Below, in pieces: positions 1-48,670 of a stretch of DNA of 48,670 bases. How positions within the stretch are numbered: the first letter of the stretch is position 1; each line of letters begins with the position of its first letter. The stretch is from positions 1 through 48,670 of the IMG/VR virus record IMGVR_UViG_3300046684_000217. The stretch is one strand, 5' to 3'. A program made the translations under genes and the position numbers. The notes below the pieces were generated by a model, which was given only the letters and a program-made list of their open reading frames with translations, was not told the origin of the DNA and did no database searches. The stretch comes from a virus.

Positions 1-135
1 GATGCTCGGCTGTGCGCCCAAGGCCATGCTGCCGAGTTGCGCGGCTTGCGTGGTTGCACCTAACGTTTCGCCTGCTGCCGCTGCACTAAAGGCGTTGCCA
101 AACACGCCTGCGGTCATCTCAAGAGCGCGCTGCAC
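1..135. repeat. Terminal overlap, left copy (contig closes as a circle)
   Basis: These bases recur at 48536-48670. Only position 127 differs (g here, a at 48662). The reading frame of a 1,560-codon gene runs through the join without a break, which shows a circular map of 48,535 bp. This is either an assembly overlap of a circularly permuted genome or a short terminal redundancy; the sequence cannot separate the two. Confidence 0.95.
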
Positions 136-1146
136 CAAACTGCCAGGAGCTGGAGGCGCACCAATCGGACTACCGTTCAAGTATTCCCATTTGATGTCAG
201 CCAGTGCTTGGGGGTTCTGTTGAATGGCGTTGGCAATGTCTGGGTCGGTCGCTACGTGCTCATCGAAGTACATCTGCAACACGCCCTGTTGGTCCTCGGG
301 TGACATGGCCTGAAACTCTGGGTCAGCCATTAACTCCTCAACGGCCAGCGTGCTGCGAGCCGGGCGTAACTCCGGCTTGGTCTCGGCCAGTGAGAGGACA
401 ATCGGTTCGATTCCCGCAACATGATATTCCTGTTGCAGCGCTTGCAAGACGTTACCTTGCTGAAGGATGCTACTGAGCCGCGCCTGCGCCGGTGTCCCCA
501 CGCCGAACCCTTCCATCTCCGGTCGCCAGATGCCCTCTTGATCGATCTCACCCACCAACGTCATCACCGGCATGTCGGGCATGGCTGGATGTTTCACCAC
601 CATCGCCACCACGCCTTGGTCGCCCTCTGTCTCGACTTCGATCTTCTCAAGGGAACCCAAGACGTTCTTGAACTGTGTTAATCCTTTCTCAATGTCGGCT
701 GACGTTTTTGCGCCGTGGTCGGCGAGTTGCTTGACGAATTCTGCACTTGCCACCTCTCCCTGCTCCAAGAGCTGCGAGCCTGCCGCCAGTGGATGCGGGG
801 CCATACTCGCGGCTTCGGTAATAAGGTCGGGTGAGATGAGAGATGGATCGGATTCGGTCTGTGGGTTCTTGAAGGCGTAGAAGGCGGCGTTGTTGGTGAT
901 CGGTGCCAACTGGTTCATCAACTGAAAGGCGCTCTGGTCGTTCAACTGGGCTATCAGTGCATCGACCGCGTACTGCGTGGTCTGTGGGCTCTTGAGTCCT
1001 TCCACGACAAACGCAGAGAGTTGCGGATCAATCCCATTGAGCGCTTGGGCAAGGGTATCGGTGACGGCCTGGTTGCCACCCTGGATCTGTGGGGCCAGCT
1101 CTTTGGTGAGGTCGGCGCTAAAGGTTTGCGTCTCTTTGTATTCCAC
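1..1146 (-). CDS. Giant virion/ejection-type protein, N-terminal 382 codons (continues at 48535)
   Basis: This is the start of a 1,560-aa protein that leaves the window at position 1 and resumes at 48535. The chosen start is a GTG at 1146 with AGGA 7 bases upstream, one base after the stop of the preceding gene. The N-terminal part (begins VEYKETQTFS) is soluble, Gln/Ala/Glu-rich and predicted helical, with a stretch about mid-way that resembles paired helical segments (DPEFQAMSPEDQQG). I recognise no enzyme domain here. Its size, its place as the last gene of the virion operon and the hydrophobic glycine-rich segments further on are typical of podovirus internal virion proteins that are ejected into the host envelope. 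Function is inferred from position and architecture, not from a motif. Confidence 0.8.
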   Translation of the reverse strand, partial: MEYKETQTFSADLTKELAPQIQGGNQAVTDTLAQALNGIDPQLSAFVVEGLKSPQTTQYAVDALIAQLNDQSAFQLMNQLAPITNNAAFYAFKNPQTESDPSLISPDLITEAASMAPHPLAAGSQLLEQGEVASAEFVKQLADHGAKTSADIEKGLTQFKNVLGSLEKIEVETEGDQGVVAMVVKHPAMPDMPVMTLVGEIDQEGIWRPEMEGFGVGTPAQARLSSILQQGNVLQALQQEYHVAGIEPIVLSLAETKPELRPARSTLAVEELMADPEFQAMSPEDQQGVLQMYFDEHVATDPDIANAIQQNPQALADIKWEYLNGSPIGAPPAPGSLVQRALEMTAGVFGNAFSAAAAGETLGATTQAAQLGSMALGAQPSI

Positions 1147-1147
1147 G

Positions 1148-2464
1148 TTACTGTCCTGCCGTGCCGTATTTCTTCAGCTTGTAGTTCTGGAGCGCACGCT
1201 GGGCGTCGGTCATCGGTAGAGTCGTGCCGGTTTGCGTTTTGACCGAGGGCACAGCGGTCTCTGTTGTCACCGGCACCTGACCGGGGGTTGCTACTGCGGT
1301 TGGCGGAGAGATGGTTTCTTCTTCAGCAAAGGGATTGAACATATTGAACCATTCACCCCAACTGTTATCAGGGACGGCAAGGCTTCGTCCCGTCATTTCT
1401 TTGTAGAGTGGTTCCAGATTGTTCTTGCCGAACTTGGCTTTGTCTGCACTTGGGAGTGTCATGCCCATGCGCACGGCGGCATCCCACTGTTTTTTGAGTG
1501 GTGCATTCTCGGCTTTGCTGGTCGCGGCATCAACGTTGAGTTTGGCTTGTTGCACCCGTAAATCCAGCAGCTCCTGTTTCTTAGCCGCAGCTTCCGGCGA
1601 GCCGCCACGGGCGCGGATGGCGCGTTCTCGTTGTTCAAAGTTACGGTTCTGTCGTGCAAGAGTAGATTCGTACTGTCGCTCTTTTTGCTCTGCGCCCAGT
1701 ACTTTGAACTCGTAGTTTGAGCCGAACTCCTCGCCCTTACGTTTCTCAGTCGCCTGACGGTAGCTTTCTGTGGCGGCTTGTCCTCGCTCTCGTTGCCCGT
1801 AGTTGAGCTGAGACATCTCGCGGTCAAAGGCTTTCTGTTGTTCGTCCAGTTTGTTGCGGGCTTCTTGGAGTTCCAACCCCTTCTTTCTCAGGTCAATGTT
1901 TTCCTTGCCCTGCTCGGCACGCAGGGTCTCGCCTGGACTCGCAATGATTTTGCGTTTGGCCCGCTCGCCTTGCACCAACTCTTCATGGGGAATGTCGCCG
2001 AGAATGTCAGCCTCCCGCTTTGCCGCTCCGGTCTTGGCGGTGTTCAGTGCCGCTGCCGTCTGGTCGCGGGTGATACCGCTTCCTACCTTCAACGCCTCAA
2101 GCACCTGTTTGATGTACTCGTTTTGGAGTTGTTGCTTTTGCTGTTGGACTATTGCTGGGGTCATCTGCCGAGCGGTGAGAAGCGCAACAATCGGATTGAT
2201 GACGTTGGCAAACTTGTTCTGGCTCGGCTGGTTCAAGCGTTGGTAGAGCATCATCTGAATGGCGCGGGGATCGACCGCGCCCATCCCCATTCCTGGTTGT
2301 TGTGGTTGCATCCCTCCCCTACCTCCACCAAGAAGTGCAGCTAAGAGGTTGCCAATGTTACCGGGGGCTTGTGGTGCTTGCGGCATTCCCATACCGGCAT
2401 TCATCGGCATTCCACCAAGTGTATCGAGTAACGAAAGTCCCGATTGGTCGATTACGTCTGCCAT
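1148..2464 (-). CDS. Coiled-coil virion-associated protein, unknown
   Basis: 438 aa from an ATG at 2464 with GGAGG five bases upstream; a GTG three bases earlier is the alternative. The N-terminus (about 1-70) is Gly/Met/Gln/Pro-rich. Residues about 110-330 are a charged Gln/Glu/Lys/Arg-rich helical region, probably a long coiled coil (runs of QxxLxxE type). The C-terminal 70 residues are Thr/Pro-rich. No signal peptide or catalytic motif is seen. It sits between the other low-complexity virion proteins and the ejection protein, one base from the latter, so it is probably a virion or ejection-complex component. I do not recognise a family. Confidence 0.8.
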   Translation of the reverse strand: MADVIDQSGLSLLDTLGGMPMNAGMGMPQAPQAPGNIGNLLAALLGGGRGGMQPQQPGMGMGAVDPRAIQMMLYQRLNQPSQNKFANVINPIVALLTARQMTPAIVQQQKQQLQNEYIKQVLEALKVGSGITRDQTAAALNTAKTGAAKREADILGDIPHEELVQGERAKRKIIASPGETLRAEQGKENIDLRKKGLELQEARNKLDEQQKAFDREMSQLNYGQRERGQAATESYRQATEKRKGEEFGSNYEFKVLGAEQKERQYESTLARQNRNFEQRERAIRARGGSPEAAAKKQELLDLRVQQAKLNVDAATSKAENAPLKKQWDAAVRMGMTLPSADKAKFGKNNLEPLYKEMTGRSLAVPDNSWGEWFNMFNPFAEEETISPPTAVATPGQVPVTTETAVPSVKTQTGTTLPMTDAQRALQNYKLKKYGTAGQ

Positions 2465-2473
2465 CACTCCCTC

Positions 2474-2872
2474 CTATTTACTCAAGAGTGCTCCCATCAG
2501 CACTTGCATAAGCGGATCATTTTGTGTTCCCGGTACTCCCCATTGCGTTGAGCTGTCACCTGGCGGAACGAATTGTTCGCCCAACCAATGCCCTCCCTGA
2601 AAAACCCCGCCGTCCGGTCGTGGCACTCCGTTGTATTGCGACTCAATCGAAAAAGTCGGATGGTTCGGTTTTTTGAACTGGTCGGTTGCGTGCGCATCAG
2701 CTCCAAACCCGCCGCCACTCTTCCAGAGCCCGCGCAAGTCGTAGTCGTACAGATCCATGAGAACGTCCCGACCCATTTGACGACTCAAGTCTCTTGCCCA
2801 CGCTTGAAACTTCAGTTCTTCTGGTTCGGAGAGTGGAGTGTTAAAATTACCGAGGAAAAAGTCTTCATCCAT
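2474..2872 (-). CDS. Conserved phage structural-region protein with HPTFS motif
   Basis: 132 aa. The start at 2872 (MDEDFFLGNF) is set by the ribosome site GGGAGGAG just upstream; a longer reading from 2920 lacks one. The core YDLRGLWKSGGG followed by HATDQFKKPNHPTFSIES is a recurrent small phage module that I know from many podovirus and siphovirus virion regions, usually as a C-terminal or free-standing domain next to ejection and tail genes. Its biochemical role is unknown. It lies in the cluster of Ala/Gly/Gln-rich virion genes with short intergenic gaps. Confidence 0.75.
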   Translation of the reverse strand: MDEDFFLGNFNTPLSEPEELKFQAWARDLSRQMGRDVLMDLYDYDLRGLWKSGGGFGADAHATDQFKKPNHPTFSIESQYNGVPRPDGGVFQGGHWLGEQFVPPGDSSTQWGVPGTQNDPLMQVLMGALLSK

Positions 2873-2882
2873 ATTCTCCTCC

Positions 2883-4000
2883 CTAGTAGCCGAATCCCGA
2901 GGCCGCTTGACCTGCTGCACCCATCGCTGCCGCTAATAAATCCCACCCCTGGCCGCCACTCGTCTTGGCGCTGCCCGTGCTCTTGGTTGTCCCACCGCCT
3001 AAGCCTGCCAATCCTAACAACGCCGCCACCTCGGGTGGCAATCCAAGGCCCCGTAAATAGTCCTGGTAGGCCATTCCCAAGGCGTTCTGCCGGTTGGCCG
3101 CATCTAAGCTGGAGAGTGCCCCGCCCGTGCCGAGATAGCGATTCATGGCGTTTTCTGAGACGTTCCCTTGGGTCTGGAGAAGAGGTGTGGCAAACCCGAG
3201 GTCTCGGTTAATGTCGGTCGCTCGACGGTTCTGTTCGCTGCCAAGGAGCTGTGCGCCGTAGCCCAGTCCTCTCTGCAGGTCCAATCCTTGGCGGTTCTGT
3301 TGTGCTCCTAAGAGTTGCGAGCCGGTGCCAAGCAGGCGTTGCAGGTCCAACCCCTGGCGGGCTTGTTCCCCGCCCAGGAGTTGGCTGCCGGTGCCAAGGA
3401 GTCGCTGCAAGTCGAGTCCCTGACGCGCTTGTTCCGCTCCTAACCCTTGCCCGGTCAGGGCAGGAAAGAGGCTTGCCCCGATTCCCATTCTCTGGTTGGC
3501 GAGTCCACCGCCTGCACCTGCCAGTTGGCCGAGAATACCGGCGGCATTCCCTGCCTGTCCTTGCATACTGGCCAGGAAGTTTAATCTGGCGTCGTTCTCC
3601 GCTCGTGCTAATCCTTCAGCCAGATCACTACTGGCAAGAGCGCCGCCCATGTTCTGTGACTCCAAGCTGCCCGCTCTGGAGAGGGCTAAGTTGGCGTTGA
3701 GTGCTTGCTGCATCGCCGGTGGGATCTCGCCCCGTGCGAGGCTCGCAAGGAAAGGATTCTGGGCTTGGGTCCCTAACATCTGCTCGAACTGGCTTGCGCC
3801 CGGCGTGAGTCCCTGCGGGCCTCTGGCCGCGTACCCCCCTAACAGTTGTTCAAGCCCGCTCACCGGCAGCGGTCCCTGCTGCATCTGCCGCAGCAAGAGC
3901 TGTTCGGCTGGACTTGGCGCGGTCGGTCCTTGTGCCATCCGACCGGCAAGCAATTGCTCAACTCCGCTGGGTGCGGTTGGTCCCTGTCCAAGCTGACCGG
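2883..4000 (-). repeat. In-frame tandem repeats coding for 22-aa and ~21-aa protein units
   Basis: Within the 553-aa gene, the stretch near 3170-3440 repeats a 66-bp unit about four times (GLDLQR...GTGSQLLG); the stretch near 3780-4030 repeats a ~63-bp unit about four times (EQLL...GP). Copies of the first unit are close enough in DNA sequence (two are near-identical) to allow slippage or recombination, so copy number may vary between relatives. Confidence 0.7.
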
Positions 4001-4544
4001 CAAGGTATTGCTCTAACTGGCTGGCACCGGTGGGTTGGAAGTTCTGCAAGCGGTTCTGCATGTAGTTCTCAGCATAGGTAGGAGGAGAAGCAAATCCTCC
4101 TGGTCCCATCCCGAGGAACCGATCTTGCAGACTCTGGGTGGCGAGTCCTTGCCCCGGCATGTACTCCGCGAGGCGGTCGTTTTGGCCTACTGGAGTACTA
4201 CTCGTGACACCCGAAGTACCACCGGTCTGTGGCGTTGTTCCTTGGGTGGGTGCCATCGACCGGCCTGCTGTGGCGTTTGCTGCTGGTAGGGTTTGTTGAG
4301 AGGCTGGAGCTTGCTGTTGCATGGCCGGTGCGGCTTGCACTGCTTGCTGCATGTAGCCGAGCGCTCCCTGGAACGCGGAGTCGCTAATCCCTTTCGGTGT
4401 CACCTTCTGCAGATCGGCCAAGGTGAATTGCGCGGGCAGCTTCTTCATCAGCTTATCCACGTCCTTCTTGGCCCGCGTGTCATGGCCCAATATGTCACGA
4501 TAGATGTATTCCAAATCGGCTCTGGTAAACTTTTCTTCTGCCAT
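2883..4544 (-). CDS. Ala/Gly/Gln-rich virion protein with two tandem repeat arrays
   Basis: 553 aa from the ATG at 4544, which has AGGAG at ideal distance; the longer reading from 4580 would overlap the upstream gene and lacks a ribosome site. Residues 1-60 form a charged, folded-looking domain (FTRADLEYIYRDILG). Then follow a Gln/Ala/Pro linker, a first array at about 175-257 with four units of the pattern EQLLxxxxxxGP, an Ala/Asn-rich helical part, and a second array at about 369-458 with four 22-aa units of the pattern EQARQGLDLQRLLGTGSQLL. The composition suggests an extended, possibly unfolded or fibrous virion or ejection component. No enzymatic motif is visible. Confidence 0.8.
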   Translation of the reverse strand: MAEEKFTRADLEYIYRDILGHDTRAKKDVDKLMKKLPAQFTLADLQKVTPKGISDSAFQGALGYMQQAVQAAPAMQQQAPASQQTLPAANATAGRSMAPTQGTTPQTGGTSGVTSSTPVGQNDRLAEYMPGQGLATQSLQDRFLGMGPGGFASPPTYAENYMQNRLQNFQPTGASQLEQYLAGQLGQGPTAPSGVEQLLAGRMAQGPTAPSPAEQLLLRQMQQGPLPVSGLEQLLGGYAARGPQGLTPGASQFEQMLGTQAQNPFLASLARGEIPPAMQQALNANLALSRAGSLESQNMGGALASSDLAEGLARAENDARLNFLASMQGQAGNAAGILGQLAGAGGGLANQRMGIGASLFPALTGQGLGAEQARQGLDLQRLLGTGSQLLGGEQARQGLDLQRLLGTGSQLLGAQQNRQGLDLQRGLGYGAQLLGSEQNRRATDINRDLGFATPLLQTQGNVSENAMNRYLGTGGALSSLDAANRQNALGMAYQDYLRGLGLPPEVAALLGLAGLGGGTTKSTGSAKTSGGQGWDLLAAAMGAAGQAASGFGY

Positions 4545-4552
4545 AAATTCTC

Positions 4553-5443
4553 CTAGAAGCGCGGGATGCCACGCAGCCAATCAAGAACGCCACCCGTACC
4601 ATACGGATTGCCGCCGCTCATCGACTGTCCAATGCCACCGCCCACGAGTCCCCCTCCTGGGGGGATAATCCCGGTGTTGCCAATCGTTGGCGTGATGTTG
4701 ACAGGACTCATCGACCGCCCCGCAGTGGCGTATCCGGGAGGTGGCCGCTGTCCGGTGGGAGCGGCTGCGGGGATCGATCCAAAGAGGCTGGGGCTGCTTC
4801 CTCCATACGGCTGCGACAGGTTTGAAACCGTGTAGCCTGCCGTATTCTCTTGGGGAACCGGAATCCCTCTGAATCCGCTACGTGCTGGTTTCCCACGTAC
4901 GCCTGCTGCGAGTGGTGCCTGCGTCCACGGAGTGAAGGTCTGGGTGCCGCTCGCTATACGGTTCATGTTCTGCCAGTAGCTCGGGTCTTGTGAGTAGCCG
5001 CCCTCCTGGGTGCTGAGCCCGCCCGGTCCACTCGCCGCCCATAATGCCGGATCGACCCCGATAGGTTGAGGACCAGTGTAGGACGGAGCTGGAGGTGCGG
5101 CTGCTTGCAGCATGGCGGTCGTGAAGTTGGGTGCTGGTGCCTGTTGCTGCTGATACCCGCCATAATTCGGGGGGAACGCGCCGCCGTAGGTGTTCATGTT
5201 ACTGGTCTGACCGGGTTGTTGGAGACCACCAAACAGTTGGCTGAAGAAGTCCGGTGAGAGTGGCGGACCCCCCCCAAGCTGGCTGCCGAATCCATAGGGA
5301 TTCATCCCGCCCATGCCGTACATCAGCTCACCAAGAGAACCGGGGTTCATGCCACCGAATTGCCCACCATATGAGGTCTGTTGTGGTTGCTGCTGCTGGT
5401 TGCCCATCATGTTCATGAGTAGCATCAATAGTGTCGGGTCCAT
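4553..5443 (-). CDS. Gly/Gln/Pro-rich virion-region protein, unknown
   Basis: 296 aa; the ribosome site GGGAGG lies in the last codons of the upstream gene, one base before this ATG. The composition is extreme: Gly, Gln, Pro, Tyr, Asn and Ser dominate, with motifs such as YGGQFGGMN and QQQAPAP. No secondary structure, signal peptide or catalytic motif can be argued. Placement between a small virion-type gene and the 553-aa repeat protein suggests a flexible structural or assembly component. I do not recognise it. Confidence 0.75.
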   Translation of the reverse strand: MDPTLLMLLMNMMGNQQQQPQQTSYGGQFGGMNPGSLGELMYGMGGMNPYGFGSQLGGGPPLSPDFFSQLFGGLQQPGQTSNMNTYGGAFPPNYGGYQQQQAPAPNFTTAMLQAAAPPAPSYTGPQPIGVDPALWAASGPGGLSTQEGGYSQDPSYWQNMNRIASGTQTFTPWTQAPLAAGVRGKPARSGFRGIPVPQENTAGYTVSNLSQPYGGSSPSLFGSIPAAAPTGQRPPPGYATAGRSMSPVNITPTIGNTGIIPPGGGLVGGGIGQSMSGGNPYGTGGVLDWLRGIPRF

Positions 5444-5444
5444 G

Positions 5445-5744
5445 TTATCCTCCCTTCTTCTGCTGCCGGAGTGCAGGATTCAACAGGATCGGATTCACCC
5501 CAGGAAACTCCTGCTGCGGCGTTCCCGTTCCTGGCAATGCTCGCGCCTGTTCTGGGGTGACACCGGGTGCCGTGAACTGTGGATTCTCACCTATCCTAAA
5601 CTGGCCAAAGGTCGGGTTGCCCAGGCTCTGCAAGCGCGTCAATAGGTAGTTGCTCAGCCACTGCTGGATTGCCAGTGCTTCTGGCGTTAGCGTCTGTACG
5701 GTCTTCTGTTTCTGCTTCTGCTTCGGATTGCTGAACAGTCCCAT
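5445..5744 (-). CDS. Small Lys/Gln-tailed virion-region protein, unknown
   Basis: 99 aa with GAGGTGAGAG upstream of its ATG. The N-terminus (MGLFSNPKQKQKQK) is basic, followed by a short helical segment (TPEALAIQQWLSNYLLTRLQSL) and a Pro/Gly-rich C-terminus. The first 149 bases of this gene overlap the 3' end of the upstream 177-aa gene in another frame. Stop and next start are one base apart, so translation is probably coupled to the 296-aa gene. The function is unknown. Confidence 0.65.
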   Translation of the reverse strand: MGLFSNPKQKQKQKTVQTLTPEALAIQQWLSNYLLTRLQSLGNPTFGQFRIGENPQFTAPGVTPEQARALPGTGTPQQEFPGVNPILLNPALRQQKKGG

Positions 5745-6129
5745 CTCTCACCTCGCTATTCATTGAAGGTTCGGCGTTGTTCTCAAACGTCAATATTACC
5801 CCATCACTAAAAGTTCCGTCTTCGTGTTTCACCAGCTTGCGCCAGATCCCGTCATTGTTCCAACTGCTCATCAGGAAGATCGCCAGCGTGGTCTCGTCAT
5901 CGTCTCGCACCACGGTGCGAAAGAGCGGGAACGTCCCCGATGCGGAGATGATGTCGTGAAACATCTGTCGCACTCTGCGGGCTTCCGCACTGGTGATGGC
6001 CCGGTTCGCTCTGACCGTCGTGTGACCACCATCTTGGATGGTGAACTGCACCACGTCCCCATCCTCCGCTCGCCCGGCAATCACAAGGGGTGAGTGTTCG
6101 CTGAGATTGGATAAGATTCTGAATTGCAT
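5596..6129 (-). CDS. Hypothetical tail-region protein overlapping its downstream neighbour
   Basis: 177 aa from the ATG at 6129, which is preceded by AGGAGACAGT; a longer reading from 6165 has no ribosome site. Residues 1-125 look folded (FRILSNLSEHSPLVIAGRAEDG, VRQMFHDIISASGTFPLFRT) and are of mixed alpha/beta character. The last ~50 residues are acidic and Ala/Glu-rich and are encoded by DNA that also encodes the start of the 99-aa gene in another frame. It follows the tail-nozzle gene after an 8-base gap. I recognise no family. Confidence 0.65.
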   Translation of the reverse strand: MQFRILSNLSEHSPLVIAGRAEDGDVVQFTIQDGGHTTVRANRAITSAEARRVRQMFHDIISASGTFPLFRTVVRDDDETTLAIFLMSSWNNDGIWRKLVKHEDGTFSDGVILTFENNAEPSMNSEVRDGTVQQSEAEAETEDRTDANARSTGNPAVAEQLPIDALAEPGQPDLWPV

Positions 6130-6137
6130 ACTGTCTC

Positions 6138-7667
6138 CTAGAACGTATCCCCAACCCGTTCCCATTCCACTGCCAAGGGCCCCTCGATCATCAAGGGAAA
6201 CTCACCGGTTCTCTGACCGAAGGTGAAACGGATATGGGAGAACGTGACAATAAAGTTATACATGGCAATGCCCTGCGCATTGGCCGTCACGGCAATGCTA
6301 CCGATAAAACTCACACCCTTATCAATCGACACTGCGACGTTGACCTTGGTCAGTGGATGGGTGCGGAAGATAAGTGAGAGCAGTTCGTTCTTGGCGTTCA
6401 TGTCAGGGATGTCTTGGCTGTTGAGAGCAAAGAAATCTTGGGTCGTGAATCCGGTGTCTGCGACCGGCACCGTCTCGGTATCTTGATACGACTTCTCTAA
6501 GTACACGCGGTCAACATTATCGGCTGCCACCAGATATTCCATTGAGTCATCGTATTGACGAGCGTTAAAGAAGGCCGGGGCCAAGGTCTGGGTAATCTTG
6601 CCCAGTGCGGTCCGGCCTGAATAAATATCCGTGAACCAGCGGTCAGCCTTCAAGTCGTAAATGAACATCAGCGCCTGACTCGCGCCCTCATCCACGCCCG
6701 AGGCCATCAGCAAGTAATACTCACCACGGGCCGGGAGCACCAACCCCTGAATGGTCATCATACGGTAGGGGTCCAAATAGGGTTTCAGCGATTTCACAAT
6801 CGGATCGCCAATGGCTTTGAAACTGCTCCGATCCCAGGCATAGACGTTATCAGGTCCTAAGAAGAAGGCGATGTGATTCCACACTTGCCAACTCCTAGGG
6901 GCTGCCACCGTCACTCCCTCAGAATGCCGTCCCAACTCAAACACTGGAAACAAACTTCCCGTGGGTAAGAGTTCGATGAATTCTCCCACCACGCTAATCA
7001 CCGCAATCTCATCGAAGTTATAGAGCCCGGTAATCCCGCCGCTACTGGTGTTACTCCCCACCTCCAGAAAGCCACTGCCCAAGCCGGTCCAATCTAAGAA
7101 GTTGCCATTGGCGCACCAGCGGATGCGGGCGGTGTTACTACTGCCGGTCTCATAGGTGTTGGCAATGACAATGCGTTTGTTGAAGGCAATCAGATGGCGC
7201 GCGCTGTAGTCCTGGGCAATCGGCGTGATCGTCGTGCCATCATACACCCGGACTCGGATCGGTGGGGTCGCTTCCGCCATCGTCCAGACAAACTTGTGCG
7301 CGCTGTTGGCCCAGGCAAACCGCGGGCGGAAGTTGCCGCCGCTGATGCTCGACACATTGACGTTGTAGCCGGTCTCTTTGGTGCTCCAGCCAGTAAACGT
7401 GTAGGTCGCCATGCGGTTATTGGTCAGTGCGACCAGCATATTCTCTTCATGGCCCGGCGGGGCAAAGAACATATGCACGAGGTTGCGGGTGACGTCGGTC
7501 CCGGTCGGCCCACCAATGCTGGTAATACTCAAGTCGCCACCGCGTTTGACGGTGTTATCGATCACCCGCATCCGCGTGATACTGGACAGCGTTTCTTGCG
7601 AGGTCTGGAAGCTGGAGCGGGTATCGAGTCCTTTCAGCGGGAGCGGAATGAGCCGGGTCTTACTCAT
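6138..7667 (-). CDS. Tail nozzle / tail tubular B-like protein
   Basis: 509 aa, beta-rich throughout, no signal peptide, with GGGAG six bases before ATG. The N-terminus (LIPLPLKGLDTRSSFQT) and the repeated pattern of short beta strands resemble podovirus nozzle or stabilisation proteins (P22 gp10 and T7 gp12-like beta-propellers), which close the tail below the adaptor. The segment SGGITGLYNFDEIAVISVVGEFIEL and the following RHSEGVTVAAPRSWQVWNH are typical of this group in my reading. It lies three genes after the putative head-tail adaptor, as expected for a tail module. The family call rests on pattern and position, not on a search. Confidence 0.6.
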   Translation of the reverse strand: MSKTRLIPLPLKGLDTRSSFQTSQETLSSITRMRVIDNTVKRGGDLSITSIGGPTGTDVTRNLVHMFFAPPGHEENMLVALTNNRMATYTFTGWSTKETGYNVNVSSISGGNFRPRFAWANSAHKFVWTMAEATPPIRVRVYDGTTITPIAQDYSARHLIAFNKRIVIANTYETGSSNTARIRWCANGNFLDWTGLGSGFLEVGSNTSSGGITGLYNFDEIAVISVVGEFIELLPTGSLFPVFELGRHSEGVTVAAPRSWQVWNHIAFFLGPDNVYAWDRSSFKAIGDPIVKSLKPYLDPYRMMTIQGLVLPARGEYYLLMASGVDEGASQALMFIYDLKADRWFTDIYSGRTALGKITQTLAPAFFNARQYDDSMEYLVAADNVDRVYLEKSYQDTETVPVADTGFTTQDFFALNSQDIPDMNAKNELLSLIFRTHPLTKVNVAVSIDKGVSFIGSIAVTANAQGIAMYNFIVTFSHIRFTFGQRTGEFPLMIEGPLAVEWERVGDTF

Positions 7668-8307
7668 AGCGGTCTCCCGTCACAATCAGTTGCAAGAAGT
7701 TCCCGGCTACGTATGGCGTGGCTCCCCCATTAATAAGTTCGATTCTTCCACTGGAGGGAACCGTGACTTGTCCAGTCCAATTGACGGTGCTGGCATTACT
7801 GAAGCTGGTCTGAATGCGTGCGAAGATGAAGGCAATGACATCCAACGGAATCAGCGTCACCATCTTTCCGCGGGTGACATCGGCAGCAAACACCTCACGG
7901 TTAAAGGCAATCAGCACCGTGGGTAAGGATCGCTGGGAATTGCTCACCGGGCCAAGCTGTGAGGTGCCGCTGATGGCTTGGGCAGCAAAGCTGGTGTCAG
8001 GATGCCGTGCCAGCATATCGACGTAGCCGCCCTCACTGGAAAAATAAATCTTGTCGCCCATCAACGTTCGGGCGAGGGTGACAAAGGTGGTCGCGGTCGC
8101 CGTATCATTGGCTCCCAAGGGAATGGCAATCCGACCCGGGGCGGTGAGACTGCTGTTGTTGTCGAACTCAAAGGTGTAGACAATGCCATCCACCGTCAAG
8201 GAAAACACATGACCGTCTGCCGGAGTGACCAATTGCAGGAGCACCTGCACCGGCATGGCGATGTGGTCGAGTGGTTTTAAGATGATCGGTTCAAGCTGTT
8301 GTGGCAC
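7660..8307 (-). CDS. Hypothetical structural protein upstream of the nozzle gene
   Basis: 215 aa from a GTG at 8307 with AGGACACTCTC upstream. Its 3' end overlaps the nozzle gene by 8 bases, which suggests coupled expression. The protein is beta-rich (FSLTVDGIVYTFEFDNNSS, VTVPSSGRIELINGG), without signal peptide or transmembrane segment. A tail or neck component is likely from context; the fold is not recognised. Confidence 0.7.
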   Translation of the reverse strand: MPQQLEPIILKPLDHIAMPVQVLLQLVTPADGHVFSLTVDGIVYTFEFDNNSSLTAPGRIAIPLGANDTATATTFVTLARTLMGDKIYFSSEGGYVDMLARHPDTSFAAQAISGTSQLGPVSNSQRSLPTVLIAFNREVFAADVTRGKMVTLIPLDVIAFIFARIQTSFSNASTVNWTGQVTVPSSGRIELINGGATPYVAGNFLQLIVTGDRYE

Positions 8308-8316
8308 GAGAGTGTC

Positions 8317-8541
8317 CTAGAATGCGGGGTCGTCGTCCACCGGTGGAGCGGCAGTGGTGCGGGTGGCCTCGAATGGATGGTGCGGGATTTTCCACCCGTC
8401 CGGCGGCGTGTCTGAGTCATCGTCTTCCCGGCACTGCCAGCGTTGGAACCGGGCAACGTAGCGCAACTCACTCACGAGGAATCGTCGCCCGCATGTGCTG
8501 CAAAGAGCGCATGGACCGTAGGTGTATTTTCTTCTGTGCAT
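8317..8541 (-). CDS. Small Cys4 zinc-ribbon-like protein
   Basis: 74 aa; GGAGG eight bases before ATG. Cysteines at 11, 14, 17 and 37 (CALCSTC ... WQC) with basic residues around them fit a small zinc-binding ribbon, although the second C-x2-C pair is incomplete. The C-terminal half is Pro/Asp-rich and probably disordered. It sits between a TM mini-protein and a virion gene. Its role is unknown; zinc binding is inferred from the cysteine spacing. Confidence 0.6.
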   Translation of the reverse strand: MHRRKYTYGPCALCSTCGRRFLVSELRYVARFQRWQCREDDDSDTPPDGWKIPHHPFEATRTTAAPPVDDDPAF

Positions 8542-8544
8542 CTG

Positions 8545-8712
8545 TTACCTCCACCATCGCCACAGGACATAGAGCACGGCACAGACCACGACCAACTCCA
8601 CCACATTGACCAGCGCCAACAGAATCCATTGGCGCATCCAGAACAACCAGACGCGCCAGCGGCGTGGTCTTACTTCTTCCCGTCCTTCAGTACCGTACGA
8701 ATCTCGTAACAT
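8545..8712 (-). CDS. 55-aa membrane protein overlapping the TM/coiled-coil gene
   Basis: ATG at 8712 lies inside the 3' end of the 105-aa gene, in another frame, and the ORF ends three bases before the next gene. An Arg-rich stretch (residues 11-20) is followed by a strong hydrophobic segment (about 27-49, WILLALVNVVELVVVCAVLYVL) and a Trp/Arg end (WRWWR), as in small phage holins or lysis accessory proteins. The ribosome site is weak (AGGCGG about 12 bases upstream). The nested arrangement with a TM/coiled-coil protein recalls Rz/Rz1 pairs, but there is no lipobox here. Confidence 0.5.
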   Translation of the reverse strand: MLRDSYGTEGREEVRPRRWRVWLFWMRQWILLALVNVVELVVVCAVLYVLWRWWR

Positions 8713-8987
8713 GAGTCTTGTAACCGCCTAACGGTCTTCTCAAAGTTCTCCGTCGAGACACGCTGTGCCTCTAAGAATTCCCCGCGCTGTTTCTCCAAGG
8801 CCGCCACATGCACCTCGCTTTGCTTGGTCAACAGCGCTGCCTGTTGTGCATCGCGCTCGGGCATGAACACGAACATCAGGTAGAGAATGAAGGCTCCACC
8901 GGTGATGTGGCCCGGTAACGTGGCTAACATCTGCATCAGCATCTGCTTGGGATCGGTGACGGGTGCGGAAACGGTTGCTTCTGACAT
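8670..8987 (-). CDS. TM plus coiled-coil protein, lysis-accessory-like
   Basis: 105 aa with GGAGGAAA eight bases before ATG. One transmembrane segment (about residues 26-42, ITGGAFILYLMFVFM) is followed by a Gln/Glu-rich coiled coil (about 48-95). This single-TM and coiled-coil layout is seen in i-spanin-like and some holin-like phage proteins. Unlike most such genes it lies in the tail region, not beside an endolysin, and no endolysin is recognisable nearby. The function is inferred only from topology. Confidence 0.55.
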   Translation of the reverse strand: MSEATVSAPVTDPKQMLMQMLATLPGHITGGAFILYLMFVFMPERDAQQAALLTKQSEVHVAALEKQRGEFLEAQRVSTENFEKTVRRLQDSCYEIRTVLKDGKK

Positions 8988-9025
8988 ACTCTTTTTCCTC
9001 CGCCCGCCATGTTGAACTCACAATC

Positions 9026-9075
9026 GGTTCGTTACTAGTGTTCATCGGTTCATCCTTCGGTTCGTAGTGGTTCAT
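9026..9075 (-). repeat. GAACC-repeat block, copy before the TM/coiled-coil gene
   Basis: On the minus strand: ATGAACC - ACGAACC - ATGAACC - ATGAAC - ACTAGTAACGAACC, the same order of words as at 39506-39565 with 14 identical terminal bases. It lies in the 95-base gap between the adaptor gene and the TM/coiled-coil gene. No dyad is evident; a short tandem protein- or RNA-binding site is likely. Confidence 0.6.
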
Positions 9076-9082
9076 ATTTTCT

Positions 9083-9724
9083 CTATCGTTCGGCATAGAA
9101 GGAAAGGTTTTCGTCATTGACCGATTCCCACATACTCGGAGTGGTCGGATTGACTACCGCCAGTTGCAAATTCTGCGGGAGCCGCTGAAAGAGCACGTCG
9201 CGCTCCTTGTTTCTCCCAATCGTCGGATAGACATAGATCGAAGCAATATTCAGTAAATGCTCAAACCATTCATCTGGGGTCTCTAAGGTGCCGAGTACCG
9301 GCAGTCTGCGGAAGTTGATCGAGACCTGGGTAGTGACCGTTGCTTGCTTGGTGAAGAACCAGAACTGATTGAAGCGCCGCAGCCAGCGCAGTTGCGGCCC
9401 CTCGGGAACCGTCGTCAGGCGCGAGAGTTCGTTCCACCCGCCCCGACTCATGAATTGCCCAATCGTCAGATTGCGCATCGACTCCACCGCCCAGAAATTG
9501 GTCAGGTTGAATCCGCCGACCCCAATCGTTACGGTCGTTGCGTTGGCGGGAATGAGGAGCGGGGAAGCAAACGAGTCGAAGACATCTAGTCCCTTGACAT
9601 TGGTTGCGAGGACAAGTTGGGCTTGATTGAGGAACTTATCGAAGTCGGTATCGGTCAGATCGGTCCGATGGCCGGTGCGTGCCTTCAGTTGCGCCCGTGC
9701 ATCAACGAATGAATAGATCGCCAT
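9083..9724 (-). CDS. Head-tail adaptor / tail tubular A-like protein
   Basis: 213 aa. The N-terminal helices (FVDARAQLKARTGHRTDLTDTDFDKFLNQAQ), the central beta part (VTIGVGGFNLTNFWAVESM) and the C-terminal helical part (EWFEHLLNIASIYVYPTIGRNKERD) match the layout of podovirus adaptors (P22 gp4 / T7 gp11 group) that join portal and nozzle. The start codon overlaps by one base the stop of the upstream 873-aa gene (TAATG). It is the first gene after the signal-peptide block and marks the start of the tail proper. The family call is from pattern and context. Confidence 0.6.
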   Translation of the reverse strand: MAIYSFVDARAQLKARTGHRTDLTDTDFDKFLNQAQLVLATNVKGLDVFDSFASPLLIPANATTVTIGVGGFNLTNFWAVESMRNLTIGQFMSRGGWNELSRLTTVPEGPQLRWLRRFNQFWFFTKQATVTTQVSINFRRLPVLGTLETPDEWFEHLLNIASIYVYPTIGRNKERDVLFQRLPQNLQLAVVNPTTPSMWESVNDENLSFYAER

Positions 9725-12345
9725 TACTTCTCCTGCCCGCCGCCCGCACGTCTACCGCCGCCCGTCTGTTGGTTGGCACCGGTGGTCACGGTCGAGAGCC
9801 GTAGCGCGAACGCATTACGGTCGGTATCGGTAAAGGCAATGAGTGTGCCCGTGGGCGGATGGTACTGGAGGCGTTTGCCAACGTTGAACGCTGCCAGCGT
9901 ATTCTCCGCGTACCCCGGTCCTGCTGCAATCTCCTGCGTCGTACAGGTATTGGTCACTGGATCCAGCAGATAGATCGTATCGCCGCCAATCCACCCCACC
10001 ATTTTTCCGAGTTGCGCCTCCCATACCAGCCCAGGGTCGGTGTCGATCAACGGAGTACAGTTATTATTCGCGGGTAAGGCCGTGAAGCTGCCGGTGTCCA
10101 AGTCAAAGTAGCCAGTAAAGGCTCCGAACGTATAGAGACGATGGCGGATGGGGTCTACCGCGCCGTTGACGACCGCTCCCGATGATACCACACAGCCCGC
10201 CGCCCCTCGGCTCCAAGCATCGGTCAGGGGGTCATAGAAGGTGAGACACGCCTTGTCGAGCACGAGAGCTTTTTGCGAGACCGGGTCATAGGTGGAGAAG
10301 GGGTAATCAGCGGACGGCGGCGCTGTGCCGGTTGGCGTCTTCTTTTCCCAGGTATCCGTTCCTGGAGTCCACAACCAGGTGTCGGTTTGAAAGCCACCGA
10401 CATAGCCGCCCCAGCCAAACATCTTGTTGACGTTTGATAGCCAGGCCAGCGAATCGCGGGTCTGTCGGCCACAAGGCCGCCCGGTCCCTACTCCACTCGT
10501 CAGAGTGCCAGCCGTACAGGTCCCGCTCTGCGGCGTATTGAGCTGGGCAACAGTAAGGGTATTCATATTGAGTGCATAGACCGAATTGTCCGGACGGGTC
10601 TGACCGTTGCCCCAAATGAGAATGCGATTACTCTGCGTGTCCAGCGTCAAAGCGGTATGATAGAAGACATCGAAGTTGGACGTGGCCGGATTGATGACCG
10701 TATTGAGCGTGGTGTTCAAGATTTCCTGCCAGCCGAGATCCGGGGCTAACGTTCCCGAGACCTGCTTGATGCGGTGCGAGACCACCGGAGCGCTGGCGGC
10801 GCTGCTGCCTCCGGCATGATCCGCAATCACCGTATAGCTGTAGGTCGTGTCTGCGGCTGCCGTCGAATCCGTATAGGTATAGGCATTGGTGACGGTGGCG
10901 AGTGCGGCTGCATTCCGTAGCACCCGGTATTGAGTAATATCGGTGTCGGTGATCGGAGGCGGCCAGGAAAGCACGATGGTGGTTGCGGTTGGCAGGGCAT
11001 ACGCCACTGGCGCGGGCACCGTACCCGTGAGCGAGGCATTACTTTCATAGGCTCCGAGATCGCGCCGAACCCCCGTCGTCGTTCGTGTCGCCGTGCTACG
11101 GGGATGCACGTAATACTTATCTGGAATCAGACTGACGCCATAGACAGCAGCGGGATCGACGGTGGCGGCGTCTATCGCCGTTGAACTCCCGGTGAGGTGA
11201 TAATTCTGGTTAGTGGCATCGACGAAGTTGGCTGCTGCGACTGTTGCATATTTCTGATTATTGGCGGGGTCGGTCTGGGCGACGCCCGACCCGGAGCCGG
11301 TTGCCCAGATCATACTGCCCGCCGCCGCACCAGCAAAAATGTTATTCTGAATAACTTGGATAGTCGGGTTGACCTTATTGGTGCGAATGAAATTTGTGGT
11401 CGTGCCCTCGCAGATATCAACAAACGTATTGTTCGTAACATACATCTCTTCGGCGCTGTTTGCCTGGCCCGCATCCGGGTCCTCAGAATGGTAGGCCAGC
11501 ATAATCTTGTTGGGGGATGAGCACGACTGAATGATGAGGTTACCCACGATGATGAGCGTGCCGCCAAGCGAATAGTCAATCTCGTAGTTACTCTGCCCGG
11601 TCCACAGCATCCGTGGGGCCGCAAGCGGGTACTTCACTTGTAGCAATCCCGGCCAATCCCCGAGACGGTTATAGAGGAGGGTGGTGGTATTGGCCCGACT
11701 CTTGACATCCTGTCCCTTCATACTGTCATGCGACCACGAGCCCGTCATGGTAAAATTGCGAATCTCGCCGATGTAAATGTTGTGGGCGTGACCGTCATTG
11801 TTCTGGGCGTTGGTGCTGCCGCCGTTGGCAAAGAACTCACTCCCAGTAATCGTCATGTCATACATGCGGCTCGCCCCGGCGACGTTCTCGTTGAAGGTCA
11901 GGATGCCGTTATCATTGTGGTGGAAGTAGACATTGGTCAGCACCATACTGGTGTTAGCGGGCCAGATCGGTTGGGCATTGGTCGCGTGTGCGCCGCTCAT
12001 TTCAATACTGTCTACCGTCAGTGTCGTCACGGTGCCGTAGGTATGGGTTGGTCGCCACATGCCTTGGCTCCCCGGCATTTGCGCATAGTCGTGTCGCACG
12101 TGCGGGCGTTGACTGCCCACTCCACGAATCGTCAAATTGGTCGTACTCCAGGTACAAAAGTCATCGACGTACACCAGTTGATTGCCGCTGCCATCCGCCC
12201 CGTCAATCTCAATCGTGTCACCGCTGGCCGCCGCCATAATCGCCGCACATGGCAACGTATAGGTGCGGGTCGGTCCGACCTGAAGCGTGGCTGCCTCGGC
12301 CACGGGAGCGAGGGCAAGCGCGAGCATGAGTAAGAAAATTCTCAT
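9724..12345 (-). CDS. Exported beta-helix + FN3 + Kelch-like protein
   Basis: 873 aa. Residues 1-19 are a clear Sec signal (MRIFLLMLALALAPVAEA, cut before ATL). About 20-435 is a right-handed parallel beta-helix of the pectate-lyase type, with Asn/Thr-rich short strands and the closing motif RDLGAYES common in bacterial secreted beta-helix proteins. About 440-535 is a fibronectin type III domain (APVAYALPTATTIVLSWPPP, TQYRVLRNAA). About 555-850 holds Kelch-like beta-propeller repeats (FYHTALTLDTQSNRILIWG, TDTWLWTPGTDTWEKKTP). The C-terminus is Gly/Gln-rich. Polymer binding or cleavage outside the cytoplasm is inferred. It starts inside the stop codon of the preceding signal-peptide gene (ATGA). 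Confidence 0.85.
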   Translation of the reverse strand: MRIFLLMLALALAPVAEAATLQVGPTRTYTLPCAAIMAAASGDTIEIDGADGSGNQLVYVDDFCTWSTTNLTIRGVGSQRPHVRHDYAQMPGSQGMWRPTHTYGTVTTLTVDSIEMSGAHATNAQPIWPANTSMVLTNVYFHHNDNGILTFNENVAGASRMYDMTITGSEFFANGGSTNAQNNDGHAHNIYIGEIRNFTMTGSWSHDSMKGQDVKSRANTTTLLYNRLGDWPGLLQVKYPLAAPRMLWTGQSNYEIDYSLGGTLIIVGNLIIQSCSSPNKIMLAYHSEDPDAGQANSAEEMYVTNNTFVDICEGTTTNFIRTNKVNPTIQVIQNNIFAGAAAGSMIWATGSGSGVAQTDPANNQKYATVAAANFVDATNQNYHLTGSSTAIDAATVDPAAVYGVSLIPDKYYVHPRSTATRTTTGVRRDLGAYESNASLTGTVPAPVAYALPTATTIVLSWPPPITDTDITQYRVLRNAAALATVTNAYTYTDSTAAADTTYSYTVIADHAGGSSAASAPVVSHRIKQVSGTLAPDLGWQEILNTTLNTVINPATSNFDVFYHTALTLDTQSNRILIWGNGQTRPDNSVYALNMNTLTVAQLNTPQSGTCTAGTLTSGVGTGRPCGRQTRDSLAWLSNVNKMFGWGGYVGGFQTDTWLWTPGTDTWEKKTPTGTAPPSADYPFSTYDPVSQKALVLDKACLTFYDPLTDAWSRGAAGCVVSSGAVVNGAVDPIRHRLYTFGAFTGYFDLDTGSFTALPANNNCTPLIDTDPGLVWEAQLGKMVGWIGGDTIYLLDPVTNTCTTQEIAAGPGYAENTLAAFNVGKRLQYHPPTGTLIAFTDTDRNAFALRLSTVTTGANQQTGGGRRAGGGQEK

Positions 12346-12650
12346 TGTTGGGGTCTTGTGGCCTCTGTAGAGCCATCGGTCGGTGTCGGCGGTGCGGTGG
12401 TCGAGGTGCCGTTCTGCACGGCGGTTGCCTTCTGTTGTTCGGCTACCACCGCTTCTAATCGCGTAATCTCTGCCGTACTCTGGCGGAGTACGGCCACGCC
12501 GTTGTTAATCTGGTACTCGGCTAACTGCTTGGTGAGTCGCTGATTCTCTAACTTCTCCTGCACACAAGCGTCATCGGCTTGTGCCCGTCCTACGGGTACC
12601 CATGCCACGGTTCCCAGTGCCAACAATCCAATCACTAAAAGTCTATACAT
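12342..12650 (-). CDS. Small exported coiled-coil protein
   Basis: 102 aa. A Sec signal of about 23 residues (MYRLLVIGLLALGTVAWVPVGRA) is followed by a coiled coil (ACVQEKLENQRLTKQLAEYQ ... ITRLEAVVAEQQK) and a Thr/Pro-rich tail. No lipobox is visible. It is bracketed by two exported beta-helix genes and shares an ATGA overlap with the downstream one. It could oligomerise or act as a chaperone or linker for its neighbours (inference). Confidence 0.75.
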   Translation of the reverse strand: MYRLLVIGLLALGTVAWVPVGRAQADDACVQEKLENQRLTKQLAEYQINNGVAVLRQSTAEITRLEAVVAEQQKATAVQNGTSTTAPPTPTDGSTEATRPQQ

Positions 12651-12663
12651 ACGTCCTCCTTCT

Positions 12664-14472
12664 CTATTCGAGTTGAATGCGTCCGCTGAGAACGATCTTC
12701 CCGCTCAGTTTCGGAACGCCGAGCGGTGGAGCGATCACCGCTCCAAATTCAATGGCGCCCAGATCCGGAGCCGTACCGGCGAAATAGCCCGGACTCATGC
12801 CAGGAAGCGCGGGCTGACTTGGCCCCCAAGTGGTAGACAAATTGAGGCCCGCATCAATGGTTTCGTAGCCTGCGGCTGGGGTGAAATCGGTCTGGGCATC
12901 CGACCAGATACGAATATTCGTGCGCCACATCATCGGTGCGGTCGTCCAACTCGGGGCCGTGGTCGTATTCCCTGCTCCATTGCCGCTGCCCATCGCGCCG
13001 CCAATCCAGAGACGGCTACCAAAGGCGGGATCTCCCGCCAGCTCCATCACCCAGTTCTTGCCCGGACTCATAATGTTGTTGACAAAAAAGATGTTCTGCA
13101 TGTTCTGGTTGGAATAGGCGAGAATGCCAGAGTCCCGCCCATTACTCGTATTGTGGTAGAAGTAGCCTTTGCCGCCGTTGGGGAAGATGCCCGCCGCAAC
13201 GCTGTTAACCGCCGAGAACTCCAAGTCTCCTCCCCGTGCGCACGCCGCACACCCATCGGGATTGGTCGCGGTATTGCGGTAATAGTAGAAGTTCTCGCCG
13301 CTGGCATTGAGCACCCGGCCAATCCGTGTGGCGTTGTAATAGGTATTGATGCTGTTGTCGTGGAACTGGAAGTTTATGGCTTTGGTATCTTGAATCTGAA
13401 AGCAGTAGTCCTGGCAGTTATTGAACGAATTATAACCAATCTCAGTATTGGCATAGGTATAACTTGGGTCACCCAGATAGTTGGTGGACCAGAGGTAGAT
13501 GCCAGCAGCCCCCGTATGATCGAAGACGTTGTTTAAGACTTTGTTATTGCTGCCTGGATCAATCAAGTAGAACGAACTCGTAATTGGCATGGCGTCCCGC
13601 ATCGCCTGAAACACGTTCTCTTGGGTGACGTTGGCTTGGTTCACTAGCGTATATCTGTGATGGCCGTGGTCCTCATAGATCCAATTCACGAACCAGCGGT
13701 TATTCTGGAAGAGGTTGTCGTGCGCGCCGAACCGGACCCACACCGCATAATAGCCGTTGGTACAGGTCGAATTCTGAAGGGTGACGTGATGGGCTTCCTC
13801 ACCGACAATGAGGCAGCTATAGGCGTTCTTGAAGTAAAACCCATCAAACGTGAGGTAGCCCTTGGTTGCGCCCGAGACCATGAACGCGCCGATGTTCTCG
13901 GGTGCGAGCTTCAAGGGTTTGGTATCGGGGTCAGCATCATCTTGGAACCGGCAGCGGGTGAACGTGCCAAAGTTCTTGCACGCTCCTTCTACTCCCTGCC
14001 ATTCGACCGAGCCGGGAGCTTGCGCCAGATAATCAACCTGCGAGGTGATCCCGGGTCGGACAAAGACAATCATCTGGTCGCCAATGGTCGCATGAGCCGG
14101 GACGTTGCCACTGAAGCCATAGGCACTGTTAGCAATCTCAAAGACGCCATTGGGAAAGCCGCCTGCTTGCGTCCAGCCCGAGGCACTGGTACCGCCATCA
14201 ACAATGCACGCTCTGTTGGTTGTACACAGAAAGGTAATCAGACTGCCCGCACTGCCCGCCCTCCCAAACACCACCCGCTCCTGATAGGTACCCGCAGCCA
14301 CATTGACCAGATCACCGGGATTGACGGTATCGGCGGCCTTCTGAATCGTCCGCCAGGCAGTCCCCGAAGACGTGCCATTGGCGGCATCACTGCCCGTAGT
14401 TGCGACGAAATAGGTCGTCGCGTCCACCGGAGAGACCCACAGCAGCATAAAAATGAGTACTATCCAGCTCAT
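12664..14472 (-). CDS. Exported right-handed beta-helix protein (pectate-lyase-like)
   Basis: 602 aa. The N-terminus is hydrophobic with a plausible cut after VDA (residue 18), though it lacks a basic residue. It is followed by TTYFVATTGSDAANGTSSGT and WRTIQKAADTVNPGDLVNVA, a hallmark opening of DUF1565/beta-helix proteins that bind or cleave polysaccharide. Asn-rich beta-helix coils fill residues about 60-500, with the closing motif PDLGAIEFG near 580. Its start overlaps the preceding stop (ATGA). Polysaccharide lyase or depolymerase activity is possible, but I cannot identify catalytic residues. Confidence 0.8.
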   Translation of the reverse strand: MSWIVLIFMLLWVSPVDATTYFVATTGSDAANGTSSGTAWRTIQKAADTVNPGDLVNVAAGTYQERVVFGRAGSAGSLITFLCTTNRACIVDGGTSASGWTQAGGFPNGVFEIANSAYGFSGNVPAHATIGDQMIVFVRPGITSQVDYLAQAPGSVEWQGVEGACKNFGTFTRCRFQDDADPDTKPLKLAPENIGAFMVSGATKGYLTFDGFYFKNAYSCLIVGEEAHHVTLQNSTCTNGYYAVWVRFGAHDNLFQNNRWFVNWIYEDHGHHRYTLVNQANVTQENVFQAMRDAMPITSSFYLIDPGSNNKVLNNVFDHTGAAGIYLWSTNYLGDPSYTYANTEIGYNSFNNCQDYCFQIQDTKAINFQFHDNSINTYYNATRIGRVLNASGENFYYYRNTATNPDGCAACARGGDLEFSAVNSVAAGIFPNGGKGYFYHNTSNGRDSGILAYSNQNMQNIFFVNNIMSPGKNWVMELAGDPAFGSRLWIGGAMGSGNGAGNTTTAPSWTTAPMMWRTNIRIWSDAQTDFTPAAGYETIDAGLNLSTTWGPSQPALPGMSPGYFAGTAPDLGAIEFGAVIAPPLGVPKLSGKIVLSGRIQLE

Positions 14473-14843
14473 GGGTCAGGGGTTCCTGTCACCGTACCAG
14501 CGGGGAGGCAGCCGTTGGCCTGTGCGTAGTTAAGTGCCCGCTTCTGCAAGCTGTTGGTGGTGAGGTTAGCGGTATTAAGAATCTTACTCAAATTGACGGC
14601 TTCATCTCCCAAGACCGTACAGGTCACGGGTTTGCCGCCTTCCTTGCAGATGACTCCCGGTGTTGTCGAGGGTTCGCAAAAGATCATCCGCACCTCTTTT
14701 CCAGTCCGGGCAATAGAAATCATGTCCAGTTTCCATGACGTGGTAGCCGGATTAGGAATCGGTGTGGTCATGTCTAACTGCTCGTCCGCGTATACCAGCC
14801 CAGCACTCCCAACCAGCAGGAACACCATAAGTAGATGTTTCAT
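14469..14843 (-). CDS. Small exported protein with four cysteines, unknown
   Basis: 124 aa. A Sec signal of 19 residues (MKHLLMVFLLVGSAGLVYA) precedes the mature part. The mature protein carries Cys in IFCEPS, VICKEG, VTCTVL and NGCLPA, an even number compatible with disulfide bonds in the periplasm. No domain is recognised. It overlaps both neighbours by four bases (ATGA), so it is translated with the FN3 and beta-helix genes. Confidence 0.75.
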   Translation of the reverse strand: MKHLLMVFLLVGSAGLVYADEQLDMTTPIPNPATTSWKLDMISIARTGKEVRMIFCEPSTTPGVICKEGGKPVTCTVLGDEAVNLSKILNTANLTTNSLQKRALNYAQANGCLPAGTVTGTPDP

Positions 14844-15241
14844 TCTTTTGCTTCTCCTTTCGTGCCGCTGGTCACGTCAACTGTCACCTTGATGTTGAGA
14901 TCACCCGGTGCTTGCAGCGGCGGCAGCGGCACCGGCATGTCAACGCAGACCTCGTTGCTGGGACCACTGCGTTCCGCTCCGCGTGCGGCGAGCACCCGAT
15001 AACACCACGTACTGCCGCCCTCTGCGGTCGTGTCTGTCCATGTCGTCACGTTGGCTGCGGTACTGGCACGTTCATAAAACGTCCCGGTCGCACCGTGGCG
15101 GCGCTCAACCTTGAACCCGTCCTCGGTCACGGAGTTGTCGGTCCAGGTGAGATCCACCACCCCGGCCCATCCCACCAGAGGCACCGCCCATGCCCCAACA
15201 CAGGGCACCAGCAACAGCAACGTCATCTTCCAGAGTTTCAT
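14840..15241 (-). CDS. Exported fibronectin type III protein
   Basis: 133 aa. A signal peptide of about 20-26 residues (MKLWKMTLLLLVPCVGAWA) is followed by one FN3 domain: VDLTWTDNSVTEDGFKVERR, then TTWTDTTAEGGSTWCYRVLA and GPSNEVCV. The C-terminal ~30 residues are Pro-rich and then charged. FN3 modules usually mediate binding or spacing in secreted carbohydrate-active proteins. Here the domain is free-standing. It is coupled to the next gene by an ATGA overlap. Confidence 0.8.
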   Translation of the reverse strand: MKLWKMTLLLLVPCVGAWAVPLVGWAGVVDLTWTDNSVTEDGFKVERRHGATGTFYERASTAANVTTWTDTTAEGGSTWCYRVLAARGAERSGPSNEVCVDMPVPLPPLQAPGDLNIKVTVDVTSGTKGEAKE

Positions 15242-15252
15242 TCCTTCTCCTT

Positions 15253-17541
15253 TTATTGCAGCATGATTGGTCTGCGGAGTGCTCGTAACCCACTCGGGGC
15301 CGCTGGTGCCGGGTTAATCGCTACCACCGTCTCCCGCCAGGCACTGGTTGCGGCTCCGGTTGCGGTCCACGTCAGTGGTTTGGGAGTCCCGTTGGCATCG
15401 GCAAACTGCGCCGCCAGGGTTCGGGTGTTGGTATACAGATTGTTTTGCGTGGAGAGGCCGGTCTGGTTTGCCGTGAAGGTCGTACTGCCGCCCAACGCAG
15501 CCCACACAATACCCAAGAGCGAACCCCCAGTCGTACCGGTTGCGGTCAGGGTCGCAGGCATCGTCGTGCCGATCGCGCCGGTGAAGGTATCCGGCGTGAC
15601 CTGATTGACGCCGCTGTAGGGCAAGCACATGAGGGCGATCTCTGCCGACGAACTCCCCAACGTCACGGTCAGCGTATTGACGCCGGTGGGGGGAGCGACC
15701 AATCGGTAGATGTACAAACCCAGCGTCGATAAGGTTGTTTGCGACGTGACCAGCGTGAGCGGCACGCCATTATAGGTGACACTACTCACGGCAGACGTGC
15801 GCTGGCCGATCGCAGCATATAACACCCGGTTCGTGTCAGTGCCTGCGTCACAGCTCACCGATGCAGTAGTGCCAGTGCCAGAGACGAACGCAGCCGGTCC
15901 AGGTTCTGCGATAGGAGAAGAGGAGGTGACGAGGGTAGGTTTGACGGGAAGTGCTGTCAGCGCAAAGCCACGGGCATTGCCCCATGACCAGCCCATCGTT
16001 GTTATCCCTGCTTCGCTCGTCGCTTTGTAGGAATCACGAAACTGGGTGGTGCCAGTCGTCGTAAACTGAATGAGGGTTTGCCCGGCATCGGGGACAACAG
16101 TCTCAACGTGGCTGCTCTTGGCAATGAGATCAAGCACGAGTCCACCGGCATCACTGGTGACGTTGACCGATCCAGAGATTTGTCCCACCGTCGAACTACT
16201 ACAGCCAGGCTCGCCAAAGGGCGTTGTCTGATTCACGTTGTGCAACGAAATCGGCACGAGCCACACAGTACCCGAACCGTTCGTCGTCCAGACCAGATTC
16301 TGTGCCCCGCCTGCTGGATTGAGAAGATAATAAAAAGCGGTATAGCGAGAGCCGGTCTGCAAGCATTCCGAGTCGGCAATCTTGGTCATTGCCACGCCAT
16401 TGTAGGTCAGCGTGGCTAACCCCGCGCCTGCTGAATAGGCATGCCCAACCGCCACCACTAACGCATCACTGGGTCCGTCCGTATGATTGTAAGAGAAGGT
16501 ACCACCGGCAGTCACCGTGGTGTTGGCACTGCCAATATAGCTGACCGCGCCTTCGACTGGAGGTATGGGATCAACAGGAGCGGTGCCGCCTGGCGCAACC
16601 ACCTTGTAACAGGAGGTTGCATCGCTAATAGGAACGGAACCCGAACAGCCTACTTCATCTGCGATCTTTATCTCATCATACAGCACTGTGTACTTGTCAC
16701 CGGCGTTCGCTGGCGCAAGGCCCTTCCAGTCAGCCGCATATGTTCCCCACTTAAAGATTTGTGGGTTGACGTCGTTATAGGTGGTAGGTCCAGTAAAGTT
16801 GACCTTAAGAACACCATCGACCCAAATCTTGAGAAACCCCCCTTGCCCAGCCGCATAGACCCACTTGGCCGCAACAACGACGTCATGCCAGGTGTTTTTA
16901 TCGAACTCGCCCAGCGTGTAACGGTTCCGCACCCACTGGCTATCAATCGTACATGCGCGTGCATCAGACGTGGTGTACACGTCCCACTTATCCTTGGTCG
17001 AAACACTGCCTGCCTTGCGTTCCATTCCCAAATGCGGCGATTTGTTGATGTCGCAGGCATCTTTAAAGGTATGCCATTGCAGCATCCCCGGCCCCCGGTT
17101 GACGTTAGCATTGGAATCCACGGTATTCGTGCCGTCAACATAGATGCTCATGCCGTACCACCGCGTCTGACCGACACTCGCCGTCCCCTGAATTTCAAAC
17201 TCGGTCCGGGCAATGTCCCCCATCGGCTGACCAGCAGCAGTCGGGGCGTAGAAATCTCCATAGATCCAGCCCGTCACCGTCTGCGGTAAGAAGGTCTTCA
17301 CCGCGCGTGCGCCAACGCGCGGGGTAGGACTGCCGGTAATGATACTGATGTACGATGATCCGGCGACCGACTGAAAGTTCGACGGACATTTCTCGGTCGG
17401 CGTATGGAGCGAGGCAGGACATACGGTTGTATTACCATAGGTGTTGTCATCATAGGTTGCGGAATAGAGGATGGTCGCTCCGGTCCGCACCGGCAGGAGC
17501 AGCACACACACGACGAGCAGAAAGATTCGGATACGGTACAT
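15253..17541 (-). CDS. Exported polysaccharide lyase-like protein with two beta modules
   Basis: 762 aa. A Sec signal of about 22 residues (MYRIRIFLLVVCVLLLPVRTGA) is followed by a jelly-roll domain at about 25-300 with marks of the PF14099 polysaccharide lyase group: ARTEFE at 111, RWYGMSIYVDG at 127, MLQWHTFKD at 153, WHDVVVAAKWV at 218, GGFLKIWVDG at 234 and FKWGTYA at 263. Two ~110-aa beta modules follow (VTYNGVxxT... SGVNQVTP types), as in phage fibres and secreted adhesins. Lyase action on an acidic polysaccharide is inferred from fold marks; the substrate is unknown. Confidence 0.8.
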   Translation of the reverse strand: MYRIRIFLLVVCVLLLPVRTGATILYSATYDDNTYGNTTVCPASLHTPTEKCPSNFQSVAGSSYISIITGSPTPRVGARAVKTFLPQTVTGWIYGDFYAPTAAGQPMGDIARTEFEIQGTASVGQTRWYGMSIYVDGTNTVDSNANVNRGPGMLQWHTFKDACDINKSPHLGMERKAGSVSTKDKWDVYTTSDARACTIDSQWVRNRYTLGEFDKNTWHDVVVAAKWVYAAGQGGFLKIWVDGVLKVNFTGPTTYNDVNPQIFKWGTYAADWKGLAPANAGDKYTVLYDEIKIADEVGCSGSVPISDATSCYKVVAPGGTAPVDPIPPVEGAVSYIGSANTTVTAGGTFSYNHTDGPSDALVVAVGHAYSAGAGLATLTYNGVAMTKIADSECLQTGSRYTAFYYLLNPAGGAQNLVWTTNGSGTVWLVPISLHNVNQTTPFGEPGCSSSTVGQISGSVNVTSDAGGLVLDLIAKSSHVETVVPDAGQTLIQFTTTGTTQFRDSYKATSEAGITTMGWSWGNARGFALTALPVKPTLVTSSSPIAEPGPAAFVSGTGTTASVSCDAGTDTNRVLYAAIGQRTSAVSSVTYNGVPLTLVTSQTTLSTLGLYIYRLVAPPTGVNTLTVTLGSSSAEIALMCLPYSGVNQVTPDTFTGAIGTTMPATLTATGTTGGSLLGIVWAALGGSTTFTANQTGLSTQNNLYTNTRTLAAQFADANGTPKPLTWTATGAATSAWRETVVAINPAPAAPSGLRALRRPIMLQ

Positions 17542-17556
17542 ATCTCACACTCTATG

Positions 17557-20500
17557 TTACTGGACTCTGCGGAAGGTAAACTCGGCCCCAATGAACCGAA
17601 CCTTGCCCACCAAATCGTCTACGACCCCACCGGTATCATCGACATTGCGGCACATACGGATGTGGAGCAGTCGGCCAGCGGCAACCCCGGTCGCGGTCAC
17701 GGCGGGATCGTCCGCATAGTTGAGTTGCAAAGACGTGGGTTTGGTTGTGTCGGCTATACAATTGCCCGAGGCTTGGGCTGGGAACGCAACATCGTCTACC
17801 TCGCCATCGCCATTGCTGATGAGCTGGGAGCAGAAGGCGACGTTGCCGCTAATCACCGGAGAGTACCAGACATACCGAACATCAAGGGGAAGGGCGAAAT
17901 CTGCCGGTAACATGATTGTCGTTTGCAGACAGGATTCCGGCGTCTGTTCAAAATCAGCGACGCCCTTCTGCACACCTAGTGAATCCGGAGCACAGACCGC
18001 AGTCGGAACATTAGTGGCTTCCACGTCCCACAACAGATTGGCAACCCCAGCCTGACAGCTTGCTGCCGGTAGCCATACCTTACTCGTGGTCGTCAGCACG
18101 TTGGTCGCATCGGTCGCATCAATCGTTTTGTTGGTGAGGGTGGAGGGGGTATCAACAAACTCAATCTCTCCGGCAGTTCCATTGTTACAGCCTTTGAGCG
18201 CGGTCTCGGACGTATCGGCAAAGACGCTGTAGCTACCTGCTGTACAGGTCTTCGTATCATTCGGGGTTAAATCCACACCGCCAATTACAGCCGGTGAAGT
18301 CAAGGTTAATACCGTACCGTTCCACGTCGCCGCACCCACACCGCCAAAGACGCCGCTGTTGTTATACTGAAGTTGCGTCGTACTACCGGCTGGCGTCCCA
18401 CCACTGCCGAATGTATCCAAGGCACTAATGGTTCCGTTCTGGCACTTCTTCCACTGGGTTTCACTGGAGTTGGCGCGAATCCAGTATTCACCCGTGTTAC
18501 AGGTGCCATCGGTTCCCGTTGCCACTCCCGTCAGCCGTGGGACTTCGAGCCCACTTGGCAGCCAGCGGCCAGATTGCACGAAGGTACCGTTCGATACCAC
18601 ATTTGCTACTAACGCCGCTGAACGCGTGGCATGCGTTGCATCGGTCCACACCGCATCCATGCGAGCAGCATCCTGGTTAGCGGTCGAACTCGAATTGAGT
18701 TGATAGAGCAGACTGCTACCTAATCCAGCCGCCGGTGTTCCCGTACTCTGTCGCCGGATGGTGAGCCCGGTGCCAACCGTCGTTGTTCCGCCATCACGAA
18801 AGCCGGTAATGAGCGGCGCGTTCTGACCTGCCGTCGCGGTACGCACTTCCAACACATTCGCAGACACGCGGCTCAGACCAACGTCTGGAGAGTTCTCTGG
18901 AAAGCTGATCGACGAGACATTCACACCGCTGCTCACGACCTTTACTTTCCACACGCCGCCGCTGCCAAGGTTGGTTGATGTGGGACCATTCAGGTAGAGG
19001 TCGGCACCGTCACCAGCGATTCCGTAGTTTGTCGCCGTTGGTGTCCCCGGACCGAAATACACCGATCCATACGTCGGGGTGCCAATAAGTGTACCGATAC
19101 GGAGGAGGTTAGTCGTCGCAAAGTTCTGGATGGTCAAGGTATTAGGAATATCGGCAGTTGGCGGCGTGAGCGTTACCGGCGCAGTCACCGTTCCACCACC
19201 ACCACCTCCGCCAATCACTTGAAAGGTTCCACCCGAACAGCCAAGCCACATCGCTGAGACAGCGGCATCGGTATCAAGGAAGGTCTCACCAGTCGTGCAA
19301 CTACCGGGAGGAGTCGTCCCAAACTTACTCGGTTTGGTGATTGCCGCTGAGCCAAAATCTACCGTTGTGGCTGGCTCAGCAGTAAAGACACCGGCCTCAG
19401 TCACCTTGAGAAGATCCGCTCCACCCGACTGTTCGACAATCCAATTCTTGGTCGAGGGAATCGTCATCACCATGTCACTCGTCGGAACGGTCTCGGTCAC
19501 CCAGGTGCTGTTACCAGTGTCATAATAGCGGCGCTGATAGATCGTGCAGGTGGTATCGCCACAGAGATAAAAGGCTTTTGTCGGACTGGTCAGATCCATG
19601 ATCCGCCAGCCATTGGCACCCACAGTAATCGACGGCGTTGTCCCACCAAGATTATAGGCGTTCTGGATGTTCGGCGTGGGATTGAGCAGAATCATATCGG
19701 TGCCGTCATAGGCGAGTCCCATCCACATCTCGTCTTGCACGTCACCGGTCACGAGCGGCGTCTTCACGTCATTGACGATCTTCACAATCGCTTTAGGCCC
19801 GGCAATGCTATTGAGTTGCAACGTAGCGGGTCCCGTATTCGGTGTCCCGGCTTTGATGACATAGCGCGTGTTGTTGGCATAGGCGGTGATTGCGGGCGTC
19901 ATGGTACAGGCGTAGCTATCGTTGCCGGTTGCACTCACGCAGCCCGTGGCGGCGGAGATCCCATCGACATCACCCGCGCCACTCCCAGCCCCGGTCAAAT
20001 CACTGCCGCAACTCCATAAGGTGTTACTACCCGAGGTTCCCGTACTCTTTAAGACAAGCCCGGTTCCACACGTTAGACCAGCGACTGTTGTTAAATCGGG
20101 ATCAATGGGTTGATAATCAGAGAGCGTGATACCGGTATTGGGAATGTCAGCATCGGTAATCGCCGCCATCGTCGCAGTAGTGATTCCTGCGGTAGACGAG
20201 ACCTTGAGCACACCGGTCCCTGGAACAGAAGGCATGACAAAATTATACGGTGTAGTCACCGTTGCCGGTGCATGAATCTGCAGGGTGGTTGCCGCAGCCG
20301 CACTCGGTGCGATTCCTGCGGTCAGTGTGAGCACTCCGGCATTACTACTGCCCGCACCTGATGCGAGTGTTCCTGCGGTACTGATGTTGCCACTGTCATC
20401 AATGATAACGCTGGAGTTCTGAATCAGTTTGCCGGTGGTGCTATCGAAACGAGCAATAGCATTATCGGTTGCGCTTGCTGGACCGCCCACATCACCCGCG

Positions 20501-21717
20501 CCGACGCCACCACTGTCAGCCGCGCAGACCCAGTTACCACTGGACTTCTTCATGATCTGCGTATCGGCACACACCAACCCGGCAATCTGGCTCAGATCCG
20601 GGTCCTGTTGCTGCTTCTCGGTCTCAATTTCGGCCATCATCGCTTGTACATTGGGACTACTCAGCCCACCCGTGGTGGTCGTGGTAATTTGCGCGGCTGT
20701 ATAATCACCACTTGCGGGAACCACGGCTCCTGTTCGGGTGTTAAACGACAACACGCCCACAGTATCCGTACTACAGACCCAGGTGGTGCCTGACTTCTTG
20801 ATAATTTGCTGGTCGGTACAGGCGAGCCCGGCGATCTGGGTAAGGTCGGAATCACCGATTTGCCGTTCGGTGCCCAATTCATCAAGCTGGGCTTGGACGG
20901 TCGTCCCAGCAATGGCGTTGGGAACCGAAGGAACCGCACTCACCTGACCGGCTTGCACCTGGGTACAGGTCAACGAACCATCCGAGGCGGTATCCGAAAC
21001 ATAGGTACCCGCTGGGCAAGGATTGGGATTCGCTATGAGCGGTTGTTTGCCGGTATCGAGTTGGTTGATCGCCGCTTGTACGTCGGTCGCCGTCACCGAC
21101 ACACCCGGAACATTGACGATCTGGGTCGCCGTGTAATCCCCGCTTGCCGAGACCACCGTGCCGCTGCGGGTATTGAAGGTTGCCACGCCAACGGTATCAA
21201 CGTCACTGCCACAGACCCAGGCACTGCCATTCCATTTATGAATTTGGTTAGTGGTACACACCAGTCCCGCAAGTTGGGTGAGGTCGGTATCGAGCGGCTG
21301 GAACTCGGCCACGATCTCAGTCAGTACGGCTTGCAGATTGGTACTGCCGATGGTTCCGGTTGCGGTATTGGTAATCTGGGTAGCGGTATAATCGCCGGTT
21401 GCTGGGCTCACCACACCGGAACGGGTATTCCACGTCGTGACGCCTGCTGACGCACTTGCTGAACCTAAGAGCCAATCACCGGCAATATCACACTTAGTAG
21501 GATCAACCCCCAAGTTCGGTGCAGTTTTACAGGTATAGATATTGCCGTTGTTTTGCTGGACGCAGGCCTCCAACGGACTGGCGACAAACCCGGCATTGGG
21601 ACAATCGGTTGGATGCGAGTAACGGACTCCGCCCCCTCCGCCACCACCACCCCCAACCCATCCCGCTTGTGCTGACGATGCCAGCACCGCGAGCACCACC
21701 CCCAGAATGTACTTCAT
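17557..21717 (-). CDS. 1,386-aa fibre-like protein with N-terminal signal peptide
   Basis: Residues 1-18 form a textbook Sec signal (MKYILGVVLAVLASSAQA), followed by a run of nine glycines. Phage-fibre repeats come next: NTRSG-x-V-x5-GDYTA-x-QI at about 97, 181 and 326, and DLTQIAGLxC-type units ending in WVC at about 145, 290, 373 and 540. The middle and C-terminal parts are Thr/Gly/Ser-rich beta structure, with a compact Cys-containing C-terminus. The repeats are those of tail fibres and adhesins, yet such fibres normally lack an export signal. It is the largest gene of the signal-peptide block. It may be a secreted adhesin, or a fibre using its hydrophobic N-terminus for attachment. Confidence 0.8.
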   Translation of the reverse strand: MKYILGVVLAVLASSAQAGWVGGGGGGGGGVRYSHPTDCPNAGFVASPLEACVQQNNGNIYTCKTAPNLGVDPTKCDIAGDWLLGSASASAGVTTWNTRSGVVSPATGDYTATQITNTATGTIGSTNLQAVLTEIVAEFQPLDTDLTQLAGLVCTTNQIHKWNGSAWVCGSDVDTVGVATFNTRSGTVVSASGDYTATQIVNVPGVSVTATDVQAAINQLDTGKQPLIANPNPCPAGTYVSDTASDGSLTCTQVQAGQVSAVPSVPNAIAGTTVQAQLDELGTERQIGDSDLTQIAGLACTDQQIIKKSGTTWVCSTDTVGVLSFNTRTGAVVPASGDYTAAQITTTTTGGLSSPNVQAMMAEIETEKQQQDPDLSQIAGLVCADTQIMKKSSGNWVCAADSGGVGAGDVGGPASATDNAIARFDSTTGKLIQNSSVIIDDSGNISTAGTLASGAGSSNAGVLTLTAGIAPSAAAATTLQIHAPATVTTPYNFVMPSVPGTGVLKVSSTAGITTATMAAITDADIPNTGITLSDYQPIDPDLTTVAGLTCGTGLVLKSTGTSGSNTLWSCGSDLTGAGSGAGDVDGISAATGCVSATGNDSYACTMTPAITAYANNTRYVIKAGTPNTGPATLQLNSIAGPKAIVKIVNDVKTPLVTGDVQDEMWMGLAYDGTDMILLNPTPNIQNAYNLGGTTPSITVGANGWRIMDLTSPTKAFYLCGDTTCTIYQRRYYDTGNSTWVTETVPTSDMVMTIPSTKNWIVEQSGGADLLKVTEAGVFTAEPATTVDFGSAAITKPSKFGTTPPGSCTTGETFLDTDAAVSAMWLGCSGGTFQVIGGGGGGGTVTAPVTLTPPTADIPNTLTIQNFATTNLLRIGTLIGTPTYGSVYFGPGTPTATNYGIAGDGADLYLNGPTSTNLGSGGVWKVKVVSSGVNVSSISFPENSPDVGLSRVSANVLEVRTATAGQNAPLITGFRDGGTTTVGTGLTIRRQSTGTPAAGLGSSLLYQLNSSSTANQDAARMDAVWTDATHATRSAALVANVVSNGTFVQSGRWLPSGLEVPRLTGVATGTDGTCNTGEYWIRANSSETQWKKCQNGTISALDTFGSGGTPAGSTTQLQYNNSGVFGGVGAATWNGTVLTLTSPAVIGGVDLTPNDTKTCTAGSYSVFADTSETALKGCNNGTAGEIEFVDTPSTLTNKTIDATDATNVLTTTSKVWLPAASCQAGVANLLWDVEATNVPTAVCAPDSLGVQKGVADFEQTPESCLQTTIMLPADFALPLDVRYVWYSPVISGNVAFCSQLISNGDGEVDDVAFPAQASGNCIADTTKPTSLQLNYADDPAVTATGVAAGRLLHIRMCRNVDDTGGVVDDLVGKVRFIGAEFTFRRVQ

Positions 21718-21721
21718 AATG

Positions 21722-22054
21722 TCACTCGAATCCTACATAGAGGAGTCCAGAATCAATGCGCTGCACGCTGAGACCGGCATTACTAGAGAACCCCAACGGC
21801 AATTCGTATTCCGTTGCCCCGCTCGGTGCGGTGGTTTCAAAGAGTTTTCTGCCGTCACGATCAACGAGAATGAGTTTGTGACCCGCCGTCGTCACGTTGA
21901 CCCAGCGCATACTGCTGACATGGATTTGTCCGGTCACAATCGGCGTGGGTGTTGCCGTATCAATCAACCACGGCGTGCGTTGGATATTGTTAGCGGCAAA
22001 ACTCACCGTTGAGACGATGAGAAGACTCACCAGTCCAAGAATGAGACGAACCAT
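21722..22054 (-). CDS. Small exported protein, first of the signal-peptide block
   Basis: 110 aa. A Sec signal of about 20 residues (MVRLILGLVSLLIVSTVSFA) is followed by a small beta-rich domain (WVNVTTAGHKLILVDRDGRKLFE). No cysteine pair or catalytic motif is visible. It lies between the small capsid-region gene and the 1,386-aa fibre-like gene. I do not recognise a family. Confidence 0.75.
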   Translation of the reverse strand: MVRLILGLVSLLIVSTVSFAANNIQRTPWLIDTATPTPIVTGQIHVSSMRWVNVTTAGHKLILVDRDGRKLFETTAPSGATEYELPLGFSSNAGLSVQRIDSGLLYVGFE

Positions 22055-22076
22055 GTTGTCCCCCTTCCGACCGAGG

Positions 22077-22331
22077 TTAGACTTGGGTGCCTATGACGGT
22101 CCCACCGGTTTCAGTATTGGCCGGAATTGCGGTTCCGGTTCGTATCTTGCCATCTGAGCTAGCCCACAGGTAAATGGTGGTCCGTGTTCCGTTGGCGGCG
22201 ACCGCATCCAAGGCCAGAATCGCCCCTTGCTGTGGTCGTCCACTCTGGACATGCAAGATACTGGGTAGACTGCGGCCCCTATTGCCCAAGCGGGTCTCAC
22301 CCCGCACGGCATTATTTGCTCGTACTGCCAT
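22077..22331 (-). CDS. Small capsid-region protein, unknown
   Basis: 84 aa, basic at the N-terminus (MAVRANNAVRGETRLGNRGR) and beta-rich after it (TTIYLWASSDGKIRTG). It follows the major capsid gene by 27 bases and precedes the first exported protein. It could be a minor head or decoration protein. No motif allows a firmer call. Confidence 0.65.
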   Translation of the reverse strand: MAVRANNAVRGETRLGNRGRSLPSILHVQSGRPQQGAILALDAVAANGTRTTIYLWASSDGKIRTGTAIPANTETGGTVIGTQV

Positions 22332-22358
22332 AGTCGTGTCTCCTTTTGTAAGAACGAA

Positions 22359-23297
22359 TCAAGAACCAGGGGAACTATAGGTACCACGCCAGCCGGAATG
22401 ACCGGTGCCGATACGGAAGGAGACCTTGGTTTTGACGCCGCCGTGGTTAAAGTCGGGATCGGTTTGGGTGCGAATGCCGCGTCTCACCCACACATTCAAA
22501 TCGTGCGTATTTGCCGTTACGACCCACTGACCGGGATCAGTAAGGTAATGGGTAATCTCGTACTTTAATGCCTTGGCAACGGTGTTAATGGCGTTATTGG
22601 CGGTATCTGGTTCGTACTCCGAGAGTAAGAGCCGCTTGGCAATCCACTCAAGCTGCGGTGGAACGATCAGCTTACTACCCGTCTTAGGCATGGGTAGGCC
22701 GGACTCGTTGACGATCAGGCGGAAGTTGGTGAGTGCTTCTTCGATTGCGGCTTGCGAAAGGTCGGTCGCGGTCGCTGGGCGATTGGGATATGACCCACCG
22801 CGTGCAATCGCGTGGTCAACCTTAAAGAGGGATTCCGCTGTTGGGCCAACGGGATTGTAGCCCAGGCCCGCACCGGTCACACCGAATCCCAAGGTCAAGA
22901 TCTTGAAGGCTTGAATTTCGATCTCATATTGCGCAGCGGCTCCAAGCTCAGAGCCGATCTTGGGCACGATGCCATACATTTCATCTTCGACCGACTCTTC
23001 GGAGATCCGTGCTCCGAGGGCAAAAGTATAGGGCGTGTAGCGCACGGTGCCAACGACGGCGATGTTGTCGAAATCGATAGGGGCATACTCGGCCTTTGGT
23101 GCCAAGCGACCAACGGACCTGACCAGCACATCATCAAAAAATGCCTTGCCGGTATTATTGGCGGGTTTCTGCGGGACGATATTAAAGATCGAGCGATATT
23201 GTTTCGGGAAGGTATCAACTGTACTAAACATGGCCTTTCTCAGGCCAGGCGTAATCAGTTGTACTATTTGGGGAGTCGTTAGAACGATATTAGCCAC
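22359..23297 (-). CDS. Major capsid protein (HK97-fold type)
   Basis: 312 aa. It lies after the scaffold and decoration-like genes, as is usual. N-arm residues 1-40 (IVLTTPQIVQLITPGLRKAMF) lead into an alpha/beta body. The pattern TPYTFALGARISEESVED, then AQYEIEIQAFKILT, and the C-terminal VWVRRGIRTQTDPDFNHG and VSFRIGTGHSGWRG are consistent with HK97-type coat proteins, in which an E-loop and a spine helix precede the P and A domains. No protease gene is present, so assembly is presumably scaffold-driven. The call rests on order, size and pattern. Confidence 0.75.
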   Translation of the reverse strand: MANIVLTTPQIVQLITPGLRKAMFSTVDTFPKQYRSIFNIVPQKPANNTGKAFFDDVLVRSVGRLAPKAEYAPIDFDNIAVVGTVRYTPYTFALGARISEESVEDEMYGIVPKIGSELGAAAQYEIEIQAFKILTLGFGVTGAGLGYNPVGPTAESLFKVDHAIARGGSYPNRPATATDLSQAAIEEALTNFRLIVNESGLPMPKTGSKLIVPPQLEWIAKRLLLSEYEPDTANNAINTVAKALKYEITHYLTDPGQWVVTANTHDLNVWVRRGIRTQTDPDFNHGGVKTKVSFRIGTGHSGWRGTYSSPGS

Positions 23298-23354
23298 TGG
23301 TCACATCCTCCTCTACCGCCACTCCGCACAGTAGCGTACACGAACAGTTAGTAA

Positions 23355-23840
23355 TTAGCCTTGAATCGCTGCCGGTAAGAACTTGAAGTAAAATTCGGTG
23401 TTGGTATCACCAATCGCACTGCCTGGCGCGACCTGAATAACAAACACCCGATCATCCACACCACCTTGCTCGGACTGGTCGAGATGAAAGAGCTTGGGGG
23501 TATCATCATAAATGAGCCCCATCGGTCCATGATCGGCAATCAGACTAACGACGTTGGCTGCTGCCGCGCCGACCTCATTCGCCACACACACTAAATCGGT
23601 AGTAATACGATAGCAGCGTGCCCGTTTATTGGTACCATTCTGACCGGCGTTCTCGGCAATCCCCCAGTAGGCAAGGTCATCGTCACCGGATGCCAGGGTC
23701 AGCTCGCCATTAGCATTGACAATGAGCAGACTACCTTCACTCCAGGTGCTATTGACCGCTTCCGGCAGGTCATAGACCACTGGTGGCGTGCCACTATCAG
23801 TGCGTGCAATCCGTAGTTGCTTGCGTAGAATTGTTGCCAT
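23355..23840 (-). CDS. Head decoration-like protein
   Basis: 161 aa, beta-rich (GSLLIVNANGELTLASGDDDLAYWGIAEN, RCYRITTDLVCVANEV). Its size and place directly before the major capsid gene fit a capsid decoration or stabilising protein of the gpD/DUF2190 kind. Its start lies three bases after the stop of the upstream gene. The function is inferred from context and the short-strand Gly/Asp-rich pattern. Confidence 0.55.
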   Translation of the reverse strand: MATILRKQLRIARTDSGTPPVVYDLPEAVNSTWSEGSLLIVNANGELTLASGDDDLAYWGIAENAGQNGTNKRARCYRITTDLVCVANEVGAAAANVVSLIADHGPMGLIYDDTPKLFHLDQSEQGGVDDRVFVIQVAPGSAIGDTNTEFYFKFLPAAIQG

Positions 23841-23843
23841 TCC

Positions 23844-24314
23844 TCATTCCTCCTCAGTCATATAATTACGGGTTTGACCCGCAACGGTTTCATCAAAGGT
23901 ATGATCCTTATGGGCATTGGCCCCGCCCTCATCGACCAGGGTCCGGTTCATATTCTCGCGTGCGAGTCCACGAATCGCTTGGCTTTGCTCATCGAGCTGG
24001 GCGCGATACTGCGCGTGTCGCTTGGCGTACGAGTCGAGATCGGTGTACATCAGCACCGTATCCTTGTAGACAAAGCGTTTCTCTTTCCGCTCGCCAACGG
24101 CGAACTCTTCTTCTTTCTCTTTGGGAAACTGGTAACCCTGGGACTGGACTTCGGCAACACGGCGGGGATCGTCATAGACCGCACGATAGACCCGACCGGG
24201 CTTCGGGTTCTTGACTTCGAGAGGGGAGAACGGGGCTTCCCGATGGACTCGACCCCGTTCCAGGAGTTCCCGGCGCTTCTTATCGATCTCGTCTTCAATG
24301 ATATTGATACTCAT
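23844..24314 (-). CDS. Hypothetical head-assembly region protein
   Basis: 156 aa, strongly charged, with Lys/Arg/Glu-rich helices (IEDEIDKKRRELLERGR, SYAKRHAQYRAQLDEQS) and no signal or membrane segment. It follows the scaffold-like gene after a 124-base gap with hairpins, and is nearly fused to the decoration-like gene. It could be an assembly factor or minor head component. Unrecognised. Confidence 0.65.
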   Translation of the reverse strand: MSINIIEDEIDKKRRELLERGRVHREAPFSPLEVKNPKPGRVYRAVYDDPRRVAEVQSQGYQFPKEKEEEFAVGERKEKRFVYKDTVLMYTDLDSYAKRHAQYRAQLDEQSQAIRGLARENMNRTLVDEGGANAHKDHTFDETVAGQTRNYMTEEE

Positions 24315-24369
24315 ACCTTTCTGCCTTTCATTTGCAAATAGATAACATTCTCTTTATACTGAACCTTAC

Positions 24370-24427
24370 TTGGCCCTTCGGGCCAACCCAACAAGAGGGA
24401 GCCCACTCCGGCTTTGGCTGGTGTGGG
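24370..24427 (-). terminator. Two hairpins between scaffold and capsid genes
   Basis: 24370-24386 is a perfect 7-bp stem (TTGGCCC / GGGCCAA) with a 3-base loop. 24402-24427 is an 11-bp stem with two mismatches. They stand in the only sizeable gap (124 bp) between scaffold and capsid genes. Neither has a strong T tract on the minus strand. They could be attenuators or RNA processing/stability hairpins that set the scaffold-to-coat ratio (inference). Confidence 0.5.
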
Positions 24428-24438
24428 TTTTCTTTTGC

Positions 24439-25173
24439 TCAAATCTCGGCATCTCCCAGATTCTTGGCCAATGCATACTCTTTATGAGACATACCCATTT
24501 GCTCAGCCATGTAGGCTTCCTCGCGGGTGAGCCGGAGCTTTTGCTGTGGGGCTCGCACACTGCGTGAGGGCTGGGTGCTTTGCGGTCGGGCTACTTGCTG
24601 TGGTTGTCGTTGTGGTTCGGGTTGTCGTTGTGGTACGGGCTGGTTGGGCTTTTCTTTTTCTTCTTCGTCTTCTTCTTCCCCATCGTCCACCTCCACGCCG
24701 CCGTCGTCGGGTTCGGTCGGCTGTTGTTGGGCCGTCATGCGTTTCTGTACTTCTTCTTCCACAAGTTCCTGTTGGTGCCGACTGGCGACCAGACTATAGA
24801 GACCCGAGACGGTCTCGGGCTTCCCCAAAAGAGCAGCGGGCACTTGTTGGGCGAGCTGGCGAATTTCGTTCTCCCACTTGGCCGCATAGGGAAATCGGGC
24901 ATCTCCCTTGAGGATCGAGAGGTTTGACTCGAACTGATTGCCGGAGAAATGGGTCACCACCGGGGAGAGCGTGTCGACCACGGTCTTACGCAGAGAATCT
25001 TCAATTTGTCCCTTGAGCTTCTGCGGGTCGCTGGTATCCCACAGCGGCTCCTCGGGTTGGGCCTGTTGCGGCTGCTGCTGTTGTAATGCCTGATAGGCAA
25101 GCCCCATGTCTTTACGGTACTGGTCCTCTAGCTGTTTGTACTTCTCTTCCCAAATCGGCTGTTCATCGGCCAT
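24439..25173 (-). CDS. Scaffolding-like protein
   Basis: 244 aa. It is Gln/Glu/Pro-rich, with a charged helical N-terminus (WEEKYKQLEDQYRKDMGLAYQALQQ), a middle helical part, a long acidic and Gln/Pro linker (DDGEEEDEEEKEKPNQP) and a short C-terminal helix (LTREEAYMAEQMGMSHKEYALAKNLG), the usual coat-binding end of scaffolds. Position between portal and capsid genes supports this. Start: ATG with AAGGAG in the previous gene's last codons. Confidence 0.7.
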   Translation of the reverse strand: MADEQPIWEEKYKQLEDQYRKDMGLAYQALQQQQPQQAQPEEPLWDTSDPQKLKGQIEDSLRKTVVDTLSPVVTHFSGNQFESNLSILKGDARFPYAAKWENEIRQLAQQVPAALLGKPETVSGLYSLVASRHQQELVEEEVQKRMTAQQQPTEPDDGGVEVDDGEEEDEEEKEKPNQPVPQRQPEPQRQPQQVARPQSTQPSRSVRAPQQKLRLTREEAYMAEQMGMSHKEYALAKNLGDAEI

Positions 25174-25176
25174 AGA

Positions 25177-25350
25177 TTACTCCTTCTCCATCTCGTTTAC
25201 GCATTCCAGTATTTTTTCAGCCAGCACACGCGCATCCTCGGCGGACCATACCACCAGCGTGCCGACATCAAGAATAATGGTCTTGGTCACGGGGTCGGCA
25301 ATGATCGTCATCGGGTCATGAATACGGTCGAAGGGCGAGCCGTTTCGCAT
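25177..25350 (-). CDS. 57-aa protein after the portal, unknown
   Basis: ATG at 25350 has GGAG upstream and the TAA lies three bases before the scaffold gene. The protein has a beta part (PMTIIADPVTKTIILDVGTLVVW) and a C-terminal helix (SAEDARVLAEKILECVNEME). It lies in a chain of three tiny genes between portal and scaffold. No family is recognised, but the Shine-Dalgarno sites and tight packing indicate a real gene. Confidence 0.65.
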   Translation of the reverse strand: MRNGSPFDRIHDPMTIIADPVTKTIILDVGTLVVWSAEDARVLAEKILECVNEMEKE

Positions 25351-25366
25351 CTCCTAGCCTCCACTC

Positions 25367-25537
25367 CTACTCTTTGATGTGCGGTCCACAAAAGAAACGC
25401 CAGCAGGTAAACAAGATCACCTCACCACTATAGATCCGCCGCTGTGGCTTCCACGACCACGCTTTCCCAGAGGGACGAAAACCAAAATGGCTCTGCTGCG
25501 TCGTCCAATGCAGCCAGCTTTTCCCTATCGCACGCAC
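25367..25537 (-). CDS. 56-aa Trp-rich basic protein, unknown
   Basis: GTG start at 25537 with a very strong GGAGG seven bases upstream; it begins two bases after the preceding TAA. The protein has five Trp, several His/Arg and two Cys (FTCWRFFCGPH). Its content suggests nucleic-acid or membrane-surface binding, but this is speculative. Confidence 0.5.
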   Translation of the reverse strand: MRAIGKSWLHWTTQQSHFGFRPSGKAWSWKPQRRIYSGEVILFTCWRFFCGPHIKE

Positions 25538-25539
25538 GA

Positions 25540-25800
25540 TTATCCTCCACTCCGAATCTTGCGTTCACGCGGCACCGGAATAAATGAGGGGTCGGTATTT
25601 GCGGGCGGTGTCACTTCGTGTTCCAAGGCGGCATTGGTCGCGTCGATAATATCGGCCAAGAGATTATGGAGCGCCCGGAAGTCCGCGCGCACGTCCACCA
25701 GTTCCTCGTTATTGCAGGAGAGCACCTTGTTGCGGGCCTCCTGGTAGCGGCGCACCATTCGCTGGTGCAGCTCCACCCATTGCTGCTGACTCGTTTCCAT
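25540..25800 (-). CDS. 86-aa helical protein overlapping the portal 3' end
   Basis: ATG at 25800 has GGAGGG five bases upstream, inside the portal gene. The first 92 bases overlap portal codons in another frame. The protein is helical (MVRRYQEARNKVL, FRALHNLLADIIDATNAALEHE) with a short Pro-rich end. A shorter start at Met15 is possible but has a poor ribosome site. Its role is unknown; a portal- or scaffold-associated factor is plausible from position. Confidence 0.65.
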   Translation of the reverse strand: METSQQQWVELHQRMVRRYQEARNKVLSCNNEELVDVRADFRALHNLLADIIDATNAALEHEVTPPANTDPSFIPVPRERKIRSGG

Positions 25801-27586
25801 TCATCCCTCCAGCCATAGAACTGGCAATGTCATCACTAATAAACATGCTGTTTAAGTCGTAGGCGTCTGTGGACTCAACGATGTCTTTGAGGACTTTTTC
25901 TGCGGCTTGAATCACATTGATGAAGAACTCCTTGACCGGCGGCGGCGTCTGCGGATTGTAGACCACGCCTAACATCTTGGTGATCTCCATGGCGTGCTGA
26001 ATAATCAAACCATAGAGCCGTTCATTAGCCTGCCGTCTCATTTCTTTGTTGATCGCCCGCGTACTGACTTCGATGGTGACGCCGACGAGTCCCAGGATGG
26101 TATCCGAGCGCTCAAATAGTGATCGGACCATGCCACCGCGTTCTTGTCCGAGCATGGATTCGGGACTGGTGGCGGCGTCGGGGTCGGGGAGTCCGTTTTG
26201 CTGGAAGGCTTCAAGCAGTAGTTCGCCATAGCGTTGGAACGCGTCCCGTCCCAAAGTAACAGAGAGGTCGTCTCGTTGCGCGCCCTGCTCGGCAAGGAAC
26301 ATAGTAGTTGTCGCAGCAGCGCGGTTGGTAAGGGTGCTTTCGCGTCCGATTGCCGCATCAGAGATGCCTATCCTCCTCTCTAACAAACTGATAGTGAGAC
26401 TTTCATCCTGCACGGTAGACATATAGGAGCGGGGCAAGTCGAGCACATCTAAGTCGTTGATGTCATTGACCAGCCAGATTTTACCAGGATACCAGCGAGT
26501 CGATTCATTTATACCATTGACGGGGCGACCCTTGAGCATGACGTTATTGGCAATGGTGGCGTTATCGCGGCGCTGGTTGTGGATGGTAGAGACTTCGGAC
26601 TGATAGTGTTCGGCTTGTTCGCAGATACCAAGACCATCGAACTCCCCTTCGCGTCGCACGAAAGGAGCACTGAAATAGGGACGCTTGCCATAGGCACGGG
26701 TGTTAGGTGCGTAATACAGAAGCTGTTTGGACTCGAAGTGGAAGATGCCCTCATACTCTTCCGGATAATTATCGCCATCAAGATCATAACAAAAGCTAAT
26801 AAAAAATATCTCATAGGGGGTTACGTCTTCTTCGACCCGGACGTCTTCATCTTGGTTTTTGTTCGTCGGTTTGACTTTGTCGAAGTCGATATCGATTTGG
26901 TTTTCATAGGCGAGTCGTTGGAGATAGGAGCGAGCCAGCCACGACCGATGGCCCACGAGGGGTGCTTTGTCGAGGTCATCGTATCCGGGGGTGATGAGGA
27001 AGTCTTCCCGGGGAATCCATTTGGCGTCGGGGTGTTTGATGCGGCCTTGCGGCTCGGCCGGGCCACTGGTGATATCTCTCCTGACTAAGTAGGGAATATC
27101 GACGAAGCCGACATATCCCACACCGGTCCCGACTTTACAACGGTCCCGCTCGAAGTTCTCGACCAGCTGTTGTCCTTTCCACAAGGACTTCTCGGCCAGA
27201 TCCAGATAGTCCGACAGCGCTTGCACGCTATCGGCATTCTCTGGCACCTTGCTACTCAGGCTGAGGAAGGGAGTCGGACTCCTGAGCGCATTGACGTGCT
27301 TGGCAACAAATTGGTCCACGTAGGTGGCCCCAAGGGCAATACTCAAATTGGATGCATTCTCCCACGGCCAATTCTTCTGGGCATACTTAGGCGCGGCGTC
27401 ATAGATTTCCCATAACCGTTCCAACCTTCCGATCAGTACATTCTCGCGGTACTGCACACACTCCTCCAGCCGCGCGGTTAAGTACGTTACAAGCCTTTCG
27501 TCTTGGGTCCGCAGACTTGCATCCCCCAGCCCCTCCCCATCCGCCTCCTCGTCCACCACAACATCAATGTAATTGTCGTCTGCCAT
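25709..27586 (-). CDS. Portal protein
   Basis: 625 aa. It follows the terminase and precedes the scaffold. The size and the motifs suit podovirus-type portals: an N-terminal helical wing (LVTYLTARLEECVQYRENVL, WPWENASNLSIALGATYVDQ), a central crown/clip region (EYEGIFHFESKQLLYYAPNT, PYFSAPFVRREGEFDGLGIC), and a long helical part (AEHYQSEVSTIHNQRRDNAT, RAAATTTMFLAEQGAQRDDL). The C-terminus is a Gly/Ala/Pro tail whose DNA also codes for the 86-aa gene's start. Its ATG overlaps the previous stop by one base (TAATG). It forms the dodecameric DNA channel at one capsid vertex. Confidence 0.85.
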   Translation of the reverse strand: MADDNYIDVVVDEEADGEGLGDASLRTQDERLVTYLTARLEECVQYRENVLIGRLERLWEIYDAAPKYAQKNWPWENASNLSIALGATYVDQFVAKHVNALRSPTPFLSLSSKVPENADSVQALSDYLDLAEKSLWKGQQLVENFERDRCKVGTGVGYVGFVDIPYLVRRDITSGPAEPQGRIKHPDAKWIPREDFLITPGYDDLDKAPLVGHRSWLARSYLQRLAYENQIDIDFDKVKPTNKNQDEDVRVEEDVTPYEIFFISFCYDLDGDNYPEEYEGIFHFESKQLLYYAPNTRAYGKRPYFSAPFVRREGEFDGLGICEQAEHYQSEVSTIHNQRRDNATIANNVMLKGRPVNGINESTRWYPGKIWLVNDINDLDVLDLPRSYMSTVQDESLTISLLERRIGISDAAIGRESTLTNRAAATTTMFLAEQGAQRDDLSVTLGRDAFQRYGELLLEAFQQNGLPDPDAATSPESMLGQERGGMVRSLFERSDTILGLVGVTIEVSTRAINKEMRRQANERLYGLIIQHAMEITKMLGVVYNPQTPPPVKEFFINVIQAAEKVLKDIVESTDAYDLNSMFISDDIASSMAGGMNGNESAAMGGAAPANGAPLPGGPQQGALLQ

Positions 27587-27855
27587 TATTTATATCCTGC
27601 CCGTGTCATTGATTCCGGCAATGGTGGCGGGTCAGGTAGTCCAATTTGATTCGGAACATACAACAGTGCTTGCACCGCACATCGCTTTGCTTCCAGCAAA
27701 CACTCAAAGGCATTTTGCTTGTGTATATTGTCTGGCAAGGCCTCTCCCAATGCATCGGCAAAGTCGGCAAATTGCTGACTCAACGCCCGCAGATGGGGCG
27801 GCAAATGGTCATAATGAAAGAATTGAATCATGTCATGCGGTAATTGTTGTGCCAT
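27586..27855 (-). CDS. Acb2/Tad1-like helical hairpin protein (possible nucleotide sponge)
   Basis: 89 aa between terminase and portal; AGGA precedes ATG, which starts one base after the terminase stop. The pattern HLPPHLRALSQQFADFADAL, then LP-D-N, then CLLEAKRCAVQALL matches my memory of a widespread small phage family (HLPxHLxxVSxxFxxLA ... LLEAKDAAVRA). I associate it with the Acb2/Tad1 hairpin domain; relatives bind cyclic nucleotide signals of CBASS and Thoeris and so block those defences. This link is from pattern memory. Sponge activity here is inference, since many family members are uncharacterised. Confidence 0.5.
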   Translation of the reverse strand: MAQQLPHDMIQFFHYDHLPPHLRALSQQFADFADALGEALPDNIHKQNAFECLLEAKRCAVQALLYVPNQIGLPDPPPLPESMTRAGYK

Positions 27856-27856
27856 A

Positions 27857-29464
27857 TTAGTATCCTGTGAATTGGTCCCTGCCGTCGCCGTAACCTTGGG
27901 TCTGCGGCATCACCACGTCATCCTCGTCTCCCACCAGAGAGCGGATTTCATCTCTCGGATTCGGGGGAGTAGAACTCACAGTTGGTATAGTCCACACGTA
28001 GGGCAAGTAGGCCGCGGCATCTAAGAGATCCATCAGCCCAGTTGGAAAACTCTCCCACTCATCCAAGAATTCGGTCATGCTGGGATGGAGATAGATATGG
28101 CCGTTCTCCCCAAAGGGCGTGAAGGCTCTGATACGCGAGAGCTTTGAGGCTCCACCGTCTGGTTTCACGCCTTTCACCATCATGTCGGGATACGCACTCA
28201 GCAGCCACTCTTTCATGGTGACTTGGGCGGCAACGGTTTCCACGGCAAAGATGATCGGTTTCCAGAACAGGTATTCCGCACGCGCCATCTCCAGCGCGCC
28301 TTTGGGAGTCGTGGCCTTTGCTAATGCCGAAAGTATGATTATCTGAAAGTGGTCCATCGCATGTTGGGGTTTGGCCAGACCGACAACAATGTTGGCAGAG
28401 CGACTACTTTGGGAATTCTTGGAGACGTTCGGGTCCAAGACCTGGTAAATGAACAAGTCATGAAGGAACACTTTTCGCGTCGTCCCATCCGGGGCATGAA
28501 GAAGAAAGAACCGTCGCCCGAGCGCATCGGTACCTTTACTGTAAGTATTGAGATCCGCCGCCGACAGCTCGAAAAAGCCTTCCGCAGGCGTCTGGTTGAG
28601 GATCTGGAGACTATAGTTCCGGTTACCGATCTTGCGCCGGATACGCTCCAGGGTGAGCAGAGGGAACCGGGCAGGAAATAGTGCACTGCCGTCCGGTGCG
28701 GTCGGACCGCAGTGAAAGATATCAAGCCCGGTCTCTTTCTCCATCATGTCCTGATAGAGGTCGTGCGGGGACCATCGGGTCCCGTAGGTATCCAAGCGTG
28801 AGGTATTGGGATCGACGAGCAAGTGCATGGACAAGTTATGATCGTCTTTCGCCATCTGCATGGTAGCGGGACTGCGTTGGGCTTCTTTGCCGATCACGTC
28901 ATCTTCTTTTATTCGGGTGTAATGCCGAGACGTTGAAGCTCCACCAACGCCGATAGCTTCGATAGAGAGCTCTGGATATTCCCCATCTCGGGGAAAGAGA
29001 AGCCCGTCTTGATTCCACTTATCGGCAAAGTCGGGGATGCGCTCGGGAAAGAGCCACTGCCATATAGAGCAGCCTTCAGGGACGCGTCTAATGCGATATA
29101 GAAACTTTTGGGCATTGATATGGATTTCATTACGAATGAGAATCCTTTCCTCGGGTTCGGTGGAGATGATGCGTACGGTGTCAGCAATCGTCCATAAACT
29201 GGTCTTCAAGAAATCTCTGGGAACCAGTCCCAGTTTGGTGAGGGTATCATTCTGCATCCAGGCAGCCATAGCGGCATGAATGCCGGTATTGACGAGATTG
29301 AAGCCAATGACCCACGCCATGAACAGGGTATAGTCGGAGGCGAGCCGTTTGAGGCGGAGGCGGTGGGCGTCGGCGTCATTGCCCGCGACGAGGCCGGTGC
29401 CATAGATGCGGTCATCGCCGAAGTCCCAGGTGCTACTATCGATGCGCTCTGGCCCCACGTTCAT
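27857..29464 (-). CDS. terL: Terminase large subunit
   Basis: 535 aa. Packaging motor ATPase and nuclease. A P-loop-like PRDFLKTS at 82-89 (as in the PRGxxKT loop of terminases), a Walker B IKEDD at 185-189 and a motor-type region (SLQILNQTPAEGFF) at 285-298 are visible. The RNase H-like nuclease has candidate metal ligands D344 (YQVLDPN), E409 (IIFAVET) and D479/D482 (MDLLDAAAY). The last ~50 residues are a loose tail. ATG overlaps the TGA of the DUF6496-like gene. The motor acts at the portal; cleavage type (headful or cohesive) cannot be told. Confidence 0.9.
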   Translation of the reverse strand: MNVGPERIDSSTWDFGDDRIYGTGLVAGNDADAHRLRLKRLASDYTLFMAWVIGFNLVNTGIHAAMAAWMQNDTLTKLGLVPRDFLKTSLWTIADTVRIISTEPEERILIRNEIHINAQKFLYRIRRVPEGCSIWQWLFPERIPDFADKWNQDGLLFPRDGEYPELSIEAIGVGGASTSRHYTRIKEDDVIGKEAQRSPATMQMAKDDHNLSMHLLVDPNTSRLDTYGTRWSPHDLYQDMMEKETGLDIFHCGPTAPDGSALFPARFPLLTLERIRRKIGNRNYSLQILNQTPAEGFFELSAADLNTYSKGTDALGRRFFLLHAPDGTTRKVFLHDLFIYQVLDPNVSKNSQSSRSANIVVGLAKPQHAMDHFQIIILSALAKATTPKGALEMARAEYLFWKPIIFAVETVAAQVTMKEWLLSAYPDMMVKGVKPDGGASKLSRIRAFTPFGENGHIYLHPSMTEFLDEWESFPTGLMDLLDAAAYLPYVWTIPTVSSTPPNPRDEIRSLVGDEDDVVMPQTQGYGDGRDQFTGY

Positions 29465-29616
29465 TTCTTTTTCCGTCTCCTTGAAACTGCTAATCCGATT
29501 GCGACGGCCTGACGACGACTGCGGACCTTTGGCCCTTTCTTTGAACCCGAGTGCAATTTACCCGCTTTCCATTCGTGCATCACAACAGCCATTTTCGATT
29601 TGCGTGCGCGACTCAT
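29461..29616 (-). CDS. DUF6496-like small basic protein
   Basis: 51 aa. It is basic, with the pattern KxxxVMHEWKAGKLHSGSKKGP followed by V-x-SRRQAVAIGLAVS, which I recognise as the small phage domain DUF6496 (K-x-VMREFKxGxLxSxSGxxVxxRKQAIAIALSEA). The function of the family is unknown; the composition suggests DNA binding. It lies directly before terL and shares ATGA with it, two bases after the preceding stop. Its frame is open despite its small size, and it is conserved in pattern. Confidence 0.75.
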   Translation of the reverse strand: MSRARKSKMAVVMHEWKAGKLHSGSKKGPKVRSRRQAVAIGLAVSRRRKKK

Positions 29617-29618
29617 AA

Positions 29619-29840
29619 TCACATACGAAGAATATCGGAGAGGTCACGGACGACCATGTCCAGCACTTGACCGGGTGTGCGATCACGGAGGGCAATGAGG
29701 CGATTCGTCTCGTCCTGGTGGAAGGCAATCTTCTTGTCGAGGAGGTCCCGCAGCGAGCGATTGCGAAGCTTGGTATCCTTGGCATAGGCGGCTTCATCGA
29801 GGGTCGTGGGGGTTTCTTCTTTGCTTTGTTTTTCACTCAC
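29619..29840 (-). CDS. Small charged helical protein, unknown
   Basis: 73 aa from a GTG that overlaps the upstream stop (GTGA). Strongly charged: Lys/Asp/Arg/Glu-rich helices (LRNRSLRDLLDKKIAFHQDETNRL, GQVLDMVVRDLSDIL). It lies between the membrane mini-proteins and the DUF6496 gene, in the terminase gene cluster. Possibly a packaging accessory. Unrecognised. Confidence 0.65.
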   Translation of the reverse strand: MSEKQSKEETPTTLDEAAYAKDTKLRNRSLRDLLDKKIAFHQDETNRLIALRDRTPGQVLDMVVRDLSDILRM

Positions 29841-30007
29841 GGTAACTCCAAGAATCGTTGATAGAGGAGGAGCAGGAGCACGAGGAGGGTAAGGAGGAAG
29901 AGCATACGTTTGACATAATCGGGAAAGACGGTTGCGGAGAAGATGAGATAGAGGACGATGCCTGAGACGAAGGCGACGATAACGGGATGGGTATGGTCAT
30001 GGCCCAC
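29837..30007 (-). CDS. 56-aa two-TM mini-protein (holin-like)
   Basis: GTG at 30007, four bases after the preceding stop, with GAGGGTTGGG upstream. After a His-rich start (MGHDHTHP) come two hydrophobic segments (VIVAFVSGIVLYLIFSATVF and MLFLLTLLVLLLLLYQRFL) separated by PDYVKR, a compact hairpin topology as in class II holins. In the same DNA a longer Ser-rich reading exists in this frame, but this start is better placed. Together with the next gene it forms a candidate holin pair. No endolysin is adjacent. Confidence 0.6.
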   Translation of the reverse strand: MGHDHTHPVIVAFVSGIVLYLIFSATVFPDYVKRMLFLLTLLVLLLLLYQRFLELP

Positions 30008-30011
30008 CTCA

Positions 30012-30197
30012 TTACCCAACCCTCGGGAGCAGGATGGAACCGCCGAGGAAGACACGGACCAGCCACAACAAGAGGACGACGATAATGACAACACGGATAA
30101 TGAGCTTGATACTGGGATCGATAGGGAGCAGTTGTTCGATGAGATAGAGGACGGCCCCGACGACGATAAGGATGATGATGAGGCCGATGAGATCCAT
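30012..30197 (-). CDS. 61-aa two-TM protein, Thivi_2564-like
   Basis: Two hydrophobic segments (MDLIGLIIILIVVGAVLYLIEQ and IKLIIRVVIIVVLLLWLVRVF) flank the motif LLPIDPSIK. The shape and the IxxIIxxVVIIVVLLWLVRVF end resemble the Thivi_2564 membrane family, which is unknown in function but common next to phage genes. ATG follows directly after the previous stop. A holin or antiholin role is possible; inference. Confidence 0.65.
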   Translation of the reverse strand: MDLIGLIIILIVVGAVLYLIEQLLPIDPSIKLIIRVVIIVVLLLWLVRVFLGGSILLPRVG

Positions 30198-30431
30198 CTA
30201 CAACCTGCCCTCCGGAATGGGGTCGAGGGCAAAGGGAGTAACGACTGACCAGATCCCTTGGGGCGACTGCGAGATGAAATCGCCGAGGTTAACGAAGAGG
30301 TCTTGGGCGTCGGTATGGATGGAGAGGGAGGAGTCAGGATTCACGTGTACGTCTCCTGGGGCATCGTTTCCAGATTGGATGAGATCGAGCGTGGCGGGCG
30401 ATCCATCCCAGCGTATGGGGTTGGTGGTCAT
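30198..30431 (-). CDS. 77-aa protein of the terminase cluster, unknown
   Basis: The start at 30431 (MTTNPIRWDG) has AGGAGAAAAGGC upstream; a longer reading from 30464 lacks a site. Beta-rich: DVHVNPDSSLSIHTDAQDLFVNLGDF. The end is abutted by the next membrane-protein gene (TAGATG). No family recognised. Confidence 0.6.
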   Translation of the reverse strand: MTTNPIRWDGSPATLDLIQSGNDAPGDVHVNPDSSLSIHTDAQDLFVNLGDFISQSPQGIWSVVTPFALDPIPEGRL

Positions 30432-30555
30432 GCCTTTTCTCCTAGCATGGGCCAAGTCCACCACGTTTCTTCTTTTTGCCTTTACCCTTCATTTTCGCTT
30501 TCTGTTCCCTTTCGTTCGAGGATTGGATTTACGGGGGGTCAATTCCTCAACACGA

Positions 30556-31149
30556 TCAATCGTCCTTATCGAAGTCGAGATCGCGGACTACGGGGTGTAC
30601 GGGTCCATTCCAGCCCTCTTGAGAAGCCATGAGTCTTTCCTCTTCACTGAGGGAGCCATTGCCGATGCGGTGAAAGGATTGGAACTCGGGAGCGATGGTA
30701 CCAGGGGGAACTTGCTGTTGGGCGAATGCCCTTTCTAGTTCTGCGAGTTTGGCAAGGGACTCATCGTTGAGAGTAATACGAGACTGGAGGGGAGGAGTTT
30801 TGTGGCCGACGACGGAGGCCCGGTCGAGGATGTCCTTGGACATAGAGACCATGGTACGGGCGTCGAGCTCTTGTCCTACAACGGAAGTGACGGCGACGTC
30901 GAGGGCATGGTTGGAGGCAAGACGGATGAGGATATCTTGGAGGGGGAGGGAAGCGGCGTCTGCATGAGGCGGCAGGAATTGTTGCAGGAAGGACCGGGGG
31001 AGGGCGCGGATGAGCGCAGAAGGCGAGACGCCTGCTTCAGCGGCCAAGACCAGAGGATCTTCGTTGGTTTCCAAGCAGATCTTCACCAAGGCATCAAGAT
31101 TGCGGTGTTTGTCACGGAGCCGATTAGGAGTCGTGAAATGATCGTCCAC
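30556..31149 (-). CDS. Small terminase candidate; first gene of the late operon
   Basis: 197 aa from a GTG at 31149 with AGGA nine bases upstream. The N-terminal half holds an HTH-like element (PLVLAAEAGVSPSALIRAL), then a helical region that could oligomerise, and an acidic C-terminus (VRDLDFDKDD). Small terminases are HTH plus oligomerisation proteins near terL; here terL lies about 1.1 kb downstream after small genes. It starts right behind the putative late promoter and operator. The terS call is an inference from fold pattern and place. Confidence 0.4.
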   Translation of the reverse strand: MDDHFTTPNRLRDKHRNLDALVKICLETNEDPLVLAAEAGVSPSALIRALPRSFLQQFLPPHADAASLPLQDILIRLASNHALDVAVTSVVGQELDARTMVSMSKDILDRASVVGHKTPPLQSRITLNDESLAKLAELERAFAQQQVPPGTIAPEFQSFHRIGNGSLSEEERLMASQEGWNGPVHPVVRDLDFDKDD

Positions 31150-31179
31150 AGAGCATGTCCTACACGGGGAACACCAAAA

Positions 31180-31220
31180 AGTATAGAGCGAAGTAGGTGT
31201 TTGTACTACGTAATGTAGTA
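31180..31220 (-). promoter_or_regulatory. Putative late promoter with CTAC-N5-GTAG operator
   Basis: A -10-like TATACT (minus strand, at 31185-31180) lies about 30 bases before the first late gene. There is no good -35. Instead a 17-bp dyad, TACTAC-GTAAT-GTAGTA at 31204-31220, sits centred near -39 from the expected start, where an activator would bind. The same CTAC-N5-GTAG spacing occurs at 32486-32498. This pattern suggests a late promoter that depends on a phage regulator (inference). Confidence 0.5.
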
Positions 31221-31253
31221 GTAATTGAATGGATGTGTATGGGATGGACTTGC

Positions 31254-31278
31254 TGTGTGGATAAATACTACAAAGTGT
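31254..31278 (-). promoter_or_regulatory. Shared 25-bp element, leftward copy
   Basis: On the minus strand this reads ACACTTTGTAG, then a variable core, then CCACACA. It matches 32488-32512 on the plus strand at 21 of 25 positions. Both copies read towards the genes they precede, about 105 and 50 bp upstream, and TTGGA lies 11-13 bases before each. Likely a binding site for a phage or host regulator of both operons. Confidence 0.6.
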
Positions 31279-31520
31279 GAGGGGTCATTTCCAACCCTTC
31301 TTTCACTTCTATTTTTACCTATATACACAGATAACATACACGTAAATACTTTTATGAAGTAATCTCAAAAAAGCCCTTAGGAAACAATAATATACGTGAC
31401 AATTAACCAAAAGGTGGAGGCAGGGAAGGGAAAAACTGAAGGCTTGATGAAAGCAGGAAAATAAATATGACAAAGAAAGTCTAACAATATCAATAGAAAG
31501 ATGATGTACATAAAATATAT

Positions 31521-31550
31521 TTGACAAGAAAACGTTAAATATGGTAGAAA
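31521..31550 (+). promoter_or_regulatory. Promoter of the candidate small RNA
   Basis: A consensus -35 TTGACA at 31521-31526, then 17-18 bases, then GTAGAA/TAGAAA as a weaker -10. The expected start is at about 31557. No start codon follows that opens a credible ORF. Confidence 0.5.
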
Positions 31551-31556
31551 CAACCT

Positions 31557-31660
31557 TGTTGGGGCGAGACTAATCACTACTACTAGTTCTTCTGTCTTAC
31601 TGCACTAATCGTACCAAAGAGATTTCGAGACCGCATTCCTCATAAGGGTGCGGTTTTTTT
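31557..31660 (+). ncRNA. Candidate ~100-nt phage small RNA
   Basis: The stretch starts behind a TTGACA promoter and ends in a factor-independent terminator at 31630-31660. No reading frame with a ribosome site lies between them, and it lies in an otherwise gene-free, AT-rich divergent region. The existence of the RNA is inferred from promoter-terminator pairing; no known RNA family is recognised. Confidence 0.45.
31630..31660 (+). terminator. Rho-independent terminator
   Basis: Stem ACCGCA / TGCGGT with an inner CCT / AGG pair, followed by a run of seven T. There is no plus-strand protein gene upstream, so it must end a non-coding or leader transcript. Confidence 0.8.
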
Positions 31661-32203
31661 GTGCTTTCGTTGTTCACTACTTGTGAGCAATACGTTATCG
31701 GACATCTTCTTTTCGCTTTCTCTACGCTCGCAAACTTTCATTCGCACTCCAGCTTGCAGCTTCCCTGGTCGCCGCTTCGCGGCTCCCCTTCCCCCTGGTG
31801 AGGCTCTAGGCCACAACTGGCTTGCCCAAATCTACTACCTTTGAAAAAATGGTGCGCGATTGTACGTGTGAGTGGTTTTGGATCACACGCAGTTACATGG
31901 GGGCCAGGCACCCTCTTCACATACGTATACACACAGGTAGTTCACATACAGCTACACATACACATGCGTCTACACACCACAATACACGCACTCTCCAGCA
32001 GCAATACATAATATAACTAACAGTTAATATACATATCACAAAATGTGTATAGCACTATTAGTTACACATAACAATCAGTTAGAGACACTCCTGCCTGTGA
32101 TGTCACTTCGTGACATCCTTCTTGGTAAAGTACTTTGTATGAGAGAGTATGGTGATCCATGCCAGGAATTACCTCAATTACACCAAATATCCTTCACATA
32201 CAC
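31661..32203. other. Gene-free, dyad-rich part of the divergent region
   Basis: No credible gene. It holds short hairpins at 31771-31783 (GCCGC-TTC-GCGGC), 31865-31889 (CGTGTGA / TCACACG) and 32099-32117 (GATGTCAC-TTC-GTGACATC). It also holds CACA/TACA-rich sequence (31915-31995), an AT-rich imperfect palindrome at 32028-32051, and three copies of TTCACATAC (31916, 31941, 32193), the last abutting the early promoter. The AT-rich dyads could be a replication origin (inference); the rest looks regulatory. Confidence 0.5.
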
Positions 32204-32232
32204 TTGACATATTCACAAAACATGCATAGAAT
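32204..32232 (+). promoter_or_regulatory. Strong early promoter
   Basis: TTGACA (32204-32209), a 17-base spacer and TAGAAT (32227-32232): near-perfect sigma70 type. The expected start lies at the ATG at 32239, so the transcript would have no leader. It shares CACAAA and CATGCA spacer words with the promoter at 34953. Confidence 0.85.
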
Positions 32233-32238
32233 AGGTAC

Positions 32239-32457
32239 ATGAACAACACCAAACCAACCCGACTCGACGAGTTTTCCCAACAAATTCGCGACTTTAACCA
32301 AGAAACCTGGGAGGAGGAACAACATGCACGCGCACTAATAAATCAAGATTCCGGCTGGTCATGTCCACTTCACAATCACAGCAAACTATGTAGCGACGTT
32401 TATTTGGCCTTGTTAATTTCCGTGAATCTGCTAATACACAGGTCTCATTCAGAATAG
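32239..32457 (+). CDS. 72-aa early protein, probably leaderless
   Basis: The first rightward gene. Its ATG sits where the strong promoter would start transcription, and no ribosome site precedes it. The N-terminal half is charged and helical (TRLDEFSQQIRDFNQETWEEEQHARAL); the rest has HNHSKLCSD and a hydrophobic stretch (VYLALLISVNLLI). No family recognised. If the ORF is not translated, the promoter would simply serve the genes downstream. Confidence 0.55.
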   Translation: MNNTKPTRLDEFSQQIRDFNQETWEEEQHARALINQDSGWSCPLHNHSKLCSDVYLALLISVNLLIHRSHSE

Positions 32458-32487
32458 CGCATGGCCGTTTTGGAGCCAATTTCGACT

Positions 32488-32512
32488 ACACTTTGTAGCG
32501 ATTACCCACACA
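32488..32512 (+). promoter_or_regulatory. Shared 25-bp element, rightward copy with dyad
   Basis: ACACTTTGTAG plus CCACACA; 21/25 match to the minus-strand element at 31254-31278. The left part overlaps CTACA-CTT-TGTAG (32486-32498), which has the same CTAC-N5-GTAG form as the dyad over the late promoter. It lies about 50 bp before the gene at 32559. Confidence 0.6.
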
Positions 32513-32558
32513 TCAATCTCAAACACTGATACACACACAACACAGAGGAACAATCACA

Positions 32559-32738
32559 ATGAGCAAGATTGAGCAAATAGCGGCAAAGGAGCGAGAGGTG
32601 ATAGCGGCAGCGAACGCGTATGACATGAAGAGGTACCGGGCGGCGATGAAGGAACTGGACGTGATACGGGAAGAGCTAGGGATTGATGAGGAAGAGTATC
32701 AGATGCAGCTCATAGCTATGGGGCAGGCAAAGCACTAA
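32559..32738 (+). CDS. 59-aa helical early protein, unknown
   Basis: ATG with GAGGAACAATCACA upstream, the leader type used by other early genes here. Almost fully alpha-helical with heptad-like spacing (IEQIAAKEREVIAAANAYDMKRY, AAMKELDVIREELGID), a likely coiled coil. Too short to classify. It is first in line behind the conserved 25-bp element. Confidence 0.7.
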   Translation: MSKIEQIAAKEREVIAAANAYDMKRYRAAMKELDVIREELGIDEEEYQMQLIAMGQAKH

Positions 32739-32771
32739 CCAACAACCACACCAACACCAAGGAGCAAAGAA

Positions 32772-33161
32772 ATGGAACACCTACGAACCGACGTATTCAC
32801 ACAAGCGTATATAGAGGCGGCTTTATGGAGCAGTAGTGACGGCGATTCTGACGAGAGTTTGCAAGATCGGGGATATACAGAACAAGACATCACACCTGAG
32901 GGGAGAGCAGTCATACACAAGGATTGCGAGAGGTTTCAGAACGAGTGGCCAGCAGCAATAGCAATGGACGAAAGACAAGCCGGCCATGATTTCTGGTTTA
33001 CGAGGAACCATCATGGGGTAGGCTTTTGGGACGGAGATTGGCCTGAAGTAACGGGAAAGCTACTGACAGAAGCAGCGCAGGCTTACGGGACGTGTGACTT
33101 GTACATTGGCGATGACGGCAAAGTGCACGTATTCGCGCCGTACTCTAGGGAGCAAGACTAA
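32772..33161 (+). CDS. Conserved phage early protein (HDFWxTRNHHGxGFWD)
   Basis: 129 aa with AAGGAGC upstream of ATG. The motifs YIEAALWSS near the start and AGHDFWFTRNHHGVGFWDGDW, then AAQAYGTCDLYIGDDGKVHV, match a small protein found in very many phages of diverse bacteria, always of unknown function. The His/Trp-rich HDFW and GFWD motifs are the most conserved part. Role unknown; early expression and broad spread suggest a host takeover or anti-defence factor (inference). Confidence 0.8.
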   Translation: MEHLRTDVFTQAYIEAALWSSSDGDSDESLQDRGYTEQDITPEGRAVIHKDCERFQNEWPAAIAMDERQAGHDFWFTRNHHGVGFWDGDWPEVTGKLLTEAAQAYGTCDLYIGDDGKVHVFAPYSREQD

Positions 33162-33163
33162 TC

Positions 33164-33412
33164 ATGAAGACATCAACACCAACCTTCTTAGATTATTTAT
33201 ACCAAGAGGACCCAGACCTTGGAGCTGCCGCGGAGCAGCTATTACTTGACATGTGGACGGCACTAGCAACCGAACTGGGCTACAGTTGGCAGCGGATAGA
33301 GCAGATAGAGGCAATAGCGAGGCCGCGGGAGCGCGCGCTTAAGCGGGAGCAAGAAGAGGCAGAGAACAACGCAAACGACCTGATAATCCGAGAAGAGAGG
33401 AAATACGCATGA
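33164..33412 (+). CDS. 82-aa acidic/helical early protein
   Basis: GGGAG about ten bases before ATG. Helical, with an acidic first part (YQEDPDLGAAAEQLLLDMWTALATEL) and a Lys/Arg/Glu-rich second part. Overlaps the next gene by four bases (ATGA). No family recognised. Confidence 0.7.
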   Translation: MKTSTPTFLDYLYQEDPDLGAAAEQLLLDMWTALATELGYSWQRIEQIEAIARPRERALKREQEEAENNANDLIIREERKYA

Positions 33413-33627
33413 GAGTCCAGACGTTCTCAGTACACGAACATGTGGGCGGTTACTGTCTGATCCACAACGGATCTGGAGAGACGGCGTGGTTAGGGGATGG
33501 GGTTGATGTTTTTGATGATGTGAAACCAGGGTCAGCAGAATTCAGAGACGCATGGGAAGAAGCACTGAATGCAAACGTACAAGAGACGCTTGCGGCGTAT
33601 TTCCCGCATCACACGCACCAGGAATAG
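33409..33627 (+). CDS. 72-aa early protein, unknown
   Basis: A compact mixed alpha/beta protein: an N-terminal beta part (VQTFSVHEHVGGYCLIHNGSG), GDGVDVFDDV, then a helix with Trp and Asn. His-rich C-terminus (HHTHQE). Translationally coupled to the previous gene. Unrecognised. Confidence 0.65.
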   Translation: MRVQTFSVHEHVGGYCLIHNGSGETAWLGDGVDVFDDVKPGSAEFRDAWEEALNANVQETLAAYFPHHTHQE

Positions 33628-33636
33628 GAAAAAGCC

Positions 33637-34086
33637 ATGCAATACGGACTGAACATGGAGACGGGCGAGGGCTGGTTTTGGCGCGAGCTCAACCTACTCA
33701 CCGAGAGAGAGCGGAGCCTCATGATGTATGAATTCCTCCAAGCGCATAACCAATTAGTGGTGGAGTATTTCGTTCTCACGAGTATGCCTGACAGTTTTGT
33801 CGCGGAGTTCGAGAAGAAGCGGACCTACAACACGAAAGAGGCCTTCCGGAGAGCGATGCGGAAACTCTTCACCAACACGGCCCCTTACGTACCGATTGTG
33901 GAGCGGGTGAAGGCGTACATCAAAGAAACGGGCAGTTTCACACAGGGCGAGTTAGCCAAGGTGCTGGGACGAACGCCGCAGCCCCAAGAGATGCAAGACA
34001 TTCAAGATTTCTTAAACACGCTCTCCAACGAAGACATTCAGAAACTCTTCACCAACAACCCAACCAACCAAGGAGCAAAACCATGA
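33637..34086 (+). CDS. 149-aa early protein, unknown
   Basis: Helical, with an HTH-like stretch near the end (IKETGSFTQGELAKVLGRTPQPQEM), which could bind DNA. The first part holds LLTERERSLMMYEFLQAHNQ and FVAEFEKKRTYNTKEAFRRAMRKL. Its last codons read through the CCAACC-AAGGAG leader of the next gene, giving a TNNPTNQGAK tail. Confidence 0.65.
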   Translation: MQYGLNMETGEGWFWRELNLLTERERSLMMYEFLQAHNQLVVEYFVLTSMPDSFVAEFEKKRTYNTKEAFRRAMRKLFTNTAPYVPIVERVKAYIKETGSFTQGELAKVLGRTPQPQEMQDIQDFLNTLSNEDIQKLFTNNPTNQGAKP

Positions 34087-34292
34087 AACTTCCTGACAAG
34101 ATAGTAAAAGACTGGAAAGGCTATCTCTACATTGCTACGTCAGATGCAGACTGGATAACACGACAACAGGCATGGTCGAAAGCCTGTCGAGAGGCAAAGA
34201 ACATAGAGAAATTCTATAAAACAACGCCCCAGCCAATGCCAGAGAAGCATTACATGTTTTGCAACTATCGCTATACGCCGGTCAACTTCTAG
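34083..34292 (+). CDS. 69-aa basic early protein
   Basis: Overlaps the previous gene by four bases (ATGA) with AAGGAGC upstream. Basic, with KDWKGYLYIATSDADW and Lys/Arg-rich helices, ending in a Tyr-rich tail (NYRYTPVNF). No recognised family. Confidence 0.65.
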   Translation: MKLPDKIVKDWKGYLYIATSDADWITRQQAWSKACREAKNIEKFYKTTPQPMPEKHYMFCNYRYTPVNF

Positions 34293-34337
34293 CCAGCAAC
34301 AATAAAAGAACCCCACCAACCACAAGGAGCACCCACA

Positions 34338-34517
34338 ATGAATACAAAACCCTATGGAAGCCACAATCAGCCACGATTCCGTGCAACCTACAAAGGAGAG
34401 ACGATAGGCTGGTACGACAGCCAGCAAGAGGCAAGGCAGGCGATAGCACGAGCGAAGAAAAAAGAGCAAAAGGAAGATCATCTTTTCCGTCAATGGCTCT
34501 ATAACAAAGGCAAATAA
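34338..34517 (+). CDS. 59-aa basic early protein
   Basis: The ATG at 34338 has AAGGAGC nine bases upstream in the repeated CCAACCACAAGGAG leader. The protein is basic and helical (ATYKGETIGWYDSQQEARQAIARAKKKEQ), reminiscent of small integrase-arm or AP2-like DNA-binding domains (RYKGxxIGxFxSxEEAxxA); the pattern is only suggestive. The last gene before two hairpins. Confidence 0.6.
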   Translation: MNTKPYGSHNQPRFRATYKGETIGWYDSQQEARQAIARAKKKEQKEDHLFRQWLYNKGK

Positions 34518-34524
34518 AAGAAAA

Positions 34525-34582
34525 AGCCCAACCAGATTGCTCTGGGAGGGCTCTCTCCCTTGGGGCCCGCCCGAAGGGCGGG
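34525..34582 (+). terminator. Double hairpin after the first early gene group
   Basis: 34525-34552 folds as AGCCC-AA-CCAGA / TCTGG-GA-GGGCT. 34566-34582 is a perfect CCCGCCC-GAA-GGGCGGG stem. There is no clear T run after either. They may weaken or process the early transcript between gene groups. Confidence 0.55.
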
Positions 34583-34623
34583 GTAAGGTTCATCCTATAC
34601 CAACACATACACGAAAGCAAATT

Positions 34624-34830
34624 ATGCAAAGCGATCTTATACACCTAGAACGTGAAAATAATATTCCTAATTCCACTATTGCCTATGTTCACAGAGATGG
34701 ATTCTATCTCCTCACCTATACCTTTGAACGTGGACGTGCAAAGTTGCAGTATCTTGGCAAAAGATATGAGGATTCACTTGTAACACTCACACATTTGACA
34801 CAGACATATGATTCTGCAATAGATGAGTAA
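34624..34830 (+). CDS. 68-aa early protein, unknown
   Basis: The chosen start (MQSDLIHLERE) leaves a short leader behind the hairpins; a reading from 34537 would run through them. Beta-rich: TIAYVHRDGFYLLTYTFERGRAKLQYLG. The stop is directly followed by hairpin 34832-34850 and then a strong terminator, so it ends a transcription unit. Unrecognised. Confidence 0.6.
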   Translation: MQSDLIHLERENNIPNSTIAYVHRDGFYLLTYTFERGRAKLQYLGKRYEDSLVTLTHLTQTYDSAIDE

Positions 34831-34831
34831 C

Positions 34832-34850
34832 GCGAGTCCTTCGGACTCGC
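34832..34850 (+). terminator. UUCG-loop hairpin
   Basis: A perfect 8-bp stem, GCGAGTCC-TTC-GGACTCGC, with a C(UUCG)G-type cap, right after the stop codon at 34830. No T run follows, but a full terminator lies 15 bases on. It may protect the mRNA 3' end. Confidence 0.6.
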
Positions 34851-34865
34851 TCCCCCCCAGAGAAG

Positions 34866-34894
34866 AGCCCAGTGCATATGCATTGGGCTTTTTT
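34866..34894 (+). terminator. Strong rho-independent terminator
   Basis: A 12-bp stem (AGCCCAGTGCAT / ATGCATTGGGCT, one G-U pair) with almost no loop, followed by a run of T. It closes the first early operon segment and isolates the next promoter at 34953. Confidence 0.9.
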
Positions 34895-34901
34895 CCTCTT
34901 G

Positions 34902-34921
34902 TCCCATGTCTGTACATGGGA
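34902..34921. promoter_or_regulatory. Inverted repeat between terminator and promoter
   Basis: TCCCATGT-CTGT-ACATGGGA, a perfect 8-bp dyad with 4-base spacer. It sits 31 bases before the -35 and may be an operator. An RNA hairpin role is less likely, since it follows a terminator. Confidence 0.5.
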
Positions 34922-34929
34922 TCCTGCTT

Positions 34930-35008
34930 ACAAATACGGACACGGATATAGCTTGACACGTACACAAATTCATGCAATGATATATCTACAAGTACGGACA
35001 CGGAGATA
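34930..35008 (+). promoter_or_regulatory. Early promoter 2 flanked by 21-bp direct repeats
   Basis: TTGACA at 34953-34958 and a -10 around AATGAT/ATGATA (34976-34982). The 21-bp repeats at 34930-34950 and 34988-35008 match at 19 of 21 positions (core TACGGACACGGA); one ends just before the -35 and the other lies just after the expected start. A third, partial copy (core AGTACGGACAC) is at 35647-35657, in the leader of a later gene. This is a classic operator arrangement; the regulator could be the gene that follows (autoregulation; inference). Confidence 0.65.
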
Positions 35009-35011
35009 CAT

Positions 35012-35248
35012 ATGAGTCAGACAAGTGAACGGTTAAAGGAATTGATTAACGAGTACGGAGAGGCGCGGATCGTCCAGTTCAGTGAGACCCGCATCAAGCA
35101 GTTAGAGAAGAGCCGGGATCCGCAATTCAAGGCGCGTGCTCTTGCGCGCGCCAAAGAGAAGCGTAATGCCGAGAAGATCGAGCTCGGCAAGCTGCGTGAG
35201 GAACTTGCTCGTATCAAGGGACAATCTCAAGAAGCCCACGCCTCCTAG
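35012..35248 (+). CDS. 78-aa charged helical protein; candidate regulator
   Basis: Starts three bases after the downstream direct repeat. Almost entirely helical and rich in Lys, Arg and Glu (SERLKELINEYGEARIVQF, ETRIKQLEKSRDPQFKARALA), with a coiled-coil end (IELGKLREELARIKG). Such small coiled-coil proteins behind an operator are often regulators or anti-repressors. No HTH is clear. Function inferred from context only. Confidence 0.65.
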   Translation: MSQTSERLKELINEYGEARIVQFSETRIKQLEKSRDPQFKARALARAKEKRNAEKIELGKLREELARIKGQSQEAHAS

Positions 35249-35320
35249 AGCCTTTACTTCCTACACCAATAGATAGAGAAAGAGGACTATTGCCAAGCTC
35301 CACGCTAGAGGTGCGTCTGC

Positions 35321-35638
35321 ATGAAACCATTCAGTATTCATCGATACAAACAGAGACCCTGTGACTTCCCTCACAAGTCGTTTGCTGGTGACTATCGGGA
35401 ACTCATTCAGCGCAACCCCAGTGAAGAAGACTTAAACGTGTTTCTCAATTTACATTCAACGGAGTATTTACATCGCGTGGTCTCGGCGGTTCCTGCGCTT
35501 CTTGAGATGTACTTGCGCATCGCTACCGGTACGGACCAGAGGAGTAGCATCAGGAAAACGTTCTCTTTTCACATTGATGACCTGCGCGAGCAAAGCCGTC
35601 CCGTGCTGGCCGTCGATAACACCAGGAAAACCTCATGA
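35321..35638 (+). CDS. 105-aa early protein, unknown
   Basis: GAGGTG precedes ATG. Mixed helical protein with His/Arg-rich start (KPFSIHRYKQRPCDF) and a helix LHRVVSAVPALLEMYLRIATGTD. No family recognised. Its end overlaps the leader with the third TACGGACAC copy. Confidence 0.6.
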   Translation: MKPFSIHRYKQRPCDFPHKSFAGDYRELIQRNPSEEDLNVFLNLHSTEYLHRVVSAVPALLEMYLRIATGTDQRSSIRKTFSFHIDDLREQSRPVLAVDNTRKTS

Positions 35639-35692
35639 CAGTACCAGTACGGACACAGATGATCCGCATGGCCCTCATACAAGGAAATAGCA

Positions 35693-35860
35693 ATGCTGTA
35701 CGACTACCTCTACGTCCCCTTCCTGTTCCTCATGGAATACCGAGCCTTCCGCTTCGTCTTCTTTCTTGGTTGTTTCCTCTTAAGTCTCTGGCTCGAATTC
35801 TTGCACGCCCCGCCCAACTACTCAAAGCTCCTGCCCTTCATCGATATGGCAGCGAGGTAA
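35693..35860 (+). CDS. 55-aa single-TM early protein
   Basis: ATG with AAGGAAA six bases upstream. The sequence is mostly aromatic and hydrophobic (YLYVPFLFLMEYRAFRFVFFLG, CFLLSLWLEFL), a likely membrane protein. A longer 79-aa reading in another frame spans the same DNA from 35635 but has Leu/Arg/Pro-rich shadow-like content. I prefer this frame. Role unknown. Confidence 0.6.
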   Translation: MLYDYLYVPFLFLMEYRAFRFVFFLGCFLLSLWLEFLHAPPNYSKLLPFIDMAAR

Positions 35861-35866
35861 ACCATC

Positions 35867-36094
35867 ATGAATGAACCAGCAAAGAAGTATGCGGTCTATT
35901 CCGCTCAGCAAGCCCGCTTGTATCGTGTCTTTGAGTACCAAACACCAGCGGGAACCACCGTTCTCTGTACCGAGGTAAGCCCCTTCCCTGGCGCTCCCAA
36001 CAGTACATGGACGGACAAGATTGACCTCGGGGAAGTAGTCTCCTACGTGCGCACCATCACACAAGCAGAAAGAAATCCTTATGAACTCTCATGA
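35867..36094 (+). CDS. 75-aa early protein, unknown
   Basis: Beta-rich small protein (KYAVYSAQQARLYRVFEYQT, GTTVLCTEVSPFPGAP). It starts seven bases after the membrane-protein gene and overlaps the next gene by 14 bases. Unrecognised. Confidence 0.65.
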   Translation: MNEPAKKYAVYSAQQARLYRVFEYQTPAGTTVLCTEVSPFPGAPNSTWTDKIDLGEVVSYVRTITQAERNPYELS

Positions 36095-36266
36095 ATTTGC
36101 CAAGAAAATCCTTGCTCTCGCTGACAAACCCTTACGGATCTGGACCGGCGAGCAACACGAGAACTGCGACTGCTCACTGATTGATGGAGGTGAATATGTA
36201 GAAGTACTGATCTCTGCCAAACAACCCAACGAACTGCCACAGGCCAATTGGAAGGCGGATGAATGA
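36081..36266 (+). CDS. 61-aa early protein, unknown
   Basis: Overlaps both neighbours (14 and 4 bases). Small acidic protein with a CDCSL motif and a beta part (GGEYVEVLISAK). The start lacks a good ribosome site, so coupling to the previous gene is likely. Unrecognised. Confidence 0.6.
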   Translation: MNSHEFAKKILALADKPLRIWTGEQHENCDCSLIDGGEYVEVLISAKQPNELPQANWKADE

Positions 36267-36487
36267 AACCACCAATGACAGAAGAGGAGTTACTAGCCCT
36301 TGGCACTCGTATCTATTGGAAGCACGTCGGCATCTTCGCTCAACGTGAGATTGACTACCTAGTGGAGAAAATCAACTGGGACATACACAAACGTCAGCAA
36401 ACTGCCAAGCGTCGCCTGACAAAACAAGCCTATATGAAAACCTACATGAACAAACGCAGATCACAACGAAAGGAACAACCACAATGA
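36263..36487 (+). CDS. 74-aa basic early protein
   Basis: ATGA overlap with the gene before and after. N-terminal acidic helix (MTEEELLALGTRIYWKH) and a very basic C-terminal half (KRQQTAKRRLTKQAYMKTYMNKRRSQRKE), probably nucleic-acid binding. Unrecognised. Confidence 0.65.
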   Translation: MKPPMTEEELLALGTRIYWKHVGIFAQREIDYLVEKINWDIHKRQQTAKRRLTKQAYMKTYMNKRRSQRKEQPQ

Positions 36488-36621
36488 GTGAATCCTATGA
36501 AGCCGCAACTGAAGTGCGTGAGGCGATCACTGAGTTGCGCCGTGAATTGGTCGAACAACTCGTACAACTCAACGAAAACCTCCTGACCCTCATCTACACT
36601 CTCAAGGAACAACAACAATGA
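36484..36621 (+). CDS. 45-aa coiled-coil mini-protein
   Basis: Linked to both neighbours by ATGA overlaps and preceded by AAGGAACAACCACA. A single amphipathic helix with Leu/Ile at heptad positions (VREAITELRRELVEQLVQLN). Probably a partner of the nuclease that follows. Too short for a family call. Confidence 0.65.
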   Translation: MSESYEAATEVREAITELRRELVEQLVQLNENLLTLIYTLKEQQQ

Positions 36622-37541
36622 GCAACACCATACCAATCCACTGGTCTGACCAGGCCGGGGCCTCGCCCTTCGGTCACCATTCCGACCAACTCTTTATGGA
36701 CTGCCCGAAAAAATACTATTGGCAAATGGTCCGTGGCCTCCAAGCTCCTCCGAGTATCCCCTTAGTCGTGGGCTCTGCCATTCATGCGGCCCTTGCCGTC
36801 TACCACGGCACCGCTCAGCATACCTATGTCGAAACACGTATTGATCCACGAGAATTGCCGCTCCGAGCTGTCCGTGCGCTCAATGAAGCGTTTGCCTACC
36901 TCGATGATCACATGGACCATATGATGGAAGACGAGAAAGACGAGGTGAATTTCTTTGTCTTCCGTACGCTCCGTGGATACTGTGAGACCTATGCAGACCC
37001 CGATCCTTGGCAAACGCTGGGCACCGAACAAGAGTTTGATCTTGAGATTTTCCCCGGCATTCGCAGCACGGGTCGCATCGACGGGCTTATCTCCCTCAAT
37101 GGGCAACGGCTGGTCCTTGAACATAAAACCACCAGCTATAGTCCGGAGAAGTTCTTTGCCGAGTTCTCCAACAACAGCCAAGTGACACGTTACTGTAAAG
37201 CCGCCAGCATTCTGCTTGGCTCTCCTGTACATGGCGTGCTCTTGAACATCTTACACAAGCCCAGCAAACGCGGCCTTGGCCAGCCCAAGTTTGCCCGTCA
37301 TATCATCGTCCGTACCCAGAAACAGATTGACCAACTCGAAGAGGACCTGATGATGGTACGACGCTTTAAGATGCACTGCGAGCATGTCCAGGCGTTTCCC
37401 AAGAATGACAGAAGATGCCACGACTACTTCACTCAGTGTCCCTATTACCGTCTGTGTTTTGGTGCGGGCGAAACCCAGGACAACCTGTCGTATTACGTGT
37501 CCCCTGCTCAGGGGGATATGAGGAATGAGGAGGAGGACTAG
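36618..37541 (+). CDS. Cas4/RecB-like PD-(D/E)XK nuclease with Fe-S cysteines
   Basis: 307 aa. PD-(D/E)XK motifs are present in order: VGSAIH (G52, H56), GRIDGL with D155, LEHKTT with E168 and K170, and QVTRYC (Q188, Y192). Four cysteines, C29 (DCPKKYYW), C267, C274 (QCPYY) and C280 (RLC), match the Fe-S pattern of Cas4 and AddB nucleases. It is expected to be a DNA-end exonuclease that makes 3' single strands for the SSB and Sak4-like partner genes downstream. No cas1/cas2 is near, so a CRISPR adaptation role is unlikely. Confidence 0.8.
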   Translation: MSNTIPIHWSDQAGASPFGHHSDQLFMDCPKKYYWQMVRGLQAPPSIPLVVGSAIHAALAVYHGTAQHTYVETRIDPRELPLRAVRALNEAFAYLDDHMDHMMEDEKDEVNFFVFRTLRGYCETYADPDPWQTLGTEQEFDLEIFPGIRSTGRIDGLISLNGQRLVLEHKTTSYSPEKFFAEFSNNSQVTRYCKAASILLGSPVHGVLLNILHKPSKRGLGQPKFARHIIVRTQKQIDQLEEDLMMVRRFKMHCEHVQAFPKNDRRCHDYFTQCPYYRLCFGAGETQDNLSYYVSPAQGDMRNEEED

Positions 37542-37745
37542 ATGAAATTAGAAGATGTAGCGGTATTGCGTGGGCTCTTAACCCTGGCCGAGAAGGACGC
37601 CAACACCCCGGGACATATCCGACTCTGTACGGTGCTGGATCATCTCTTTACGTTCTTGGAGCGCGATGCTGAACCTGATCCACCACCAGCCCAAGCAGCC
37701 CAAGTGAAACCACAGGCCCGTGGTCTGATGAGGAGGAATAAATGA
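37542..37745 (+). CDS. 67-aa recombination-cluster protein
   Basis: GGAGG in the last codons of the nuclease gene and TAG-ATG contact. Helical (LEDVAVLRGLLTLAEKDANTP, LCTVLDHLFTFLERDAEPD) with a basic tail. Its place suggests an accessory to the nuclease. Unrecognised. Confidence 0.65.
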   Translation: MKLEDVAVLRGLLTLAEKDANTPGHIRLCTVLDHLFTFLERDAEPDPPPAQAAQVKPQARGLMRRNK

Positions 37746-37918
37746 AGCCTATGGATCGTGCCGCGCTCGACAAGAACTTGACCGAGGCCGAGATCGTTGC
37801 CCAATCACCCACTGAACATCGCTTCCTGCGCCTTCTGCGCCAAATGCTGGAGGCGGTTGCACCCATGCCCACGAAGGCCAAGCAGAAGCCAGCGAAAAGC
37901 CTACGGAGGAGAAAATAA
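37742..37918 (+). CDS. 58-aa basic protein
   Basis: ATGA overlap with the previous gene, TAATG overlap with the next. Helical first half (DRAALDKNLTEAEIVAQSP) and a Lys/Arg-rich end (KAKQKPAKSLRRRK). Unrecognised. Confidence 0.65.
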   Translation: MKPMDRAALDKNLTEAEIVAQSPTEHRFLRLLRQMLEAVAPMPTKAKQKPAKSLRRRK

Positions 37919-38139
37919 TGGCTACGCCTGAACACGATCTCGTCTTGGTTCGTCAGCTCCAGGAATCTTTATCTAGGCAACTGGCCGAGACTCACTCAAT
38001 TCTCTATGAGGACGTGCTGACTGCGGTCTTGTTCTGCCTCGACTACATCGGTGAACGATTGGAGATGCAAGACAAGATGGATAAACAAAGCCAGGCAGCC
38101 GCTCTTGCCTATAACCGACGCCTCCGTGAGGTGAAATGA
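37918..38139 (+). CDS. 73-aa helical protein
   Basis: Shares one base with the previous stop. All-helical, with QLQESLSRQLAETHSILYEDVL and LDYIGERLEMQDKMDKQSQ, likely a coiled coil or helical bundle. Part of a chain of small genes before the recombination ATPase. Unrecognised. Confidence 0.65.
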   Translation: MATPEHDLVLVRQLQESLSRQLAETHSILYEDVLTAVLFCLDYIGERLEMQDKMDKQSQAAALAYNRRLREVK

Positions 38140-38324
38140 TGGACGATGACATGCTGGTAAAAGAAATACGAGAGTTGTCGCTTCAACTCCGTCTGATCCG
38201 TGGAGACCTCAACGGAATTACGGAAACGGTCTTACATACGGAACGAAAACTTGCAGAACTCTTTATTGCTCTGATGCGTGAAAAAGGAGATGCCGATGCC
38301 CGCAGTGAAAACCGCCACGCTTGA
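38136..38324 (+). CDS. 62-aa helical protein overlapping the ATPase gene
   Basis: Start at ATG 38136 (or 38139) with GAGGTGAA. Amphipathic helix (IRELSLQLRLIRGDLNGITE, TERKLAELFIALMREKG). Its last 29 bases overlap the ATPase start, and its own codons carry that gene's ribosome site AAAAAGGAG. Unrecognised. Confidence 0.6.
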   Translation: MMDDDMLVKEIRELSLQLRLIRGDLNGITETVLHTERKLAELFIALMREKGDADARSENRHA

Positions 38325-39102
38325 TGATTACACCATCAGTAAGTTTGAAATCCTCGGCTATGGGCCCTCGGGGAGTGGCAAGACCTACTTCATGCAGTTC
38401 TTGCCCCGTCCCTTCATCTTCGACATCGATAGAGGACTCAAAACCCTGGCTCGCTTGCCCAACAAACCAGCCCTACAGTTCTTGCCCCGGGTTGATGGGC
38501 CTCCTCTGACCTATGACCAAATCATGTTGGTAGTTGCCAAGATTGCTGCCGATCCGCATAGCTTTGGTGATACTATCTGTGTGGATAACCTCGGCGAACT
38601 CGAACACCAGATGCTCAAGGAGAAAGCGACCAAAGGGAAACGTGAGTATGCCGTCCCTGAGCAAGAAGACTATAAGGGCTTGAATGTGAAGATCATGGAT
38701 TTCGTGACCGCGCTGAGAAGCCTGCCGGTCAATCTCTATATCACGACCGGTGAGAAAGCCACGTATGAGGCGCGTACCGGCAATGTTCTGCATCTCGTCC
38801 CCAACTTCACCAATGCCACCTTGGCCCGCATGCCCCATCATTTCGATGAGGTCTATCACTTCAGTAACACCGCCCAAGGCGAGTACAACATCAAAACTTC
38901 TGGTGATGGGATTGCCTATGCCAAGAGCAGATTGAGAATCCCCAATAATCTTTCGCACAAGGGAGTCGCCAAGGCCCTTATTGATCTCACCAACCCGTCG
39001 TCTGCGAACCCGTCTCCTGTCTCGACATTTCTTCAGCGTGCGGACGCACGATTGGCGGAGATGGCCGATGAGAAGGCACGGGGAAAACCGGTGACCTCAT
39101 GA
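38296..39102 (+). CDS. Sak4-like RecA-fold ATPase (recombination)
   Basis: 268 aa. Start at ATG 38296 with AAAAAGGAG six bases upstream. P-loop GPSGSGKT at 23-30 and Walker B TICVDNL at 93-99 (D97), with the segment FIFDIDRGLKTLARL between them. Layout and size are those of the AAA_24/Sak4 phage ATPases that promote single-strand annealing with SSB. The C-terminus is Ala/Lys-rich. Neighbouring Cas4-like nuclease and SSB-like genes support a recombination-driven replication module. It presumably acts on ssDNA in the cytoplasm. Confidence 0.75.
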   Translation: MPAVKTATLDDYTISKFEILGYGPSGSGKTYFMQFLPRPFIFDIDRGLKTLARLPNKPALQFLPRVDGPPLTYDQIMLVVAKIAADPHSFGDTICVDNLGELEHQMLKEKATKGKREYAVPEQEDYKGLNVKIMDFVTALRSLPVNLYITTGEKATYEARTGNVLHLVPNFTNATLARMPHHFDEVYHFSNTAQGEYNIKTSGDGIAYAKSRLRIPNNLSHKGVAKALIDLTNPSSANPSPVSTFLQRADARLAEMADEKARGKPVTS

Positions 39103-39239
39103 ATGAGGAGCTGGAATACTGCCTGCTCTGTATGCGGTGGATACGCGTCACCGACCGTACCCAACACGACGAGGGAGTAGCGCATCGAGAATCACTCGAC
39201 CGCACCATATTTGACTGTGAAGATGAGGCCACGCAATGA
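39099..39239 (+). CDS. 46-aa Cys-containing mini-protein
   Basis: Linked by ATGA overlaps on both sides. Motif YCLLCMRW near the N-terminus (C-x2-C), FDCED near the end, with three Cys in all: a possible half zinc knuckle. Too short for a family call. Confidence 0.6.
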   Translation: MNEELEYCLLCMRWIRVTDRTQHDEGVAHRESLDRTIFDCEDEATQ

Positions 39240-39529
39240 AAATCGTCAAAGCCCGGCAACTGCTCGGCAAGATCATCCAGCCGCATGGTGACCTACTGAA
39301 CAACCGACCCGTCATCAAATACCAGTTCGGGGATGGCATGGTCATGCTCTCCGGCGTGTTCTCGTATGACGACGTGGAAGCCGTCTTGACCTATATGCGC
39401 TCCACCAGGCTGAAGAACACCAAGGAGTGGAACCATCTGGTGGAGAATGTCAACGAAGGAAAGGAACAAGAAGAACCGTATGATACGCAGCCCACCAATA
39501 CCAATATGAACCGTAACGAACCACAATGA
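39236..39529 (+). CDS. 97-aa protein, unknown
   Basis: Mixed alpha/beta: KARQLLGKIIQPHGDLLNNR, GMVMLSGVFSYDDVEAVLTYM. The C-terminal 20 residues are Asn/Thr/Pro/Glu-rich and lie in the GAACC-repeat block. It precedes the SSB gene; a nucleic-acid processing role is possible. Unrecognised. Confidence 0.65.
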   Translation: MKIVKARQLLGKIIQPHGDLLNNRPVIKYQFGDGMVMLSGVFSYDDVEAVLTYMRSTRLKNTKEWNHLVENVNEGKEQEEPYDTQPTNTNMNRNEPQ

Positions 39530-39565
39530 ACCAATAAATGAACGATCAACAACTAGTAACGAACC
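39506..39565 (+). repeat. GAACC-repeat block, copy before the SSB gene
   Basis: The order ATGAACC - ACGAACC - ATGAACC - ATGAAC - ACTAGTAACGAACC is seen here and again on the minus strand at 9026-9075. The last word (14 bases) is identical in both. Both copies end in short intergenic gaps, before the SSB gene here and before the TM/coiled-coil gene there. Confidence 0.6.
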
Positions 39566-39592
39566 AACAATAACCCTAAAAAGGAAACTATC

Positions 39593-40075
39593 ATGGCATT
39601 TGTAGATATTGATATTTTAGAAGGTGGCATTGAAGTGTACCCAGCGGGTACCTACCGGCTGCGGGTGGAGAACCAAGAGCCGGAGACCTCCAAGTCAGAG
39701 GCGAACTTTGGTAAGCCCCTGCAAAAGATCACCTTCACGATTCTGAGTCCGGAGACGATGGCAGATCCGCTCACCGATACCGTCGTGCAGACCGGGGGGA
39801 AAAAGCTGGTGCGTAAATTCCCGCTGTGGAAGGGTGCGGGCGGGTTTATCTCTGACCTCATCCGTGCCTGTGGCTATCATATTGGCGGCGTCGGCTTTGA
39901 AACCAAGGACATCAATGGCTCTGAAGTGATGGCGGTTATTACCACCAAGGTCTTTCGTGAACAACTCTCGAATGACATCGAACGCTTCTATCCGGTGCCG
40001 CAGAAGGGTAAGGAATCCCCTGGAGTGCGGGGCATGAAGGCAACGGCTGAGTCTGAGGAAGACGTACCCTTCTAG
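39593..40075 (+). CDS. ssb: SSB-like single-strand DNA-binding protein
   Basis: 160 aa; AAAAAGGAAA precedes ATG. Beta-rich body with VYPAGTYRLRVENQEPETSK, FGKPLQKITFTILSPET and KKLVRKFPLWKGAG, followed by a flexible, acidic end with the classic tip EEDVPF, which docks partner proteins in SSBs. This fits phage ssDNA-binding proteins of the DUF669-like type more than bacterial SSB. Neighbours are Sak4-like and nuclease genes. It should coat ssDNA in replication and recombination. Confidence 0.75.
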   Translation: MAFVDIDILEGGIEVYPAGTYRLRVENQEPETSKSEANFGKPLQKITFTILSPETMADPLTDTVVQTGGKKLVRKFPLWKGAGGFISDLIRACGYHIGGVGFETKDINGSEVMAVITTKVFREQLSNDIERFYPVPQKGKESPGVRGMKATAESEEDVPF

Positions 40076-40086
40076 GTGTACGAAAC

Positions 40087-40108
40087 CTCCCCGCCACGTG
40101 GCGGGGAG
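40087..40108 (+). terminator. Perfect 22-bp palindrome after the SSB gene
   Basis: CTCCCCGCCAC / GTGGCGGGGAG: eleven plus eleven bases, no spacer. In RNA it forms a strong hairpin directly after the SSB stop and before the ribosome site of the next gene. There is no T tract, so it may stabilise the SSB end or attenuate read-through. Confidence 0.6.
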
Positions 40109-40123
40109 AAATGGGGGGAAACT

Positions 40124-40651
40124 ATGCACGAATTATTTGCCACAATGGACAAAGCTACGCAGCCCCAGGTTGCGCTCCTGGGTGCCCAAGAACACCACCT
40201 CTTGGTCGCCATGCCGTACTGCATTGGGCTTGTCATGATGCGTGTCTCTGGGGCCGAACAGGAGCTATTGCGGAGCATTTGTGAGGGTCTGGTGAAGACC
40301 CATGCAGGCTATTGTGAGGACGCGCATGGCCTTGGAAAGGCCACAAGTGGTGAATCCAGACCGCCGATTGATTCTGTGATTGCCTATCACCAGTGGCATA
40401 CGATGGTCATGCACCATAAGCCGCTGCCCTTTGCCCTCGGTGCGCTCTCCGTCATGTACGGCAACTCAACGGCCTACGATACCCATTTCGAGGAGCTTCT
40501 TGCTCCGTACCGGGTGCGTGAGGATCTGATTGAGGAAGGAGCCAAGCAGAGCTGTGCCTATACGGTTGCGGTCTGGGATGCGCTGGTCTCGATGCTCACT
40601 GGAGATGGCCTTGAAAAGGCCACAAGGGAGGCTACTGATGCCGTGGGTTGA
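40124..40651 (+). CDS. 175-aa protein, unknown
   Basis: Start at ATG 40124 (MHELFATMDK) with GGGGGGAAAC upstream; a GTG at 40076 would translate through the palindrome. Mostly helical, with HHLLVAMPYCIGLVMMRVSG, YHQWHTMVMHHKPLPFALG and several Cys. His/Met-rich stretches might bind metal, but no known motif matches. The gene carries a 22-bp hairpin-forming sequence twice. Confidence 0.65.
   Translation: MHELFATMDKATQPQVALLGAQEHHLLVAMPYCIGLVMMRVSGAEQELLRSICEGLVKTHAGYCEDAHGLGKATSGESRPPIDSVIAYHQWHTMVMHHKPLPFALGALSVMYGNSTAYDTHFEELLAPYRVREDLIEEGAKQSCAYTVAVWDALVSMLTGDGLEKATREATDAVG
40326..40347 (+). repeat. Hairpin repeat, copy A
   Basis: ATGGCCTTGGAAAGGCC plus CACAAG; it contains GGCCTT-GGA-AAGGCC, a 6-bp stem. 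Matches 40605-40626 at 21 of 22 positions. Encodes HGLGKAT. Confidence 0.6.
40605..40626 (+). repeat. Hairpin repeat, copy B
   Basis: ATGGCCTTGAAAAGGCC plus CACAAG; same 6-bp stem with a GAA loop. It lies at the gene's 3' end, 12 bases before the next ATG. Encodes DGLEKAT. Confidence 0.6.
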
Positions 40652-40781
40652 AATTCTCTGGGCCTTGTCCTGGGTGATCATTTCCTTTGTTGTCGGCTTT
40701 AAAATCGGGGCCTTTGAGCAGCGGAATAAAGAGCGGTTAGGAGAAGTCCATGAGAATCTTAGCGATCGTGCCAAAGTATAA
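40638..40781 (+). CDS. 47-aa single-TM mini-protein
   Basis: GGGAGG six bases before ATG, inside the previous gene (14-base overlap). A TM segment (VEILWALSWVIISFVVGFKIG) is followed by a charged tail (EQRNKERLGEVHENLSD). A small membrane-anchored protein of unknown role; its end overlaps the zinc-finger-like gene. Confidence 0.6.
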   Translation: MPWVEILWALSWVIISFVVGFKIGAFEQRNKERLGEVHENLSDRAKV

Positions 40782-40974
40782 TGCCGATTATGGCAAATGC
40801 GACCTCTGTAAATGGGAGATTCAACGCGGCTCGCCTGCGCTCTTACGAGAACATCTCATCGCCTGGCACCTGATTATTGAAGACGCCGCACTCACTGAAG
40901 TATTAGGCTGGAAACGTCTGCCGCCGAAAGAACGTATCCGCCTGGAACAACCACAGATAACGAACAACGTTTGA
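40750..40974 (+). CDS. C2H2-type zinc-finger-like protein
   Basis: 74 aa; TTAGGAG precedes ATG. C17-x2-C20 and H35-x4-H40 (KCDLCKWEIQ ... LREHLIAWH) form a single-finger pattern with a spacing close to that of C2H2/BED fingers. The second half is charged and helical. Expected to bind zinc and perhaps nucleic acid; a role in regulation or replication is inference. Confidence 0.6.
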   Translation: MRILAIVPKYNADYGKCDLCKWEIQRGSPALLREHLIAWHLIIEDAALTEVLGWKRLPPKERIRLEQPQITNNV

Positions 40975-40987
40975 TTGGAGAATTTTC

Positions 40988-41215
40988 ATGACGCGTCCGC
41001 TACAGGAACTCCTGATCTTTCTTTTTCTGGTCATTACGGGTGTGGCTATGTATGTGAGCTGGCGTACAAGCAAACCGCCCTGCGTATGGAAGACAATCGC
41101 AGAGCCGACCTGCACGCCTGAGCCTGGGCAGATCACGGTACTGGAGGAAGATGGATGGCATTGGATTGATGGGCCAACGAGGCCAATGCAGAAGGATATG
41201 TATGCACCCCGATAG
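40988..41215 (+). CDS. 75-aa membrane-anchored protein
   Basis: N-terminal TM or signal anchor (LQELLIFLFLVITGVAMYV) followed by a soluble part with two Cys (PPCVW, PTCTP), Trp and acidic residues. No A-x-A cleavage site is clear, so an anchored, periplasm-facing protein is likely. Overlaps the next gene by 14 bases. Confidence 0.6.
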   Translation: MTRPLQELLIFLFLVITGVAMYVSWRTSKPPCVWKTIAEPTCTPEPGQITVLEEDGWHWIDGPTRPMQKDMYAPR

Positions 41216-41558
41216 CTATAAAGTCATGCACTACCACGAAGCGAAATCGAATACCGACATTTATGTGTGGAACGCGCGCGATGGGGCCGCACCCGAGCGG
41301 ATCGCGATGGGCAAGCAATCCTTTGTTCATATCAACCCTGACTGTGATATCTTCATGCCCAACCACGTTCCCGATACGGGCGACTGGGTATTTGTTCCGG
41401 GTTTTATTGCTGCGAGTACGCCGGATGGAGTGCCGCCCCATGCGCCGGTACTACGCCAGGTAGACGGTGAGCTGTGGTCCTACTTCCATGCCCGTGCCAT
41501 TGGCTATGAGGAAGGATTGGCGGCTCGTGCCCCAGAGGAGGGCACACGTGATTCTTGA
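41202..41558 (+). CDS. 118-aa conserved-looking protein, unknown
   Basis: Start at 41202 (MHPDSYKVMHY) with AAGGAT upstream; the longer reading from 41151 overlaps the TM gene further. The string HINPDCDIFMPNHVPDTGDWVFVPGFI has many His, Pro and Asp that could bind a metal. The end overlaps the 25-aa ORF start. Unrecognised. Confidence 0.65.
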   Translation: MHPDSYKVMHYHEAKSNTDIYVWNARDGAAPERIAMGKQSFVHINPDCDIFMPNHVPDTGDWVFVPGFIAASTPDGVPPHAPVLRQVDGELWSYFHARAIGYEEGLAARAPEEGTRDS

Positions 41559-41625
41559 TGCTGGGTTCTTTCTCTTGATCTGTATTGTCATTGTCATGCT
41601 CATGCTGCTGATAAAGCATGAATAG
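41548..41625 (+). CDS. 25-aa single-TM micro-protein
   Basis: GTG with a very strong GAGGAGG seven bases upstream. Codes for MILDAGFFLLICIVIVMLML and a short polar end (LIKHE): a single hydrophobic helix. The ribosome site and TM content argue that it is real despite its size. Possibly a toxin-like, lysis-related or membrane-regulating peptide. Confidence 0.45.
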   Translation: MILDAGFFLLICIVIVMLMLLIKHE

Positions 41626-41651
41626 GAAGGAAGGGGGGTGGTTATGTTGGG

Positions 41652-42053
41652 GTGAGTGAGGAGTGGTATCAAACGGCCTTGTTCAAGGTCCGTAGGAAGG
41701 TTCCGAAGAAGCTTACTCAGAAGCTAGAAACGCTTGGTCCTGAAGATTATTTGGCCGAGCAACTCGACGTACGCGAGATCCCGTACGAACGACAGTTTAA
41801 GTTTAATCCGAGACGCCAGGTGAGAGCCGATTTTCTCATCAAAGGCACCCGTCTGCTCGTGGAAGTCGATGGCGGGACGTGGATGAAAGAGAAGAAAGCG
41901 CACAACAGCGGCGAGGGATACGAGTATGACCGTGTGCGTGATGCTGAAGCGCTCCTGCTTGGCTATGTGGTGCTGCGTGTCGTCCCTCGTCAGGTCAATA
42001 GTTATCAGGCGTTGCAATGGATTCAACAACTCATGCTCATGACCAAAGAGTAA
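41652..42053 (+). CDS. Vsr/DUF559-like PD-(D/E)XK endonuclease
   Basis: 133 aa from a GTG. The pattern YERQFKF (E46), VRADF (D60), LLVEVDGG (E71, D73) and W-x8-H followed by GEGYEYDRVRDAEALLLGY and VVLRV is that of the Vsr/DUF559 fold. The active site would be E46, D60, E71. It probably cuts or resolves branched or nicked DNA in the replication module. It is distinct from the Cas4-like gene. Confidence 0.75.
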   Translation: MSEEWYQTALFKVRRKVPKKLTQKLETLGPEDYLAEQLDVREIPYERQFKFNPRRQVRADFLIKGTRLLVEVDGGTWMKEKKAHNSGEGYEYDRVRDAEALLLGYVVLRVVPRQVNSYQALQWIQQLMLMTKE

Positions 42054-42076
42054 ATTTTCTGGGGGAGGATTTGCCT

Positions 42077-43327
42077 ATGCAAGTAATCGATTGGGAAGAC
42101 TGGGTGCCACCATCTGGCTTTCTCAACAGATACATTCAGTGGACCGCCAACCATGAGGGGCCTTTGCGATTCCAGTTCTGGACCGCACTCACGGTCTTAA
42201 GTGCTGCCGTGGGCCGCCGCTACTACATTAGTAAGGGGTTCTACAATGTGTTCCCTAATCTTTACACGCTTCTCATTGCCCCCTCGGGTAGATGTAGAAA
42301 GACCCGCACTAGTTCTATTGGCATCTCCCTCTTGGAAAAGCTCGACGTGCGGCAAATGAGTACGAAATTTACGCCCGAAGATTTGATTAGTCGCTTGGAA
42401 TCTATCGAGGTCAGCGGCACCAGGATTATCAAACGCGCCGAAGGCTTCCTCTATGCTTCTGAACTCACCGTCATGCTCGGTAAACAACGCTACAACGAAG
42501 GTATGATCGACCTGCTCACTGACTTTGCCGACGCTCCCAACTACTGGTCCTATTCCACCAAAGGCGGTGGCAAGATCGAACTCAATAATGTCTGTATCGT
42601 TATGCTTGGGTGCTCGACGATGGATCTCCTCGGCGATGCGATCCCACAGAAAGGCTTCGGTGGTGGCTTCCTTGCTCGTATCATCCTCATCGTCCAGCAA
42701 CAAACGCAACGCTCCTTCGCTATTCCCAAAGAGCAAGACAAGACCATCAAACGCGAGCTTGCTGACTTCTTGGCGCGTATTCGGAAACGCTCAGGTCAAT
42801 TCACCTTCTCTCCGGATGGCCTGCGCTGGTACGAAGACTGGTATCACTCCTGCCGTGACATCGATAATGATCTCCGTCTCAATGGCTACTTCGAACGCAA
42901 ACCGGATCACTTACTGAGAGTCGCTATGCTCTTGGCGCTGGCTGAGGAGGTCGATCTGATCCTTACTCCCGATCTCTTGCAGCGGGCCGAACGTATCTTA
43001 AATGCGGTCGAGCCGCACATGCCCGAGGCACTGCGTGAGATCAATACCAGTATGAGCGGCAAAGAATCCAACCGCGTGATGGATATGATTCGTTCCAAGA
43101 AAGCAGACGGCCTTGATTATGAGACCCTCATGTCCGGCACGATCCAGTACATGGCTCCCAAAGCAGTCGATGAAGCCATCCGTGGGCTCAGACTGGCGGG
43201 GAAGATTGATGAGGTGATTACCCCGCAAGGCCGCAAGTATACCGAGAGGAATGGCGTGCCCTATACCAATGGCAATGGGCACGCGTCTGTGGAAGACAAC
43301 GAACTACTCACAATGAGGGAGGACTGA
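42077..43327 (+). CDS. DUF3987-type replication ATPase/helicase-like protein
   Basis: 416 aa. The start at 42077 (MQVIDWEDWV) has GGGGGAGGA upstream; the longer reading from 42017 overlaps the nuclease gene. Features: NLYTLLIAPSGRCRKT with a P-loop variant APSGRCRKT at 68-76, FLYASELTVMLGKQ (E129), DAPNYWSYSTKGG, IVMLGCST (174-181) and FGGGFLARI with a likely Arg finger R201. Such DUF3987 proteins replace DnaB-type or primase-helicase functions in phages and plasmids. The P-loop lacks the usual G before K, as seen in this group. The last 80 residues may be a winged-helix end. Confidence 0.75.
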   Translation: MQVIDWEDWVPPSGFLNRYIQWTANHEGPLRFQFWTALTVLSAAVGRRYYISKGFYNVFPNLYTLLIAPSGRCRKTRTSSIGISLLEKLDVRQMSTKFTPEDLISRLESIEVSGTRIIKRAEGFLYASELTVMLGKQRYNEGMIDLLTDFADAPNYWSYSTKGGGKIELNNVCIVMLGCSTMDLLGDAIPQKGFGGGFLARIILIVQQQTQRSFAIPKEQDKTIKRELADFLARIRKRSGQFTFSPDGLRWYEDWYHSCRDIDNDLRLNGYFERKPDHLLRVAMLLALAEEVDLILTPDLLQRAERILNAVEPHMPEALREINTSMSGKESNRVMDMIRSKKADGLDYETLMSGTIQYMAPKAVDEAIRGLRLAGKIDEVITPQGRKYTERNGVPYTNGNGHASVEDNELLTMRED

Positions 43328-43329
43328 AT

Positions 43330-43647
43330 ATGGTGCGTCAGTGGGATGAAGCCGCTCGTCTGCGTGGGTATGTCAGCCTGAAAGCCTTGCTCATTCAGAA
43401 GTACGTTCTGGAAGGACGCGGGTCGGGCTGGCTTGCTGTGTGGCTAGGAAACTCACGTTGGACCGTAATAAAGTGCCTCAAACGCTACAACATTCCGGTT
43501 CGTGGGCCGGGTCTGTTCTACTTGTCGCCGACCGAACGCGATCACTGGAACATCGTGCTCAAACGCGAGATTGCATACCGGGAACTGCGCTCGCGTCCGC
43601 TGATTCCGGCACCAACAAGAAAGGAAATATCTCTGGAAAGGAGGTGA
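43330..43647 (+). CDS. HTH DNA-binding-like protein
   Basis: 105 aa, directly after the ATPase gene. A homeodomain-like HTH is seen in WLAVWLGNSRWTVIKCLKRYNIP, preceded by GYVSLKALLIQKYVLEG. Basic throughout, with Arg-rich C-terminus. A transcription or replication-initiation factor is inferred. It may be the activator of the late promoter, but nothing proves that. Confidence 0.65.
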   Translation: MVRQWDEAARLRGYVSLKALLIQKYVLEGRGSGWLAVWLGNSRWTVIKCLKRYNIPVRGPGLFYLSPTERDHWNIVLKREIAYRELRSRPLIPAPTRKEISLERR

Positions 43648-43742
43648 TGTGTAAAATAGGAAAGGCGTCACGCAAGCGTGGTGAGGGGCCAGAGGAAAAC
43701 CCCTCATCACAAAACACCAACCACAAGGAGAGGTCAGTATAG
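43647..43742 (+). CDS. 31-aa basic micro-ORF
   Basis: ATG overlaps the previous stop (TGATG) behind AAAGGAGG, which is very strong but only two bases from the ATG. Codes for MCKIGKASRKRGEGPEENPS and a polar end. Its codons also hold the hairpin 43682-43706 and the AACACCAACCACAAGGAG leader. It may be a leader peptide or not translated. Confidence 0.3.
   Translation: MCKIGKASRKRGEGPEENPSSQNTNHKERSV
43682..43706 (+). terminator. Intergenic hairpin before the secreted-protein genes
   Basis: TGAGGGG / CCCCTCA with an 11-base loop. A second small stem (CACGC-AA-GCGTG) lies at 43667-43678. No T tract. May separate replication genes from the three end genes of the operon. Confidence 0.4.
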
Positions 43743-43775
43743 CAAGCCTCTCTGTTACTGAAAAGGATTACCCAA

Positions 43776-44102
43776 GTGAAAAAGTTTGCCTTTGCATTGT
43801 TTGTTTCTGGTCTGCTGTTCTCTGGCTCTGCTCATGCCGCCTGCCTCAATAACAACGTGGCAAAAATTTCGGTCTATAGCCAAACGCCGTGCGGGGCGGG
43901 AGTCTGCGTCCAGTTCGATACCTACGATCTAGATAACTTGAGCAAACGCGGCGTGAAAATCTATCGCGGCAGCATGCTGCTCTACAACTCTGCGCAGAGT
44001 TTCTTTACCGGTCAATTGTTCCGTGGTGATCTGGTGGTAGCCCCAAACGTCAACACCTGTGGTGAGATCGTCACCCAGCAACGTGTCTTACAGATTCAGT
44101 AG
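43776..44102 (+). CDS. Small exported protein
   Basis: 108 aa from a GTG. A classic Sec signal of 21 residues (MKKFAFALFVSGLLFSGSAHA) and mature part starting ACLNNN, with Cys in CLNN, TPCGAGVCVQ and NTCGE: four cysteines that may form two disulfides. Beta-rich. It is unusual among phage early genes to encode an exported protein. Possible role: surface modification or superinfection exclusion (inference). Confidence 0.75.
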   Translation: MKKFAFALFVSGLLFSGSAHAACLNNNVAKISVYSQTPCGAGVCVQFDTYDLDNLSKRGVKIYRGSMLLYNSAQSFFTGQLFRGDLVVAPNVNTCGEIVTQQRVLQIQ

Positions 44103-44105
44103 AGT

Positions 44106-44297
44106 ATGAAACGCTACACGATCTGGGATGGTCCGTTCTCAGCTCGGGTGCCGGTGGGCGTCACGCCCACCGTTATCTATACCAAAGCCAAGTGGCCGCG
44201 CGGTGCTGTGGCCTATGCCTTTGGTAAGGTCTACCGAGCGACCCATTATCGCAAACGAAAAACCGTGTTCACTCGCGTAGTTATCAGCGAATTATAA
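44106..44297 (+). CDS. 63-aa basic beta-rich protein
   Basis: Starts three bases after the previous stop. Basic and beta-rich (RYTIWDGPFSARVPVGVTPTVIY, VFTRVVISEL), without signal peptide. It sits between the two secreted-protein genes; no ribosome site is clear. Unrecognised. Confidence 0.55.
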   Translation: MKRYTIWDGPFSARVPVGVTPTVIYTKAKWPRGAVAYAFGKVYRATHYRKRKTVFTRVVISEL

Positions 44298-44327
44298 AAT
44301 AACAAAGGAGCAGTGTAGAATAGAGCA

Positions 44328-45002
44328 ATGAAGACAATACAATCGTTGGTTATTGGTGTCTGTGCATTACTTATGGGAGGGTTGGCATCAGCCGACCCAA
44401 CCACCATTTACTTTACTGGCACCACCGGCGTCTGTCGCTCGGTGCCCTGCAATGAACTTGATGTTGGGATTCTGCCCGGTCGCCCCTTCACCGGTCACTT
44501 TAGCTATGATGCCTTCACTGCCTTTCCCAATGATTGGGGCGGATTTGCCGGTGATGTCGAGAACTTTGTGGTCGAGTTCGAGAACATTACCTTTACCGCC
44601 AATGAGGCCGAGCTACGGGTCCAACCCTTTAATGGCGAACGCCAGTTCGTCGCCGTGGTGGGGGAAATCCCCGGTGGTTTCATGACCATTGGGGTAACCT
44701 CTACGGAGTTGCCAGCTCGTACCGATCTCTTGAATCCAACCGGCATTACCTGGGATTGCTTGCTATGGGGAGTCTGTGGCTTCCAAATCAGGATTCACGA
44801 CGCGCCCTTCTCGAACTATACGTTGCAGTATCCGACTGCGGTCTCTGCCTTCTATTCGCCGGTCGATGGTAGCAATGGCTCGCTGCAATTCGTGCCTGCT
44901 CCTGCTGCTCTGAGAAAGACTACCGGGAAACAACGGGGCGTACTGAAGAAGGAACTGCTCACGGATAAGAAAGTCGGGTGCTTCTGCTTGCCCCCTTCCT
45001 AA
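44328..45002 (+). CDS. Exported beta-rich protein, PEP-CTERM-like without anchor
   Basis: 224 aa. Sec signal of about 22 residues (MKTIQSLVIGVCALLMGGLASA), then TTIYFTGTTG and beta-rich sequence with GHFSYDA, AFPNDWGGFAG, NFVVEFENIT and two Cys-rich spots. Near the end LQFVPAPAALRK resembles the start of a PEP-CTERM signal (VPEPA) but the TM helix is missing and replaced by a Lys/Arg/Cys tail. It may derive from a host extracellular-matrix protein. AAAGGAG lies about 18 bases upstream. The stop overlaps the stop of the opposite ejection gene. Confidence 0.7.
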   Translation: MKTIQSLVIGVCALLMGGLASADPTTIYFTGTTGVCRSVPCNELDVGILPGRPFTGHFSYDAFTAFPNDWGGFAGDVENFVVEFENITFTANEAELRVQPFNGERQFVAVVGEIPGGFMTIGVTSTELPARTDLLNPTGITWDCLLWGVCGFQIRIHDAPFSNYTLQYPTAVSAFYSPVDGSNGSLQFVPAPAALRKTTGKQRGVLKKELLTDKKVGCFCLPPS

Positions 45003-48000
45003 CGTCCGCCTAACCGCTTCTTCTCTTCTTTGGTCGGCGGGACGTTTAACACCGCCCGCCCGACGCCCGCTAAATCTTGCGCCGTCATCATCCGGTAGAT
45101 GTCCTTCCCCATTCCCGCCCCTGGAATGTTGCCCTCAAGTGCTTTCTCCACATGACCGAGCATTGATTGGTGACTGAAGCCAGTCATGATCTTGGGCACC
45201 TCTAACCACCAGTTGAATCGTGGCCCGCCTGAGACAATCATCGGCTGAAAGAACACGTAGTTACCCATCTCCGCCCCAAGGATGGCTGCGGCACTGCCTT
45301 TGACCAGTGCGTTGGCCGCAAACCACCTCGTTGCGTGTGCGATGCGTTGCGCGTTGGTTCGTGTTCCTCCGGTGAAAATGTCCCTGAACTGCTGAATATA
45401 GGAGAGGGGAAAAGTGGCGTACTGGCCGACGAATCGGCCAGCTACGGAGTGCAGTGCCGGTGGGCGGTTGGGCATGTCATAGAGGTACTGAGTCTTGGCT
45501 ACGCTCTTGCGGATCGCCACGTTAATAGCTTCCTCGGTCTCGCCGTTATCGATCAAGGTTTTGATCTGTTGTTGTTCCTGCCAGTTGAAGTGGTCGATCT
45601 TGGTATCAGCAGCAAACTGTTTCCACAGTGGGCTGAAGATGCCGGGCGGTTCTGGGATGTCCGGGGCAATAGGAACTTCGGGCGGTGGTGGTGGTGTACG
45701 ATTGGGAATCATCACCGGTTGCATGTCGGCATCTTCCATTGCCTGGATAGCAAGCGGCTTCTTACTGTAGGGCACCTCGGTGCGGATGGATTCAACGAAG
45801 CCCTCGGCCTCGCGTTGTTCCTTCAGCATCATCACTCGCTGTCGCAAGCCGGGTCCCTTTGGTCCGGGCTTGGCTCCTGGTCCACCTGCCCGCTTGAGTC
45901 CCATCGCGACGTTGGCAACGTGGCCGTTAGGTACGCCGGGTTCCGCTACCGTGGCGTGCTCCGCTCCGCTCTTGGTTCTGATGTAGCCGGTTACCGTTCC
46001 TTTGACTGGCCGCAGTCCGCCTGCTTCCGCTGCCTCAAACGTGACTTCGGTTCCCATCGGGAATTGTTTCTGGAAGGTGGGCGAGACCGTGCCGTAGTTC
46101 TTGGGCATCGCGTGCGTGTTGGTAATGGTGGGAGGTGGTTTTGCTGCTGGTGCTCTCTGTATGGGTCGCATCGCCACGCCGCCTGCTCGTATCCCTGGCG
46201 GCATCATCGGCCCGGTGAAAGGAGGCGGAGCTGGAGGACCAATGGGAGGAGGCATGGCTTGCGCGGGCATTACTCCCCGTGGTGCGACTTTCGGAGCTTT
46301 CGCCTGGTAGCCGGGTAGATATCTGCGCATGAGGTTGAGTTGCGCCGAGCCTGGCACCAAGCGGTTAAAGTTGTCGGCCCAACTCAGTCCTTTGCCGCTC
46401 CATTGCAGCCAGTCAGCCATAGGTCCCGCGTCTGCCTCGGTCATAATCGGCGTATCAAGGAGCGCTCCGGCCTCGGCAATGCGTTGGCGTTGGGCTTGCC
46501 CGCCCTTGCCGAAGAGAGAGTTGATTGCGCGTGTAGTCTCTGGCCCGCCGAAATGCGGGTAGGTGCTCTGCACCAGTTGCAACCATTGTTTGCCAATCGC
46601 GCTGAGCCGGAAGCCAAAGTGCGCGGCGTAATTGGAGGCGTACATGGCCCCGTAGACTTTCTTGCCTAATTGCGTGACTTGATGCGGGGGAATGTCGGAG
46701 CCAACGCTGAGCTTTTGCATGGTCACACCGAGCCAGCGCATCGCCATCTCGTCGCTGTGATCGCCCCACCCTTTCACACTTCTCAGGTAGTGCTCCAGAT
46801 AGGTGTGTTGCTGTTGGCGCTGCATCGCCAAGGTCTCCCACGAGCTGCGAGCATTGGCCGGTAACGGTTGCGTCATCAACTCATCGGCAATCTGGACCGC
46901 TTCTCTCCACGCTTTGCCTGCTTTGATGGTGAAGCCGCCCTGTGAGAAGAAGGAGCGTGCCAACACTTCAATGTCATGCTCGGTTCCTTCGGCAAATGGC
47001 ACGTTGCCAAAGTTGACATCATCTGCCCAGAACGCCGCTTCTTTGGGCAGGTGGCCCGATGGAAAGGCTTTCTCTAGACTCCCGGTCTCGCGTACCCGAG
47101 GGATGATCTGAGTGAGGAGCTTGTTGCCATCGATACCGAACTCTTCACTGCCTCTGAGGAACAAGCTGCGGAACTGTTCGGCCTTCTGGGGGTCGAGTTT
47201 GTATTCTCTGATGAGATCGTTCCAGCCTGAGCTGCCGGGTTCCTCGGCCATCAGATGGACGTAGCCCTCGCGCTTGCTGCCGGGTCCGTGTTTGCCGATG
47301 CCTTTCACAAGTTGGGTGATCTCATCCTGGTAGGGTTGATTGAAGGCGCGGAACTCTGTGTAGGCCCGCTCCATCGGAATCACCACACGGGTGTGGAGCG
47401 GTGCGCCGAGCCTCGCTTCTACGTCCTTCAGTCTGACGGTCTGTGGTTGCAGACTGCTGGTGAAGTATTGCAAGACCGTCTGCCAGTTAGGAGTAACAGA
47501 AAGGTTCCCGACCATCGCATCATGGTTGACCACCTCTGCCGTGAGATAAAATCCGTTCTTGCCCTGCACCAAGAGGTCTTTGTAGGCCGCATCTTCAATG
47601 CGGTTGCTGCTGAGCGGATAGTCGTTGACAAATTGTCGGACCTCCTTTGCCGTCGTGAATCGTTTCTTGAAGTCCGCTCCTATCACACTGAACTCTTTGC
47701 CGACCCGTGTGACTCGCAACCCCTTGGCCGCTCGTCCATCCACCACCCGAATGCCCATGCCGAACTGCTCGAAGATGGCGTTCACTTTGTTCTGCGGTCC
47801 CTCGATGCTCGCGATCTCTCGGAGTGCAGCGCTCTCGCCGAACTGGAGCGGTGGCGGTTCGCCCTTGGCTGTGGCCTCAATGGCGTCCTTCAGTGCTTTG
47901 GGAAAGGTGCCCTCGTCGGCAATCTGACCATTGTTCATGGTGATTGTCAGCTTTGTTGTTTTGGGATTGATGACAACGGCGGGCGTGTGTTTCAGAATCG

Positions 48001-48670
48001 CTTCGTTGACCTCGTGGTTGACTGAGGTATTGTTGGCTGCCGCCGCCAGTTCCAACTCACGAATCTTGCCTGTGGGAATCTCACCCGTAGTGAACAATTC
48101 TCTGACCGCTTGTGAGGCTCCCTGGGTGATCTCTTTCACTCCCTCTGGTGCAACCCCGGAGAGTCTGTTGCGTGCCCATCTCCCCACGGCAAGCGAACCG
48201 ACACCTAACCCGACGAGTCCACCGAACGCTACTGCCACGCCCTTACCGATGATGTAGGCACGCAGCACGTTCTGCTCGGCTTGGCCGATCTGTGACTGTG
48301 GCGTGTAGCTTAAGATATGCTGGCCCGATTTGATCGTGTCACTCACCGAGTGATAGATTGGTTTCCCTTCTTGCTCCGCCTGATTGACACCTCTGAGTGC
48401 TTCCATTGCCAGCGGTGCGCCGACCGGTCCCAGTGCCGGAGTCAGTGCCATATCGGCAATGGTTCTTCCCACACCCTCAGAGAAGCCACGTTCGCCGACC
48501 ACACCCCGCACTGAGGCTTCTTGCTCTGGCGTGAGGATGCTCGGCTGTGCGCCCAAGGCCATGCTGCCGAGTTGCGCGGCTTGCGTGGTTGCACCTAACG
48601 TTTCGCCTGCTGCCGCTGCACTAAAGGCGTTGCCAAACACGCCTGCGGTCATCTCAAGAGCACGCTGCAC
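44999..48670 (-). CDS. Giant virion/ejection-type protein, C-terminal part
   Basis: Continuation of the gene that starts at 1146; residues about 338-1560 of the circular ORF. Visible features are a Gly/Ala-rich hydrophobic stretch at about 465-500 (IIGKGVAVAFGGLVGLGVGS), which could insert in a membrane; a long helical middle; a proline-rich linker (PPPIGPPAPPPFTGPMMPPG) at about 1130-1180; and a C-terminal region with another hydrophobic stretch (NALVKGSAAAILGAEMGNYVF). This organisation resembles large internal virion or polyvalent phage proteins. The TAG stop overlaps by three bases the TAA of the rightward operon's last gene, so the two operons converge with no terminator between them. 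Confidence 0.8.
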   Translation of the reverse strand: MQRALEMTAGVFGNAFSAAAAGETLGATTQAAQLGSMALGAQPSILTPEQEASVRGVVGERGFSEGVGRTIADMALTPALGPVGAPLAMEALRGVNQAEQEGKPIYHSVSDTIKSGQHILSYTPQSQIGQAEQNVLRAYIIGKGVAVAFGGLVGLGVGSLAVGRWARNRLSGVAPEGVKEITQGASQAVRELFTTGEIPTGKIRELELAAAANNTSVNHEVNEAILKHTPAVVINPKTTKLTITMNNGQIADEGTFPKALKDAIEATAKGEPPPLQFGESAALREIASIEGPQNKVNAIFEQFGMGIRVVDGRAAKGLRVTRVGKEFSVIGADFKKRFTTAKEVRQFVNDYPLSSNRIEDAAYKDLLVQGKNGFYLTAEVVNHDAMVGNLSVTPNWQTVLQYFTSSLQPQTVRLKDVEARLGAPLHTRVVIPMERAYTEFRAFNQPYQDEITQLVKGIGKHGPGSKREGYVHLMAEEPGSSGWNDLIREYKLDPQKAEQFRSLFLRGSEEFGIDGNKLLTQIIPRVRETGSLEKAFPSGHLPKEAAFWADDVNFGNVPFAEGTEHDIEVLARSFFSQGGFTIKAGKAWREAVQIADELMTQPLPANARSSWETLAMQRQQQHTYLEHYLRSVKGWGDHSDEMAMRWLGVTMQKLSVGSDIPPHQVTQLGKKVYGAMYASNYAAHFGFRLSAIGKQWLQLVQSTYPHFGGPETTRAINSLFGKGGQAQRQRIAEAGALLDTPIMTEADAGPMADWLQWSGKGLSWADNFNRLVPGSAQLNLMRRYLPGYQAKAPKVAPRGVMPAQAMPPPIGPPAPPPFTGPMMPPGIRAGGVAMRPIQRAPAAKPPPTITNTHAMPKNYGTVSPTFQKQFPMGTEVTFEAAEAGGLRPVKGTVTGYIRTKSGAEHATVAEPGVPNGHVANVAMGLKRAGGPGAKPGPKGPGLRQRVMMLKEQREAEGFVESIRTEVPYSKKPLAIQAMEDADMQPVMIPNRTPPPPPEVPIAPDIPEPPGIFSPLWKQFAADTKIDHFNWQEQQQIKTLIDNGETEEAINVAIRKSVAKTQYLYDMPNRPPALHSVAGRFVGQYATFPLSYIQQFRDIFTGGTRTNAQRIAHATRWFAANALVKGSAAAILGAEMGNYVFFQPMIVSGGPRFNWWLEVPKIMTGFSHQSMLGHVEKALEGNIPGAGMGKDIYRMMTAQDLAGVGRAVLNVPPTKEEKKRLGGR
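48536..48670. repeat. Terminal overlap, right copy
   Basis: Second copy of bases 1-135, with 134/135 identity. The single difference falls in the third base of an Arg codon (CGT here, CGC at the left end) of the ejection-protein gene, so it is silent. It looks like population variation collapsed differently at the two contig ends. Confidence 0.95.

Follow-up and report, generated by a model that had tools for sequence, protein, structure and literature searches.

A probable PEP-CTERM-type protein encoded by a phage, with an export signal and without a membrane anchor

Exosortase sorting is known from bacteria. According to passages of two papers, PEP-CTERM proteins cross the inner membrane by Sec, are held in it by their C-terminal domain until exosortase processing, and then move outward and help to tie exopolysaccharide to the cell (PMC12188702, PMC9850573). 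The 224-aa phage protein described here has in common with such exosortase-sorted proteins (TIGR02595, PF07589; VPLPA-CTERM TIGR03370) a Sec signal, a VPxPA-kind motif at the same place and a variable body, rich in beta structure and of fitting length, that is homologous to anchored members. Unlike them, it has neither helix nor anchor, matches no sorting-domain model and is carried by a phage. PepA-like matrix PEP-CTERM proteins, as treated in part of PMC9850573, are the source of the functional analogy drawn below. Against the model of the flocculation protein PepA (NF033554), some of the bacterial relatives and of the viral PEP-CTERM proteins score weakly, all of them below the 80-bit cut-off, and the 224-aa protein has no match. 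Among the titles and abstract openings of open-licence PMC papers we found none on phage-encoded PEP-CTERM proteins; passages of PMC12642866 discuss PEP-CTERM for host genes.

The window, i.e. the whole stretch of DNA analysed, is a virus record of 48,670 bases (GC 54.6%) in which no terminal repeats were found. Its plus strand carries early genes (exonuclease, Sak4-like, DUF3987 primase), and its minus strand mainly late genes (terminase, portal, head protein). Parts of the window recur at 99.9–100% identity in four other IMG/VR contigs, none of which was found to cover the stretch with the 108-aa and 224-aa genes. The first-pass annotation had placed two exported proteins with clean Sec signals at the end of the early operon, and the gene order bears this out, with the primase followed by a 105-aa ORF, the gene group and then the convergent 1223-aa ORF:

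42017–43327 (+), DUF3987-type primase, the landmark of the slot (family matches)
43330–43647 (+), 105-aa ORF after the primase (weak matches only)
43648–45002 (+), probable accessory cassette from the early operon to the convergent late genes (missing at the matching place in the closest relative phage)
43776–44102 (+), 108-aa Sec-signal protein with a four-cysteine mature part (ORF, GTG start)
44106–44297 (+), 63-aa basic ORF without a signal, between the 108-aa and 224-aa ORFs
44328–45002 (+), 224-aa exported protein with a PEP-CTERM-type body and no anchor (ORF; profiles A1, hb and sel; alignment A3)
44328–44393 (+), its Sec-type signal peptide, residues 1–22 (sequence, hydropathy test)
44892–44912 (+), VPAPAAL, start of the PEP-CTERM-type sorting motif, residues 189–195 of 224 (sequence)
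44913–44999 (+), basic tail of 29 residues where helix and anchor would stand (no helix; codon score, K/R content)
44999–48670 (-), convergent 1223-aa late gene, open at the window end (homologue in the closest relative phage)

Both exported proteins are present as ORFs, and both pass the simple n/h/c signal-peptide (hydropathy) test that was used for the window ORFs in place of SignalP. The 108-aa ORF has the N-terminus MKKFAFALFVSGLLFSGSAHA-A; no relatives were found for it in family libraries or by sequence searches, and no tie to PEP-CTERM was seen. The 63-aa ORF has a codon score that resembles those of the phage's genes. It also contains a GC-rich 9-pair hairpin (44152–44172, +) with a weak T stretch after it; terminator-like matches in the hairpin region are about as numerous as in shuffles.

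The closest relative phage found is the contig IMGVR_UViG_3300045120_000583 (L350; 49,699 bases), with a primase 55% identical to that of the window and several early genes 25–38% identical. In L350, a 97-aa ORF comes next after the primase and convergent late genes begin immediately behind it, one of them homologous to the 1223-aa gene; no exported gene lies in between, and the stretch 43648–45002 therefore looks like an accessory cassette. Directly 5' of the primase the window has a 133-aa ORF (41652–42053, +), also present in L350, which matches DUF559 above the Pfam cut-off; we take this domain to have a very-short-patch-repair-like nuclease fold.

The 224-aa ORF starts with ATG and has the N-terminus MKTIQSLVIGVCALLMGGLASA-D, a signal of the Sec type found in PEP-CTERM proteins that would be cut after ASA. 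Its C-terminus reads NGSLQF-VPAPAAL-RKTTGKQRGVLKKELLTDKKVGCFCLPPS (the tail begins RKTTGKQ) and includes a sorting motif of the PxP kind. The initial observation that VPAPAALRK stands near the end with no transmembrane helix behind it holds: within its last 50 residues, hydropathy over 17 residues peaks at 0.48, compared with 1.49–2.49 in 37 anchored relatives. The tail has eight K/R among its 29 residues, with no helix before them and not at the very end of the protein. Since the other two forward frames and the reverse strand likewise contain no hydrophobic helix with basic residues after the motif, a simple frameshift does not account for the loss of the anchor, and a frameshift hiding the helix was ruled out. 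A single-sequence fold prediction of the protein was unusable (mean pLDDT 28.5).

Pfam, NCBIfam and PHROG models gave no match to the 224-aa protein, TIGR02595 and PF07589 included. Searches with the single protein found no relative in viral contigs, genome contigs or plasmids, and the sole match among phage records was to cyanophage S-RIM2 records at E 0.5. Genome searches gave matches in 3 of 25, 2 of 399 and 1 of 245 genomes; those at L083–L087 were rejected as chance from the alignment or ORF list (internal stops, unrelated genes, short stretches), and the one at L082 was dropped on score only. Regular-expression searches within VPAPAAL loci found nothing.

Profiles reached further. Profile A1 consists of eight stretches of real gammaproteobacterial proteins, drawn from matches in 8 of 369 genomes to a consensus that was typed after seeing the 224-aa protein, with that protein itself left out. 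It scores the 224-aa protein at 23.9 bits, against 6.6 bits for the best of 2000 shuffles (of the body only, with the signal kept) and 3.6 bits for the next-best window ORF. The mature body alone, after removal of signal, motif and tail, reaches 20.9 bits with a profile of 37 host bodies, all of which match A1 too, while none of 5000 shuffles scores above 14.2. With profiles A1, hb and sel alike, the likeness to a Nitrospirota-rich PEP-CTERM group exceeds that of shuffled controls. Identity to any one relative is about 20–30%, and the alignment extends over the full length up to the motif, where VPAPAAL falls on the relatives' VPLPAAV/VPEPS motif. Because an independent PEP-CTERM profile scores so far above shuffles, these comparisons indicate that the body is a distant member of the bacterial group beyond chance, in agreement with the original description of the protein as PEP-CTERM-like and anchorless.

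The same early reading had asked for homologues with a TM/Arg end in PEP-CTERM bacteria and had named a lack of anchored homologues as refuting it; such homologues exist. Profile A2 (four A1 stretches plus the 224-aa protein) was run on genome groups defined as the order or phylum named after a centre genome. It matched most commonly in genomes of the Nitrospirota, the phylum around a Nitrospira sp. genome (24 of 188), and further in the phyla of an Acidobacteria genome (2 of 189) and a Phycisphaerae genome (3 of 189) and in the order of a Rhodocyclaceae genome (1 of 379). This last match (L097) resembles an Rhs-type repeat protein; with it set aside as a false relative, 43 distinct bacterial relatives remain, 37 of which have motif, hydrophobic helix and basic end. 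Six relatives fall outside these 37, namely L121, L124, L091, L125, L128 and L129, of which L121 and L124 are apparently cut by the locus or contig end. In 71 bacterial DNA stretches chosen by VPAPAAL and hydrophobic spacing, VPAPAAL lies within the last 34 residues of 69 of 74 ORFs (a few of the 69 being spurious and short), mostly with a helix and arginines next. These ORFs indicate that VPAPAAL is a genuine start of sorting signals in bacteria.

PEP-CTERM-like ends also occur in viral contigs, where a DNA pattern of VPEP plus hydrophobic residues found at least 120 stretches (L230–L349); VPAPAAL and VPLPAA-type patterns found nothing there. Among the matches listed, 117 of 125 motif ORFs have at least 60 aa and the motif within the last 45 residues, nearly all of the 117 with helix and basic residues after it, and the viral PEP-CTERM ORFs form 56 clusters. 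The largest comprises 38 ORFs, in which, among the matches listed, a C-terminal GGxLxxRGQxE-type stretch often precedes VPEP. A PHROG scan of one large ORF per locus gave terminases, head proteins and a portal family among its commonest matches (94 of the at least 120 loci), with no match for the one member shown (L230). Genes in common with the window phage were seen in L344 (head protein, portal), L346 (terminase) and L318 (primase), and the body profile hb matched only L278 among the viral PEP-CTERM ORFs listed. Single contigs among these loci may be host DNA. Two of the viral PEP-CTERM proteins had no match among 50,697 deposited phage records.

The nearest parallels are the anchored PEP-CTERM proteins encoded at L318:7540–8292 (-) and L280:8190–8867 (-), which like the 224-aa protein are exported and phage-encoded; unlike it, they have an intact anchor, score above the TIGR02595 cut-off and belong to other body types. 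L318, a more distant relative of the window phage than L350, encodes a 250-aa exported PEP-CTERM protein (TIGR02595 21.8 bits, cut-off 16) behind its DNA polymerase and primase; the gene stands directly after the DUF3987 primase and faces an opposite-strand gene, as in the window. By pattern, a PEP-CTERM-type ORF is present in one of 27 primase-bearing loci (L318, with which L374 is identical in sequence), so the slot sometimes, though not usually, takes such a gene.

How the anchor came to be missing can be read in several ways. The main rival to our reading is a decaying passenger: a gene formerly anchored like its counterparts in related phages and bacteria would have lost its anchor through deletion or recombination at the operon junction, leaving a functionless ORF. 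The break coincides exactly with the expected start of the helix, the stop of the 224-aa gene is shared with the end of the convergent gene (the two stops overlap by 4 nt), and the tail is unusual in comparison with 924 windows of 29 codons from ten phage genes, 44 of which equal or undercut its codon score while only two have eight or more K/R. We nevertheless consider decay unlikely, given that the remaining 195 codons form an open frame with a phage-gene-like score (0.225; other frames -0.43 and -0.65), that signal and body are intact, and that a Shine-Dalgarno-like AAGGAG stands upstream of the gene.

A misassembly that cost the gene its real 3' end with the helix would likewise place the break exactly at the motif, in a stretch that the near-identical contigs do not cover. 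Against it, the ORF extends into the convergent gene so that the two stops overlap, a compact layout that is also seen in L350, and other stretches of the window agree with the independent contigs at 99.9–100%; we regard such an artefact as very unlikely. It is also highly improbable that the protein is some other exported beta-sheet protein that has no PEP-CTERM kinship and carries VPAPAAL by chance: the lack of library models and single-sequence relatives and the low identity would suit this explanation, but the independent profile score stands far above shuffles and every other window ORF, and the full-length alignment puts the motif where it is expected.

We are confident that the 224-aa protein has a PEP-CTERM-family body without an anchor, and it is probably soluble after export; for body, missing anchor and soluble export taken jointly, we estimate a probability of about 0.6. 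Read from its sequence, the gene most likely encodes a captured matrix-type protein, presumably of host origin, that is exported and left soluble, with a role that we infer by analogy. The gene still encodes the Sec signal, all of the body and the seven residues that open the sorting motif; helix and basic cluster are missing, and a short tail that looks unlike the phage's other coding DNA stands in their stead. Early in infection, the protein would cross the inner membrane by Sec and be neither held in the membrane nor passed to exosortase; being cut off just before the membrane-holding piece, it is probably set free, and without a helix it should leave the membrane at once to become soluble in the periplasm or the surroundings. 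There it may bind whatever matrix polysaccharide or surface partner the host's anchored proteins bind, either masking it (against superinfection) or loosening the matrix. That the protein interferes with matrix or surface is a tentative suggestion.

Eight late genes on the minus strand between 9724 and 22054, tail-like proteins included, also have signal-peptide-like starts, which is unusual for virion or tail genes:

9724–12345 (-), signal-like late gene
12342–12650 (-), signal-like late gene
12664–14472 (-), signal-like late gene
14469–14843 (-), signal-like late gene
14840–15241 (-), signal-like late gene
15253–17541 (-), signal-like late gene for a 762-aa protein (Pfam Polysacc_lyase PF14099, E 1.5e-21; PHROG minor-tail matches)
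17557–21717 (-), signal-like late gene
21722–22054 (-), signal-like late gene

A soluble matrix-type protein beside a predicted polysaccharide lyase would fit interference with the host coat. In a wider and rather doubtful extension, exported PEP-CTERM proteins taking the host's exosortase route would be frequent in phages of biofilm or floc formers, and the present phage would side-step that route with a soluble decoy of a matrix anchor which, in an exported set with the predicted lyase, loosens or masks the exopolysaccharide coat.

As to the host, 100 genome fragments were fetched, 22 were dropped as too short and 78 were compared by zero-order-corrected tetranucleotides. Family-positive Nitrospirota genomes provide the five nearest fragments and 8 of the nearest 10, a result that serves as a lead rather than assigning the host, because only five groups were compared (Nitrospirota, Burkholderiales, other Gammaproteobacteria, Acidobacteriota and Planctomycetota). 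Since the relatives are commonest in Nitrospirota and these genomes are also nearest in tetranucleotides, an exosortase-bearing host resembling Nitrospira is plausible but unproven; the spread of the family and the tetranucleotide match both raise the likelihood of an exosortase in the host. Viruses of soil Nitrospira are known from metagenomes, as stated in part of PMC11849493, the main text of which does not mention PEP-CTERM.

As the protein is anchored in relatives and anchorless here, the effect of release is directly testable. If PEP-CTERM proteins, tagged or tag-less, are indeed shipped by phages, they may remodel or mask the polysaccharide coat of the hosts, and the tag would point to exosortase-bearing hosts.
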